Source: a virus. Taken from it: a stretch of 40,171 bases of DNA. The position numbers and the translations under genes were made by a program. The stretch covers positions 1 to 40,171 of the IMG/VR virus record IMGVR_UViG_3300043099_000255; one strand, given 5' to 3'. Positions within the stretch are counted from its first letter, which is position 1; the number at the start of each line of letters is the position of its first letter. Of this stretch, positions 1 through 40,171 are shown one piece after another. The notes beneath the pieces are model-generated. The model was not told where the DNA came from, ran no database searches, and saw only the letters and a list, made by a program, of their open reading frames with translations.

Positions 1-36
1 ATGCTGGCAACGTCCGCGCTGCGGGTGGCGGCTGCG
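1..36. repeat. Terminal overlap, left copy (circular assembly joint)
   Basis: Bases 1-29 are identical to 40139-40167. The left copy then carries an extra GGC before both continue with TGCG. The same protein frame passes through both copies. This is best read as the overlap left by assembling a circular or terminally redundant genome, with a 3-base length difference (one Ala codon) between copies. Confidence 0.8.
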
Positions 37-1340
37 GTGGTGGTGGGGATGTAGCTGGTGGGGAAGGCGCCGGCTTCTAGTTGGGCGCCCCAAATGAACA
101 ATCCTTTGGTAACATCACCAGCGTAACTCCTAGCAAAGCTATCATTATTAACAAAATTGCTTATTCGTGAAGAAGCGCCAGACGCACATGTGTTAGTCGC
201 GGAACACCTATACCAGCCATTTGCATAGGCTTGGATGCTAGCGGTCACGCCAGCATCAGAACCTTGAACCGAACCGCTGCCAGAAAGGTTAAAGCGGGCA
301 AATCTATCTGTAAAAATAGTACCCGGGTAACCAATCTCAAAGTTTCTACCACCAATGCTTTTGACAAAAACAGAGTACGTATAGACTGTGCTGGTAACAA
401 ACGTAAAAGACATACCATCTTGAACGTGCAAGCCAGTTGCTGCCGTTTCTAGGTATTGATCAGCCGTTGAAGCACCATCTGGAGCGGTCGTTTGGTTTTG
501 CGACAGGGTGATGTTTGTCGGTGTCAGCCATTGGCTAGTGTCCTCTGAATACGTCAGGCTGTTCGTCCTCTGCTCCTCCACCAATAACCCCAGGCTCTCG
601 GCGGTTGTAGGGTTGTGGTCAAACCTCGGCACATCCACAGCTGCCGTCTGCAGCGTTCCCGCGCTGTCGATGAAGGTCGCACTGCTGGCGCGGGTGAAGG
701 TGACCGGCGGGGTGCTGGTCACCTGGTTGTTGAGGGTCTTGGTCCTGGCAAACTCCAGGTCCAGGGTGGGCACAGCACCACCGGCATACGCCCACAGCAG
801 GTTCTCGCTGTCAGTGGTGGCGACGTCCACCTCAACGGCATTTAGCTTGATGGTATGAACAGTGCCGGACGCCGGAGTGTAAGCCCCACGTGTTTCCAGT
901 TCTGCGAACAGCGTCCGGCTGTACGGCAGCAAACGAATCACACGATTCACGTCTACGGTTGACGTAAAGATCATGCTGCCCAGGTCAACTGGCGTCGACA
1001 GGTTGATAAACCCAAGATACCGTCCAACTTCTGCAGACGTTAAGTCAAACGATGCGTTATCCAGAACGACTGCAGGTGGACTGTTGTAGAGGTGCAGCCG
1101 AAAAGCGTCCATGCCGCTAGGAGGAGCTGTATCTGAAATGAACAGCTCAACGGACTTGATTTCAATGACGCCACCCGCTGGACCAATGTTGGGAATGGTC
1201 AGCAAGGAACTGCCAGCATTGGCAGGAGTGGTTGCGTCTGCAGCACCAATGACATCGCCTGCCGTGTACGCAGTGGTGTTGCTAGGCCGTGTGATGACGA
1301 CGGTCGCGGCGTAGGAGGAGGAGCCAGTGAGGAGTGCCAT
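1..1340 (-). CDS. Tail/receptor-binding protein, N-terminal 446 codons (gene continues at 39724-40171)
   Basis: I translated the minus strand from ATG at 1340 to base 1 and found no stop: 446 codons plus two bases. The last residues (TRSADVAS) match the frame entering at 40171, so the complete protein is about 584 aa, split by linearisation of a circular genome. The N-terminal third is an unrecognised beta-rich region. From about residue 225 a motif typical of phage and prophage tail proteins appears (TRASSATFIDSAG, then VPRFDHNP, then LLVEEQRTN), leading into a jelly-roll, concanavalin/CBM-like region that ends with FIWGAQLEAGAFPTSYIP. This arrangement is common in tail fibres that bind carbohydrate. 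It lies downstream of the beta-rich gene ending at 1346. Bases 1-480 are clearly richer in A+T than their surroundings, consistent with an exchanged receptor-binding module. Function as an adhesin is inferred. Confidence 0.85.
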   Translation of the reverse strand, partial: MALLTGSSSYAATVVITRPSNTTAYTAGDVIGAADATTPANAGSSLLTIPNIGPAGGVIEIKSVELFISDTAPPSGMDAFRLHLYNSPPAVVLDNASFDLTSAEVGRYLGFINLSTPVDLGSMIFTSTVDVNRVIRLLPYSRTLFAELETRGAYTPASGTVHTIKLNAVEVDVATTDSENLLWAYAGGAVPTLDLEFARTKTLNNQVTSTPPVTFTRASSATFIDSAGTLQTAAVDVPRFDHNPTTAESLGLLVEEQRTNSLTYSEDTSQWLTPTNITLSQNQTTAPDGASTADQYLETAATGLHVQDGMSFTFVTSTVYTYSVFVKSIGGRNFEIGYPGTIFTDRFARFNLSGSGSVQGSDAGVTASIQAYANGWYRCSATNTCASGASSRISNFVNNDSFARSYAGDVTKGLFIWGAQLEAGAFPTSYIPTTTAAATRSADVAS

Positions 1341-1345
1341 GGTGA

Positions 1346-2272
1346 TCAGGCGAAAGCAAAGAACCCGGAGACGTCATTGGCCGCCAGGCCGGTGGCCGTG
1401 TTGTCGGTCAACCCCTTGGCCGAGGTGACACTAAAGGTAATCGCCGTGGCAAAACCGATGCCACCTGTCATGGTGAACTCAGCAACACCACCAGCGGGAA
1501 TGTCAATCTCAAACGACGCAGAGGTTGTGCCAAGGGTCGGAGTTGCGACGTTGAATATCTTGACGCTCCGCAATGCCGCTGCGCTGTTCTGCAAGCGGAA
1601 TGCCAGCAAACGACCGGCAGAGCCTTTGATGGTGCCAGCTGCTGGGGTAGCAGGGCTCATGCAGCTAACAAACGACGCAGCGCCCGTTGTGCTGGCTCGG
1701 TACTGAACGCCGACGTCACCAATGGCGTTGGTGCCAGCGGCAATGGATCCCGTGCCGATGTTGGCGGTAACCGTGCCAGAGACCGGCTGGGTTGCCAGCC
1801 AGAACTGACGGCTGTCGTTGAACTGGTGGATGCTCAGCGTGGTGGTGCCAGCCGTGGTGGCGGTGCTCAGCCGCAGCCGCAGGTAACGGGCCTGCACCGG
1901 CACCACCCAGAGGCCAGCAGCGTTGAACGTGGTGGCCGTGGCGCCCGCCTGGGTGAGGATCGTGGCTGCCACCCATGTGCTGTTGTCGTTGCTCCACTCC
2001 GGCGTCACCACGCCCGTGGTGCCTATTGAGCTGCATTGAATGCTGACGCTGCGGTACTGACTGCAATCAAGCGTGGCCAGCACCGTATTGATTGCAATGA
2101 CACCAGCGACGTTGTAGCTGGTGAGCAATGCCGCTGGTGAAATGGTTGGGACCGCAGCGGCTCGCAGCTGAGCATCAGTCAGCGGTCCAGATACTGCGAC
2201 AGCAGCACCGCCTACACCTCGGACCTCCATGGGTGCCAACTGTTCGTTGGTGCCAGCGGGGAAAGCGGGCAT
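1346..2272 (-). CDS. Beta-rich virion structural protein (putative tail or head fibre)
   Basis: 308 aa, with no signal peptide or membrane segment. Composition is dominated by Ala, Thr, Ser, Gly and Val in alternating beta-strand pattern. The N-terminus carries VSGPLTDAQLR, a phrase common in phage structural proteins. A central segment (YRSVSIQCSS followed by EWSNDNSTW and ARYLRLRLST) resembles a discoidin or carbohydrate-binding-type beta sandwich. The C-terminal half is another beta domain. It sits between the micro-ORF at 2275 and the split tail gene whose ATG is at 1340, 5 bases after this stop, inside an operon that also encodes terminase. A virion surface role is inferred from composition and position; the exact family is not recognised. 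Confidence 0.7.
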   Translation of the reverse strand: MPAFPAGTNEQLAPMEVRGVGGAAVAVSGPLTDAQLRAAAVPTISPAALLTSYNVAGVIAINTVLATLDCSQYRSVSIQCSSIGTTGVVTPEWSNDNSTWVAATILTQAGATATTFNAAGLWVVPVQARYLRLRLSTATTAGTTTLSIHQFNDSRQFWLATQPVSGTVTANIGTGSIAAGTNAIGDVGVQYRASTTGAASFVSCMSPATPAAGTIKGSAGRLLAFRLQNSAAALRSVKIFNVATPTLGTTSASFEIDIPAGGVAEFTMTGGIGFATAITFSVTSAKGLTDNTATGLAANDVSGFFAFA

Positions 2273-2274
2273 GG

Positions 2275-2391
2275 CTACGCAGCCCTCCTGGGCTTGATTG
2301 CTACCACCTTATCCAAATCTGGCAGCAACACCACCAGACCCTCAAAGCTGGTCCCTGTGCCGGCCAGGGTGGTGACGACGGGACTGGACAT
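2275..2391 (-). CDS. 38-aa micro-ORF copying the C-terminus of the terminase small subunit
   Basis: ATG at 2391, TAG at 2275-2277. The peptide (GTSFEGLVVLLPDLDKVV followed by a basic PRRAA end) closely parallels the last 32 residues of the protein encoded at 2820-3068 (GTSFGDLVASLPDMDKIV then PRRKAA). The similarity is also visible at the nucleotide level, so this looks like a partial tandem duplication flanking the gene at 2398-2811. It begins 6 bases after the stop of that gene and ends 2 bases before the next start, which fits an expressed cistron. No strong ribosome-binding site is visible. It could be a decaying fragment or a stand-alone peptide that mimics the terminase tail. Confidence 0.55.
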   Translation of the reverse strand: MSSPVVTTLAGTGTSFEGLVVLLPDLDKVVAIKPRRAA

Positions 2392-2397
2392 GGCGGT

Positions 2398-2811
2398 TTA
2401 ACCGGCAGTGGTGTCAATGACCACAAAGTTCAGGGTCACGGCTTCGCTCAACGACCCGGCGCTGGTGTTGACCACGCGGAAAATGGCCGTGCCGGCACCA
2501 ACGTCAACGCAGTGGGCTTGGTACGAGCCAGCGGTGCCACCCGTGCCTTGGTTGACGTTGACGACGTCGGTGCCGCTGATGGCGCTGTTGGTCATCGTGA
2601 ACTGGACGGCAGCACTGGCGGCCAGGGCAGCGTTGTGCATGGTGACGACGCCAGCCTTGGCGTTGACGACGACGGTCGTGGACTTGCTAGTGCCCTGGGT
2701 CACGGTGCCGAACCCAGCGGGGCCAATGCCGATGGCAGGGGCGTTAGCGATGGCGTTGTTGGTCGGGGTCGAAATGTAGAACCCGGATGGGATGTCAGCA
2801 GGATCAGGCAT
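2398..2811 (-). CDS. Small beta-sandwich virion protein (possible capsid decoration)
   Basis: 137 aa, rich in Ala, Thr, Val and Gly with alternating hydrophobic pattern. The core motif runs VTQGTSKSTTVVVNAKAGVV, then an ALAASAAVQFTM segment, then GSLSEAVTLNFVVID at the C-terminus. This layout recurs in small structural proteins of many tailed phages. It is an immunoglobulin-like beta sandwich by appearance, not by search. It follows the terminase small subunit by 8 bases. High-copy decoration of head or tail is an inference; the protein could also be a tail-fibre accessory. Confidence 0.65.
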   Translation of the reverse strand: MPDPADIPSGFYISTPTNNAIANAPAIGIGPAGFGTVTQGTSKSTTVVVNAKAGVVTMHNAALAASAAVQFTMTNSAISGTDVVNVNQGTGGTAGSYQAHCVDVGAGTAIFRVVNTSAGSLSEAVTLNFVVIDTTAG

Positions 2812-2819
2812 GGGAGGTT

Positions 2820-3068
2820 CTAGGCGGCCTTGCGCCGGGGCATCTGCACAATCTTATCCATATCCGGCAAGGAGGCCACCAGGTCCCCAAAGCTGGTGCC
2901 GACCACCGGCTGAGCTGAGATGCCGTTGTCCTTGAGGAACTGACGCAAGATGTTCAGCTCAGCGGTGCTGATGGACCCATCGTCGAGCCTGGACCGCAGG
3001 TGGAGCGCCAGGTCGGTGTGGAGGTTCGACAGGACCCGTGAGGCCTCGGATTCGTTAGGGCGACCCAT
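2820..3068 (-). CDS. Terminase small subunit (gp18-like DNA maturase A)
   Basis: 82 aa, about the length of T7 gp18. An N-terminal helical segment (SEASRVLSNLHTDLALHLRS) is followed by the phrase TAELNILRQFLKDNGI, which is characteristic of small terminase subunits in T7-like phages (cf. 'aaRQFLKdN'). The protein ends with a short Asp-rich stretch and basic tail (LPDMDKIVQMPRRKAA). It is the first gene of the leftward operon, directly downstream of the control region. In T7 it lies just before gp19; here several virion genes separate it from the large subunit at 37707. The role would be recognition of concatemer DNA for packaging. Identification rests on motif and length only. Confidence 0.7.
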   Translation of the reverse strand: MGRPNESEASRVLSNLHTDLALHLRSRLDDGSISTAELNILRQFLKDNGISAQPVVGTSFGDLVASLPDMDKIVQMPRRKAA

Positions 3069-3157
3069 GGGGGCACAGGGGGGCTAATGGGCCAATGGTA
3101 GGACCCAGGACCAGTAGTACATATGTGTGCGTGAGTGAAGAAGGGGAAAAATCCCCC

Positions 3158-3177
3158 CCCTATAGTTACTATAGTTA
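3158..3177 (-). promoter_or_regulatory. T7-type phage RNA polymerase promoter candidate
   Basis: Reading leftward, the 20-mer ends ACTATAGGG and matches the T7 class III promoter consensus (-17 to +3) at 14 of 20 positions, including the complete CTATAGGG initiation block. Transcription from the first G would begin with a run of eight G residues (3153-3160) and enter the terminase/virion operon at 3068. The phage encodes its own RNA polymerase. Specificity of that enzyme is unknown, so this remains a candidate. Confidence 0.45.
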
Positions 3178-3186
3178 AATATAGAT

Positions 3187-3204
3187 ACTATGGTTGACCA
3201 TAGT
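3187..3204. promoter_or_regulatory. 18-bp perfect dyad, operator or origin element
   Basis: ACTATGGT and its exact inverse ACCATAGT flank a 2-base TG centre. The core ATGGTTGACC (3190-3199) occurs again exactly at 3275-3284, with one mismatch at 3255-3264, and inverted as CAACCATAG at 3336-3344. Repetition of one motif in a short A+T-rich tract suggests binding sites for a phage or host protein. Confidence 0.5.
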
Positions 3205-3209
3205 GTATA

Positions 3210-3226
3210 GCTTCCCGAAGGGAAGC
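3210..3226. other. Hairpin, 7-bp stem with GAA loop
   Basis: GCTTCCC (3210-3216) pairs perfectly with GGGAAGC (3220-3226). No T-run follows on either strand, so a terminator is not supported. It may be a structural element of the origin or an RNA-processing site. Confidence 0.4.
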
Positions 3227-3440
3227 GGTTAGGAGGTAAGGTAATACCAAATACATGGTTAACCTAGGAGTAATATGGTTGACCAGGATCTTCTTTCATT
3301 GGTACTGATGATGAAAATACATAGTGAACTATGAACAACCATAGACACCTATATCCACCCCTATTGAATTATGGCGGACGTCGTTTCACCGGGGTCCAGA
3401 CCAGAGGGAAAAGTGGGGAACGGGGGTGACTTTTTGGTGG

Positions 3441-3497
3441 AAAAATGTGAGGGGCTTTTGTTGGGTAGATTTTTGACCCAAAAATGTGAAGGGCTTA
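3441..3497 (+). repeat. Tandem direct repeat AAAAATGTGARGGGCTT, 40-bp period
   Basis: AAAAATGTGAGGGGCTT at 3441-3457 and AAAAATGTGAAGGGCTT at 3481-3497 match at 16 of 17 positions and are spaced exactly 40 bp apart. Each is preceded by a T-tract that can pair with the A-tract (TTTTTGGTGGAAAAA; TTTTTGACCCAAAAA). The second copy is followed by CGCTATAGGCG (3499-3509), partly similar to the CTATAGG core of the leftward promoter candidate. They could be rightward phage promoters or origin iterons. Confidence 0.45.
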
Positions 3498-3511
3498 CGC
3501 TATAGGCGTCA

Positions 3512-3547
3512 GCGGGGCACACCCCCCCTCCGGGGTTGGCCCCGCTT
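3512..3547. other. Strong G+C-rich hairpin
   Basis: AGCGGGGC (3512-3519) pairs perfectly with GCCCCGCT (3540-3547), and an inner ACCCC/GGGGT pairing (3522-3526 with 3533-3537) can extend the structure. There is no T-run downstream, so it is not a typical rho-independent terminator. It may be an RNA-processing or origin structure. Confidence 0.4.
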
Positions 3548-3696
3548 GTCCAAAATGGACCTGGGGGCTGTCCAGAGGCGGGCAAAGCCCAGTGATACCA
3601 AGGGGTCTGGGCCATTGCGTACCTGTCAGACAGGCAGGTGCGCAGGCTGGACAGGAGGATTTGGCCAGGGTCGGCAGGGGTGACCAGGGGGTCCGG

Positions 3697-3711
3697 TGAG
3701 AATGATTCTCA
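3697..3711. promoter_or_regulatory. Fur-box-like palindrome
   Basis: TGAGAATGATTCTCA is a perfect 7-1-7 inverted repeat. Extended to 19 bases from the second base (3698-3716), it matches the classical Fur consensus at 14 positions by eye. It lies about 40 bp upstream of the candidate -35 box of the early operon. Host Fur-family binding is inferred from sequence form only. Confidence 0.4.
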
Positions 3712-3752
3712 TTCCCGACCCTGGTCCCCAGATCACACCTCGCCCCCCAAAC

Positions 3753-3780
3753 TTCACCCGGCTTGACCTGTGCTTATACT
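3753..3780 (+). promoter_or_regulatory. Candidate host sigma-70 promoter of the early operon
   Basis: TTCACC (3753-3758, 4 of 6 to consensus) and TATACT (3775-3780, 5 of 6) are separated by 16 bases and lie about 58 bp before the first early gene. T7-like phages use host RNA polymerase for their earliest genes, so a sigma-70 site is expected here. This is the best-looking -10 box in the region. Confidence 0.4.
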
Positions 3781-3838
3781 CAAGGGGCAACCGGGCCGAA
3801 GGTCCAAGGTTGCAATACAACCAACCGCAGTAAATCAA

Positions 3839-4024
3839 GTGACAACGTCCTTCCTGGCCTTGTGCCTCGCAGCTCTGCTGCTGCCCGTCCTGGTGATCCT
3901 TTGGGCCACCGAGTCGACCGAGCAACGAGCACGACGCCTGAGCCGCTCCGGCTGGTCACAGCGCCGCATTGCCGAGCACCTGGGTGTCACCCGGTACCGG
4001 GTACGTCTGGCCTTGGCGGCTTGA
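3839..4024 (+). CDS. Small membrane-anchored helix-turn-helix protein
   Basis: 61 aa from GTG at 3839. Longer starts exist upstream, but this one shares its leader (CCGCAGTAAATCAAGTG) with the GTG-started gene at 4396 (CCGCAGGAAATCACCGTG), so I prefer it. Residues 4-22 form one transmembrane helix (FLALCLAALLLPVLVILWA). The rest is a basic helix-turn-helix (SGWSQRRIAEHLGVTRYRVR). A compact membrane-tethered DNA-binding protein of this type is also seen in picocyanobacteria; the match is from memory, not a search. As the first early gene it could act on host transcription or membrane. Function is unknown. Confidence 0.6.
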   Translation: MTTSFLALCLAALLLPVLVILWATESTEQRARRLSRSGWSQRRIAEHLGVTRYRVRLALAA

Positions 4025-4065
4025 GCCCATCCATCCCATCCCATCCCATCCGCAGACCTGAAGCC

Positions 4066-4329
4066 ATGACAACGACAACAGCAACACCAGCCGAACGCCT
4101 GCTCGAAACCCTCTGCATCGAGCCTGACCACGCAGCGGCCGAACTGACCGACAGCAAAACCGCTATGCTGAGTTGGGCCGGCCGTGATGGCCGGTACACC
4201 CTCGACGACCTGGAGGCCATCCTGAAAGGCCACGGCGAGACTCTCCGGGCCTGGGTCGACGACTGCGACGCGCACGGCTTTGACGCCGTTTACGACGCCG
4301 AGGCCCTGCTGACCTGGCTGGGGTACTGA
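4066..4329 (+). CDS. Early protein of unknown function (87 aa)
   Basis: Acidic 87-aa protein starting MTTTTATPAERL. It is predicted all-helical, with a C-terminal stretch DDCDAHGFDAVYDAEALLTW. No known motif or membrane segment. I chose ATG 4066 because it follows the preceding gene by 41 bases and shares the Thr-rich start of several neighbours. The intervening spacer contains the simple repeat CCATCCCATCCCATCCCATC (4027-4050 region). Likely a host-takeover or accessory protein by position only. Confidence 0.6.
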   Translation: MTTTTATPAERLLETLCIEPDHAAAELTDSKTAMLSWAGRDGRYTLDDLEAILKGHGETLRAWVDDCDAHGFDAVYDAEALLTWLGY

Positions 4330-4395
4330 GCCCCGGCAACACCGGGCCCACACCGGGCCCCTATTTCATCAACAACAACACCGCAGGAAATCACC

Positions 4396-4872
4396 GTGAC
4401 AACAACGACAGCACCGACGACAGAACTCAGTTCATCCGAGACCAACGCCAAGGCCTGGGCCGAGAGCATCGCCGCAGCCCATGAGGCCTGGCAGTTCTGC
4501 ATCGAGGAAGGCGAAGGCAAGCACCTCTCAACCGAAGCCAAGGCAGTTCTGAGGGAGCACGGCTACGACGGCACCAATCACGACGTGGTGGCCCAATGGA
4601 TCGAAGACGCCATGCGGGAAGCTGCGCTGACAATTGAGATCCGGGAGGGTTGGCGATGCCCGGATGAGTCGGCATCCATGGAGCCAACTGAGTTTCAGGT
4701 GCTCATCACCACAGGTGGGCCAGCCCTTCGCCTAATCGGTGAGCTGTGCAACGGCGAGCCTGAACGCTGCTGGTTTGAACACCAGGACTGGGGCACCCCT
4801 TGGACCCGGTGGTTCGATCAGTACGGCGACGCCCGGTTTTGGTTCGCTGGCCTCTTCTACTGGAAGGCCTGA
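4396..4872 (+). CDS. Early conserved cyanobacterial/cyanophage-type protein of unknown function
   Basis: 158 aa from GTG at 4396 with AGGAAA eight bases upstream. The C-terminal half carries the phrase FQVLITTGGPALRLIGEL, then FEHQDWGTPWTRW and FAGLFYWKA. I associate this pattern with small hypothetical proteins of picocyanobacteria and their phages ('vLiTtGGPAlRi.GEL ... yQDWGTPW'). The N-terminal third contains a helical segment around KAVLREHGYDG. No catalytic motif is visible. It sits in the early cluster, and its stop is 4 bases before the next start. Confidence 0.65.
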   Translation: MTTTTAPTTELSSSETNAKAWAESIAAAHEAWQFCIEEGEGKHLSTEAKAVLREHGYDGTNHDVVAQWIEDAMREAALTIEIREGWRCPDESASMEPTEFQVLITTGGPALRLIGELCNGEPERCWFEHQDWGTPWTRWFDQYGDARFWFAGLFYWKA

Positions 4873-4876
4873 ACCC

Positions 4877-5020
4877 ATGCGACACCCACTCGCCACGGTC
4901 CTGGCCATCGTTTCCATGACCTCGGCGCTCTGGTTCTTGACCTTGGCCCAGCTGCCGCGGCCCACGGTCTACACCTCGATCCCCGATCACTCAACCCGCA
5001 TCCATTTTCCCGGACCATGA
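4877..5020 (+). CDS. Small single-pass membrane protein (47 aa)
   Basis: ATG at 4877. Residues 5-24 form a hydrophobic helix (LATVLAIVSMTSALWFLTLA) with a basic N-terminal MRHP and a polar, His- and Pro-containing tail. The stop overlaps the next ATG (ATGA at 5017-5020). Its length, topology and position suggest an inner-membrane peptide made early, perhaps affecting host membrane or signalling. No family recognised. Confidence 0.55.
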   Translation: MRHPLATVLAIVSMTSALWFLTLAQLPRPTVYTSIPDHSTRIHFPGP

Positions 5021-5310
5021 ACAACACCACAGCCACAACCACAGCCCTGCCCATCCACACTGTCGCCGCCCGCTGGGGTGTGCGGCCCGGTTACTTCGAT
5101 TGCGGAGGCAAGCGATACGAAACCAAGGGATCCGCGCCTGATTGGCTGATCGAGACGGTCAAACCCGGCCCGGTTGCTGGTTACCCGTTCTTCGTGACAG
5201 GTCGGCATCGTGACCCGGTGCCCGGAGCCCTTACCCGCATTGCTTGGTCGGTAAAAGATCTGGATGACGCCCGCTACGACCTGACCCAGGCCGTATGGGT
5301 GGAGGCCTGA
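5017..5310 (+). CDS. Early protein of unknown function (97 aa)
   Basis: Begins with an Asn/Thr-rich leader (MNNTTATTTALP), followed by a compact domain containing WGVRPGYFDCGGKRYETKGS and ending RYDLTQAVWVEA. No membrane segment and only one Cys. Translation is coupled to the preceding membrane peptide by an ATGA overlap. The gene is followed by the conserved intercistronic hairpin at 5314-5355. Unknown function. Confidence 0.6.
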   Translation: MNNTTATTTALPIHTVAARWGVRPGYFDCGGKRYETKGSAPDWLIETVKPGPVAGYPFFVTGRHRDPVPGALTRIAWSVKDLDDARYDLTQAVWVEA

Positions 5311-5313
5311 CGA

Positions 5314-5355
5314 CAGCACGGAGGGGAGCGCTGCTCCCTTCTCTGCTGCCCTCAC
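5314..5355 (+). repeat. Intercistronic hairpin element, copy 1
   Basis: CAGCACGGAGGGG leads into a 9-bp stem (5321-5329 with 5333-5341, loop GCT), followed by TCTGCTGCCCTCAC. Copy 2 at 5755-5795 has the same flanks but different stem and loop bases, so pairing is conserved while sequence changes. Partial terminator, attenuator or RNase-processing site are possible roles. Confidence 0.6.
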
Positions 5356-5386
5356 AGCAGCAACACACCCAACGCAGCCACGCACC

Positions 5387-5563
5387 ATGAACAGCACAGC
5401 ACCAGTTGCCCTGGTTTGGTGGAGCATGACCCACACCGCCTGGGCCTGCCAGATCGGCAACAACAGAACCCTGCACTACAACGAGCGAGACGCAATCGCC
5501 CACGGTGAACGCCTGGCAGCAGCTGTACGGCTCGGTTCCTGCATCCAGGGGGAGTGGATCTAA
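5387..5563 (+). CDS. Early protein of unknown function (58 aa)
   Basis: ATG at 5387, starting MNSTAPVALVWWSMTHTAW and ending GSCIQGEWI. The sequence has a beta-hairpin-like, aromatic N-terminal half and an amphipathic helix (NERDAIAHGERLAAAV). The stop TAA overlaps the next ATG (TAATG at 5561-5565). An A/C-rich leader (AACACACCCAACGCAGCCACGCACC) precedes it in place of a clear Shine-Dalgarno. Unknown function. Confidence 0.5.
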   Translation: MNSTAPVALVWWSMTHTAWACQIGNNRTLHYNERDAIAHGERLAAAVRLGSCIQGEWI

Positions 5564-5751
5564 TGGCACCCACCACCACCCGCCCCAGCTGCCCGTATCC
5601 CTGCGCTGGCAGCTACTGCCCACACGTTCGCAGCGACGCCGAGTGCATCGCATGTGAGGCACGGCCAGCCCTTGACGCTCACTACAGGGAACTAAAGGCC
5701 TGGCATCGAGCCAACCCGGTCATTGGCCACGACGGTCACCCGGTCACCTGA
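5563..5751 (+). CDS. Small Cys-rich protein, possible zinc-binding (62 aa)
   Basis: Five cysteines within the first half (C10, C14, C19, C28, C31) with an adjacent His resemble a small treble-clef or zinc-ribbon site, with C28-x2-C31 as one knuckle. The second half is helical (LDAHYRELKAWHRANP). ATG 5563 is coupled to the preceding stop. Such zinc proteins among early phage genes often bind host enzymes or nucleic acid, but no family is recognised. The zinc role is inferred from Cys spacing alone. Confidence 0.55.
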   Translation: MAPTTTRPSCPYPCAGSYCPHVRSDAECIACEARPALDAHYRELKAWHRANPVIGHDGHPVT

Positions 5752-5754
5752 AGC

Positions 5755-5795
5755 CAGCACGGAGGGGGCCAGCGCCCCTTCTTTGCTGCCCTCAC
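5755..5795 (+). repeat. Intercistronic hairpin element, copy 2
   Basis: CAGCACGGAGGGG leads into an 8-bp stem (5762-5769 with 5774-5781, loop CAGC), then TTTGCTGCCCTCAC. It is paired with copy 1 at 5314-5355: flanking sequence is nearly identical, while the stem differs by compensating changes. Confidence 0.6.
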
Positions 5796-5833
5796 CGGCG
5801 CAGCACCACAACACCCACACTCGAGGCACCCTT

Positions 5834-6007
5834 ATGCCCACTGCTTACGAACTGATGGAGGCTTACCGCTCTTGGTGGCGAGCCAGATACAGCACCACGC
5901 CCAACAGCCAGGCCGTGATCCTCGCCGCGGCCTGGGCCCAGCACGTGCTCAGCACCTACCGGGCCGGCGAGGATGCAGCATTACCAACAGCCGACCCAAT
6001 CAAATGA
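5834..6007 (+). CDS. Early protein of unknown function (57 aa)
   Basis: Small, mostly helical protein (MPTAYELMEAYRSWWRARY ... VILAAAWAQHVLSTYRAGED). Trp-, Tyr- and Ala-rich amphipathic helices with no membrane-length hydrophobic run. Starts 38 bases after hairpin element 2. The stop overlaps the start of the next gene (ATGA at 6004-6007). Unknown function. Confidence 0.55.
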   Translation: MPTAYELMEAYRSWWRARYSTTPNSQAVILAAAWAQHVLSTYRAGEDAALPTADPIK

Positions 6008-6312
6008 AACCCGAAGCCGTTGTGTTGGCCCAGCTCCGATCCGACCTGCTCAACGCCATGTGGCTTGTCTACCCACAGGCCCTGTCGTTGGACCAGCTGG
6101 AGACAGCGGTCCGCGTCGCTTACCTGACCCGGGAGACAGCGTGGCTGCAAAGCGCCATCAAGGCACAGCTGTCGATGTTGAATCAATCAGCATTGATCAG
6201 GCCCAGCACCGAGGGGTACCTGTTGACCGCGCTCGGTCGCCGGGACCGCCAACAAGCAGCTCGATTCCTTGGATCCACCAACAACCAACCCACACCACCA
6301 GAGGCCGCATGA
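6004..6312 (+). CDS. Putative winged-helix-like early protein (102 aa)
   Basis: All-helical sequence with a region reading LDQLETAVRVAYLTRETAWLQ, then LSMLNQSALIRPSTEGYLLT. The pattern of helices followed by a short beta 'wing' with a terminal YLLTALGRRD is reminiscent of winged-helix DNA-binding domains of the type that ends 'yxLTxxGr'. It could regulate early transcription. The fold call is by eye and tentative. Coupled to both neighbours by ATGA overlaps (6004 and 6309). Confidence 0.5.
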   Translation: MKPEAVVLAQLRSDLLNAMWLVYPQALSLDQLETAVRVAYLTRETAWLQSAIKAQLSMLNQSALIRPSTEGYLLTALGRRDRQQAARFLGSTNNQPTPPEAA

Positions 6313-6587
6313 CAACAGACATCAATGCCCTCCTCGCAGAACGGGAGAAAACGCATGGGGATTACGAGATCCACTCTGCCATCACCCAAGACCTGAAGCG
6401 TGTCATTACCCACCACGTCGCTGACCTGGACCGCAGGCTCGACCCCGACATGGCCGAGACGCTCGACATGATCGCCCACAAGATCGGGCGCATCATTGCC
6501 GGGAACGCAGCTGAACCTGATCACTGGCGTGACATCGCTTGCTATGCACAGTTGGTGGCTAACAGGCTGGAGGGTGGCAATGGCTGA
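6309..6587 (+). CDS. DUF6378-like phage protein
   Basis: 92 aa. The N-terminus LLAEREKTHGDYEIHSAITQ and the C-terminal block IAHKIGRIIAGNAAEPDHWR, followed by DIACYAQLVANRL, match a family found in many phages and prophages (DUF6378-type, 'eRgxxyGdf ... HKlaRi..G.p...DhwxDiagYa'). It has conserved His and Asp residues and an MazG/dUTPase-like all-helical look, but its activity is unknown. The ATG overlaps the preceding stop, and the next ATG lies inside its last codons (6580). Family assigned from memory of the motif. Confidence 0.7.
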   Translation: MTTDINALLAEREKTHGDYEIHSAITQDLKRVITHHVADLDRRLDPDMAETLDMIAHKIGRIIAGNAAEPDHWRDIACYAQLVANRLEGGNG

Positions 6588-6849
6588 ACCTCTCTCCCGC
6601 GCCGCGCAGGCGGTGAAAGATGCCGTGATTGCTCTGTACACCGATCAGCAACAGATCCGGGACTGTGGTTGGCGACTCGATGCCCCTACTGTCGCCGCCG
6701 CGCTGCGAGCTGCTGCGGATCAGGTGGTGCCGGATGACAACCCCCTTTCCTTTTCGCCTGGCGCACCGCAGGCATTTGCGATTCAACGACGCACAACGCG
6801 CCAACAACTTCTCGACATCGCCGCCGAGCTGGAGGGCGCCAATGACTGA
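6580..6849 (+). CDS. Early protein of unknown function (89 aa)
   Basis: Helical protein starting MAEPLSRAAQAVKDAVIALY with a central DAPTVAAALRAAADQV. The layout (short helix pair, then 'aLRaAAdqv') resembles small hypothetical proteins of cyanophages. Overlaps both neighbours by 8 bases, so it belongs to the same coupled cluster. No motif suggests a function. Confidence 0.6.
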   Translation: MAEPLSRAAQAVKDAVIALYTDQQQIRDCGWRLDAPTVAAALRAAADQVVPDDNPLSFSPGAPQAFAIQRRTTRQQLLDIAAELEGAND

Positions 6850-7186
6850 CTTTCGTGCGCTGTGTGCTGAGTTGTTGAGCGAAATACAGGCTTTGCGGCG
6901 AGCAGTGGCCGATGAAGTGGGGTGTTCATCACCCGAGGCTTCGGTCATGGCCCGCGCCCGCGCCGCCCTGGCCCAGCCCGAGCCGCAGGGGCCGACGGAT
7001 GCGGAGATTGCAGAGTGCCTGATTGACGCCGGAGTTGACACCATGGAAGGCGAATCAGACGGCACTGGCCGCACTTATTGGGAAGGGTGGCACGATCAGG
7101 TCATGGCCGGAGTTCGCGCCATCCTCGCCCGATGGGGCCGCCCCGCCATCGGGCCGGTGCCTGGGGTGGAGGGTGCCGATGGCTGA
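6842..7186 (+). CDS. Cyanophage-type hypothetical protein with 'QPEPQGPTDAEI' linker
   Basis: 114 aa. An N-terminal helix (TDFRALCAELLSEIQALRRA) is followed by ARAALAQPEPQGPTDAEIAE, a linker phrase I recognise from many hypothetical proteins of Synechococcus-type phages. The C-terminal portion is rich in Trp, Gly and Arg. It overlaps the previous gene by 8 bases and the next by 8. Function unknown. Confidence 0.6.
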   Translation: MTDFRALCAELLSEIQALRRAVADEVGCSSPEASVMARARAALAQPEPQGPTDAEIAECLIDAGVDTMEGESDGTGRTYWEGWHDQVMAGVRAILARWGRPAIGPVPGVEGADG

Positions 7187-7436
7187 ACCAACAACCAACA
7201 ACCAGCCCCCCGTCGTCGTCGACTCGATGGAGACGCTTCCGCTCCGGATGCTGGATGCGTTCTGGTGCTTTGCCAACAGCTCGATGCCCATCGGCAGCCC
7301 TGACCGCATGCGGGAAGTGTTGCGCCTGTTGGCCAAGGAGGTAGAGACATGGGCCCCGCCGTACTCGGAACACAAGATCTGCCACTTGGCAGTGACCGAG
7401 GTGGCTCAACGCTTGAAAGCGGAGGCCGACCAATGA
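7179..7436 (+). CDS. Early protein of unknown function (85 aa)
   Basis: ATG 7179 inside the end of the previous gene. Begins MAEPTTNNQPPVVVDSMETL, with a helical core (MREVLRLLAKEVETW, then EVAQRLKAEADQ). No membrane segment or catalytic motif. Stop and next start overlap as ATGA (7433-7436). Unknown function. Confidence 0.55.
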   Translation: MAEPTTNNQPPVVVDSMETLPLRMLDAFWCFANSSMPIGSPDRMREVLRLLAKEVETWAPPYSEHKICHLAVTEVAQRLKAEADQ

Positions 7437-7714
7437 GCAGCAAGGGGTGGGGCAGCCAGGCTTCCGTCGAAAACTTCCTTCTGCATATGCGCGATGACAG
7501 CGGAGCCATCATTGGTGAAGGATTAAGTCGAACATCGAACCCAAATGCCAAGCTTTATGAAATAGTTGTCACGTTCAGCGGCATGCGTCCAATGCGCGAG
7601 CGGATCCGTGCCACCTCAAAGGCCGAGGCTGCAAAGTTTGCGGCCAACAGGTATCCAACTCACACCAAGATCACTATCATCACCAACAACAATGGCAAAC
7701 GATCTGCTTCCTGA
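7433..7714 (+). CDS. Early protein of unknown function (93 aa)
   Basis: Small basic alpha/beta protein. Two beta strands (KLYEIVVTFSG and KITIITNNNG) flank the helix RIRATSKAEAAKFAANRYP, an arrangement reminiscent of small RNA- or DNA-binding folds, but no named family is recognised. ATG 7433 was chosen for its ATGA overlap with the preceding stop. Its 3' end overlaps the next gene by 23 bases. Confidence 0.55.
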   Translation: MSSKGWGSQASVENFLLHMRDDSGAIIGEGLSRTSNPNAKLYEIVVTFSGMRPMRERIRATSKAEAAKFAANRYPTHTKITIITNNNGKRSAS

Positions 7715-8015
7715 AAACGTTCACTCGGTTGACTACATGCCAACCAAGTCACAGTCCAACAACAAGGGCAACGTCCTTTGGTACGCCAAAGGTTATGGCT
7801 GGTACCTAGGTTACTTTCAGCTCCCGTATATGGATGGCACTTCTCACTGGACGTACGCACCCGATGACCTGAACCTCGAACCGGACACCGTCGACACCGT
7901 GCGCAATGCGTTCGAGGCCTGGATTAAAACATTCCCGGAAGGTGCGTTTGACACTGCATCAACGGCGTTGTTGAAGTTGGGCTACGTGGGTGGCTGGAAG
8001 CGTGGCAACGCTTGA
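7692..8015 (+). CDS. Protein of unknown function upstream of the RNA polymerase (107 aa)
   Basis: ATG 7692 (MANDLLPENVHSVDYMP). Aromatic-rich centre (WYAKGYGWYLGYFQLPYMDG), then an acidic helix (DTVDTVRNAFEAWIKTFP). No recognised motif. Its last 26 bases overlap the RNA polymerase gene, so it is probably the last early gene and coupled to polymerase translation. Confidence 0.55.
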   Translation: MANDLLPENVHSVDYMPTKSQSNNKGNVLWYAKGYGWYLGYFQLPYMDGTSHWTYAPDDLNLEPDTVDTVRNAFEAWIKTFPEGAFDTASTALLKLGYVGGWKRGNA

Positions 8016-10392
8016 GGACCAGCTTGCCCTTGAGCGTGAGATGTTGCAGATCGGCGCTGATGCGTTCGTTTCCCGAATGAACAAGCGCCGTGAGCAAGGC
8101 ATGGAGTCTCTCTCCACCCATGGCGACGTACTCGCTGCCATGGGTGTGGACCGGATCATCAGGGACTTGCGCAAGCACCGCCACGCGATGCGTGATGGAC
8201 GTGCTGGCCGTGGCTACGCCCACATGGGCCCGCTGCTGCAGCTGGCGCCCCACAAGATCGCAGCGGTGGCCATGCGTGTGGTGATTGATCAGCTGACTCA
8301 AGCCCCCAAGTTCCAGGCCCTGGCCTACGCCTTGGCTGAACGGCTGTGGCTTGAGACCATGCTGGCCCGGGCATCCGAGTACGAACTGAAGTCCCACCAA
8401 CGGGTGCGTCGTCGGTTCGCGCACAAGCGGGCTGATGCCATGCGCATGAAGAACTCGGAGATCTGGACCCCTCAAGAGAAGCTCAGTGTCGGTGTGTTCC
8501 TTGTCCACCTGGTCGAATCGCACACCGGCTTGATCGAGGTGTACCAGGAGCGCGGGGCCATGCGCACGGTGAAACGTGTGCGGGCCACCGATGCAGCGCT
8601 TGAGTGGGTTCGCAACGCCGAGGAGCAGCAACGCTTGCTGTGTCCCTTTGCGTTGCCCACCATCGTTCCGCCCCGGGATTGGTCAGACCCATTGACCGGG
8701 GGTTACTGGACCGAAGGGTTGCCTGGCAACACGTTGTTCAAGGACAACGGGGACCTGATCGCAGCTCAGTCTTCTGAGTTCGATGCGTTCCTGGTGGCCG
8801 CCAACATCCAGCAGGGTGTGGCCTGGCGGGTCAACGGTTGGATGTTGGACCAGGTCAGCCATGCGTGGGACAAGAGCCTGCCCATTGGTGGCCTGCTGCC
8901 CCGTGCTGGGCATGTGATCCCGCCGTACCCCAAGCACCTGGCCGACGACGACGAGGGCGTTACAGCCTGGCGACACACGGCCCGGATGCTCCATGACCGC
9001 AACGATCGAGAGGCCGGCAAGAGGTTCACGGCAGCCAAACAGCTGTGGGTGGCACGTCGTCTTCGCGATGAGCCAGCGCTGTACTTCCCGGTGCAGTGTG
9101 ACTTCAGGGGCAGGTACTACTACCGGCCCCCGTACCTGCAGCCCCAGGCCAACGACATCGGTCGGTCGCTCCTGTCGTTTGCCAACGGCACACCGATCAA
9201 CACCGAGGCCGAAGCTGATTGGCTCCGTATCCACGGTGCCAACACGTACGGGCACAACAAGCTGACCTGGGCTGGCCGTGTGGCCTGGGTGCATGAGCAC
9301 CAGCTGGAGATCGAAGCCGCTGGCCGGGAGCCTTGGTGCAACCAAGATTTCTGGGCTGGGGCCAAGGACCCTTGGCAGTTCCTTGCGTTTTGCCGGGCGT
9401 ACCAACAGTTCAGCCAACACGGCTACGGCTGGGTGTGCCACCACCCTGTCGTCCTCGACTGCACGTGCTCTGGGATCCAGCATTACTCGGCACTCCTGAG
9501 ATCCGAGGAGATGGCAGCCCTTGTGAATCTCACGCCAAGCGAGGCTCCCCGGGACATCTATGCCGTCGTGCTCCAGCGGGTGCTCGACTTGGTGCGGGCC
9601 GATGCTGCGGCCGGCGACGAACACGCAACCCGGTGGCTGCAGTTGTCCCCTGATCGCACGTTGGCCAAGCCTGTGGTCATGACGATCCCGTACTCGGCCA
9701 CCCGCCAGGCCGTGGTCAACTTCTGCCACGGGTGGGCCAACGACCGAGCCGGGGAAGTGTTGGGCCGGGACAACTGGTGCTTCAAACGCGGAGCCATGTC
9801 GACCCACCACTACATGGCCACGATCCTGTACCGGGAGACGTCGGCCCTGATTGCACCAGCCAAGGCAGCGATGTCTTGGTTCCGCAAGGTGGGCAAAGCG
9901 GCCGGCAAGCTGGGCCTAGCCCTGCGTTGGACCTCACCATCAGGGGTCCCCGTCATCCAGGAATACTGGGACTACAGCGGGGTCCGGGTTCGCCTGTACC
10001 ACCTGTCGCCGGTGCCGATGGATCTGTTGACGAACCACCAGCCGACCCGGCTGAACCACAAGCGGATGGGCAACGGGTTGAGCCCTAACGTGATCCATAG
10101 CCTTGATGCCAGCCACATGGCTGCCGTCACCATCGAGGCCCATGCCGCTGGGGTGCGCAACCTCGGCGGGATCCATGACTGTTTCGCAACGACGCCAGCA
10201 GAGATGGCCACACTTCGGACCACAATCCGCAGTACCTTTGCTGGCATGTACACCAGGGACTGGTTCACGCCCATCGCTGATGAGCTTGTGTCCCAGTTGC
10301 CACCGGATGTACAGGCCAAACTCCCGCCGCGGCCAAGCCTTGGCGGGTTCGACCCCCAACTCGTAAACAACGCTGATTACTTCGTCACATGA
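7990..10392 (+). CDS. T7-type single-subunit DNA-directed RNA polymerase
   Basis: 800 aa, somewhat shorter than T7 gp1 (883). It transcribes the middle and late phage genes. Catalytic signatures are intact. D490 lies in VVLDCTCSGIQHYS, equivalent to T7 D537. K560 and Y568 lie in LAKPVVMTIPYSATRQ, equivalent to K631 and Y639 with the same spacing. H729-D730 lie in GGIHDCFATTP, equivalent to H811-D812, preceded by SPNVIHSLDASHM. The N-terminus (TLEDQLALEREMLQIGADAF) matches the T7 family start 'LerelaiErerleiGaeaf'. The start used is GTG 7990; GTG 8002 (MATLEDQ) fits the family equally well. Stop overlaps the SSB start (ATGA at 10389). It should recognise the phage promoters in the control region. 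Confidence 0.97.
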   Translation: MAGSVATLEDQLALEREMLQIGADAFVSRMNKRREQGMESLSTHGDVLAAMGVDRIIRDLRKHRHAMRDGRAGRGYAHMGPLLQLAPHKIAAVAMRVVIDQLTQAPKFQALAYALAERLWLETMLARASEYELKSHQRVRRRFAHKRADAMRMKNSEIWTPQEKLSVGVFLVHLVESHTGLIEVYQERGAMRTVKRVRATDAALEWVRNAEEQQRLLCPFALPTIVPPRDWSDPLTGGYWTEGLPGNTLFKDNGDLIAAQSSEFDAFLVAANIQQGVAWRVNGWMLDQVSHAWDKSLPIGGLLPRAGHVIPPYPKHLADDDEGVTAWRHTARMLHDRNDREAGKRFTAAKQLWVARRLRDEPALYFPVQCDFRGRYYYRPPYLQPQANDIGRSLLSFANGTPINTEAEADWLRIHGANTYGHNKLTWAGRVAWVHEHQLEIEAAGREPWCNQDFWAGAKDPWQFLAFCRAYQQFSQHGYGWVCHHPVVLDCTCSGIQHYSALLRSEEMAALVNLTPSEAPRDIYAVVLQRVLDLVRADAAAGDEHATRWLQLSPDRTLAKPVVMTIPYSATRQAVVNFCHGWANDRAGEVLGRDNWCFKRGAMSTHHYMATILYRETSALIAPAKAAMSWFRKVGKAAGKLGLALRWTSPSGVPVIQEYWDYSGVRVRLYHLSPVPMDLLTNHQPTRLNHKRMGNGLSPNVIHSLDASHMAAVTIEAHAAGVRNLGGIHDCFATTPAEMATLRTTIRSTFAGMYTRDWFTPIADELVSQLPPDVQAKLPPRPSLGGFDPQLVNNADYFVT

Positions 10393-11030
10393 ACAACTTC
10401 CAGTACGTCGACAAGCTGCGCCTGACCACACCGAAGGCCACGCTCAAGTACCCCAAGTTGATTGAACCTGAAACCAAGTTCAGTCCTGAGGGTCACTACA
10501 AAGTGACGGCCATCATCCCAGCGGAAAAGGCGGGGCACATGGCCGACCAGCTCGACGCCTTGTTCGAGGCCCATAAAGCCAGTCTCAAGGCTCAGGCCCC
10601 GAGCCAGAAGTTCAAGGCCGTCGACCCGAGCTTCGGGTACGAGGAGATCGACGGCAAGCCTTGTTTCACGGTGAGCGTGAAGATGAAAGCCAAGGGCATG
10701 GACCGTGATGGCCGGGCATGGACCGCATCACCGGCCCTGTTCGATGCCACTGGTGCTCCGGTCAAGCACCGTGAATCCCTGCGTAGCATGTGGTCCGGCA
10801 CCACCGGTCGTGTGTCGTTTGAGGCGTGTCCGTTCTTTCAGCCTGCGATTGGGGCCGGCATCACGCTGCGCCTGAAGGCCGTGCAAATCATCGACCTGGT
10901 GGAATCCGGTGGATCAGCCGACAGCTACGGATTTCAAGAGGAAGCCGGAGGATGGGCGTCCAGCGAGACGGAGGCAAGCGTCCCCTTTGACGCGACGGGA
11001 GCGGCAACAGACGAGGGGTTTGACTTCTAG
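10389..11030 (+). CDS. Single-stranded DNA-binding protein (gp2.5-like)
   Basis: 213 aa, close to T7 gp2.5 (232). N-terminal KLRLTTPKATLKYPKLIEPE and the OB-fold-type beta strands (GHYKVTAIIPAEKA, FTVSVKMKAKG, GITLRLKAVQIIDLV) fit the T7-like SSB family. The C-terminus is acidic and ends in an aromatic residue (ATDEGFDF), the conserved protein-docking tail of gp2.5. It coats ssDNA at the fork and contacts other replication proteins. It is coupled to the RNA polymerase by a 4-base overlap. The docking tail is retained even though the phage DNA polymerase it would bind in T7 is not found. Confidence 0.92.
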   Translation: MNNFQYVDKLRLTTPKATLKYPKLIEPETKFSPEGHYKVTAIIPAEKAGHMADQLDALFEAHKASLKAQAPSQKFKAVDPSFGYEEIDGKPCFTVSVKMKAKGMDRDGRAWTASPALFDATGAPVKHRESLRSMWSGTTGRVSFEACPFFQPAIGAGITLRLKAVQIIDLVESGGSADSYGFQEEAGGWASSETEASVPFDATGAATDEGFDF

Positions 11031-11403
11031 TCGGTACCGCTCCAGGTTTGAGGCATCAGTTGCCGCCAGTCTCAAGGCCCGTGGCCTGCAGTTCGGGTAC
11101 GAGGTGCAGGCCCTTGTCTACACGATCTCTGCGGTTTACACCCCGGACTTCGTGTTGCCGAACGGTGTCATCGTGGAGACCAAGGGGCTGTTCGACTCAG
11201 AGGACAGGCGCAAGATGGTGGCCGTCAAAGCACAGCATCCAGACCTGGACATCAGGCTCTGCTTCATGAAGGCAGACGCCAAGCTGAGCCGGGCACCCCG
11301 GTCCCTCACGTACTGGCAGTGGGCAGAGAGGCACGGGTTCCTCTGGTGCGAAGGAAACATTCCAACCGCATGGGCCGATGCCATCCAGGTTCCTAAAGCA
11401 TGA
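10909..11403 (+). CDS. Endonuclease I, Holliday-junction resolvase (gp3-like)
   Basis: PD-(D/E)xK nuclease of the T7 gp3 family. The core YTPDFVLPNGVIVETKG aligns with T7 'YTPDFLLPNGIFVETKG', giving catalytic D80, E90 and K92, with E48 in YRSRFEAS equivalent to T7 E20. It resolves branched DNA and degrades host DNA. The longest frame starts at GTG 10909, inside the SSB gene, giving 164 aa and an unusual basic N-terminal extension (ARRRQASPLTRRERQQ). TTG 11019 would give about 127 aa and less overlap. The start is therefore uncertain, while the domain is clear. The 3' end overlaps the primase-helicase by 26 bases. Confidence 0.92.
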   Translation: MDQPTATDFKRKPEDGRPARRRQASPLTRRERQQTRGLTSSRYRSRFEASVAASLKARGLQFGYEVQALVYTISAVYTPDFVLPNGVIVETKGLFDSEDRRKMVAVKAQHPDLDIRLCFMKADAKLSRAPRSLTYWQWAERHGFLWCEGNIPTAWADAIQVPKA

Positions 11404-12991
11404 GGCTTGCCCCGAGTGCAAGTCGAAGAACAACCTGGCCCGCTACGACGACGGTCACGCGACCTGCTTCGGATGCGGGTACCAGGAGCAACCAAAGAAA
11501 ACAGAAAAGACAGAGCCCCGCATGGAGCCATTGCCACCACCAGTCACCCCGGTCCTTGAGTTTGTCGAGGCCCGGGCTTTGCCCAAGCGGGCCATAGCGG
11601 AGGAGACCTGCGCCTTGTTCGGCTACGGGTTCTCCACGCACAACGGACGCCCCGTCCAGGTGGCGCCGTACCGCAACCAAGCGGGCAAGGTGGTGGCCCA
11701 ACACCTACGTGGTGCAGACAAGCGCTTCAGCTGGCTGGGTGACACCTCCAATCTGCAGCTCTGGGGCCAGCACCTCTGGCGCCAGAACTTTGGCAAGGAG
11801 ACAGGGCTCTTTGTCACCGTGACCGAAGGCGAGATCGACGCCATGTCGGTCAGTCAGGTGCAAGGCAACAAGTACCCGGTCGTGTCGCTGCCCAACGGGG
11901 CCCAGTCCGCGAAGAAGTACCTGGCTGCTAACGCCACCTGGCTGGGTCAGTTTGCACGGATCGTCCTGTGCTTCGACTCGGATGAGCCGGGCGTCAAGGC
12001 TGCTGCTGAGTGCGTGGCTGTCTTGCCCCTGGGCAAGGTGGCCGTGTGTCAGTTGCCCCGCAAGGACGCCAACGAGATGCTGGTGGCAGGCGAGGGAGAA
12101 GTCCTTCGTGAGTTGCTCTGGAAGGCCACGCCAACCAGGCCCGACGGGATCGTCAATGCCAACGATCTCTGGGACGAACTGATCAAGCCCAGTGCTGACT
12201 CAGCTTGTCCTTACCCCTGGCCCCAGCTGGATGCCATGACCCGTGGCTTTCGCCGTGGCGAGATGGTGACGCTGTGCGCCGGCTCAGGCGTGGGCAAGTC
12301 GAGCGTGTGCCGGGAGTGGGCCCACCACTTCCTGCGGGCTGGCTTGCGGGTGGGCTACATCGCCCTGGAGGAGAGCACCAAGCGCACCATGCAAGGCATC
12401 GTCGGCATCGAGCTGAACAAGCCCATCCACCTTGATCCCAATGCGGCCGACGAGCATCAAATCCGAAATGGCTTTGACCGTGTCTTTGGCGCTGGTCGGT
12501 GCTTTCTCTACGACCACTTTGGATCCATGGATCCAGATCACCTCATCGGCAAGATCCGTTACCTGGCTGATGCAGAAAGCGTGGACGTCGTCGTCCTTGA
12601 TCACCTCACGATCGTCATCTCGGGACTGACGGACCTGGATGAGAGGCGTGCCATCGACGTGACATGCACCAAGCTGCGCCAGGTGGTGGAGCAGACGGGC
12701 ATTGGCCTGGTGCTGGTGTCACACCTCAAGCGACCAGAAGGCCGCGGCCATGAGGAGGGGGCCCAGACCAGCCTGGGTCACCTGCGTGGCAGCCATGCCA
12801 TTGCGCAGCTCTCCGACATGGTCATCGGCTGCGAGAGGAACCAGCAAGGCGACACCGCTGAACGCAACGAACTGCAACTGCGGGTGCTGAAGAACCGGTT
12901 CTCTGGTTCGACGGGTCCCTGCGACAAGTTGCTTTACGACCAAGACACCGGCCGCCTTGTCGTGCCCATGTCCCATTACTTCGGAACCTAA
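11378..12991 (+). CDS. Primase-helicase (gp4-like)
   Basis: 537 aa, close to T7 gp4A (566). Domains in order: N-terminal Cys4 zinc ribbon (CPEC ... CFGC, residues about 10-35); TOPRIM primase (EGEIDAMS from E150 and the later LCFDSDEPG Asp motif); DnaB/RecA-type helicase with Walker A GSGVGKSS (302-309), Walker B region VDVVVLDHLTIV and an arginine-containing C-terminal motif (LRVLKNRFSGSTG). It unwinds DNA and lays down RNA primers. In T7 the acidic C-terminal tail of gp4 recruits DNA polymerase gp5; here the protein ends RLVVPMSHYFGT with no acidic tail. It is followed by the exonuclease with 3 bases between. Confidence 0.96.
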   Translation: MPSRFLKHEACPECKSKNNLARYDDGHATCFGCGYQEQPKKTEKTEPRMEPLPPPVTPVLEFVEARALPKRAIAEETCALFGYGFSTHNGRPVQVAPYRNQAGKVVAQHLRGADKRFSWLGDTSNLQLWGQHLWRQNFGKETGLFVTVTEGEIDAMSVSQVQGNKYPVVSLPNGAQSAKKYLAANATWLGQFARIVLCFDSDEPGVKAAAECVAVLPLGKVAVCQLPRKDANEMLVAGEGEVLRELLWKATPTRPDGIVNANDLWDELIKPSADSACPYPWPQLDAMTRGFRRGEMVTLCAGSGVGKSSVCREWAHHFLRAGLRVGYIALEESTKRTMQGIVGIELNKPIHLDPNAADEHQIRNGFDRVFGAGRCFLYDHFGSMDPDHLIGKIRYLADAESVDVVVLDHLTIVISGLTDLDERRAIDVTCTKLRQVVEQTGIGLVLVSHLKRPEGRGHEEGAQTSLGHLRGSHAIAQLSDMVIGCERNQQGDTAERNELQLRVLKNRFSGSTGPCDKLLYDQDTGRLVVPMSHYFGT

Positions 12992-12994
12992 TCC

Positions 12995-13753
12995 ATGACA
13001 CTGCTGATCGACGCTGACTGGTTGCTGTACGCGGCTTGCTCAGCCTGTGAATACGACATCCGTTGGGACGAATGGATTCACACCCTGCACCTTGAGCAGT
13101 CGGACGCCAAGAACTACATGACCCATCAGGTGGGCAAGTGGCAAGACGCCACCGGCCACAAGGACGTGGTCATGTGTCTGTCGTCGTACCCAACTTTCAG
13201 GCACCAGCTTTCCCCTGAGTACAAGGCCAACCGGGTCGGACGCCGCAAGCCCCTGGGCCTGCGGGACCTGAGGACCTGGCTTGAGTCCGAGTACGACGTC
13301 AGGTGCCACGTCAACCTGGAAGCCGACGACGTCATGGGGATCCTGATGACCAACGGGTCGTACAGGGATCCGATCATGGTCACCGCCGACAAAGACATGC
13401 GCACGATCCCGGGGCCCTTGCTGCGCATGGACCAGATGGAGATCAACGACCTAGCGGACGCCAACAGGAACTGGATGACTCAGGCCCTGGTCGGTGACAC
13501 CAGTGACAATTACCCCGGCTTGAAAGGGTTTGGCCCGGTGAAAGCAGAGAAGCTATTGGCTGAGCACAAGACCTTGCCGGCCATGTGGTCGGCCGTCGTT
13601 GACGCATACCGCAAGGGCGGCGAAACCTTTGGCGCTGCCTTGCTCAATGCCCGCATGGCTCGCATCCTGCGCTACGGGGACTACGACTTCACCTCCGGTA
13701 CCGTCGAGCTGTGGGACCCGGACCGTGACCCCGCCATGAAGACCGATGGATGA
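12995..13753 (+). CDS. 5'-3' exonuclease (gp6-like, FEN family)
   Basis: 252 aa FEN/5'-nuclease-type protein. Metal-binding acidic motifs are LLIDADWLLY at the N-terminus, LEADDVMGIL and VTADKDMRTI in the middle, and GDTSDNYPGLKGFGPVKAEK, which combines the last acidic cluster with the helix-hairpin-helix. FRHQLSPEYKANR is the typical arch-region substrate motif. It removes RNA primers and degrades host DNA. No polymerase domain is fused, and no polymerase gene lies on either side, although T7-like phages place DNA polymerase between helicase and exonuclease. Its stop lies inside the next gene's start. Confidence 0.93.
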   Translation: MTLLIDADWLLYAACSACEYDIRWDEWIHTLHLEQSDAKNYMTHQVGKWQDATGHKDVVMCLSSYPTFRHQLSPEYKANRVGRRKPLGLRDLRTWLESEYDVRCHVNLEADDVMGILMTNGSYRDPIMVTADKDMRTIPGPLLRMDQMEINDLADANRNWMTQALVGDTSDNYPGLKGFGPVKAEKLLAEHKTLPAMWSAVVDAYRKGGETFGAALLNARMARILRYGDYDFTSGTVELWDPDRDPAMKTDG

Positions 13754-13925
13754 CGCACTCTGGCCACCAATCGACGAGGCCCTGTTGAAACAGCTGGACG
13801 AGGTTTACCCCGAAGCCTGTCCTGATCCAACTGCATCTGATCGAGAGATCTGGATGGCAGTGGGCTGCCGCCAGGTGGTACGCATGCTACGGGCCGTTTA
13901 TCTTGAACAGCAAAACGAGGATTGA
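13746..13925 (+). CDS. Small conserved T7-like protein before the head genes (59 aa)
   Basis: ATG 13746 overlaps the exonuclease stop by 8 bases. The protein begins MDDALWPPIDEALLKQLDE and contains TASDREIWMAVGCRQVVRML, resembling the 'DREIWfxaGqrsVvefL' phrase of small proteins found at this position in T7-like and cyanobacterial podoviruses. Acidic and helical, with no catalytic motif. Likely conserved but of unknown role; its position between the replication and virion modules is typical. Confidence 0.65.
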   Translation: MDDALWPPIDEALLKQLDEVYPEACPDPTASDREIWMAVGCRQVVRMLRAVYLEQQNED

Positions 13926-13928
13926 TCC

Positions 13929-14249
13929 ATGTGCTTTGGTGGCGGGGGGCAAGCGCCTGACAACAGCGCTCAGATCCAAATGCAGGAGGAGCAGATGAAG
14001 CTCCAGCGGGAGCAAATGGCCATGCAGCAGGAACAGGCCGCTGCCCAGCAGGCCCAGTACCGGGAGCAGCTGGCTATCAGCAAGGCTCCCCCGCCACCTG
14101 CTCCGAACGAAGGGGCCATGGCTGCAGCATCAGCGATTGAAACCATGGACCAAGCCACTGCGCAGTCCATGCGGGCCGGCACCGGTCGTCGCAAGCTTCG
14201 GACTGACTTGCCGCAGATGACGACACTCGCCATACCAGGAGCAGCTTGA
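13929..14249 (+). CDS. Small virion/tail-assembly protein (gp7.3-like position)
   Basis: 106 aa. Starts MCFGGGG, followed by a long Gln-rich coiled coil (residues about 14-48, repeats of QMQEEQMKLQREQMAMQQEQ type), a Pro-rich linker and a C-terminal basic RRKLRTDLP then LAIPGAA. T7 gp7.3, encoded just before the portal, is a small virion protein needed for tail assembly and adsorption; length and place agree. Assignment is by synteny. The portal ATG at 14249 overlaps its last base. Confidence 0.65.
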   Translation: MCFGGGGQAPDNSAQIQMQEEQMKLQREQMAMQQEQAAAQQAQYREQLAISKAPPPPAPNEGAMAAASAIETMDQATAQSMRAGTGRRKLRTDLPQMTTLAIPGAA

Positions 14250-16006
14250 TGGAACTCAACCTGACCAGCAGCGTTGACCGCCAGCCCAAACCGTACGGGG
14301 AGGACGGTGGCACGGCTGCGGCCAGGTACGGCCAGCTGCAAATCAACCGGGACCCGTACCTGCAACGCGCTCGGGATTGCAGCAAGGTCACGATTCCTGG
14401 GTTGATCCCGGATGCCGGGCAAGGGGACAGGGGTCGGTTGAAGACCCCGTACCAAAGCCTTGGCGCAAGGGGTGTGAACTATCTCGCCAGCAAGCTGCTG
14501 ATTACCTTGTTCCCACCGAACTCCAGTTTCTTCAAGCTTGAGATCGACGACCTCGCGCTACGGGTTGCGGAGCAAGGGCCAGAGATCAAGACGGAACTGG
14601 ACACCGCCTTGGTCCAGGTCGAGCGAGCTGGCATGTCTGCGTTTGAGGTGGCCAATGGCCGGGCCTCGATGCACGAAGCCTTCAAGCACCTGCTGGTCGG
14701 CGGCAACGTGCTCCTGTACGTGGCGGAAGACGGCATCAAGGTGATTCACCTGAATCGCTTTGTCGTGTGTCGTGACCCGATGGGGTCCGTCACCGAGATC
14801 GTGGTCGAGGAGGAGGTGTACCCCGACGCTTTGCCCGTGGGGCTGTACGACGACCTGGATGAAGAGGACGCATACGAGTCCGGTACCACGTCGAAGACCA
14901 TCAAGCTCTACACCCACGTCGAGTACGAGGAAGGCAGGGTTCATTGGTATCAAGAAGCCAAGGGCAAAGAGATCCCTGGGTCCCATGGCATGTGCGACGG
15001 CGACGTGAATCCCTGGATCCCCCTTCGGTTCAACCGGGTGGACAGTGAGGAGTACGGCCGCTCCTACATCGAGGAGTACTACGGGGACCTGTTGGCCCTG
15101 GAGAGCCTGTATCAAGCCATCATCGAGGGGGCAGCCGCTGCCGCCAAGGTTCTGTTCCTTGTCAATCCCAACGGCACCACCAGGCCCCGCACCCTGGCCA
15201 ACGCTGAGAACGGAGCCATCGTCCAAGGCAACGCTGCTGACGTCACCGTCATCCAGACTCAGAAGGCCCAGGACCTGAACATCGCCAACAGCACCATTGA
15301 ACGGATTGAGGCCCGACTGCAGTTTGCGTTTCTCCTGAACACCGCGATCCAACGACGCGGGGAAAGAGTGACAGCGGAAGAGATCCGCTACATGAGCCAG
15401 GAGCTAGAGGCCGGCATCGGTGGCCTGTACAGCATCCTTACTCAAGAGCTGCAGCTGCCCCTGGTGCGTCGGTTGCTGCATGTGCTGCGGAAACAGCGCA
15501 AGCTTGCGGCTTTCCCGAAGGGCCAGGGCGGTGTGCCACTGGTCAACCCCAGACCAGTGACAGGCCTGGAAGCCATCGGTCGTGGTGATGACCGGAACAA
15601 GTTGATCCAGTTCATCACCACTGCCACCCAGACCCTGGGCCCCGAGGTGATTGCCAAGTTCGTGAACGTCGATGAAGCCCTGCGGCGTCTTGCTGCCAGC
15701 GAATCCATTGACACCACCAACCTGGTCAAGTCCAGGGACCAGCTGCAGCAAGAGGCAGCTGCCGCGCAAGCCGAACAACAACAAGCGGCTCAGCGTGAAA
15801 TGCTGATGACTGGCCTCAAGTCATCAGCCATGGCGCAAGTCGCCAACAACTACACCCAAGAAGGAGCACCCTATGGCCCGCAGTTCGCAGACGGCACAGA
15901 CCCAGCCCAGCCAGGAGCCCAGCCCAACGCCCTCCCCAGCCCCCCAAGAGCGCCCGGTATCCCTAGTGGGCCCACCGGCCCAGGTGCCGGAGCGCCTCCC
16001 GTATGA
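14249..16006 (+). CDS. Head-tail connector (portal) protein, gp8-like
   Basis: 585 aa, near T7 gp8 (536). It forms the 12-subunit portal through which DNA is packaged and ejected. Recognisable T7-portal features are the N-terminal RARDCSKVTIPGLIPD, then YQSLGARGVNYLASKLLITL and PPNSSFFKLEID. Later come FVVCRDPMGSVTEIVVEEEV and the C-terminal RRGERVTAEEIRYMSQELE. The tail end is Gln/Ala-rich and then Pro/Gly-rich. The upstream TTG at 14246 is in frame, but ATG 14249 is preferred. The last 134 bases overlap the gene starting at 15873 in another frame. Confidence 0.95.
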   Translation: MELNLTSSVDRQPKPYGEDGGTAAARYGQLQINRDPYLQRARDCSKVTIPGLIPDAGQGDRGRLKTPYQSLGARGVNYLASKLLITLFPPNSSFFKLEIDDLALRVAEQGPEIKTELDTALVQVERAGMSAFEVANGRASMHEAFKHLLVGGNVLLYVAEDGIKVIHLNRFVVCRDPMGSVTEIVVEEEVYPDALPVGLYDDLDEEDAYESGTTSKTIKLYTHVEYEEGRVHWYQEAKGKEIPGSHGMCDGDVNPWIPLRFNRVDSEEYGRSYIEEYYGDLLALESLYQAIIEGAAAAAKVLFLVNPNGTTRPRTLANAENGAIVQGNAADVTVIQTQKAQDLNIANSTIERIEARLQFAFLLNTAIQRRGERVTAEEIRYMSQELEAGIGGLYSILTQELQLPLVRRLLHVLRKQRKLAAFPKGQGGVPLVNPRPVTGLEAIGRGDDRNKLIQFITTATQTLGPEVIAKFVNVDEALRRLAASESIDTTNLVKSRDQLQQEAAAAQAEQQQAAQREMLMTGLKSSAMAQVANNYTQEGAPYGPQFADGTDPAQPGAQPNALPSPPRAPGIPSGPTGPGAGAPPV

Positions 16007-16106
16007 AGACATCGTCATCAACTATGTAGAGGCAAGGCCTGTAGTCCAGCCAGGTCCAGAGCCTGTCGCCACGTTCGGTGACGACGGATCCATCACCATC
16101 AACTAA
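15873..16106 (+). CDS. Overlapping Pro-rich small protein between portal and scaffold (77 aa)
   Basis: This frame starts inside the 3' end of the portal gene and continues 100 bases past it. ATG 15873 has a good ribosome-binding site (AAGAAGGAG about 7 bases upstream), which argues that it is real. The N-terminal half is low-complexity (PSQEPSPTPSPAPQERPVS). The C-terminal half is acidic (ERLPYEDIVINYVEARPVV, ending GDDGSITIN). No family recognised. The scaffold gene follows after 11 bases, so an assembly role is possible. Confidence 0.6.
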   Translation: MARSSQTAQTQPSQEPSPTPSPAPQERPVSLVGPPAQVPERLPYEDIVINYVEARPVVQPGPEPVATFGDDGSITIN

Positions 16107-16117
16107 TCATCAAGCCA

Positions 16118-16960
16118 ATGCCTGAAGCCATCACGATCACCCAGAACGAGAGCCCGGCCCTGTCGCCTGAGAACGAGGAGATGCTTGCCGCCTTGGCAAG
16201 TGACGAAGACGAGAAGCCAGCTGAACTCTTGGCCGGCAAGTACAAGTCCGTCGAAGACCTAGAGAAGGCGTACAAGGAGCTGCAGACCAAGCTCAGCCGC
16301 GGTCAGTCAACCGCTCCAGAAGCTGAAGACGACGACGCTGCTGAAGACGACGACGAGACCGATAGCAGCGGCGACGAAACCGACAAGCCCGCTGGCGATG
16401 CCCGTGAAATCTACGGGGACCTGATCGGCGGGAAGCTCGACGAAGCCGGCATCGACTTCCAGGAGATGAATGTCCGCTGGCAACAGTCGGGCACCTTGGA
16501 GTCCGAGGACTACGACCAGCTGGCCGAGGCCGGCTTCAACCGGGACATGGTCGATGCGTACCTGTCTGGGCTGCAGTACAAGGCAGCGCAAGACACGGCA
16601 CTGTCGGTCAAGGAGGTGGCGTCCATCAAGGAATCCCTTGGCGGTGAGGCCGAGTACAGCAAGATGATCCAGTGGGCCGGCGACAACCTGTCGCCCGAGG
16701 AGGTCGAGGGCTTTAACCAGATCATCAACACCCAGCCCATGGCTGCAGTGAAGATGGCGGTCACTGGTCTTTATGCCCGGTACACAGCAGTGGAGGGTCG
16801 TGAGCCCAAGCTCATTGGTGGCCGTGCCTCCAAGGGCAGCAGCGACAAGTTTGAGAGCACAGCTCAACTGGTCGAAGCCATGTCAGATCCCAGGTACAGC
16901 AAGGACCCTGCTTATCAGAGAAAGGTGCAGGAGAAACTTGGACGGTCCAGCATCTTCTGA
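16118..16960 (+). CDS. Capsid assembly scaffold (gp9-like)
   Basis: 280 aa, near T7 gp9 (307). Highly acidic N-terminal half (EDDDAAEDDDETDSSGDETD) and the phrase LLAGKYKSVEDLEKAYKELQ, typical of podoviral scaffolds. A helical C-terminal region carries LSPEEVEGFNQIINTQP and a basic end (RKVQEKLGRSSIF) that would contact the capsid. It directs capsid assembly and is then lost. It lies immediately before the capsid gene and is separated from it by a terminator. Confidence 0.93.
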   Translation: MPEAITITQNESPALSPENEEMLAALASDEDEKPAELLAGKYKSVEDLEKAYKELQTKLSRGQSTAPEAEDDDAAEDDDETDSSGDETDKPAGDAREIYGDLIGGKLDEAGIDFQEMNVRWQQSGTLESEDYDQLAEAGFNRDMVDAYLSGLQYKAAQDTALSVKEVASIKESLGGEAEYSKMIQWAGDNLSPEEVEGFNQIINTQPMAAVKMAVTGLYARYTAVEGREPKLIGGRASKGSSDKFESTAQLVEAMSDPRYSKDPAYQRKVQEKLGRSSIF

Positions 16961-16976
16961 TCGTCAGGTTGTCCGG

Positions 16977-17003
16977 GCCCTCCATTCCAATGGGGGGCTT
17001 TTT
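16977..17003 (+). terminator. Rho-independent terminator between scaffold and capsid
   Basis: GCCCTCCATT (16977-16986) pairs with AATGGGGGGC (16989-16998), with one G-T wobble and a 2-base separation (so the innermost bases must open), followed by five T residues. It would limit read-through into the capsid gene, implying a separate promoter in 17004-17141. Confidence 0.75.
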
Positions 17004-17141
17004 CATGGCTTGCATTTGTCCGTACACTGATTACACCTAGACCCACTCACAAATCCTCGACGGCCCACTGCGGTGGACACCCGATCGTGAATGGGAGCCC
17101 GGCGTCGGGGTAACCCCCAACCCTTTCCTAGGAGCCCAGCA
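17004..17141 (+). promoter_or_regulatory. Capsid gene leader
   Basis: About 140 non-coding bases between the terminator and the capsid ATG. A capsid-specific phage promoter is expected here because terminators flank the gene on both sides, but I cannot identify one: the CTATAGG core seen in the control region is absent. A good Shine-Dalgarno (AGGAG, 17130-17134) precedes the ATG. Confidence 0.35.
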
Positions 17142-18125
17142 ATGGCAGCCCCCGATTTTACCGCTTCACGTCTTGGCCTTGTTAACGCTGCAGGTGGTGG
17201 CACCTGGGCCGGTGACAACGCCCTCTTCCTCCAGGTCTGGGCCGGCGAGGTCCTGACCGCATTCCGCAAGGCCACCATTTTTGAGCCTCTGCACACTGTC
17301 CGCACCATCAGCTCCGGCAAGTCCGCGTCGTTCCCGATCGTCGGTCTCAACTCCGCTGCGTACCACACCCCCGGCACCATGCTGACGGGCACCGCAGTTA
17401 AGAACGCCGAGGCTGTCATCAAGATCGACGACAAGCTCGTCTCCAACGTGTTTGTTGCCGACATCGACGAGGCCAAGAACCACTGGGACGTGCGCTCTCC
17501 GTACTCTGCGGAGATGGGCAACGCCCTGGCGTACACCTTTGACCGCAACATTGCGGCAACGATCGCCAAGGCTGCACGTACCGCCACCAACTTCAACACC
17601 GACTTGCCCGGTGGTACCCGGATCAAGATCATTGCTGCCACCAAAGCAGCGATCACTGGCGCCCAGCTGGCCACCGCTCTGTTCTCCGCTGCCCAGCGGA
17701 TGGACGAGAACAACTTGCCTGAGAACGACCGGTACTGCGTCCTGGCTCCGGCCGAGTATTACAAACTCGTCCAGACCACCGACGTGATCAACCGCGACTG
17801 GGGCGGCGCTGGTGCGTACTCCGACGGCACCGTGCTGAAGGTTGCTGGCATCACCATCCTGAAGTCGAACCACCTCCCTACCACCAACCGCTCTGCGGTC
17901 ACCGGGGAGCAGAACGACTACGCCGCCAACTTCACCGATTCCGTCGCTCTTGCTTTCAACAAGCAAGCCGTCGGCACCGTGAAGCTGATGGATCTCAAGA
18001 TGGAGCAGACCGGCGCTGACGTGCATGCCCTGTGGCAAGGCACCTTCATGGTTGCCTCGATGGCCCTGGGCACCGGGATCCTGCGTCCCGATTGCGCGAT
18101 CGAGATCTACACCGCCACCAGCTGA
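17142..18125 (+). CDS. Major capsid protein (gp10-like)
   Basis: 327 aa, similar to T7 gp10A (345). HK97-type fold expected. Family features include the N-terminal LFLQVWAGEVLTAFRKATIF, then TISSGKSASFPIVG, TAVKNAEAVIKIDDKLVSN and the C-terminal ALGTGILRPDCAIEI. ATG 17142 has an AGGAG site eight bases upstream; the in-frame start at 17091 lacks one. The gene sits between two intrinsic terminators, suggesting an independent, high-level transcript. No frameshift-generated minor capsid form is evident. Confidence 0.96.
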   Translation: MAAPDFTASRLGLVNAAGGGTWAGDNALFLQVWAGEVLTAFRKATIFEPLHTVRTISSGKSASFPIVGLNSAAYHTPGTMLTGTAVKNAEAVIKIDDKLVSNVFVADIDEAKNHWDVRSPYSAEMGNALAYTFDRNIAATIAKAARTATNFNTDLPGGTRIKIIAATKAAITGAQLATALFSAAQRMDENNLPENDRYCVLAPAEYYKLVQTTDVINRDWGGAGAYSDGTVLKVAGITILKSNHLPTTNRSAVTGEQNDYAANFTDSVALAFNKQAVGTVKLMDLKMEQTGADVHALWQGTFMVASMALGTGILRPDCAIEIYTATS

Positions 18126-18136
18126 CGGTCCAATAT

Positions 18137-18163
18137 GGGGGGACTCCGGTCCCCCCTTTTTTT
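18137..18163 (+). terminator. Strong rho-independent terminator after the capsid gene
   Basis: GGGGGGAC (18137-18144) pairs perfectly with GTCCCCCC (18149-18156) around a TCCG loop, followed by seven T residues (18157-18163). It corresponds in position to the T7 Tphi terminator after gene 10. Confidence 0.9.
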
Positions 18164-18176
18164 CTGGAGGTTTCCC

Positions 18177-18785
18177 ATGGCCCTTGCTCGCACCACGTTC
18201 TTGGAAGCCGTGAACCGGGTGCTGCAGATGCTTGGTGAAGCGCCGGTCAACAGTTTGGACGGGCAGTTCGGCTTGGCGCAGCAGGCCCAAGACGCCATCA
18301 ACGACGTGTCCCGCAAGGTCCAGTCAGAGGGCTGGTCGTTCAACACCGACTACGAGCGCCTGCTGATGCGGGACGCCGTGACGTCTGAGATCAGTGTTGG
18401 CACCAATGTCAGCCGGGTCAAGGTCGACCCCTACTCCTACCCAGACGTCGACGTCATCCAGCGCGGGGCCAGGCTGTACGACCGGCGGGCCGGCAGCTAC
18501 GAGTTTGACGAAGACCTGCGTGCTGACGTCACCTACATCCTGGAGTGGGACGAGGTGCCTGAGTACGCCCACCAATACTTCATGATCAAGGCTGGCCGTC
18601 AGTTGCAGGAAGCGATTCTGGGTTCAGCTGATCTGTCAAAGATCAACGCTGCTGCCGAAGCCGAAGCCCGTAGCCAGTTCATGGAGGAGGAGGCGACCCG
18701 GGGCGAGCACAACTGGCTGCGTGGCAATCCCAACCACACTGATGTTTTCATGACGTACAAGCCCGCCTGGGCCCTGCGCCGCTAA
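18177..18785 (+). CDS. Tail adaptor/gatekeeper protein (gp11-like)
   Basis: 202 aa, as in T7 gp11 (196). N-terminal TFLEAVNRVLQMLGEAPVNS, then AQDAINDVSRKVQSEGWSFN, is the hallmark of this family. It forms the ring joining portal and nozzle. ATG 18177 has a TGGAGG site right after the terminator T-run; an in-frame ATG at 18135 would lie inside the terminator stem and is rejected. Confidence 0.95.
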   Translation: MALARTTFLEAVNRVLQMLGEAPVNSLDGQFGLAQQAQDAINDVSRKVQSEGWSFNTDYERLLMRDAVTSEISVGTNVSRVKVDPYSYPDVDVIQRGARLYDRRAGSYEFDEDLRADVTYILEWDEVPEYAHQYFMIKAGRQLQEAILGSADLSKINAAAEAEARSQFMEEEATRGEHNWLRGNPNHTDVFMTYKPAWALRR

Positions 18786-18788
18786 GTC

Positions 18789-21440
18789 ATGCCTCTGATC
18801 AGTAGCTCTATACCCAACCTGATCAACGGGGTCAGTCAGCAACCAGCGGCATTGCGACTGGCGTCCCAATGCGAGCAAATGGTCAACTGCATGCCCAGCC
18901 CCGTGGAAGGGCTGAAGAAGCGACCACCAGCTCAACACGTGGCCAAGCTGTTCTCGGGATCAGCTGGCTCCAGCCGCCCATTCACGACCATCGTCGACAG
19001 GGATGGCGCCATCCGGTACCTGGTTTTGATCCTGGACAACGACATCAAAGTCTTTGGCCTGGATGGTTCTGTCAAGACGGTGGCCAAGCCTGACGGCACG
19101 TCGTATCTCAACATCACTGGCGAACCCAGTGCCGTGTTCCGAGTGGCCTCGGTGGCCGACTACACGTTCATCGTGAGTCGGGAAAAGACGGTGGCCATGG
19201 CAGCCACGACGTCGCCCACCTGGGGCACCAAGTCCATGGTGTTCATCAAGTCTGCTGAGTACGCCACCACGTACAGCATCACCGTCAACTCCACCACGGT
19301 CACGTACGAAACCTTGCCGGCCGGTGGCAAGCGGATGTCAGCCACGTACAGCAGGAGCTCCAACACGGTCACGGTGACGGCTACAGCCCATGGCCTGGCC
19401 ACTGGCAATCAGGTGGACATGAGTTTCCAGAGTGGCTCTGGCACCGCTGGCACCTTCACGATCACGGTGACTGGTGCCGACACGTTCACGTACGCCGACC
19501 CGGTAGGTGGTACGACGTCAGGCAACTGCACCGTCGTCCATGAACCAAACTACAGCCCGAGCACAGTTGAGATTGCTGCGGCCCTGAAGGCAGCCTTGGC
19601 CACAGCACTGGGCGGCACGTTCACCGTTACCAACGGCACCGGCCAGTACGTCGTGCGAATCACCAAGAACGACGGGACCGATTACACGTTGAGCTCCACC
19701 GACACCAAGACCGGCCTGGCCACTGTCGCCGTCAAGGGAACCATCGACAGCATCAGCGACTTGCCCGTCACCGCTGAGCACGGGTTCATCGTTGAGATCA
19801 CGGGGGCCGCGGCCACCGGCGCCGACGACTACTACGTGAAGTTTGTGGCCAACGCGGGCTCTGGCTTTGGCCATGGCATTTGGCAGGAGACCGTGGCCCC
19901 TGCCATCCAGTACCTGTTCGATGCGACAACCATGCCGCACGTGTTGGTGCGAGAAACCGACGGCACCTTCACGTTTCGGAAGTTCACGTGGTCCGGCCGG
20001 GTGGCTGGTGACGCCATCACTGCACCGAACCCGAGCTTTGTTGGGTCCACGATCCAGAACGTCAACCTGTTCCGCAACCGACTGGCGTTGTTGGCTGATG
20101 AGAACGTCATCCTGTCGGCAGCTGATGCGTACGACAGGTTCTGGCCCGAGTCCGTGCAGACCGTGGTCGACTCCGACCCCATTGATCTCAGTGCCGGCAG
20201 CAGAAAGATCAACCTGCTGACGTCGAGCCTGGCCTTTGCTGACGTGTTGCTGGTCTTCAGTCGCAACGGCCAGTTCAGGTTGAGTGGTGGCAATGCAGTT
20301 GCTGCGTCGTTGACACCCAAGACCGCGACCATCACCCAGATCACAGCGTTTGAGATGAGCCAAGCGGTGGACCCGGTGATCGTGGGTCGCACCATGTACT
20401 TCCCGGTGCCTAGGGGTGAGTACGGCGGCTTGAGGGAGTTCTTCTTGCCGGACGCATCAGGCCCGGTGCCCACGTCGGAGGAAGTGACGGCAGCGGTGCC
20501 ACGGTTCTTGCCATCAGACCTGTCGAACTTGATTGCGACAGCAGCGGAGGAGGCGGTCTATGCCGTGTCCAAGAGCCAGCCCAGGCGCATCTACCTCTAC
20601 AAGTTCCTGTTCCAGGGGGACAACAAGCTGCAAAGCGCCTGGAGTTACTGGGAGTTCAACGCCGGCAAGAGCGTCATTGGCATAGACCTAATCGAAAGCG
20701 ATCTATATGCCGTGGTCCAGTATTCCGATGCCGTGTACTTGGAGCGCATTGTCACTCACCCGGACGCTGTGGACGCCGGCACGACGGTGGAGATGCTGTT
20801 GGACCGCAAGACCACGGAGGCCAGCTGCTCCGTGGCGTTGACGACGCCGAGTGGTCTCGATGTCCAGAGCACCATTACCCTGCCGTACCCCATCAACACC
20901 AGCACCAGCAACATGGCCGTGGTTGGCCGGTTCTTTGCTGGCAACACCCTGCAGCACGGCCAGGTCGTTCAGGTCCTGTCGTCCACTGCAGCTGGTGGAG
21001 CCGGTGGCAACGGCACCCTCACGGTCCGTGGGGACTTGACTGGCGCTGAGTTCTTCGTGGGTGAGCTGTACGACATGCTGTACGAGTTCAGCACCCAGTA
21101 CCTGAAGGAGCAGCCCCCCGGTGGTGGCATGGCTGTGATTGCAGGACCCAAGCTGCAGCTCCGCACCTGGACCATGCTGTTCGACAAGTCGTCGTCATTC
21201 AGCATCAAGGTCACCCCCCGTGGCCGGGACACCCAGACCTACCCGTACACCGGCTTTGAGATTGGGGACCAGGAGGTCAGCCTGGGTGAGCTGGCTCTCC
21301 GCACTTCCAAGTTCCGGGTGCCGGTGATGGCCCAGAACATCGAGGCCAAGATCGAGATCACCAGCTCCTCACCGCTGCCCTGTCGCCTTCAGTCCGCAGA
21401 ATGGGAAGGTTGGTACCACACCCGAGCTGCGCGTCTGTGA
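18789..21440 (+). CDS. Tail nozzle protein (gp12-like)
   Basis: 883 aa, near T7 gp12 (794). The N-terminal IPNLINGVSQQPAALRLASQ, then EGLKKRPPAQHVAKL, is diagnostic. It forms the tail tube through which DNA leaves. An extra Thr/Gly-rich beta domain of about 67 residues (from M183, with NTVTVTATAHGLATGNQV and GADTFTYADP) looks inserted into the standard fold. This small domain type recurs as a mobile decoration in many phage structural proteins. The start lies 3 bases after the gp11-like stop. The last bases overlap the next start (GTGA). Confidence 0.95.
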   Translation: MPLISSSIPNLINGVSQQPAALRLASQCEQMVNCMPSPVEGLKKRPPAQHVAKLFSGSAGSSRPFTTIVDRDGAIRYLVLILDNDIKVFGLDGSVKTVAKPDGTSYLNITGEPSAVFRVASVADYTFIVSREKTVAMAATTSPTWGTKSMVFIKSAEYATTYSITVNSTTVTYETLPAGGKRMSATYSRSSNTVTVTATAHGLATGNQVDMSFQSGSGTAGTFTITVTGADTFTYADPVGGTTSGNCTVVHEPNYSPSTVEIAAALKAALATALGGTFTVTNGTGQYVVRITKNDGTDYTLSSTDTKTGLATVAVKGTIDSISDLPVTAEHGFIVEITGAAATGADDYYVKFVANAGSGFGHGIWQETVAPAIQYLFDATTMPHVLVRETDGTFTFRKFTWSGRVAGDAITAPNPSFVGSTIQNVNLFRNRLALLADENVILSAADAYDRFWPESVQTVVDSDPIDLSAGSRKINLLTSSLAFADVLLVFSRNGQFRLSGGNAVAASLTPKTATITQITAFEMSQAVDPVIVGRTMYFPVPRGEYGGLREFFLPDASGPVPTSEEVTAAVPRFLPSDLSNLIATAAEEAVYAVSKSQPRRIYLYKFLFQGDNKLQSAWSYWEFNAGKSVIGIDLIESDLYAVVQYSDAVYLERIVTHPDAVDAGTTVEMLLDRKTTEASCSVALTTPSGLDVQSTITLPYPINTSTSNMAVVGRFFAGNTLQHGQVVQVLSSTAAGGAGGNGTLTVRGDLTGAEFFVGELYDMLYEFSTQYLKEQPPGGGMAVIAGPKLQLRTWTMLFDKSSSFSIKVTPRGRDTQTYPYTGFEIGDQEVSLGELALRTSKFRVPVMAQNIEAKIEITSSSPLPCRLQSAEWEGWYHTRAARL

Positions 21441-21904
21441 CATCTGCGTACACCAGGCCCACCAGGGTTGCCGATATTCCGTATGTGGCCGAGTTCATGC
21501 GGGACGAGGACGTGGCCGAGGTGCGGGCGTTCTCTGGTCACGCTCCCCAGGAGTCCCTGCTGCACAGCTTCTTTGCCGGGGACCCCTGCATGACCATGAT
21601 CGGGCGGGACGGCAGGCCCATGGGCATGTGGGGCGTCGTTCCGCAACGAGACGACCTGGGCACCATCTGGATGCTGTGCACCGATGACCTGGTGCGCGAT
21701 CGCCTGAACTCCATGCGGTTCCTACGGGAAGCCAGGGACCACTTGGATCGGGTGCAGCGCCGGTACAAGGTCCTTTTCAATTTCGCAGATGCCCGTAACG
21801 TGGTGCATATCAAGTGGTTGCGGTGGATGGGGTTCACCTTCATCTCGTCGCACCCCAGATTCGGAACAGAAGGTCGGCTGTTCCATGAGTTCGTGAGGAT
21901 CTAG
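21437..21904 (+). CDS. gp13-like internal protein with GNAT-like fold (DUF2833 type)
   Basis: 155 aa from GTG 21437, coupled to the preceding stop (GTGA). Sequence pattern DIPYVAEFMRDEDVAEVRAF, then MIGRDGRPMGMWGVVPQRDD and a C-terminal VHIKWLRWMGFTFISS, follows the acetyltransferase-like fold of the T7 gp13 family. In T7 gp13 is needed for assembly of the internal core and is not retained in large amounts. No clear acetyl-CoA loop is visible, so enzymatic activity is doubtful. Confidence 0.8.
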   Translation: MTSAYTRPTRVADIPYVAEFMRDEDVAEVRAFSGHAPQESLLHSFFAGDPCMTMIGRDGRPMGMWGVVPQRDDLGTIWMLCTDDLVRDRLNSMRFLREARDHLDRVQRRYKVLFNFADARNVVHIKWLRWMGFTFISSHPRFGTEGRLFHEFVRI

Positions 21905-21907
21905 GCC

Positions 21908-22612
21908 ATGTGCGGACCAATCCCAATCATCATGGGCGTCGTCAGCGCCGGCCTTGGCATTGGCCAGGCGGTGGCTGGCGCTCAAGCCGCGCAGCAGCAG
22001 GTTAATTTCGCCAATGCCCAGGCCCAGCAGAACTTTGCGTTTCAGCAGATGCAGGCCGGTTCCGCTCGGAACTTTGAGCAGATGCGGGCCAATCAGCAGG
22101 AAGAGCTGATGCGGATCAATCGCTTGATGGCCGACAACGCTTACGCCAACGACATCGCCACCCTCAACTCCCGGCTGATGCAGGAGCAGGCAGCTGCCAG
22201 CCAGGAGACGCAGAAGGGCGCGATCGCTGGGGCCAAGGCCCGAGGCGAGATTATTGCGTCCGGTCGCCTGGGCAACACCGTTGACAACCTGGTGGCTGAC
22301 TTCCGCCGGCAACAAGCCCAGTTCGACTACGCCACCAGCCAGAACCTGGCGTTCACTGGCACCCAAGTCCAGCTCCAGAAACAAGGGGTTGCGGCTGAAC
22401 GTGGATCCCGGATCGCCAGCCAGCAGCCGTACATTCAGCAGCCGGTGTTGGATCCACTGGAACCCTTGTACCAGAAGGCGCCAAGCATGGCGCCGTTCTT
22501 GTTGCAGGGGGCAGGGGCTGCCATTGGTGGCGTCCAGGCCGGCATGAGCACGGCTTCGTCCATGAAAGGGGCTGGCCTCAAAACAAATTACTGGGGCTTC
22601 AAGAGGGAATAA
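21908..22612 (+). CDS. Internal core/ejection protein (gp14-like)
   Basis: 234 aa, near T7 gp14 (196). The N-terminal hydrophobic, Gly-rich helix (IIMGVVSAGLGIGQAVAGAQ) is followed by long Gln/Ala-rich helices and a C-terminal NYWGFKRE. In T7, gp14 is ejected first and forms a pore in the outer membrane. Length, helical pattern and position between the gp13-like and gp15-like genes support the assignment. Confidence 0.88.
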   Translation: MCGPIPIIMGVVSAGLGIGQAVAGAQAAQQQVNFANAQAQQNFAFQQMQAGSARNFEQMRANQQEELMRINRLMADNAYANDIATLNSRLMQEQAAASQETQKGAIAGAKARGEIIASGRLGNTVDNLVADFRRQQAQFDYATSQNLAFTGTQVQLQKQGVAAERGSRIASQQPYIQQPVLDPLEPLYQKAPSMAPFLLQGAGAAIGGVQAGMSTASSMKGAGLKTNYWGFKRE

Positions 22613-22615
22613 CTC

Positions 22616-25360
22616 ATGGCACGTCTATCAACCGGTCAGTCCTACGGCGAAGCCGGCCGCGCTACAGCCGCACAGCTCTTGGGTGGCATCCCTACCGACG
22701 CGTCTGGCGGCGCCTTGGCTCAAGGCTCGATCAATGCCCCGTCCCTGCAGCCACGGGCGACACCTGTCGACACGTTCCAACGGGCTGGGGCACCGACGCT
22801 GGGTGGGCCTCCAAAGATCTTTGCGCCCCCGGATCTGCCGAATCCCGGTCAGGATCTGGCGAACCTGTCCAAGGCCCTGGGTGGGTTCAGCTCCACCCTG
22901 CAGAACTTTGGCGAGACATGGCTCGCCAACAAGCAGCAGGAGGACAAGAGGCAAGAGGCAGCCACTGGGGCCCTTGTTGGCCAAGCCAGCAGGTTTGGTC
23001 CAGCCCGTGGCATTGCCGATCTGGCTGCCAACCTGGAGAAAGCTGCGGCCCTGGGGAACCCAGATGCAGCCCGCATGCTGCAGGTTGTCCGAGAGAAACA
23101 GAACTCCTCGGTTGGCAGGTATTGGCTGGAGCGCTCCGTTGAACAGAACGCAATCCAGAACGCAGCACTGAGCCTGCCGGACCGGATAGCCAACACCTCC
23201 ACGATCAAGGTGAATGGCAAGGACGTTGAACTCAACACCCTGTCGTCCGACGACCCCAGGTACTTGCAGTACCGGGACGAGCAACTGTTTGGCGGCGCAC
23301 AGATGTCGCCCCAGGGCTACGCCAAGAACCAAGGCATCATTATTCAGGCGCAGCTCCAGGCCGACCAGGTCCAGCGCAAGAAATACAACACGGCCGAGGC
23401 TGGCAGGTTGACAGCCCAGGTCGCGGTTAACAGGCAAAGCATTGCCGCCGATTACATCTCCGTTCGCGGCAAAGGTAACGACGTCTATGCCATTCAGTAC
23501 GTCGGCCGGGCCCTGCAACAGGAGATTGATTCGATCAGGATCCTTGGCGTGCCGGAGGAAACAAAGACAGAGCTGATCAACAAATACCTTGAAGGGTTTG
23601 CCGCCGACGTCGTTTCAGCTGCTAGGTCCCAAGGCTTTGCCATTGTCGACATGGATGCAGTGCTAAAGCCTGCCCTCCGCTCGGTGATGATTGGCCCCGT
23701 TGATCAACGGGTCAAGGCAGACGGCACCCCGAACCAAGCCTTGCGCCTGTACAACACCCTGGGCGGCGAAGCGTTTCTGGACCAGGTGGCGGCCAGAGCC
23801 AATGCTGCCCAGATCCAAGACAACACCCAGCAAGCCCAAATGGCTGGCATCCAGGAGCAGCAGGCCTACGACGCCCGACTGGCCGCAGCCTTGCCGGAGG
23901 GGCGTCGTTCTGATCCGGCTGCCATCAAGAGCTTCTTCCAGGCCGAGCGGAATCGGGCGGCTGTTGAACCTGACGGCATCAAGCGGGCAGCCATGTTCTC
24001 GCAGCTTGATGCGTCCGAGCGTCAGTTGACTGAGACTTTTGTGAAGCCAGTCCAGGAGCGATTGGCCCTTCACTACACCCAGCAGTTGGACGCGACCCGG
24101 GACGACGAAGCTGCTCGCAACAGGTTGGCGGCCCAGGTAAAGGCCGACGCTGAGGCCGGTCGGCTCTCCAGCGCATCCGCCGTCAGCATCATGGGCACGT
24201 TGGCCGCCCAGGGCAACAAGCAGGTGCAGTCCTACCGCAAGGAAATCAACAAGCGCGTTGACGACATACTCAAGCCCTTTGAGGCGTATGCAACAAGCCC
24301 TGGGTCTTATGGAGGCCAAGCCGTTGTCGGCTTTGAGTACCAATCCATGTACAACGCCCGAAGCATGGCGAAGCGCAGGCTTGAGGAGGCTGTGGACCAA
24401 GCCATCAGGGACAAGAAGGACCCGACCGAGGCCATGAACAAGGTCCAGCTCAACAACAACTTTGGCCTTCGCAAGCGTGAGGACGTCGGTGGCACCCAGG
24501 CCCCCACCTACGACAACACCACCGAGTTGATTCGGAAGAACACCGGCAACTGGAGCCGCGGCACTATTGCCCCCCGGGAAGCCAACCAACTGCGGTCCAG
24601 TGCCAAGGTCCGTCCGTTGATGAAGCTTGAGTCCTGGGACCGCGACGTCACGGCCTTGCTCAACGGCAATGCCAGCCAGAACTTCAAGACCTTGATTAAG
24701 ACGTTGACGACGGGGACCGGTGGTCAGAAGCCGTCTGAGGTGATCTTGAATCAATTCAAATTGCTTGGCATTGAGGTGCCGGAAAACGAGCGCCTGAAGA
24801 TCCAGGCCCTGGACGGCCAAGAGATCTCAAGGGCAACACCTGCACGTCGTCAGAGTCCCCAGCAAAACGGAGCGCTGGCTGGCGTCCAGATTGTTGGTGG
24901 GGCCCTGGGCAACCTGTTGGTGCCACCGGCTGCAGCTGCACCAACCGTCGCGGCCACAATGCGGCCAGTGGTTGCTGCCAGGACCCAGTCGACCGTCACT
25001 CCACAGGCCAGGGTCGACGGTTACATGAAGCGGCTGGCCTACATCGAAACCAGAATCCGCAACATCCCCAACGCCAAAGGGTCGCCTGGCCGCGGCTATT
25101 TCCAAGCGTTCCCGGATTTCGCCAAGGAAGCCATTGCGGCATCGGGTGGCATTGACCCCCGGGACCCCGATTACAACAGGTCCGCAAAAGCGTCAGCTGC
25201 TTGGATTCGCACTTACAACAAGAAGGCTTACGCGGCGATCCAGGCCGGTCGTTACGACGAAGCAGACCGGCTCCTGCGCAACACGTGGCCGTCGTTGCCA
25301 GGCGGAAGCCAGGCCCAGAAGCCAGAGGTGCAAAAGGCTGCCCGCAAATATCTTCGTTGA
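22616..25360 (+). CDS. Internal core/ejection protein (gp15-like) with C-terminal lambda-R-like transglycosylase
   Basis: 914 aa versus 747 in T7 gp15. Residues 1-780 are Gln/Ala-rich helices typical of the ejection channel protein. From about residue 800 a separate domain follows. RLAYIETRI places E811 like the catalytic Glu of lambda endolysin R, followed by GRGYFQAF in the position of R's 'GRYQLL', ASAAWIRTYNKKAYAAIQAG, and TWPSLPGGSQAQ (W891), matching R's 'IWASLPGAGYGQ'. This is a GH104-type lytic transglycosylase by motif. In T7 the murein-cutting domain is on gp16; here it has moved to gp15. Cell-wall penetration during DNA entry is the likely role. Confidence 0.88.
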   Translation: MARLSTGQSYGEAGRATAAQLLGGIPTDASGGALAQGSINAPSLQPRATPVDTFQRAGAPTLGGPPKIFAPPDLPNPGQDLANLSKALGGFSSTLQNFGETWLANKQQEDKRQEAATGALVGQASRFGPARGIADLAANLEKAAALGNPDAARMLQVVREKQNSSVGRYWLERSVEQNAIQNAALSLPDRIANTSTIKVNGKDVELNTLSSDDPRYLQYRDEQLFGGAQMSPQGYAKNQGIIIQAQLQADQVQRKKYNTAEAGRLTAQVAVNRQSIAADYISVRGKGNDVYAIQYVGRALQQEIDSIRILGVPEETKTELINKYLEGFAADVVSAARSQGFAIVDMDAVLKPALRSVMIGPVDQRVKADGTPNQALRLYNTLGGEAFLDQVAARANAAQIQDNTQQAQMAGIQEQQAYDARLAAALPEGRRSDPAAIKSFFQAERNRAAVEPDGIKRAAMFSQLDASERQLTETFVKPVQERLALHYTQQLDATRDDEAARNRLAAQVKADAEAGRLSSASAVSIMGTLAAQGNKQVQSYRKEINKRVDDILKPFEAYATSPGSYGGQAVVGFEYQSMYNARSMAKRRLEEAVDQAIRDKKDPTEAMNKVQLNNNFGLRKREDVGGTQAPTYDNTTELIRKNTGNWSRGTIAPREANQLRSSAKVRPLMKLESWDRDVTALLNGNASQNFKTLIKTLTTGTGGQKPSEVILNQFKLLGIEVPENERLKIQALDGQEISRATPARRQSPQQNGALAGVQIVGGALGNLLVPPAAAAPTVAATMRPVVAARTQSTVTPQARVDGYMKRLAYIETRIRNIPNAKGSPGRGYFQAFPDFAKEAIAASGGIDPRDPDYNRSAKASAAWIRTYNKKAYAAIQAGRYDEADRLLRNTWPSLPGGSQAQKPEVQKAARKYLR

Positions 25361-25414
25361 AGGCTTGGTTCTTTGACGGCAACAGTCCAAACTGATCCCA
25401 TCGCCAACTGATCC

Positions 25415-28400
25415 ATGCCTATCCAAACGATCCGCGACCCCAAGACCGGGGAAGAGCGCCGGGTCTATGTGTCAACGGGTGGCATGGGTGCCGGGGCTCC
25501 ACCCAAACCCAAGCCCCAGCCATCGGCCGGCGGTGGATTCATGGGGACGTTGAACGACTTCAACCCCATGAAGCAGATCAGCGCCCTGGGCACTGGGGTG
25601 TCCACGTTTCTTCAGACCGGGGACCTGAACAAAAGCATTGCAGCTGCGTCGAGGGAAGCTGCGCCAACGACGGCCCTGGGTCAATCAGTCAGCCGGACCC
25701 TGGCGGCAGGCGGTCAGCGGGCTGTGGATGCAGCTCGGCTTGAGATCGACCGAGCACGTCTGGCCCGGGAGCAGATGGTAGCAGGCACGTCGGGGTGGGA
25801 CGTCAAGATCCCATCCAGGGGCCCCGGCGCCCCCAGTGCCACGCGAGTGCGGCTGCCCGAGTGGGCCAACTACGACGACATGCGCGTTGAACCCAAGAAC
25901 CCGGTCGAGGACGTCGCTGCCAGCATCATTGCGTTTGCCCCGTATTTCGCCGTTGCCCGTGGAGCCGGGGCCCCAGCACAGGCCTTGGTGCGTGGGTTGC
26001 CTGGCGTGTCCAGGGTGGCCACTGGCTTTGAAGCCGCGACTGCTGGCCTGAAAGCTGCTGGTGGCGCCAAGCGTGTTGCCGGCATCTTTGCGGAAGAAGC
26101 CGTCTCTGGTGCCATCCCCAGCGCCATTGCCACCTACTACGCCACCAAGCCCACCGACAAGACGTTGAGCGACAGCTTGGCCGAGACGGTCAAGGGCTCA
26201 GTGTTTGAGGGTGTTGTGGCCAGGGGCCTGTTGGCCGACCCGAATGACACGGTTGAGCAGGCCCGCATCAAGCAATCCATCAACGACCTGATCTGGTCGG
26301 TGCCCTTGGGCGGTGGCTTGGGCACGGGCCTTGCTGGTCTCAACAGGTTGGGGGAGGCAGGCTTCCGTGGAATTGGTGCCATGAAAGGCGCCACCAAGCG
26401 GGCGTTTGCCGATGTGATCCAGGGTGTGGTCAAGGTCGGCCAGGCTGATCAAGCCGTAAAGGATGCAACTACGGCACCGGTTGCGGCTGCCGTCGACCCG
26501 AGTGTCCCAAGTGCGGGAACTCCAGCCCCTGCTGCTGCACCAGCGCCGCGTGTCGTGTCCGGCAAGCCAGCGTTCTCGTCTGTGGCGTACTACCAGGGCC
26601 TGCGTCGTCAGCCGTTGTGGGAAAAGACCGGCGTCGAGATCCAAGGACGCCTGGAGCCCCAGGCCCCGCAGTCGCTTCCGGTTGACTCGTACACCGCCAA
26701 GCTGAACTACAGCGACGTCAGGCCTGACGCTGGCCCGCTGAACGCCAGTGGCAAGAGGTATGCACAGGCCCTGGCTGGCCAGGATCAGATTGCGATTGAG
26801 GCGACGTCGCAGAAGCTCCGGGCCACGTTCAACAACGCGGCCGCCAAGCTTGGCATCGAGCTTGGCCCCAATGCCAGCAGCCAGTCGTGGTCCATGTGGG
26901 ACATCGGCAAGCAGCTGTACATGGATGCCAACCCAGCGAAGAGCAACAAGCCGTATGTGCTTGGCAACCCGCTGACCAACATCCAGGTCCAAGCCGACAT
27001 CGTCGACCGGATGCTTGGATTTGAGATCACCAAAGGGGTTGACGTTGAGGGGAAGCGCCTGAAGTCCTGGCAGCTGACGTCGATCGGCCGCAAGGCCCGG
27101 GAAGACGCAGGCGTCGAGCTTGGCCTAATGCCGGACCCCGGCTCCCAGCGCACCATCCCGGCCCCCAGCGCACCACCGACGCCAGAAGCTGCAGCAGCGG
27201 CCCTGCAACAGGCTCAAGCCGAGCTGGTTGTAGCGACACAACGACTGCAGTCCGAGGCCGCCAAGGAGGTGGTGACTGCGCCTGAGGTTGCAGCGGTGCC
27301 CCAGGGCCAGCTGCCAGGCATGAACCAGCCGGCCTACGAGCAGGTTGCCACTATCCCGACTGGTGACGCTGCTGTTGCACCAAAGGTTTTCCAGTACAAA
27401 GCAGAGGGCCAGACGGCCACCGGCCGCAGTGGATCGCTTGCTGAGGAGAACGTCTACGACCCCCGGTACGCAGGCGTCATCAGCGTTTGGCGGGACAAGC
27501 TGGGCGAGCTTGGGCCTGTCAATCAGATCTACGTCGCAAACGGCCACAACCGGCATGAGCTTGCTGTACGCAGTGGGTTCCCGATGATCAATGTGCAGTT
27601 CATCGAGGCCGCGACAGCCGCAGAAGCCCGCGTCGTTGCAGCACTGCAGAACATCAAGGATGACAGGGGCACCGCTGTCGATGCCGGCAAGCTTCTCCGG
27701 GACACCGGCATGTCCATCGAGGACCTGCGCCTTCAGAACGTCAACCTGAACGGGAAGCTGGCCAGCGAAGGTGTGGCCCTCAGTCGCTTGCCTCAGTGGT
27801 TGTTTGACAAAGCCGCTACCGGCAGCCTGCCCACCCCCAAGGCCGTGGCTTTGGGCTCTGCCGAAGGGGTTGACGACGCAATCATCAGCGACGTCGCCAA
27901 GCAAGCAATCGCTGGCAAGTGGTCGGCCGAGAAGATTGTCCAGGCCATGCAGGAGGCCAAGTTCGCCAGCACCAGCACCGGAGGCGGTGACGCAGGTCCT
28001 GTGTTGCCTGGGTTTGAGGAGATGCTCAAGACCAGCAACGTTGTGGCCTTGATCGACATCAGGACCGCTGCGTTCAACAAGCTTTCGGGGGAGATGCGGG
28101 CCCTGACCGCTGCATCCCAGGCCAAGAACACCAGTTACCTGGAGGCCGCCGGTAACACCATCAACGTCGAAGGCAGCCAAGCCGCTCGCAAGATGGCGGC
28201 TGAAGCCGTCGCTGTATTCAACAGGGTCACCGCGTACGAAGGTCCGGTCCGCAACATCTTGAACGAGCTGGCGGCCCAGCTGCCAGAAGGGGCAGGTCGC
28301 TCCAAGGCCGCAGCGAACCTGGTGCAGTTCAATCTCCAGCGGTTGAGGGACGCAATCTCTGAGGAGATGAATGGGCCGCGGTTGCTTCAGGACGAAGCTG

Positions 28401-31400
28401 TGGCCAAGCAGATCCAGGAGCCACCGGCCCCAACTGCCGCAGCTGAACCTGCCGCCACAACCTTTGCCGACCCCCTAGAGGCTGAGAACCTGGCTGATGC
28501 CCGTGGGTTCCTGGGGCTCCCTGCGACCGCCAACGTGGCCCAGGTTGCGCGGGTGGCCAAGCAGGAGGGCTACGACGGCATTGTGTTCACCGGGGACTTT
28601 GGCCTGCCCGGTGGCAAGAGGGAGATCGACCTCAGGGCCCTGCCTGAAGTCAAGGCCCCTGAGAACGCTGGGAACCCGGTGCCGATTCAGGCCAAGCCGG
28701 TTGACGTGGCGCCAGCTACTGCCATCGAGCCACCCACCGTTTCGGATGAAGCGGTCAAAGCCCTGGAGAAGGCATATCCGTACAGGCCGTATCGCGGCCA
28801 GGGGGCAGTAGACATTGCGCAAGAAAGGCTCAACCGTGTCCAGGCTTTACTGGAAAGCACAAGGTTTGAACTTGAAGCGCTGAGGGCCAGCAAGCCCGAG
28901 CCGGGCGCAACTGGTGCCGTGGCGCGAAAAGCCCAGCTCGACTGGCAGCGCAATTTCGCCAAGTTCACTGAGCAAGAAGCGGCAGTCGTCCAAGACCTCG
29001 CAACGGCTCAGGCGGTGGTGGATCAGTTCATGAACGCCCCCACCGGTGCCATTACCCCTGGCTTCACGGCCAAGACCGGTGGCGCCAAGGACGAGAACGA
29101 AGCCATCTCCACCGCTCTGGAGCGCCAGGCGTTAGCCGAGGAGGCTGGTGACACCGAGCTGGCTGGCGAACTGGGCACTTGGCTTGGTCGTCGGGGCGTG
29201 GCGGTCCAGCCCATGGGCGACGTGGCTGCTGCGATCGAGCCCCCAACGCTGACCTTGCCCCGTGAGCTGGCAGGCCTCAAGCCCCGTTACAGCTACGGCC
29301 AGAAGCGGTTTGAGTTGACCTTTGAGACCGACCTGGACCGTGTTGCCTACACCTTGGCTGGTGACGCCACCGGCAAGCCATCCAAGTCGCACCAGAAGTA
29401 CCGGGATTGGCTGGAGTCCAACGGCCTGGACCCGGCGGAAGTTGCTGCGTACGGGGCCCGCGTCGTCAAGCCCAGCATCAAGGAGATGGCGGCCACCGCG
29501 CAGCCAGGCACCCTCCAGGTGCGGAACCAAGGCTTTGGTGGCGCTGACTTCCAGGCCGAGCTGCCCAACCTTGAGGGCTGGCGCAACGTCGAAACCGGCG
29601 TCGGTGGCACCGTTGGCGAGGGGTACACAGGTGCTACCCGCATCACCGAACGGGAAGCCAGCGAGCTGGCCCGGATTGCGTTCAACATCAGCGGTGTCAC
29701 GGATTTCAGGATCCAGGAACGGATCGAGGCCACCTATGGGCCACGCCAGGCCCGGGCGTACGGCGACATGAGTTTGGTCGGTCAGAAGGCCGAGATCGCT
29801 GGGTCGTACCGGCACGGCAAGGCCATGGCTGACGACACGATCACTGTCGCGATGACGGCTTACGGGGTGCCAAAGTCGTTCACCCAGATGATGACGACGA
29901 CGTACCACGAGTCCATGCACCGGCTCATGGAATGGTTCTTTGCATCTGCCGAGAAGCTGGTGTTGGCCAGGTCTGAGAAGGGCCTGAGAGAGATGGCAGC
30001 CTTGCTGATGGAGGACTCCCTCCAGCCCAACAAAGCCCGGGCGTACCGGGACGGCACCATCCAGATGGGCGAGGTGATCTCTGATGCGTTTGCTGCATAC
30101 ATGCGGGGCATCACCTTGCCAAAGGTTGACCTGCAGGGCTTTGCAAAGCTGAAGAATTACATCGACCAGTCGATCAACTACATCATCAGCGGCGGCAAGT
30201 ACAAGACCTGGGACGACGTGTTTGAGAAGGCTGCGCTGGGCGAGTTCCAAGGCCGTGGTGGTACCGGAGAGCCTGGTGTCCAGTTCGCCGCCGATCCCCC
30301 GGACCCCGCTGAGTTCGCCCGGCGCATTGACCAGAACCTTCAGGCCCTGGAGTCCGGGGACCTGACCCCTGAGGAAATTGCCCAAATGGGCGCCAGCGAC
30401 GTGCGTCGGATCACCAGCCGCTCGGGCAACACCCAGTACGTGCCGAACGCGCCAGACACCCTAATTGCCAGCAACAAGGCCCTAGGCGAGATGCTGACCA
30501 GCAGGGCCCAGCAGACCGGCATCGAGAGCTACAGCCAACCAGCGGTCGTCAAGGCCGCCATGGACCAGCTGGACGCCGATGGGTGGGCCGTTGAGTCAAC
30601 AGTGACCCGGCTTGAGGCCGCCCGCCGCGGTGACCCCAAGTCTCAACAGGACCTGGTGGCTCTCGCTGCCAACCTGATCCACCGGGACCACATCGCCGCC
30701 CAGAACGGCATGACCGCGATTGAGTGGCAGTCCGCCGTGGACGAGGCTGATCGTGCTGCGTCGATGCAACGGTTGTGGTCTGGCCTTGAGGACCAGCACC
30801 GCCTCGACACCGCTTTGATGACGGCCACCCGCAAGGACGGCCAGCGGTTGAGCGTGATGCAGATCAAGTACGACTTCGACCCGACGCACAGGCAGGTGCC
30901 AGCCGGGACCCCCCTGTACCACGGCACGACGGAAGCCAATGCCCAGTCGATCGTCGACAACGGGTTCCAAGCTTCTGGCCCCAACAGCAATTTGCTGGGC
31001 AGCGGTGTGTATTTCGCCAATGACCCGCGTTACGCAGGGGCCTACGGCGAGGCCGCTGCAGCTGGCGACCTGCCCAGCGACGTGCGGATCCTTGACTTGG
31101 TGGCGATGGACAAGCGCATTGCCGACCTGGTGCAGGAACTGAACCTCGGCCCCCTTGAGCGGTTTGAGGAGAACCTGTACATGACTGGAGCCCAGAAGGC
31201 CGCAGTCCGCGATTGGGCCGTGGGCCAGGGCTACTCCGGCATCCGGTTCAACCCGGACTTTGAGCTGGGCGAAGGTGCCCCAGAGACCGTCATCTTCGAC
31301 ACCAACGTCGCCAACCGCATCGTCGGGTCCAAGGCGGCTGTGGAACCCGAGATGCCAGCAACAGCTGAGTCGATGGGCACCGACATCGAGAACGAGATCG

Positions 31401-33898
31401 CCAACCCCCTGAACACGATCCTGGGCAAGATCGACCCCGACATCAGGTCCGACATCGAGCAAGGGGTCATGAGCCCCGAAGCCACCGAGATGACCGAGGT
31501 CGCTGCCCAGGTCGCTATCTCCGGCCGCGGCAATCCTGGGATGCGGGCCAAGCTCAACAGCATCGTCGGCAAGATCGACGTCGGCCGGCTGAACCAGGAA
31601 ATGTTTGTGCAGGCGTACCGGGCTGCGCTGCTGTGGTCGCCCAAGACCTGGACCAAGATGCTCGTCGGCTCTGCGTACCGGGCCGTCACGATGCCCATCA
31701 ACCAGGCCATCGCTGAGACCGGAACAGCTGGCATCGCCGCCCTCAAAGGCGACAACAAGGCCGCGTACCGGGCCATGCGCCAAGCCAGCTTGAACATGGG
31801 CATGTACGGCAAGTACGTGTCCAACTGGTCCAACGCTTTCCGCTTGGTCGGGGAATCGTTCCGCACTGGCGAGAGCTTCGGCAACCTGGGTGCCTCGTCG
31901 ATGGACTTGGCCCAACGGAACCTGGGACAAGGCGACGGTCAGACGTCGCTCTTTGGCGAGACCCGTGACCCGGCCAACACATTGGAGAACCCGTGGTGGA
32001 TTGATCCTGAGAACATGAACATCCCGGCCCAGTTTGCCCACAAGGCCTGGAAGCTCTTGAGCGTCTCTGGTCGGGTCTCGGGTTCGCTGGACACGTTCTT
32101 CTCGTCACTCATCGGCCCCAGCGCCGAATGGAGCCGGATCATGGGCCTGGAGCTTGAGAAAGCCGAAGGTCGTGGACTGACTGGTGACGCAGCTTGGGCT
32201 GAGGCCAGCAAAATCACCGACGAACGCATTGAGAACCAGTGGGTCAACGTGCTCCTGAACGACAAAACTATTGAGAACGGTGCGTTCACTGGGATCCATG
32301 CCAAAGCCGCGATGGACTGGATCAACTTCACCGATGACCTAGACGTCCAGTTCCAGCCCCGGAGCTACGAGTACGGCATTGCCAAGGCCAAGGAAGAGGG
32401 CATCACTGACACCGCTGAGATCAACAGGCGGGCCCTGGCCTGGATGCAAGAGGAGCCGCCCGTCTGGGCGCAGCGGGGCATGGGCGTCGGTCAAGCCGTT
32501 GGCTGGATGCCCAAGGCGTTCAAAGACGCAATCAACCACACGCCAGCGCTGGGCATCTTGAATCCGTTCCCCACCAGCCCGGCCAACATCACTAAGGCCG
32601 CCATGCGGGCCACGGGTGTCGGCGCTCCGTTCGTCGACTCCTTTTACCGGGATGTCTTCAGCGAAGACCGCAACACCAGGGCTCGGGCCATTGGCGAAAT
32701 TGCCACCGCGTACATGACGCTCGTCGGTGGGGTCATGTTGGCCACCAGCGGCTTCGTTGAACTCAGTGGACCTGGGTCGTACAACCCGCAAACCAGGGCC
32801 AAGATGCAACGTCTTGGCTCCCAGCCATACTCCATCCGGTTCAAGAACCCGGCCACTGGTGACACGACACGGTGGTGGGACCTGCAAGCCCTGGACACGG
32901 TCAGCAACGTGTTCTCGTTGATCGGCCTGCAGATGAACCTGAACAACAGCTTGCCAAAGGAGGACCGGGAGATCCTGGCGTCCAACTTCGTCCTGTCCAT
33001 TGCTGAGACAGCCCGCCAGGTCGGCTTTGCCCAATTCACCAAGGACATGTACAAGTCCATGGGCGAGATTTTCAATTTGGTCTCCGAACTGCAAGACAAG
33101 AGCTTTGTGCCGACCGAGGGCCAGGTCGATCCGTTCTCTGGCTACGTCCAACGACGTCTCGCTGGGTTCATGCCGGCCATTTTCAACAACACACGCAAAG
33201 GCACGGATGGGTACCAGCGGGCCATCGAGAAATCCGAGTTGCCGCAGCCGTTTGCCTTTGCCCATGAGCTGGCGCAGCGGTTTGCAAGCAGGATCCCAGG
33301 CTTGTCGGATCAACTGCCACCGATCCTGCACCCCCTCACCGGTGAGCCAATCGCCATCGAGCAGGCCTGGGGCGTCAACTACTTGCCACAGGACCAGCCG
33401 TGGCTCAAAGGTGCCGTCAACGCCATGAGCCCCTTGGCCTTCACCCCCACCAAGGAGGGCTCCAAGGACCCGGTCGACATCGAGCTGGGTCGGTTGTCTG
33501 GTCGCGGCACCGCTTTTCAGATCTGGGGACCCAACGAGCTGGGCTTGCCAAACTTCCGCATGAACCAGACCCAGCTGAACAAGCTGGCCGTGATCACCAG
33601 CCAGTTCATCCCACCGGGTCGTGGATCGACGTTGCACGAAGGCTTGAGCGCCATGGTGGCCCCTGGTTCCAGCTATTGGCAGCTGCCGCCCCCGGAGGCC
33701 AGCAAAGCCACCCAGAGCGCCCGCGCCATCCGCATCAACAAGGAGATCAACTACTACAAGCCTTTCATCAAAGCTGAGTTCTTGGCATCGGAACCAAACC
33801 TTGCGAGGATGATCGAAGAAAACAAGGCCTCCCAAGCCCAGGCCACCTTTGATGCCGCCTACGGCATGCAGTCGTCCTGGTCCCCAACCCCCCGCTAA
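25415..33898 (+). CDS. Giant ejection protein: gp16-like core fused to ParB, zincin and ADP-ribosyltransferase domains
   Basis: 2827 aa, about twice T7 gp16 (1318). Domains by eye: N-terminal low-complexity and hydrophobic region (1-330); variable Ala/Pro-rich linker; ParB/Srx-like domain (about 655-860) with ANGHNRHELA (G710-E715); a segment with GYDGIVF (1052-1058) like the end of polyvalent-protein ART domains; zincin with HESMH (1498-1502) and likely third ligand E1553 in MGEVISDAFAAYM; PARP-type ADP-ribosyltransferase (about 1830-1970) with H1836 in LYHGTT, Y1866 in GVYFAND and E1957 in PETVIFD. The C-terminal 800 residues (FVQAYRAALLWSPKTWTKML, NPFPTSPANITKAAM, hydrophobic about 2427-2447) match phage internal-virion/polyvalent C-termini. 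Its place after gp14 and gp15 makes it the gp16 equivalent, so the domains are probably injected. Enzymatic targets are unknown. Confidence 0.9.
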   Translation: MPIQTIRDPKTGEERRVYVSTGGMGAGAPPKPKPQPSAGGGFMGTLNDFNPMKQISALGTGVSTFLQTGDLNKSIAAASREAAPTTALGQSVSRTLAAGGQRAVDAARLEIDRARLAREQMVAGTSGWDVKIPSRGPGAPSATRVRLPEWANYDDMRVEPKNPVEDVAASIIAFAPYFAVARGAGAPAQALVRGLPGVSRVATGFEAATAGLKAAGGAKRVAGIFAEEAVSGAIPSAIATYYATKPTDKTLSDSLAETVKGSVFEGVVARGLLADPNDTVEQARIKQSINDLIWSVPLGGGLGTGLAGLNRLGEAGFRGIGAMKGATKRAFADVIQGVVKVGQADQAVKDATTAPVAAAVDPSVPSAGTPAPAAAPAPRVVSGKPAFSSVAYYQGLRRQPLWEKTGVEIQGRLEPQAPQSLPVDSYTAKLNYSDVRPDAGPLNASGKRYAQALAGQDQIAIEATSQKLRATFNNAAAKLGIELGPNASSQSWSMWDIGKQLYMDANPAKSNKPYVLGNPLTNIQVQADIVDRMLGFEITKGVDVEGKRLKSWQLTSIGRKAREDAGVELGLMPDPGSQRTIPAPSAPPTPEAAAAALQQAQAELVVATQRLQSEAAKEVVTAPEVAAVPQGQLPGMNQPAYEQVATIPTGDAAVAPKVFQYKAEGQTATGRSGSLAEENVYDPRYAGVISVWRDKLGELGPVNQIYVANGHNRHELAVRSGFPMINVQFIEAATAAEARVVAALQNIKDDRGTAVDAGKLLRDTGMSIEDLRLQNVNLNGKLASEGVALSRLPQWLFDKAATGSLPTPKAVALGSAEGVDDAIISDVAKQAIAGKWSAEKIVQAMQEAKFASTSTGGGDAGPVLPGFEEMLKTSNVVALIDIRTAAFNKLSGEMRALTAASQAKNTSYLEAAGNTINVEGSQAARKMAAEAVAVFNRVTAYEGPVRNILNELAAQLPEGAGRSKAAANLVQFNLQRLRDAISEEMNGPRLLQDEAVAKQIQEPPAPTAAAEPAATTFADPLEAENLADARGFLGLPATANVAQVARVAKQEGYDGIVFTGDFGLPGGKREIDLRALPEVKAPENAGNPVPIQAKPVDVAPATAIEPPTVSDEAVKALEKAYPYRPYRGQGAVDIAQERLNRVQALLESTRFELEALRASKPEPGATGAVARKAQLDWQRNFAKFTEQEAAVVQDLATAQAVVDQFMNAPTGAITPGFTAKTGGAKDENEAISTALERQALAEEAGDTELAGELGTWLGRRGVAVQPMGDVAAAIEPPTLTLPRELAGLKPRYSYGQKRFELTFETDLDRVAYTLAGDATGKPSKSHQKYRDWLESNGLDPAEVAAYGARVVKPSIKEMAATAQPGTLQVRNQGFGGADFQAELPNLEGWRNVETGVGGTVGEGYTGATRITEREASELARIAFNISGVTDFRIQERIEATYGPRQARAYGDMSLVGQKAEIAGSYRHGKAMADDTITVAMTAYGVPKSFTQMMTTTYHESMHRLMEWFFASAEKLVLARSEKGLREMAALLMEDSLQPNKARAYRDGTIQMGEVISDAFAAYMRGITLPKVDLQGFAKLKNYIDQSINYIISGGKYKTWDDVFEKAALGEFQGRGGTGEPGVQFAADPPDPAEFARRIDQNLQALESGDLTPEEIAQMGASDVRRITSRSGNTQYVPNAPDTLIASNKALGEMLTSRAQQTGIESYSQPAVVKAAMDQLDADGWAVESTVTRLEAARRGDPKSQQDLVALAANLIHRDHIAAQNGMTAIEWQSAVDEADRAASMQRLWSGLEDQHRLDTALMTATRKDGQRLSVMQIKYDFDPTHRQVPAGTPLYHGTTEANAQSIVDNGFQASGPNSNLLGSGVYFANDPRYAGAYGEAAAAGDLPSDVRILDLVAMDKRIADLVQELNLGPLERFEENLYMTGAQKAAVRDWAVGQGYSGIRFNPDFELGEGAPETVIFDTNVANRIVGSKAAVEPEMPATAESMGTDIENEIANPLNTILGKIDPDIRSDIEQGVMSPEATEMTEVAAQVAISGRGNPGMRAKLNSIVGKIDVGRLNQEMFVQAYRAALLWSPKTWTKMLVGSAYRAVTMPINQAIAETGTAGIAALKGDNKAAYRAMRQASLNMGMYGKYVSNWSNAFRLVGESFRTGESFGNLGASSMDLAQRNLGQGDGQTSLFGETRDPANTLENPWWIDPENMNIPAQFAHKAWKLLSVSGRVSGSLDTFFSSLIGPSAEWSRIMGLELEKAEGRGLTGDAAWAEASKITDERIENQWVNVLLNDKTIENGAFTGIHAKAAMDWINFTDDLDVQFQPRSYEYGIAKAKEEGITDTAEINRRALAWMQEEPPVWAQRGMGVGQAVGWMPKAFKDAINHTPALGILNPFPTSPANITKAAMRATGVGAPFVDSFYRDVFSEDRNTRARAIGEIATAYMTLVGGVMLATSGFVELSGPGSYNPQTRAKMQRLGSQPYSIRFKNPATGDTTRWWDLQALDTVSNVFSLIGLQMNLNNSLPKEDREILASNFVLSIAETARQVGFAQFTKDMYKSMGEIFNLVSELQDKSFVPTEGQVDPFSGYVQRRLAGFMPAIFNNTRKGTDGYQRAIEKSELPQPFAFAHELAQRFASRIPGLSDQLPPILHPLTGEPIAIEQAWGVNYLPQDQPWLKGAVNAMSPLAFTPTKEGSKDPVDIELGRLSGRGTAFQIWGPNELGLPNFRMNQTQLNKLAVITSQFIPPGRGSTLHEGLSAMVAPGSSYWQLPPPEASKATQSARAIRINKEINYYKPFIKAEFLASEPNLARMIEENKASQAQATFDAAYGMQSSWSPTPR

Positions 33899-33904
33899 CG
33901 ACCG

Positions 33905-36040
33905 ATGCCTTACTCCTACGCCACGTACACGGGCAACGGGTCGACCACCCAGTTCGCTGTTCCGTTCGGCTATATCCGCCGGGAACACGTGCTCGCAACA
34001 GTGGCCACTGTTTCCGCCACGTTCACGTGGGTCAACGACAGCTTGATCCAGATGACCACGACCCCCGCCAACGGGGCAGCGGTGCGGGTGTACCGGCAGA
34101 CGCCACTGACGGCACCTCTTGTCGACTTTGCCGATGGGGCGACGCTGGTTGCAGCTGATCTCGACACGAACGCCAGGCAGTCTATTTACACCCAGCAAGA
34201 ACTCGACGACAGCCTGGTTGGCGTTGCGTTGGGAGCAATCCCAAACGGCAACAAGGGGGACATCACGACGTCAGTTGGGGGGACGGTCTGGACAGTCAAC
34301 AGTGGTCTTCCGGCCGCCAAGTCAACTTTTACCCAAAGCGGCACTGGTGCAGTTGCAAGGACCGTTGATTCCAAGCTCAAGGATACGGTTAGCGTTAAAG
34401 ACTTTGGAGCGGTTGGAGACGGTGTGGCTGATGATACGGCTGCTATTCAGGCAGCGCTGACTGCGGCCACGCGAGTCTATTTCCCAGCGGGAACGTACAA
34501 AATCACCAGCTTTCTGACACTCAAGAACAACTCTGACGTGTGGGCAGATGGGGATGCCGTTGTCACGATGGCAGTGACCAACACGACCTTCTTTTACGCC
34601 ACCACAAAGACGGGAATCAAGATCCGTGGCATCAAGATCCAGCAAACAGCCGCTGGCGCCTCAAGTAACGTTGCTGGGATTGAACTCACGGACTGCACCC
34701 GCTGCACCGTTGCTGATTGCGAGCTGGTTGGCCTGCAGTGGGCCGGAGTGTGGCTGAACAGATCCAGCTATTGCACGGTCATAAACAACAGATTCACCGC
34801 TTCACTGGGAACCGTACAGGATGCTGCTGACATTGCTGTGTACGGGTCCAGCAACTACAACATCATCAGCGACAACTACTGCTACGGAACCAGCAACCAT
34901 CATGGAGTCTTAGTACAAGACCCTTACGCCGGACTTTTGCCATCCAAGAACATCATTTCTGGCAACAGGATTGGCGAACACAAAGGATACGGTGTTGCCC
35001 TTTACATACCAGGATCTGCTGGAACCGGAAATACTTTTAACCAAGTGCTTAACAACTTCATTGAGGACATTCAGGGTTCTGTTTCCACAAACCGCTCGTC
35101 CGGGGCGGGGATTTACGTTGTGGGCAACTGGGCAGGCGGAACCCTTGTTAGTGGTAACACCATCAGGAACTGCTGCGTTCAGACCCTAGACCGCTCACTT
35201 GCCCCCGGTGGCATTGGTATCAACGGCATCCCTGCCACCGTGGCCAAACCTGCAGTGGTGGGCAACACGATTCTCGACATGCCTCAGGGAGATGGGATCT
35301 TGATTGTTAGCTCCCCTGGTGGTGCTCAGATCAGCAGCAACAGCATCATTCTCCCCACAACCAACAATGGCTCCGGAGTTGGCGGTAGCACCCTATCTGG
35401 ATCAGGCATCCGCATTGCAGCCTGCGGAAACGTGGACATCGGACCCAATAGTGTCATCCATCTTGGCACAGGCAGGGCACTATTTGCATACGCCGATGGC
35501 AACAACAACACTGGGGTAAAAGTGACTGGCGGTTATTACGAATCGGCCACGTCTATATCAGTCCAGTTCACGCAGAATGGTGGCTTCACCAACTCCGACG
35601 TGATTCTCGATGGTGTTCACGCCAAGCAACTAGGTAGCAGCAACTACGCCTTTGAGCTAATCAGCGTTGTGCGTGGCTCAGTCAGTGGCTGCATCGGATA
35701 CGCTCCTTCGTTTGAGGCTCTGAGGATCAGCAACTGCACCCAACTGCGGGTGATTGGCGGTTCCTTTACCAGTGGTGCCAACCCTGCAATCTCGACCGCT
35801 GGAACCTGCACTGGTTCGTTCATTGACGAATCGGTCTACTTCGGAACAACCCCCACTGCTATGACAAACGGGGCTACCGGCCTGGCGGTGAAGTGGCGCA
35901 ACAACGCTGCACCGGCTACTGGCACATGGGCAGTAGGTGACGCCGTGGAGCAGTCCGTGCCTGTGGTGGGTAACCCCAAAGGCTGGCGTTGCACAGTTGC
36001 TGGTACTCCAGGAACCTGGGTTTCAGAAGGAAACTTGTGA
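33905..36040 (+). CDS. Tail fibre/spike with T7 gp17 N-terminus and beta-helix (pectate-lyase-like) domain
   Basis: 711 aa. Residues 1-115 are the T7 tail-fibre attachment domain (ATYTGNGSTTQFAVPFGYI, then VRVYRQTPLTAPLVDF and QELDDSLVG). From about residue 160, VSVKDFGAVGDGVADDTAAI and VYFPAGTYKIT begin a right-handed parallel beta-helix typical of phage polysaccharide depolymerases; repeated N- and G-rich rungs continue to about 640. A short C-terminal domain (WAVGDAVEQSVPVVGNPKGW) follows. The body (roughly 34300-35850) is less G+C-rich than its neighbours, as expected for an exchanged receptor-binding module. It probably binds and cleaves host surface polysaccharide. Confidence 0.92.
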   Translation: MPYSYATYTGNGSTTQFAVPFGYIRREHVLATVATVSATFTWVNDSLIQMTTTPANGAAVRVYRQTPLTAPLVDFADGATLVAADLDTNARQSIYTQQELDDSLVGVALGAIPNGNKGDITTSVGGTVWTVNSGLPAAKSTFTQSGTGAVARTVDSKLKDTVSVKDFGAVGDGVADDTAAIQAALTAATRVYFPAGTYKITSFLTLKNNSDVWADGDAVVTMAVTNTTFFYATTKTGIKIRGIKIQQTAAGASSNVAGIELTDCTRCTVADCELVGLQWAGVWLNRSSYCTVINNRFTASLGTVQDAADIAVYGSSNYNIISDNYCYGTSNHHGVLVQDPYAGLLPSKNIISGNRIGEHKGYGVALYIPGSAGTGNTFNQVLNNFIEDIQGSVSTNRSSGAGIYVVGNWAGGTLVSGNTIRNCCVQTLDRSLAPGGIGINGIPATVAKPAVVGNTILDMPQGDGILIVSSPGGAQISSNSIILPTTNNGSGVGGSTLSGSGIRIAACGNVDIGPNSVIHLGTGRALFAYADGNNNTGVKVTGGYYESATSISVQFTQNGGFTNSDVILDGVHAKQLGSSNYAFELISVVRGSVSGCIGYAPSFEALRISNCTQLRVIGGSFTSGANPAISTAGTCTGSFIDESVYFGTTPTAMTNGATGLAVKWRNNAAPATGTWAVGDAVEQSVPVVGNPKGWRCTVAGTPGTWVSEGNL

Positions 36041-36126
36041 TGGCCGTCGCGGCCCTGCTCGGCTTGCCTCAAGAGCTAACCTGCATGGGTGCAGTCTTTT
36101 TGCCAGCGTGGACCCAGCCTCAGTGA
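36040..36126 (+). CDS. Possible 28-aa hydrophobic peptide coupled to the tail fibre
   Basis: The ATG overlaps the tail-fibre stop by one base (TGATG), and AAGGA lies about 11 bases upstream. The peptide (MAVAALLGLPQELTCMGAVF ... WTQPQ) is hydrophobic. It overlaps the start of the next gene by 19 bases. It could be a real lysis-linked peptide or simply a device for translational coupling. Confidence 0.3.
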   Translation: MAVAALLGLPQELTCMGAVFLPAWTQPQ

Positions 36127-36287
36127 TCGCATTGGTGGGCCTGGGAGCTTCCGGCGTCATGGCGCTCTGGAAGATTGCCGCTGGCCTGGGCAAGTTTGAG
36201 GCCAAGACGACCACCATCCTTGGCGCGATGCAGGTCATGCTCCAAGACCATGAGGAGCGCCTTCGCGTCATTGAGCGCAAGCGTTGA
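36108..36287 (+). CDS. Class-II-holin-like small membrane protein (59 aa)
   Basis: Start at GTG 36108 (or GTG 36123). One N-terminal transmembrane helix (VIALVGLGASGVMALWKIAAG) is followed by a charged coiled coil (LGAMQVMLQDHEERLRVIERKR). T7 gp17.5, the holin encoded just after the tail fibre, has similar size and single-span topology. The assignment is by position and topology only. Stop overlaps the next start (TTGA). Confidence 0.6.
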   Translation: MDPASVIALVGLGASGVMALWKIAAGLGKFEAKTTTILGAMQVMLQDHEERLRVIERKR

Positions 36288-36529
36288 ACCCGATTGAGCC
36301 CAGCCTTGAACTTGAGCTGAGCGAGGAGCGAGTTCAGCGACAGCTGCTGGAGCTGTACGAGAACGAGGACTGGTCAGGACTCCTGGCCACAGCAGAGCTG
36401 TTGAACACCGCTTGGCACCACGAGGCGATGGCGACCCGGTGGTTGGCCAAGGAGGCTGCAGACAACCTGGCCAAGGGCTGGCAAACTGCAACCAACACCC
36501 TTCCGACCCATGACACCTCGGATCGCTGA
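36284..36529 (+). CDS. Small acidic helical protein (81 aa), function unknown
   Basis: Starts at TTG 36284, coupled to the preceding stop. Two amphipathic helices, ERVQRQLLELYENEDWSGLL and WHHEAMATRWLAKEAADNLA, with no membrane segment. Similar small proteins occur in this position in cyanobacterial podoviruses, but no name is established to my knowledge. It is not the terminase small subunit by motif. Overlaps the next gene by 20 bases. Confidence 0.55.
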   Translation: MNPIEPSLELELSEERVQRQLLELYENEDWSGLLATAELLNTAWHHEAMATRWLAKEAADNLAKGWQTATNTLPTHDTSDR

Positions 36530-36698
36530 GTACGTGGCCGTTGCAATCGCCGTTCATGGCGCTGCTGTAGCCATCGTAAACCTGACACCCACCCCTCGGG
36601 ACAACGAGGCCCTGGGCAAATACAGCCGGATGGCCGTGAAGCTGTACCGGGCCATTGAAATCCTGGCCGGCGTCATCACTCCACTGGTCAAGCGGTAG
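36510..36698 (+). CDS. Small membrane protein (62 aa), possible second holin or spanin component
   Basis: MTPRIAEYVAVAIAVHGAAV begins a hydrophobic helix that continues to AIVNLTPTPRDNEA, then a second amphipathic segment (YRAIEILAGVITPLVKR). The phrase 'aVHalAvaIVNLTPTP' recurs in small putative holin-like proteins of phages. It is the last gene of the rightward operon; its stop codon lies within the terminator stem at 36695-36714. Confidence 0.55.
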   Translation: MTPRIAEYVAVAIAVHGAAVAIVNLTPTPRDNEALGKYSRMAVKLYRAIEILAGVITPLVKR

Positions 36699-36714
36699 CC
36701 CAGGGCTACTTTTT
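36695..36714 (+). terminator. Rho-independent terminator ending the rightward operon
   Basis: GTAGCC (36695-36700) pairs with GGCTAC (36704-36709) around CAG, followed by five T residues. The left arm contains the stop of the rightward gene. The right arm contains the stop of the leftward gene, and the T-run is the complement of that gene's terminal Lys codons. It is unidirectional, since no T-run follows on the minus strand. Confidence 0.8.
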
Positions 36715-36861
36715 CTTGGCGGTCTTGGCGGCCTGCTTGAAATCAGCGGCGCTGGGGGCTCCTTTGGCCCCTGGCTTCCGCATGCTTTCACCGGATCCGG
36801 CTTTGATCCGGTCGCGCTTCCGCTTGATGTTGATGTAAAGCCCGGCCTTGGGGTCAGCCAT
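36706..36861 (-). CDS. Small basic phage protein (51 aa)
   Basis: MADPKAGLYINIKRKRDRIK, followed by AGSGESMRKPGAKGAPSAAD and a Lys-rich end. The 'GLYxNIxxKxxRIkaGSGEkMRkPGakGAP' pattern is widespread in tailed phages near terminase or structural genes, with unknown role; nucleic-acid binding is plausible from charge. ATG 36861 overlaps the stop of the upstream micro-ORF (TGATG). It is the last gene of the leftward operon and ends inside the shared terminator. Confidence 0.75.
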   Translation of the reverse strand: MADPKAGLYINIKRKRDRIKAGSGESMRKPGAKGAPSAADFKQAAKTAKKK

Positions 36862-36914
36862 CAGTAGCCCTTTTTGCCGCCGCCGCCCTTGGTGCCTTTG
36901 CCGCCTTTTTTCAT
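36861..36914 (-). CDS. Micro-ORF: 17-aa Gly/Lys peptide
   Basis: MKKGGKGTKGGGGKKGY, then a stop that overlaps the next ATG (TGATG). Such extremely basic Gly/Lys micro-ORFs precede the 'KGLYANI...' gene in other phages in my recollection. It begins 10 bases after the endolysin stop. Expression is unproven; coupling to the next gene makes it plausible. Confidence 0.5.
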   Translation of the reverse strand: MKKGGKGTKGGGGKKGY

Positions 36915-36924
36915 GGGTCTGGTG

Positions 36925-37494
36925 TCAGTAGTCCCACCTTAGCCGGGGTTTGCCGGGGCGCATCCCGACGTGGATAAAGCCCCGGGGAGCCCCGAGACCC
37001 AAGGAATACGGCCACTCCTTGTCGGCCCAGGTCTGCAAGGTGTAAATGGACTCCCCGTCGATGTAGAAGTCGACGGCGCCGGTGTTCGGTGCGTCGTAAA
37101 GGTGCTCTGAACGGCTGGCACCACCCACCTGGGCGTTGATCCTGGGGGGCCTGTGGCCAGAGGTGATGATTGCAGGTCCACCGAAGTGATCCCGGGCCTT
37201 CTGGACGAACCGAGCCAGGACCAGAGCCGTGTCGCACTGATGTTGAGCCACGAACCTGCGGGCTTCGGACTGTTGAGTGAGCTCGCCGTACGCCACGTTG
37301 GGGGTCAGGTTGTAGCTGAACGGGGATCCGGGCTGGAATAGGCCCACCTTGGGCTCCGGGGCCGCCCTGTACGCCTCTGCAAAGTCCTCGAGCTGCTTGG
37401 GCGTCAGGGTTTCCTGGAGCCCGTTCCAAGCCGCCAGCTGATGCGGCAGGCCGGCGTCGTGTTTAGCTGCGTCTGCGAGACGAATAACCGACAT
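36925..37494 (-). CDS. Endolysin, peptidase M15-type (D,D/L,D-carboxypeptidase/endopeptidase)
   Basis: 189 aa from ATG 37494; the longer frame upstream is rejected because it runs through the preceding gene. C-terminal zinc peptidase motif: TSGHRPPRINAQVGGASRSE gives R115 and leads to H131, D142 in GAVDFYIDG, and H175 in GFIHVGMRP, ending LRWDY. This matches M15-type murein peptidases (S-x-H ... D ... H), with about five extra residues (DAPNT) between the first His and the Asp. N-terminal helices (about 1-75) may bind cell wall. It would degrade peptidoglycan for release; T7 uses an amidase instead. It lies next to terminase on the leftward operon and overlaps the preceding gene by 32 bases. 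Confidence 0.85.
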   Translation of the reverse strand: MSVIRLADAAKHDAGLPHQLAAWNGLQETLTPKQLEDFAEAYRAAPEPKVGLFQPGSPFSYNLTPNVAYGELTQQSEARRFVAQHQCDTALVLARFVQKARDHFGGPAIITSGHRPPRINAQVGGASRSEHLYDAPNTGAVDFYIDGESIYTLQTWADKEWPYSLGLGAPRGFIHVGMRPGKPRLRWDY

Positions 37495-37684
37495 TTGCGC
37501 TGGCGAGAGGGGTCTTGGGAAAGATTTGGACGTTGTCCACCTTCCACGGGATACGTTCCCAGACATCGCAGTACGTGGCAATGTCCCAAGCCATTTCTTC
37601 GTTTTCTGCAACGACGATGGTCTGAAAAGAGCCCAGCTCCCTGGTGCCCCCGTACCCGATGAACTCGCCGGGGATCCGGATCAC
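37463..37684 (-). CDS. Small conserved protein between terminase and endolysin (73 aa)
   Basis: Start taken as GTG 37684 (MIRIPGEFIGYGG). The annotated-length frame to 37951 lies within terminase and is not needed. The sequence IRIPGEFIGYGGTRELGSFQ, then VVAENEEMAWDIATYCDVWE and VQIFPKTPLASANV, looks like a compact alpha/beta protein. I associate this pattern with a small gene near terminase in other phages but know no function. It begins 22 bases after the terminase stop. Confidence 0.6.
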   Translation of the reverse strand: MIRIPGEFIGYGGTRELGSFQTIVVAENEEMAWDIATYCDVWERIPWKVDNVQIFPKTPLASANVGYSSRRRS

Positions 37685-37706
37685 CCAGGCCCTAGTGCCA
37701 GGTCGC

Positions 37707-39431
37707 TTAGCGACGAGGCCTGATCCAGCCCGTGGCGGCCGGGGCCGCAGCGAGATCCGTAATGCTGCCGCCCAGAAGAGATCGGTCAAGCGCTCCTTCA
37801 AGGTCTCCCATGTACGCCTGAAGCTCCAGGTCCCAAAGCTCTGACTGTCGTTCCTTGATTGCTCGGTCTTCATCAATGGCCAGCGATTCATTCCAATACT
37901 GGACGGCACCGGCCAAGGCGTCGAGTCGGTCGTCGTGGGCCAAGCAACCACGGTCTGTCGTCAGGTGCGTCAGTTGGTGGAAGAGCTGGTACGCCAGGCG
38001 CTTCTCGATGGCTTCGTCGTCACGAGTCTTGGCGTCACCCTCGATCACCGATCGGCTGACGATGAGCCGGTGCTGGTTCAGGACGGGCTCCAAAGCCGCG
38101 ATGATGCGGCGCTCTTTCTGCACATTGGACCTGACCGTCTCAATGGTGCACGGATGCTGCACCTGTAGATACGGCTTCAGAAGGCTCTCCAGCATGCCTT
38201 GGCCAAACTGGTCCTCTAGGAGGATCAGATTGACCTTCTGGCGCTTTGCAGCCGTTGCCAGGCCCTGCAGAACGGGTTCTGAGTAGCCGTCTCGGAACGC
38301 TCCGGACTCCAGCAAGAACAGGTTGCCGTTGAGATGAGCCACGATCGCGTAGGCCGTTTCATCCAGGCCGCGGCCAGAGGGGTCAATAAACATGACGCAC
38401 CCCTGAAACGGCAACCAGGTGCCGTGGATGTAGGCAGGCCGGTAGTAGTAGTCGCCGTTGAAACCCACCGCCGGCAAATCGCTGATTCGGTACTCGGCCC
38501 CAGACGACCACACGACCTTTTCCGGGGCGTGATCAGAGACCTCCAGGACCATCAGATCCGCGAGCTTCAGCGGGAACCGCTCAGCATCGCTGAGGCTGGT
38601 GTCCAGTTGGAACTGGAGCGCAAATGCCGACCGGCCGTACGACGTCTCCCGCTCCAGCAGGTCCATCTCGCTGAAACGACCAGGATCTGTTGGCTGGTTC
38701 GTCAACTCTGGGCACCCTTCCGCAATCACAGGGGCCAGGTGGTCGCCGTATTTGACGGGTTTCTCGGGGTACCGAGCCGGCCAAATACGCACTTCGTATC
38801 CACGTTGGGCCAGCTTGTTGTAGATCGACTCCTCAGTCTGTGGCGTACCAAGAAACATGATCTCGCCACCGGGCTTCAGGATGGCGTTGAACTCACCCAC
38901 GGCCGCCAGGAGCTTTTCCCGAATGCCGACGGACCACGACGTCGTCGGTGTCTCCACGTCATCGGACAGGATCAAGTCGGCCCGGGACCCCGTCAGTTGG
39001 CCAAAAATCCCAACAGCTTTGACAGAGGGGCTCTGGTCCGGAATCGCAGGCCTGACGTCGAACCGGTTTACAGCTGATCGCTGCTCGTCTCGGTCTGGCT
39101 CCAGGCACTGAAGCATTGGCATCTCGCGGATCAAGCGGATGCAGAACATGGTGAAGTCATCGGCCCGGGTCTTGGAGGCCGACACCACCATGATCTTGCG
39201 CTGTGGGTCTAGGCGCAGCAACCACAGCACGTAGGCCGCGGCCATCCAGGACTTACCCACGCCTCGAAACGCCTCAACAATGCGGCGCTTGGAGCCGTGT
39301 TGCATGTAGTGAGCAATGTCGAGCTGGATGGGCGTGGGGTCAGGCAGGTTCAGGTGGCGCCAGACCAAGACCAGGAAGTAGCGGAAATCAGTGGACAGCG
39401 GCTCTGGGAGCCCAGTCCAGACTGCTGTCAT
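37707..39431 (-). CDS. Terminase large subunit (gp19-like)
   Basis: 574 aa, near T7 gp19 (586). ATPase: Walker A FRGVGKS (55-61) and Walker B LILSDDVE (153-160), then the coupling motif FLGTPQTEES. Nuclease: FIDPSGRGLDETA (D350) and the C-terminal DDRLDALAGAVQYW Asp cluster, RNase-H type. It packages DNA into the prohead and cuts concatemers. ATG 39431 overlaps the stop of the upstream gene (ATGA); the longer N-terminus would run into that gene. Unlike in T7, it is on the opposite strand from the portal and capsid genes and far from its small subunit at 2820. Confidence 0.96.
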   Translation of the reverse strand: MTAVWTGLPEPLSTDFRYFLVLVWRHLNLPDPTPIQLDIAHYMQHGSKRRIVEAFRGVGKSWMAAAYVLWLLRLDPQRKIMVVSASKTRADDFTMFCIRLIREMPMLQCLEPDRDEQRSAVNRFDVRPAIPDQSPSVKAVGIFGQLTGSRADLILSDDVETPTTSWSVGIREKLLAAVGEFNAILKPGGEIMFLGTPQTEESIYNKLAQRGYEVRIWPARYPEKPVKYGDHLAPVIAEGCPELTNQPTDPGRFSEMDLLERETSYGRSAFALQFQLDTSLSDAERFPLKLADLMVLEVSDHAPEKVVWSSGAEYRISDLPAVGFNGDYYYRPAYIHGTWLPFQGCVMFIDPSGRGLDETAYAIVAHLNGNLFLLESGAFRDGYSEPVLQGLATAAKRQKVNLILLEDQFGQGMLESLLKPYLQVQHPCTIETVRSNVQKERRIIAALEPVLNQHRLIVSRSVIEGDAKTRDDEAIEKRLAYQLFHQLTHLTTDRGCLAHDDRLDALAGAVQYWNESLAIDEDRAIKERQSELWDLELQAYMGDLEGALDRSLLGGSITDLAAAPAATGWIRPRR

Positions 39432-39727
39432 GCCCACACCCGCACTGGATGCTGCGGCGTTACCAGATACTCCTCCCACCCATCAGGCAGCTCACCGACG
39501 AAGTTGACGTGCCAGCCGCTCAGCAGCACGGGTGGGGTGATCACCTTGCCGGTGTCGGTGTTGTAGGTGCCGCCTGTGCAGATGGGGCCGATGACATCCA
39601 AGGCGTGGGTGTGGCTGGCGGTGAGCACCACGGTGTCGCCGTCTTCATTGGTGGTGGTAAGACCAGCAGCATCCAAGGCAGCCATGCCGGTGGATTCGTC
39701 GGGGAAGCGGATGTAGGTGGTGGTCAT
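39428..39727 (-). CDS. Small tail-associated protein (99 aa)
   Basis: MTTTYIRFPDESTGMAALDA, then THALDVIGPICTGGTYNTDT and a C-terminal SGWHVNFVGELPDGWEEYLV. Proteins with this 'GWHVNf.G.lP..w..y.v.P..P.RVwA' end are common directly after tail-fibre genes in phages and prophages. They may be tail accessory proteins. The gene is coupled on both sides by ATGA overlaps (tail protein upstream, terminase downstream). Precise function is unknown. Confidence 0.7.
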   Translation of the reverse strand: MTTTYIRFPDESTGMAALDAAGLTTTNEDGDTVVLTASHTHALDVIGPICTGGTYNTDTGKVITPPVLLSGWHVNFVGELPDGWEEYLVTPQHPVRVWA

Positions 39728-40171
39728 TGCGTGATGGTTTGGAGGGTGCTGTTGGGGAGGCGCTGGGGCCAGTAGGTGAGGCGGGCGATAGGCCCTACAT
39801 GCCCAACAAATACCAGTTGGTTGACAGTTGGGATAGTAGCCAGTGAGTCATTAACTCCTAGCATTCCGTCAAACACTGAATTGACATTGTTAAGTTCATA
39901 AGCCAAGCATTGTACCCTGATCTGATTTACAGCAAACGGTACGCTTGTTCTGCTGTATTGAGCAACGCCAGAAACGTTTATGTTTGCACCGTTTGCATTT
40001 GCGATAAATTGAACAGAATCGTTTGCGCTGCCATTGTCAAATCTTGCGCTATATGCAGCAGTAGTGTTTTGTAGAATGTATTTCATAAAAATACTGCCGG
40101 TACCCTGCAGATACCAGCTGCTGAAGTTCGCCCCCGTGATGCTGGCAACGTCCGCGCTGCGGGTGGCTGCG
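39724..40171 (-). CDS. Tail/receptor-binding protein, C-terminal part (continuation of the gene at 1-1340)
   Basis: The frame is open from the window edge. It reads TRSADVASITGANFSSWY, then SIF, then MKYILQ through to the stop at 39724. The internal ATG at 40086 is not the true start, because the tail motif SADVASITGANFSSWY lies in frame upstream and joins the N-terminal part across the circle. The last 140 residues look like a LamG/concanavalin-type beta-sandwich ending in the motif ARLTYWPQRLPNSTLQTITQ, a frequent end of phage tail proteins. Its stop overlaps the ATG of the next gene (ATGA at 39724-39727), so the two are translationally coupled. The local A+T-rich composition again suggests a module acquired separately from the core genome. 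Confidence 0.85.
   Translation of the reverse strand, partial: AATRSADVASITGANFSSWYLQGTGSIFMKYILQNTTAAYSARFDNGSANDSVQFIANANGANINVSGVAQYSRTSVPFAVNQIRVQCLAYELNNVNSVFDGMLGVNDSLATIPTVNQLVFVGHVGPIARLTYWPQRLPNSTLQTITQ
40139..40171. repeat. Terminal overlap, right copy
   Basis: Direct repeat of bases 1-36 lacking one GGC triplet. It encodes the same TRSADVAS peptide on the minus strand. It is not the physical end of the packaged molecule: T7-like terminal repeats are normally longer and lie in non-coding DNA, not inside a tail gene. Confidence 0.8.

Follow-up and report, generated by a model that had tools for sequence, protein, structure and literature searches.

The 38-codon open reading frame (micro-ORF) between the small and large terminase genes of this T7-like phage is very likely the in-frame seam of a horizontal cassette exchange between related phages. 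The micro-ORF is chimeric in make-up, its parts come from two source families, the site at which it lies is variable and its distribution is restricted. From the comparisons described below we infer the order and direction of the events as well as the absence of a packaging role for the peptide. A recombination scar was one of two readings offered in an earlier note on this DNA, and that reading is well supported, the micro-ORF being a chimera of two parents at the edge of a variable cassette. Phage mosaicism arises by illegitimate recombination, with chimeric or truncated ORFs at the joints between modules. The micro-ORF is like these in that it joins two fragments of different origin at a cassette border in one lineage only. 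It is unlike them in that its joint is unusually readable, because a conserved packaging gene is among the partners and the reading frame was kept. No report of a micro-ORF made from a small terminase (TerS) tail was found in a limited search of the open-access literature.

The window, i.e. the whole stretch of DNA that was analysed, is a virus record of 40,171 bases. Its ends carry a near-exact terminal repeat (31 of 33 nt; an exact-match test for a repeat between the ends found none), and a tail-protein-like gene exits at base 3 and re-enters at the opposite end with the same residues; the record is thus probably a whole genome opened inside this gene. T7-like genes in the window include those for RNA polymerase, endonuclease I, primase/helicase, exonuclease, a T7-type tail fibre and the large terminase (TerL). 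On the minus strand the order is TerS, g137, micro-ORF, g308, the tail-protein-like gene, a 99-codon gene and TerL. Since the part from g308 to TerL can be read directly on a single contig (L084), this order is independent of closing the record. TerS (2820-3068, 82 aa) is a T7 gp18-type small terminase (PF11123, E 4.4e-12; phrog_891, E 9.2e-11). The gene g137 (2398-2811, 137 codons; phrog_18251, E 2e-27), whose role is unknown, lies between TerS and the cassette and, along part of its sequence, is about 50% identical to hypothetical proteins of cyanophages. The cassette includes g308 (1346-2272), parts of which are common to contigs with other neighbours, and the tail-protein-like gene (3-1340, running off the record start and probably continuing at 40171-39724; phrog_5939 tail protein, E 1e-65). 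The 99-codon gene (39428-39727; phrog_18574, E 1.4e-15) precedes TerL (37707-39431; phrog_38, E 8e-111). The ATG at 39431, which overlaps the stop codon of the gene before, is the best choice of TerL start, in preference to the GTG that the ORF list gives further upstream.

Among isolates, the P-SCSP1 series of Prochlorococcus phages comes closest by TerL (75% identity). P-SCSP1u is treated in work on cyanopodoviruses that lack a DNA polymerase gene (PMC9860041). DNA polymerase A (PF00476), the sole polymerase family tested, gave no match in the window, which does carry RNA polymerase, primase/helicase and exonuclease; the TerL relatives are linked to a clade described as polymerase-less. Two further features of the record are a single ORF of 2827 codons (25415-33898), very long for a podophage of 40 kb, which separates the internal virion genes from the tail fibre, and, upstream of TerS, an AT-richer stretch (3120-3370) in which short motifs around ATAGT/ATGGTT are repeated, as judged by eye. 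This stretch is possibly regulatory or near a genome-end signal.

The earlier note placed both ORFs correctly on the minus strand (TerS at 3068-2820, 82 codons; micro-ORF at 2391-2275, 38 codons), and one gene, g137 (2811-2398), separates them. The nucleotide likeness it reported also stands, with 70% identity over 84 nt between the micro-ORF and the end of the phage's own TerS gene. Searched against the whole record, the TerS protein matches itself and the micro-ORF only (residues 55-82, 54% identity, E 1e-4). A degenerate LPDxDK pattern likewise occurs at two places only in the window, TerS and the micro-ORF, with a mean of 0 matches in 100 shuffles. The micro-ORF carries the C-terminal LPDxDKxV...PRR tail seen in TerS of this phage group: over its final 26 codons it is related to the C-terminus of the T7 gp18-type small terminase (PF11123), the rest of that protein being missing. 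The 38-aa micro-ORF alone gave no match in Pfam (E up to 1), including PF11123, or in PHROGs.

These data could suggest a partial duplication of the phage's own TerS tail, as the earlier note described it, followed by divergence. This is very improbable, and "partial duplication" is the wrong description, because the tail comes from another TerS lineage. The note missed that the first 12 codons are not terminase-derived and that the terminase-like part is not nearest to the phage's own TerS. When 47 distinct 26-codon TerS tails were compared over the last 41 nt of the micro-ORF, ending at the next ATG, TerS of the sister contig L168 ranked first at 38/41, followed by 32, 30 and 30, with the others at 25 or fewer; the phage's own TerS reached 19/41. 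The L168 match spans the stop codon and the following CCATG, including the spacer TAGCCATG, which is absent from the phage's own TerS, where TAGAACCTCCCATG is found instead. On this 3' DNA match own-gene duplication was rejected and is regarded as largely refuted.

Over all 81 nt of the terminase-derived 3' part (2275-2355), L168 matches at 61 and the phage's own TerS at 53. The first part of the tail, 69 nt, is 80% identical to own-clade TerS genes with LPDLDKVV (L024, L026, L030). The source of the tail is thus, on sequence likeness, a TerS lineage close to, yet not identical with, L168, and the good match of the first part to own-clade genes points to an unsampled intermediate as donor. A degenerate LV..LPD.DK.V pattern found 74 stretches in viral_contigs, and the readable ones are TerS genes except for the micro-ORFs and an unrelated one, L135; L136 runs off its contig near the motif, with only 24 residues visible. 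The pattern VVA[IM]KPRRA found four stretches, namely two micro-ORF contigs, L168 and L181, the last a chance match in an unrelated frame. The LV..LPD.DK.V scan of viral_contigs and one further pattern scan of it, in which only the micro-ORFs came up, revealed no other free TerS tail of this kind.

In sister phages, TerS with this ending is followed directly by the next gene at the same TAGC[C/T]ATG spacing. The identity of that next gene varies. In L145 and L149, TerS ends in KPRRAA and leads straight into TAGCTATGCCC and a cassette gene, with no g137 between; L111 goes directly from TerS to g109, a cassette gene of 109 codons, also without g137. The spacer TAGCTATG precedes the cassette gene in L145 and L149 and g109 in L111, TAGCCATG precedes g109 in L132 and L166, and TAGTTATG precedes g109 in L160. 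In L168, TAGCCATG stands after TerS and is followed by a g137-like gene, not g308; in the micro-ORF, TAGCCATG is followed by g308. TerL of the window belongs to the same lineage as the phage's own TerS, and because it is 98% identical to own-clade contigs versus 82% to L168, the foreign part seems limited to the cassette.

The 5' part of the micro-ORF (2364-2391) has a different origin. Its 28 nt differ by a single base (27/28) from the start of g109 in L015 and L010, so the micro-ORF starts as a g109 gene. The g109 start reads MSSPIVTTLGTLTSAG in many relatives, and the micro-ORF begins MSSPVVTTLAG. A scan with a g109-start pattern returned 25 stretches, in which the g109 frames are full length or cut by a contig end and the rest are unrelated frames; no further chimera came from it. 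At the joint the window reads ACCACCCTGGCCGGCACAGGGACCAGCTTT, the g109 genes ACCACCCTGGGCACC and the own-clade TerS genes GTGGCCGGCACCAGCTTT. The few bases in common there (CTGG or TGG) would fit a putative microhomology joint.

The micro-ORF thus consists of two parts of different origin (27/28 nt to g109 and 38/41 nt to a sister TerS), and a scenario for its formation can be proposed. The stretch from TerS/g137 to TerL holds a swappable set of virion genes in this T7-like phage group. In an ancestor, illegitimate recombination would have joined this stretch to DNA of a sister phage in which TerS lay directly before the incoming cassette, keeping about 10 codons of the resident g109 on one side of the joint and the last 26 or so of the donor TerS on the other. 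The 3' end of the donor TerS would have been carried along with the cassette and fused to the stump of the replaced gene, and the two fragments, in frame by chance, would have given the 38-codon ORF. The g109 parental arrangement is seen intact. For the donor arrangement, TerS with this tail directly before g308, no contig was found, the pattern scan returning micro-ORFs only, and a search through relatives of g308 found pieces of the cassette in other contigs with no TerS tail ahead of them. Stretches of g308 are 78-91% identical to genes of L085, L086 and L087, whose neighbours differ, which indicates that parts of this cassette gene travel widely.

The site after g137 can be compared across relatives. 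A TerS query yielded 80 viral_contigs loci that were kept, out of 542 passing candidates, and in 41 of them (L003-L043) TerS is 77-100% identical. The comparison set of 38 comprises the window and the 37 of these loci with a complete g137 and sequence beyond it; L006, L014 and L037, which end inside g137, and L042, which runs straight to TerL with no g137, were left out. The other 39 loci (L044-L082; TerS 40-53% identical) gave no match in a screen for the tail motif only. In genome_contigs, TerS was found at 19 loci with 35-51% identity. The contents of the site fall into five groups. Group one, in which the micro-ORF follows g137, includes only the window, L003 and L007 (3/38), and only in these is the micro-ORF seen, with g308 downstream each time. 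Group two, displaying g109 or a variant (107-109 codons) or its start at a contig end, includes 21/38, among which L012 and L017 are cut by the contig end, L018 and L019 have the 107-codon variant and L036 starts with GTG. Group three, displaying TerL directly after g137, includes 10/38. Group four, with other genes, includes L005, L021 and L022. Group five includes only L008, which has another chimeric ORF at the same site (L008:4615-4866), the g109 start (MGIAVVKDLGTLTSAGLT) fused to unrelated sequence and placed directly before TerL. The micro-ORF is therefore lineage-restricted, with alternative contents at the site across the 38 contigs. The refuting outcome named in the earlier note, loss in close relatives, was observed: contigs whose TerS is 98-99% identical (e.g. 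L004, L005, L008) lack the micro-ORF. As a conserved gene of isolated phages it was also rejected, since a tblastn search of 50,697 phage records with the 38 aa found nothing at E up to 10.

The other reading in the earlier note, that a free TerS tail competes for binding to TerL or the portal and in this way regulates packaging, finds no support here, and a selected tail of this sort is extremely improbable. Such competition could occur in principle, as the P22 TerS tail is reported to be needed for TerL binding (cited in PMC7672466); in PaP3, according to that paper, neither DNA binding nor the association of the terminase was found to involve the tail. The micro-ORF is found in only 3/38 contigs, always with the same downstream gene, and its tail is from a different lineage than the resident TerL. 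At five of 20 tail positions (5, 6, 9, 10 and 20, none of them fixed by the search pattern) it has residues unseen in 24 distinct TerS tails, a pattern to be expected from relaxed constraint or from a divergent donor. The free regulatory tail was rejected as unsupported on this distribution and these residues. Median pN/pS of the micro-ORF tail against 47 TerS tails is 0.41, compared with 0.20 for 929 TerS-TerS pairs (95th percentile 0.44), a result that is suggestive only; the pattern by which the tails were gathered keeps the LV..LPD.DK positions fixed. All three copies of the micro-ORF (window, L003, L007) are identical over 117/117 nt. This identity and the in-frame fusion may be compatible with a kept function, three near-identical contigs having no power on the point.

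The one functional reading that is left, as a possible one, is that of a leader for g308, and it is compatible with an origin as a scar. The micro-ORF may be translated and, ending 2 nt before the start codon of g308, may hand ribosomes to that gene. An AGGAGG (2284-2289), a possible Shine-Dalgarno sequence of g308 inside the TerS-derived part, lies 11 nt before the g308 ATG with the TAGCCATG spacing; its duplex energy with the anti-Shine-Dalgarno sequence, -10.5, is the strongest of 19 gene starts checked, and 0.75% of 2000 random 25-mers drawn from the record bind at least as strongly. The same spacing occurs behind TerS in sister phages, but in L145 and L149 it comes with a weak motif (-3.1). 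Because most genes of this phage start without a Shine-Dalgarno signal, AGGAGG may simply be the chance product of two AGG arginine codons. That the scar-born micro-ORF now drives translation of g308 by coupling is therefore a tentative and rather unlikely proposal. Termination-reinitiation coupling, as described in PMC6728339, is similar in that stop and start are close, here 2 nt apart; the stop/start pairs of that paper overlap whereas those of the micro-ORF and g308 do not, and coupling here is putative. It is very improbable that the chimera was recruited in such a way that the cassette travels with a terminase-tail leader setting the translation of the incoming virion gene. If true, the 3' end of terS would serve these phages as a portable translation handle that moves with their swappable cassettes.

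The observation of a terminase-like micro-ORF is real. Most likely the micro-ORF is an in-frame scar, of an ordinary kind, left by an exchange of cassettes; a functional claim for its peptide is not warranted. It provides a readable example of how short in-frame chimeric ORFs, which may be taken wrongly for regulators, arise when cassettes are exchanged beside a packaging gene. The interval between TerS and TerL is also marked by it as a place where these T7-like phages, probably of cyanobacteria, frequently exchange cassettes.

Follow-up and report, generated by a model that had tools for sequence, protein, structure and literature searches.

The isolation of the P-SCSP phages by Cai et al. 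2022, who reported the missing DNA polymerase gene and named the group MPP-C (PMC9860041), posed the question of how a T7-like phage replicates its genome without gp5. For the replication of these phages, the host enzymes Pol I and Pol III as well as a divergent polymerase of the phage itself were proposed (PMC9860041), and the polymerase absence as a phenomenon is already known and not new. The same question is raised by IMGVR_UViG_3300043099_000255, a phage record of 40,171 bases with a GC content of 61%, which was analysed over its full length (referred to as the window). New here are a wider clade at approximately 60% GC and the loss of the helicase tail. The window most probably (rough probability 0.8) represents a polymerase-less T7-like clade in which the phage would open and prime its DNA, while a host polymerase, likely Pol III, would extend the primers.

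Layout of the record and the helicase-exonuclease junction

In the window, a single-subunit RNA polymerase precedes a gp2.5/gp3/gp4/gp6 module and T7-type head-tail genes, which places the phage in the Autographiviridae. No family-A DNA polymerase separates gp4 from gp6 in the window; this gene is a usual but not a strictly defining trait of the family, and the P-SCSP records are classed there without it. The gene order is RNA polymerase, ssDNA-binding protein (SSB), endonuclease I, helicase-primase, exonuclease, portal, scaffold, capsid and tail tubes. Downstream of the tail tubes follow gp13/gp14-like proteins, two large proteins in internal-virion positions and a tail fibre, while the terminase lies on the minus strand. 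The following features were considered:

2820-3068, minus strand: small terminase subunit, near one contig end
5973-6587, plus strand: early ORF, C-terminal residues ~114-201 matching DUF6378 and phrog_17775/16943; its true start probably lies further in
7990-10392, plus strand: T7-type single-subunit RNA polymerase, 800 aa (PF00940 1.5e-77; phrog_414 3e-183)
10389-11030, plus strand: gp2.5-like SSB, C-terminus ...DEGFDF (phrog_112 3e-26)
10909-11403, plus strand: endonuclease I, T7 gp3-like resolvase (PF05367 2.8e-35)
11378-12991, plus strand: T7 gp4-like helicase-primase, ending ...VVPMSHYFGT (phrog_239 4.7e-181)
12992-12994: 3-bp helicase-exonuclease junction, the site of gp5 in polymerase-encoding relatives
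12995-13753, plus strand: T7 gp6-like 5'-3' exonuclease, 252 aa (phrog_107 1e-61; PF02739, PF01367)
13746-13925, plus strand: conserved small ORF of 59 aa (phrog_4970, function unknown), also present in polymerase-encoding relatives
14246-16006, plus strand: portal, T7 gp8-like, first of the head genes (PF12236 3e-82)
22616-25360: ORF of 914 aa in the gp15 position, without Pfam or PHROG match
25415-33898: protein of 2827 aa in the gp16 (internal virion protein) position, residues 594-814 matching phrog_21 (portal-type proteins)
36925-37611, minus strand: endolysin (phrog_28234 3e-54)
37707-39479, minus strand: large terminase subunit, near the other contig end

Apart from the polymerase, the T7-like replication module is complete, as the first-pass annotation had stated, with RNA polymerase, SSB, endonuclease I, helicase-primase and exonuclease intact. 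The helicase-primase stop codon TAA ends at 12991 and is followed by TCC and by the exonuclease ATG at 12995, which agrees with the three-base gap described there. The nuclease behind this gap, noted as a stand-alone 5' nuclease, is indeed present with 252 aa, but it is an ordinary T7 gp6-type exonuclease (phrog_107). The head genes do not follow it directly, as had been assumed, since the 59-aa ORF and an ORF of 106 aa precede the portal gene.

The missing gene could originate from an assembly deletion, or the polymerase could be encoded beyond the contig, and the short overlap of the window ends, with 29 exact bases before a slip of 3 bases, would be in line with this. The 28-mer spanning the junction is, however, identical in five other, independent IMG/VR contigs, and since the same junction sequence occurs in five other assemblies, it does not result from an assembly deletion. 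Furthermore, G001, a relative of 39.9 kb that is collinear with the window from 7164 to 14591 (7.4 kb) at 98% identity, runs uninterrupted across the region of the window ends, with 1.8 kb compared to 3.1 kb in the window and divergent tail genes. The gene is also missing from the complete isolate genomes P-SCSP1 and P-SCSP2. Altogether, an artefact of this kind is given hardly any probability, and the earlier statement that the gene is unlikely to lie outside the window holds true. The circle, described before as closed, is supported by the 29-base overlap and the read-through in G001, but due to the slip it is not perfect. As a separate observation, the contig ends are flanked by the two terminase subunits, which enclose tail-like genes; this arrangement fits a circular (terminally repeated) genome.

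Search for a DNA polymerase

In a six-frame Pfam search, no match to DNA_pol_A, DNA_pol_B or DNA_pol3_alpha was obtained in the window, while the control genomes were matched; DNA_pol_B_2 likewise gave no match in the window, but none in its control either. When a polymerase profile was applied to 33 records, none of the 26 polymerase-less relatives was matched, compared to all 7 polymerase-encoding T7-like controls. An in-house HMM built from 103 T7-like polymerases was run with filters off against the six-frame segments of 190 sources. At a threshold of E<=1, neither the window nor a single polymerase-less relative produced a match, whereas the two planted positive controls reached E<1e-200. 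Polymerase fossils were also not found by HMM in the helicase-exonuclease slot of the relatives. With positive controls for DNA_pol_A, DNA_pol_B, DNA_pol3_alpha and the in-house HMM, these results confirm the initial reading of a genome without a detectable DNA polymerase gene.

Profile searches could miss a phage polymerase that is present but too divergent for known profiles, an option also left open for MPP-C (PMC9860041), and the 914-aa ORF without Pfam or PHROG match could be such a candidate. Yet this ORF and the 2827-aa protein hold the gp15 and gp16 positions and show a weak conservation throughout the clade, unlike a replicase; for the 914-aa ORF, 22-80% was determined across the clade and no counterpart was found in P-SCSP2. 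Since the large conserved ORFs of the window could each be assigned by profile or synteny, and no further unassigned clade-conserved ORF of at least 300 aa was observed, no conserved protein remains as a candidate for an unrecognised polymerase. A divergent polymerase is thus considered improbable.

The single-subunit RNA polymerase, which belongs to the same fold superfamily as the family-A DNA polymerases and is present throughout, might also moonlight as replicase. In T7 RNA polymerase, Y639 and H784 select ribonucleotides. The equivalent Tyr and His are kept in P-SCSP1, P-SCSP2 and polymerase-encoding relatives as well as in the window, where both catalytic Asp are conserved in addition. 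As the ribonucleotide-selecting residues are retained, a function of this enzyme as DNA replicase is regarded as very improbable.

The polymerase-less clade and its known relatives

When 352 helicase loci, taken from annotated phages and five viral-contig scans, were compared, the interval between helicase and exonuclease proved bimodal: polymerase-less loci comprise at most 1342 bp and polymerase-encoding loci at least 1982 bp, with none in between. All 173 short-interval loci are without a DNA polymerase gene. In helicase trees of non-redundant representatives, rooted either on T7 or at midpoint, the polymerase-less tips form one clade (support 1.0) with no polymerase-encoding tip within, and the exonuclease tree concurs (0.999). 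A comparison with related genomes had been proposed at the outset, and the answer is that the loss is clade-wide. Since all polymerase-less representatives belong to it, the trees point to a single loss of the gene in the ancestor of the clade; a second, independent loss was not found in seven viral-contig scans.

The window is monophyletic with P-SCSP1 and P-SCSP2 in both the helicase and the exonuclease tree, and within the clade it belongs to a branch with a GC content of 57-64% (members checked), whose sister branch contains the low-GC P-SCSP phages. The window hence extends the clade past the marine low-GC Prochlorococcus phages to phages of approximately 60% GC, and surveys based on DNA polymerase as marker miss these members too. 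A host search in prokaryote genomes yielded no close relative, only distant helicases in alphaproteobacterial MAGs.

The best annotated matches for helicase and exonuclease were the Prochlorococcus phages P-SCSP1 and P-SCSP2 and an uncultured Jalkavirus fragment, in all of which the exonuclease lies directly downstream of the helicase. MPP-C (P-SCSP1a-u and P-SCSP2, OM416763-OM416780) and the window share the missing DNA polymerase gene, the adjoining helicase-primase and exonuclease, the lack of psbA, a genome of similar size, long internal virion proteins and a common helicase/exonuclease clade. The identity to the window amounts to 52-58% for the helicase and 45-50% for the exonuclease, while the GC content differs clearly (34-39% in MPP-C compared to 61%). 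Endonuclease I, present in the window, is annotated in P-SCSP1 only. psbA, the one metabolic gene covered and also a possible hint to the host, was absent from 30 relatives, and two polymerase-encoding cyanophages searched alongside were also without it. The published MPP-C isolates infect Prochlorococcus MED4. MPP-C sensu stricto is characterised by infection of marine picocyanobacteria, and the window is grouped with the MPP-C kind by its sequence. Jalkavirus S08C159 (uncultured phage MedDCM-OCT-S08-C159, GU943031) resembles the window's clade in that its helicase overlaps the exonuclease with no polymerase between, but unlike the window it is a 10-kb Mediterranean fragment that groups with P-SCSP2.

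Compared to the replisome of Escherichia phage T7 (gp4, gp5, gp2.5, gp6), the window shows the same gene order with orthologous RNA polymerase, SSB, endonuclease I, helicase-primase and exonuclease, but lacks gp5 and the acidic, Phe-ending helicase tail. The next closest helicases (45-50%) originate from the marine Autographiviridae Roseobacter phage CRP-125, Pelagibacter phage HTVC120P and Synechococcus phage P60. These have the module in common with the window, but comprise a polymerase between helicase and exonuclease and an acidic helicase tail, and they encode nucleotide-metabolism genes such as RNR, joined in some of them by MazG or ThyX.

While the window and others show 3 bp or an overlap between helicase and exonuclease, this slot measures 27-1342 bp in many close relatives (among L009-L082) and accommodates small genes of various kinds, among them one for a zinc-ribbon protein and, in L072, a ThyX-like ORF (read by eye). 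It is a variable cargo slot. As home of a recruiter gene it was rejected, because its contents are varied small cargo ORFs.

Helicase and SSB tails and the predicted hand-off to a host polymerase

In T7, the acidic tail of gp4 and its terminal Phe are needed for the coupling of gp4 and gp5 (PMC12593628; PMC12230644; for the tail see also PMC5997990). A terminal aromatic residue was found in none of the 173 polymerase-less helicases, compared to 127 of 163 in polymerase-encoding relatives, and the median net acidity of the tail (90% representatives) was 0 compared to +5. The helicases of the polymerase-less clade comprise 7-13 residues after the TGRL motif, and the C-terminus of the window helicase carries no acidic, Phe-terminated polymerase-docking tail. 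The difference is not absolute: the short tail of the P-SCSP2 sub-clade retains a mild acidity and contains an internal Phe (VYEDFI, VYENDFADL), and part of the polymerase-encoding helicases are also without the terminal aromatic, most of these tails having kept their acidity. The helicase-primase itself keeps the zinc cysteines, the Toprim acids, the Walker lysine and the equivalents of H465 and R522.

The SSB of T7 bears a tail similar to that of gp4. In the polymerase-less clade, the terminal Phe of the SSB was retained in 143 of 143 loci examined. This contrast between helicase tail and SSB tail was found neither in the MPP-C paper (PMC9860041) nor in literature searches, and the clade-wide loss of the polymerase-docking tail was apparently unreported until now. 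It supports the different replisome hand-off postulated in the first-pass annotation. Since the polymerase-less loci are monophyletic, tail loss and gene loss count as one evolutionary event and not as replicated evidence of coupling. The tail loss may be adaptive, or it may be the by-product of one deletion reaching the 3' end of gp4.

Based on these findings, the family-A DNA polymerase gene would have disappeared from the gp4-gp6 interval in the ancestor, and one deletion that removed gp5 together with the 3' end of gp4 would account for both losses. Transcripts of the phage RNA polymerase and the phage primase would provide primers, the phage hexameric helicase would open the fork, and the phage SSB would coat the single-stranded DNA. 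The primers would then be extended by a host polymerase, most likely the Pol III holoenzyme and less likely Pol I. The Pol III holoenzyme is the only abundant processive replicase available. It is favoured over Pol I for two reasons: copying a genome of 40 kb requires processivity, and the tail for docking a family-A enzyme has been lost. The use of a host polymerase, already suggested from the first reading of this DNA, is the most economical explanation of this genuine, clade-wide absence; the proposal as such, however, had already been published for the relatives (PMC9860041).

A scan of helicase, SSB, exonuclease, 59-aa protein and endonuclease I for sliding-clamp-binding motifs revealed none that is conserved, so that the sequence gives no positive pointer to Pol III. 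Likewise, no gene conserved only in polymerase-less genomes stood out as putative recruiter, and the contact to the host polymerase would consequently sit in the helicase-primase or the SSB themselves. An ancestral T7-type replisome that was rewired by loss of the polymerase and the helicase docking tail, but kept the SSB tail and passes its primers from the hexameric helicase-primase to host Pol III via a contact yet to be found, is proposed tentatively, at slightly less than even odds.

Recruitment of host DNA polymerase I in place of Pol III, an option proposed for MPP-C (PMC9860041), appears rather unlikely, although it deserves consideration. Like gp5, Pol I is a family-A enzyme, and since helicase, primase and 5' exonuclease are encoded by the phage, only the polymerase would have to be supplied. 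On the other hand, the window helicase lacks the very tail by which the T7 helicase docks its family-A polymerase, and Pol I is chiefly a repair enzyme of low processivity (PMC9860041). If the rewired replisome handing over to Pol III is true, it would represent a hybrid phage-host fork in a widespread phage group. The clade-wide combination of a lost helicase tail and a kept SSB tail offers a concrete molecular handle, by which the mechanism is now testable.

Aside from replication, the catalytic domain of PARP/ADP-ribosyltransferases (PF00644) was weakly matched by residues ~1830-1881 of the 2827-aa protein, with 25.6 bits at a cut-off of 26.7 bits. This stretch sits in a very large protein of the internal-virion type, which would enter the bacterial host by ejection.
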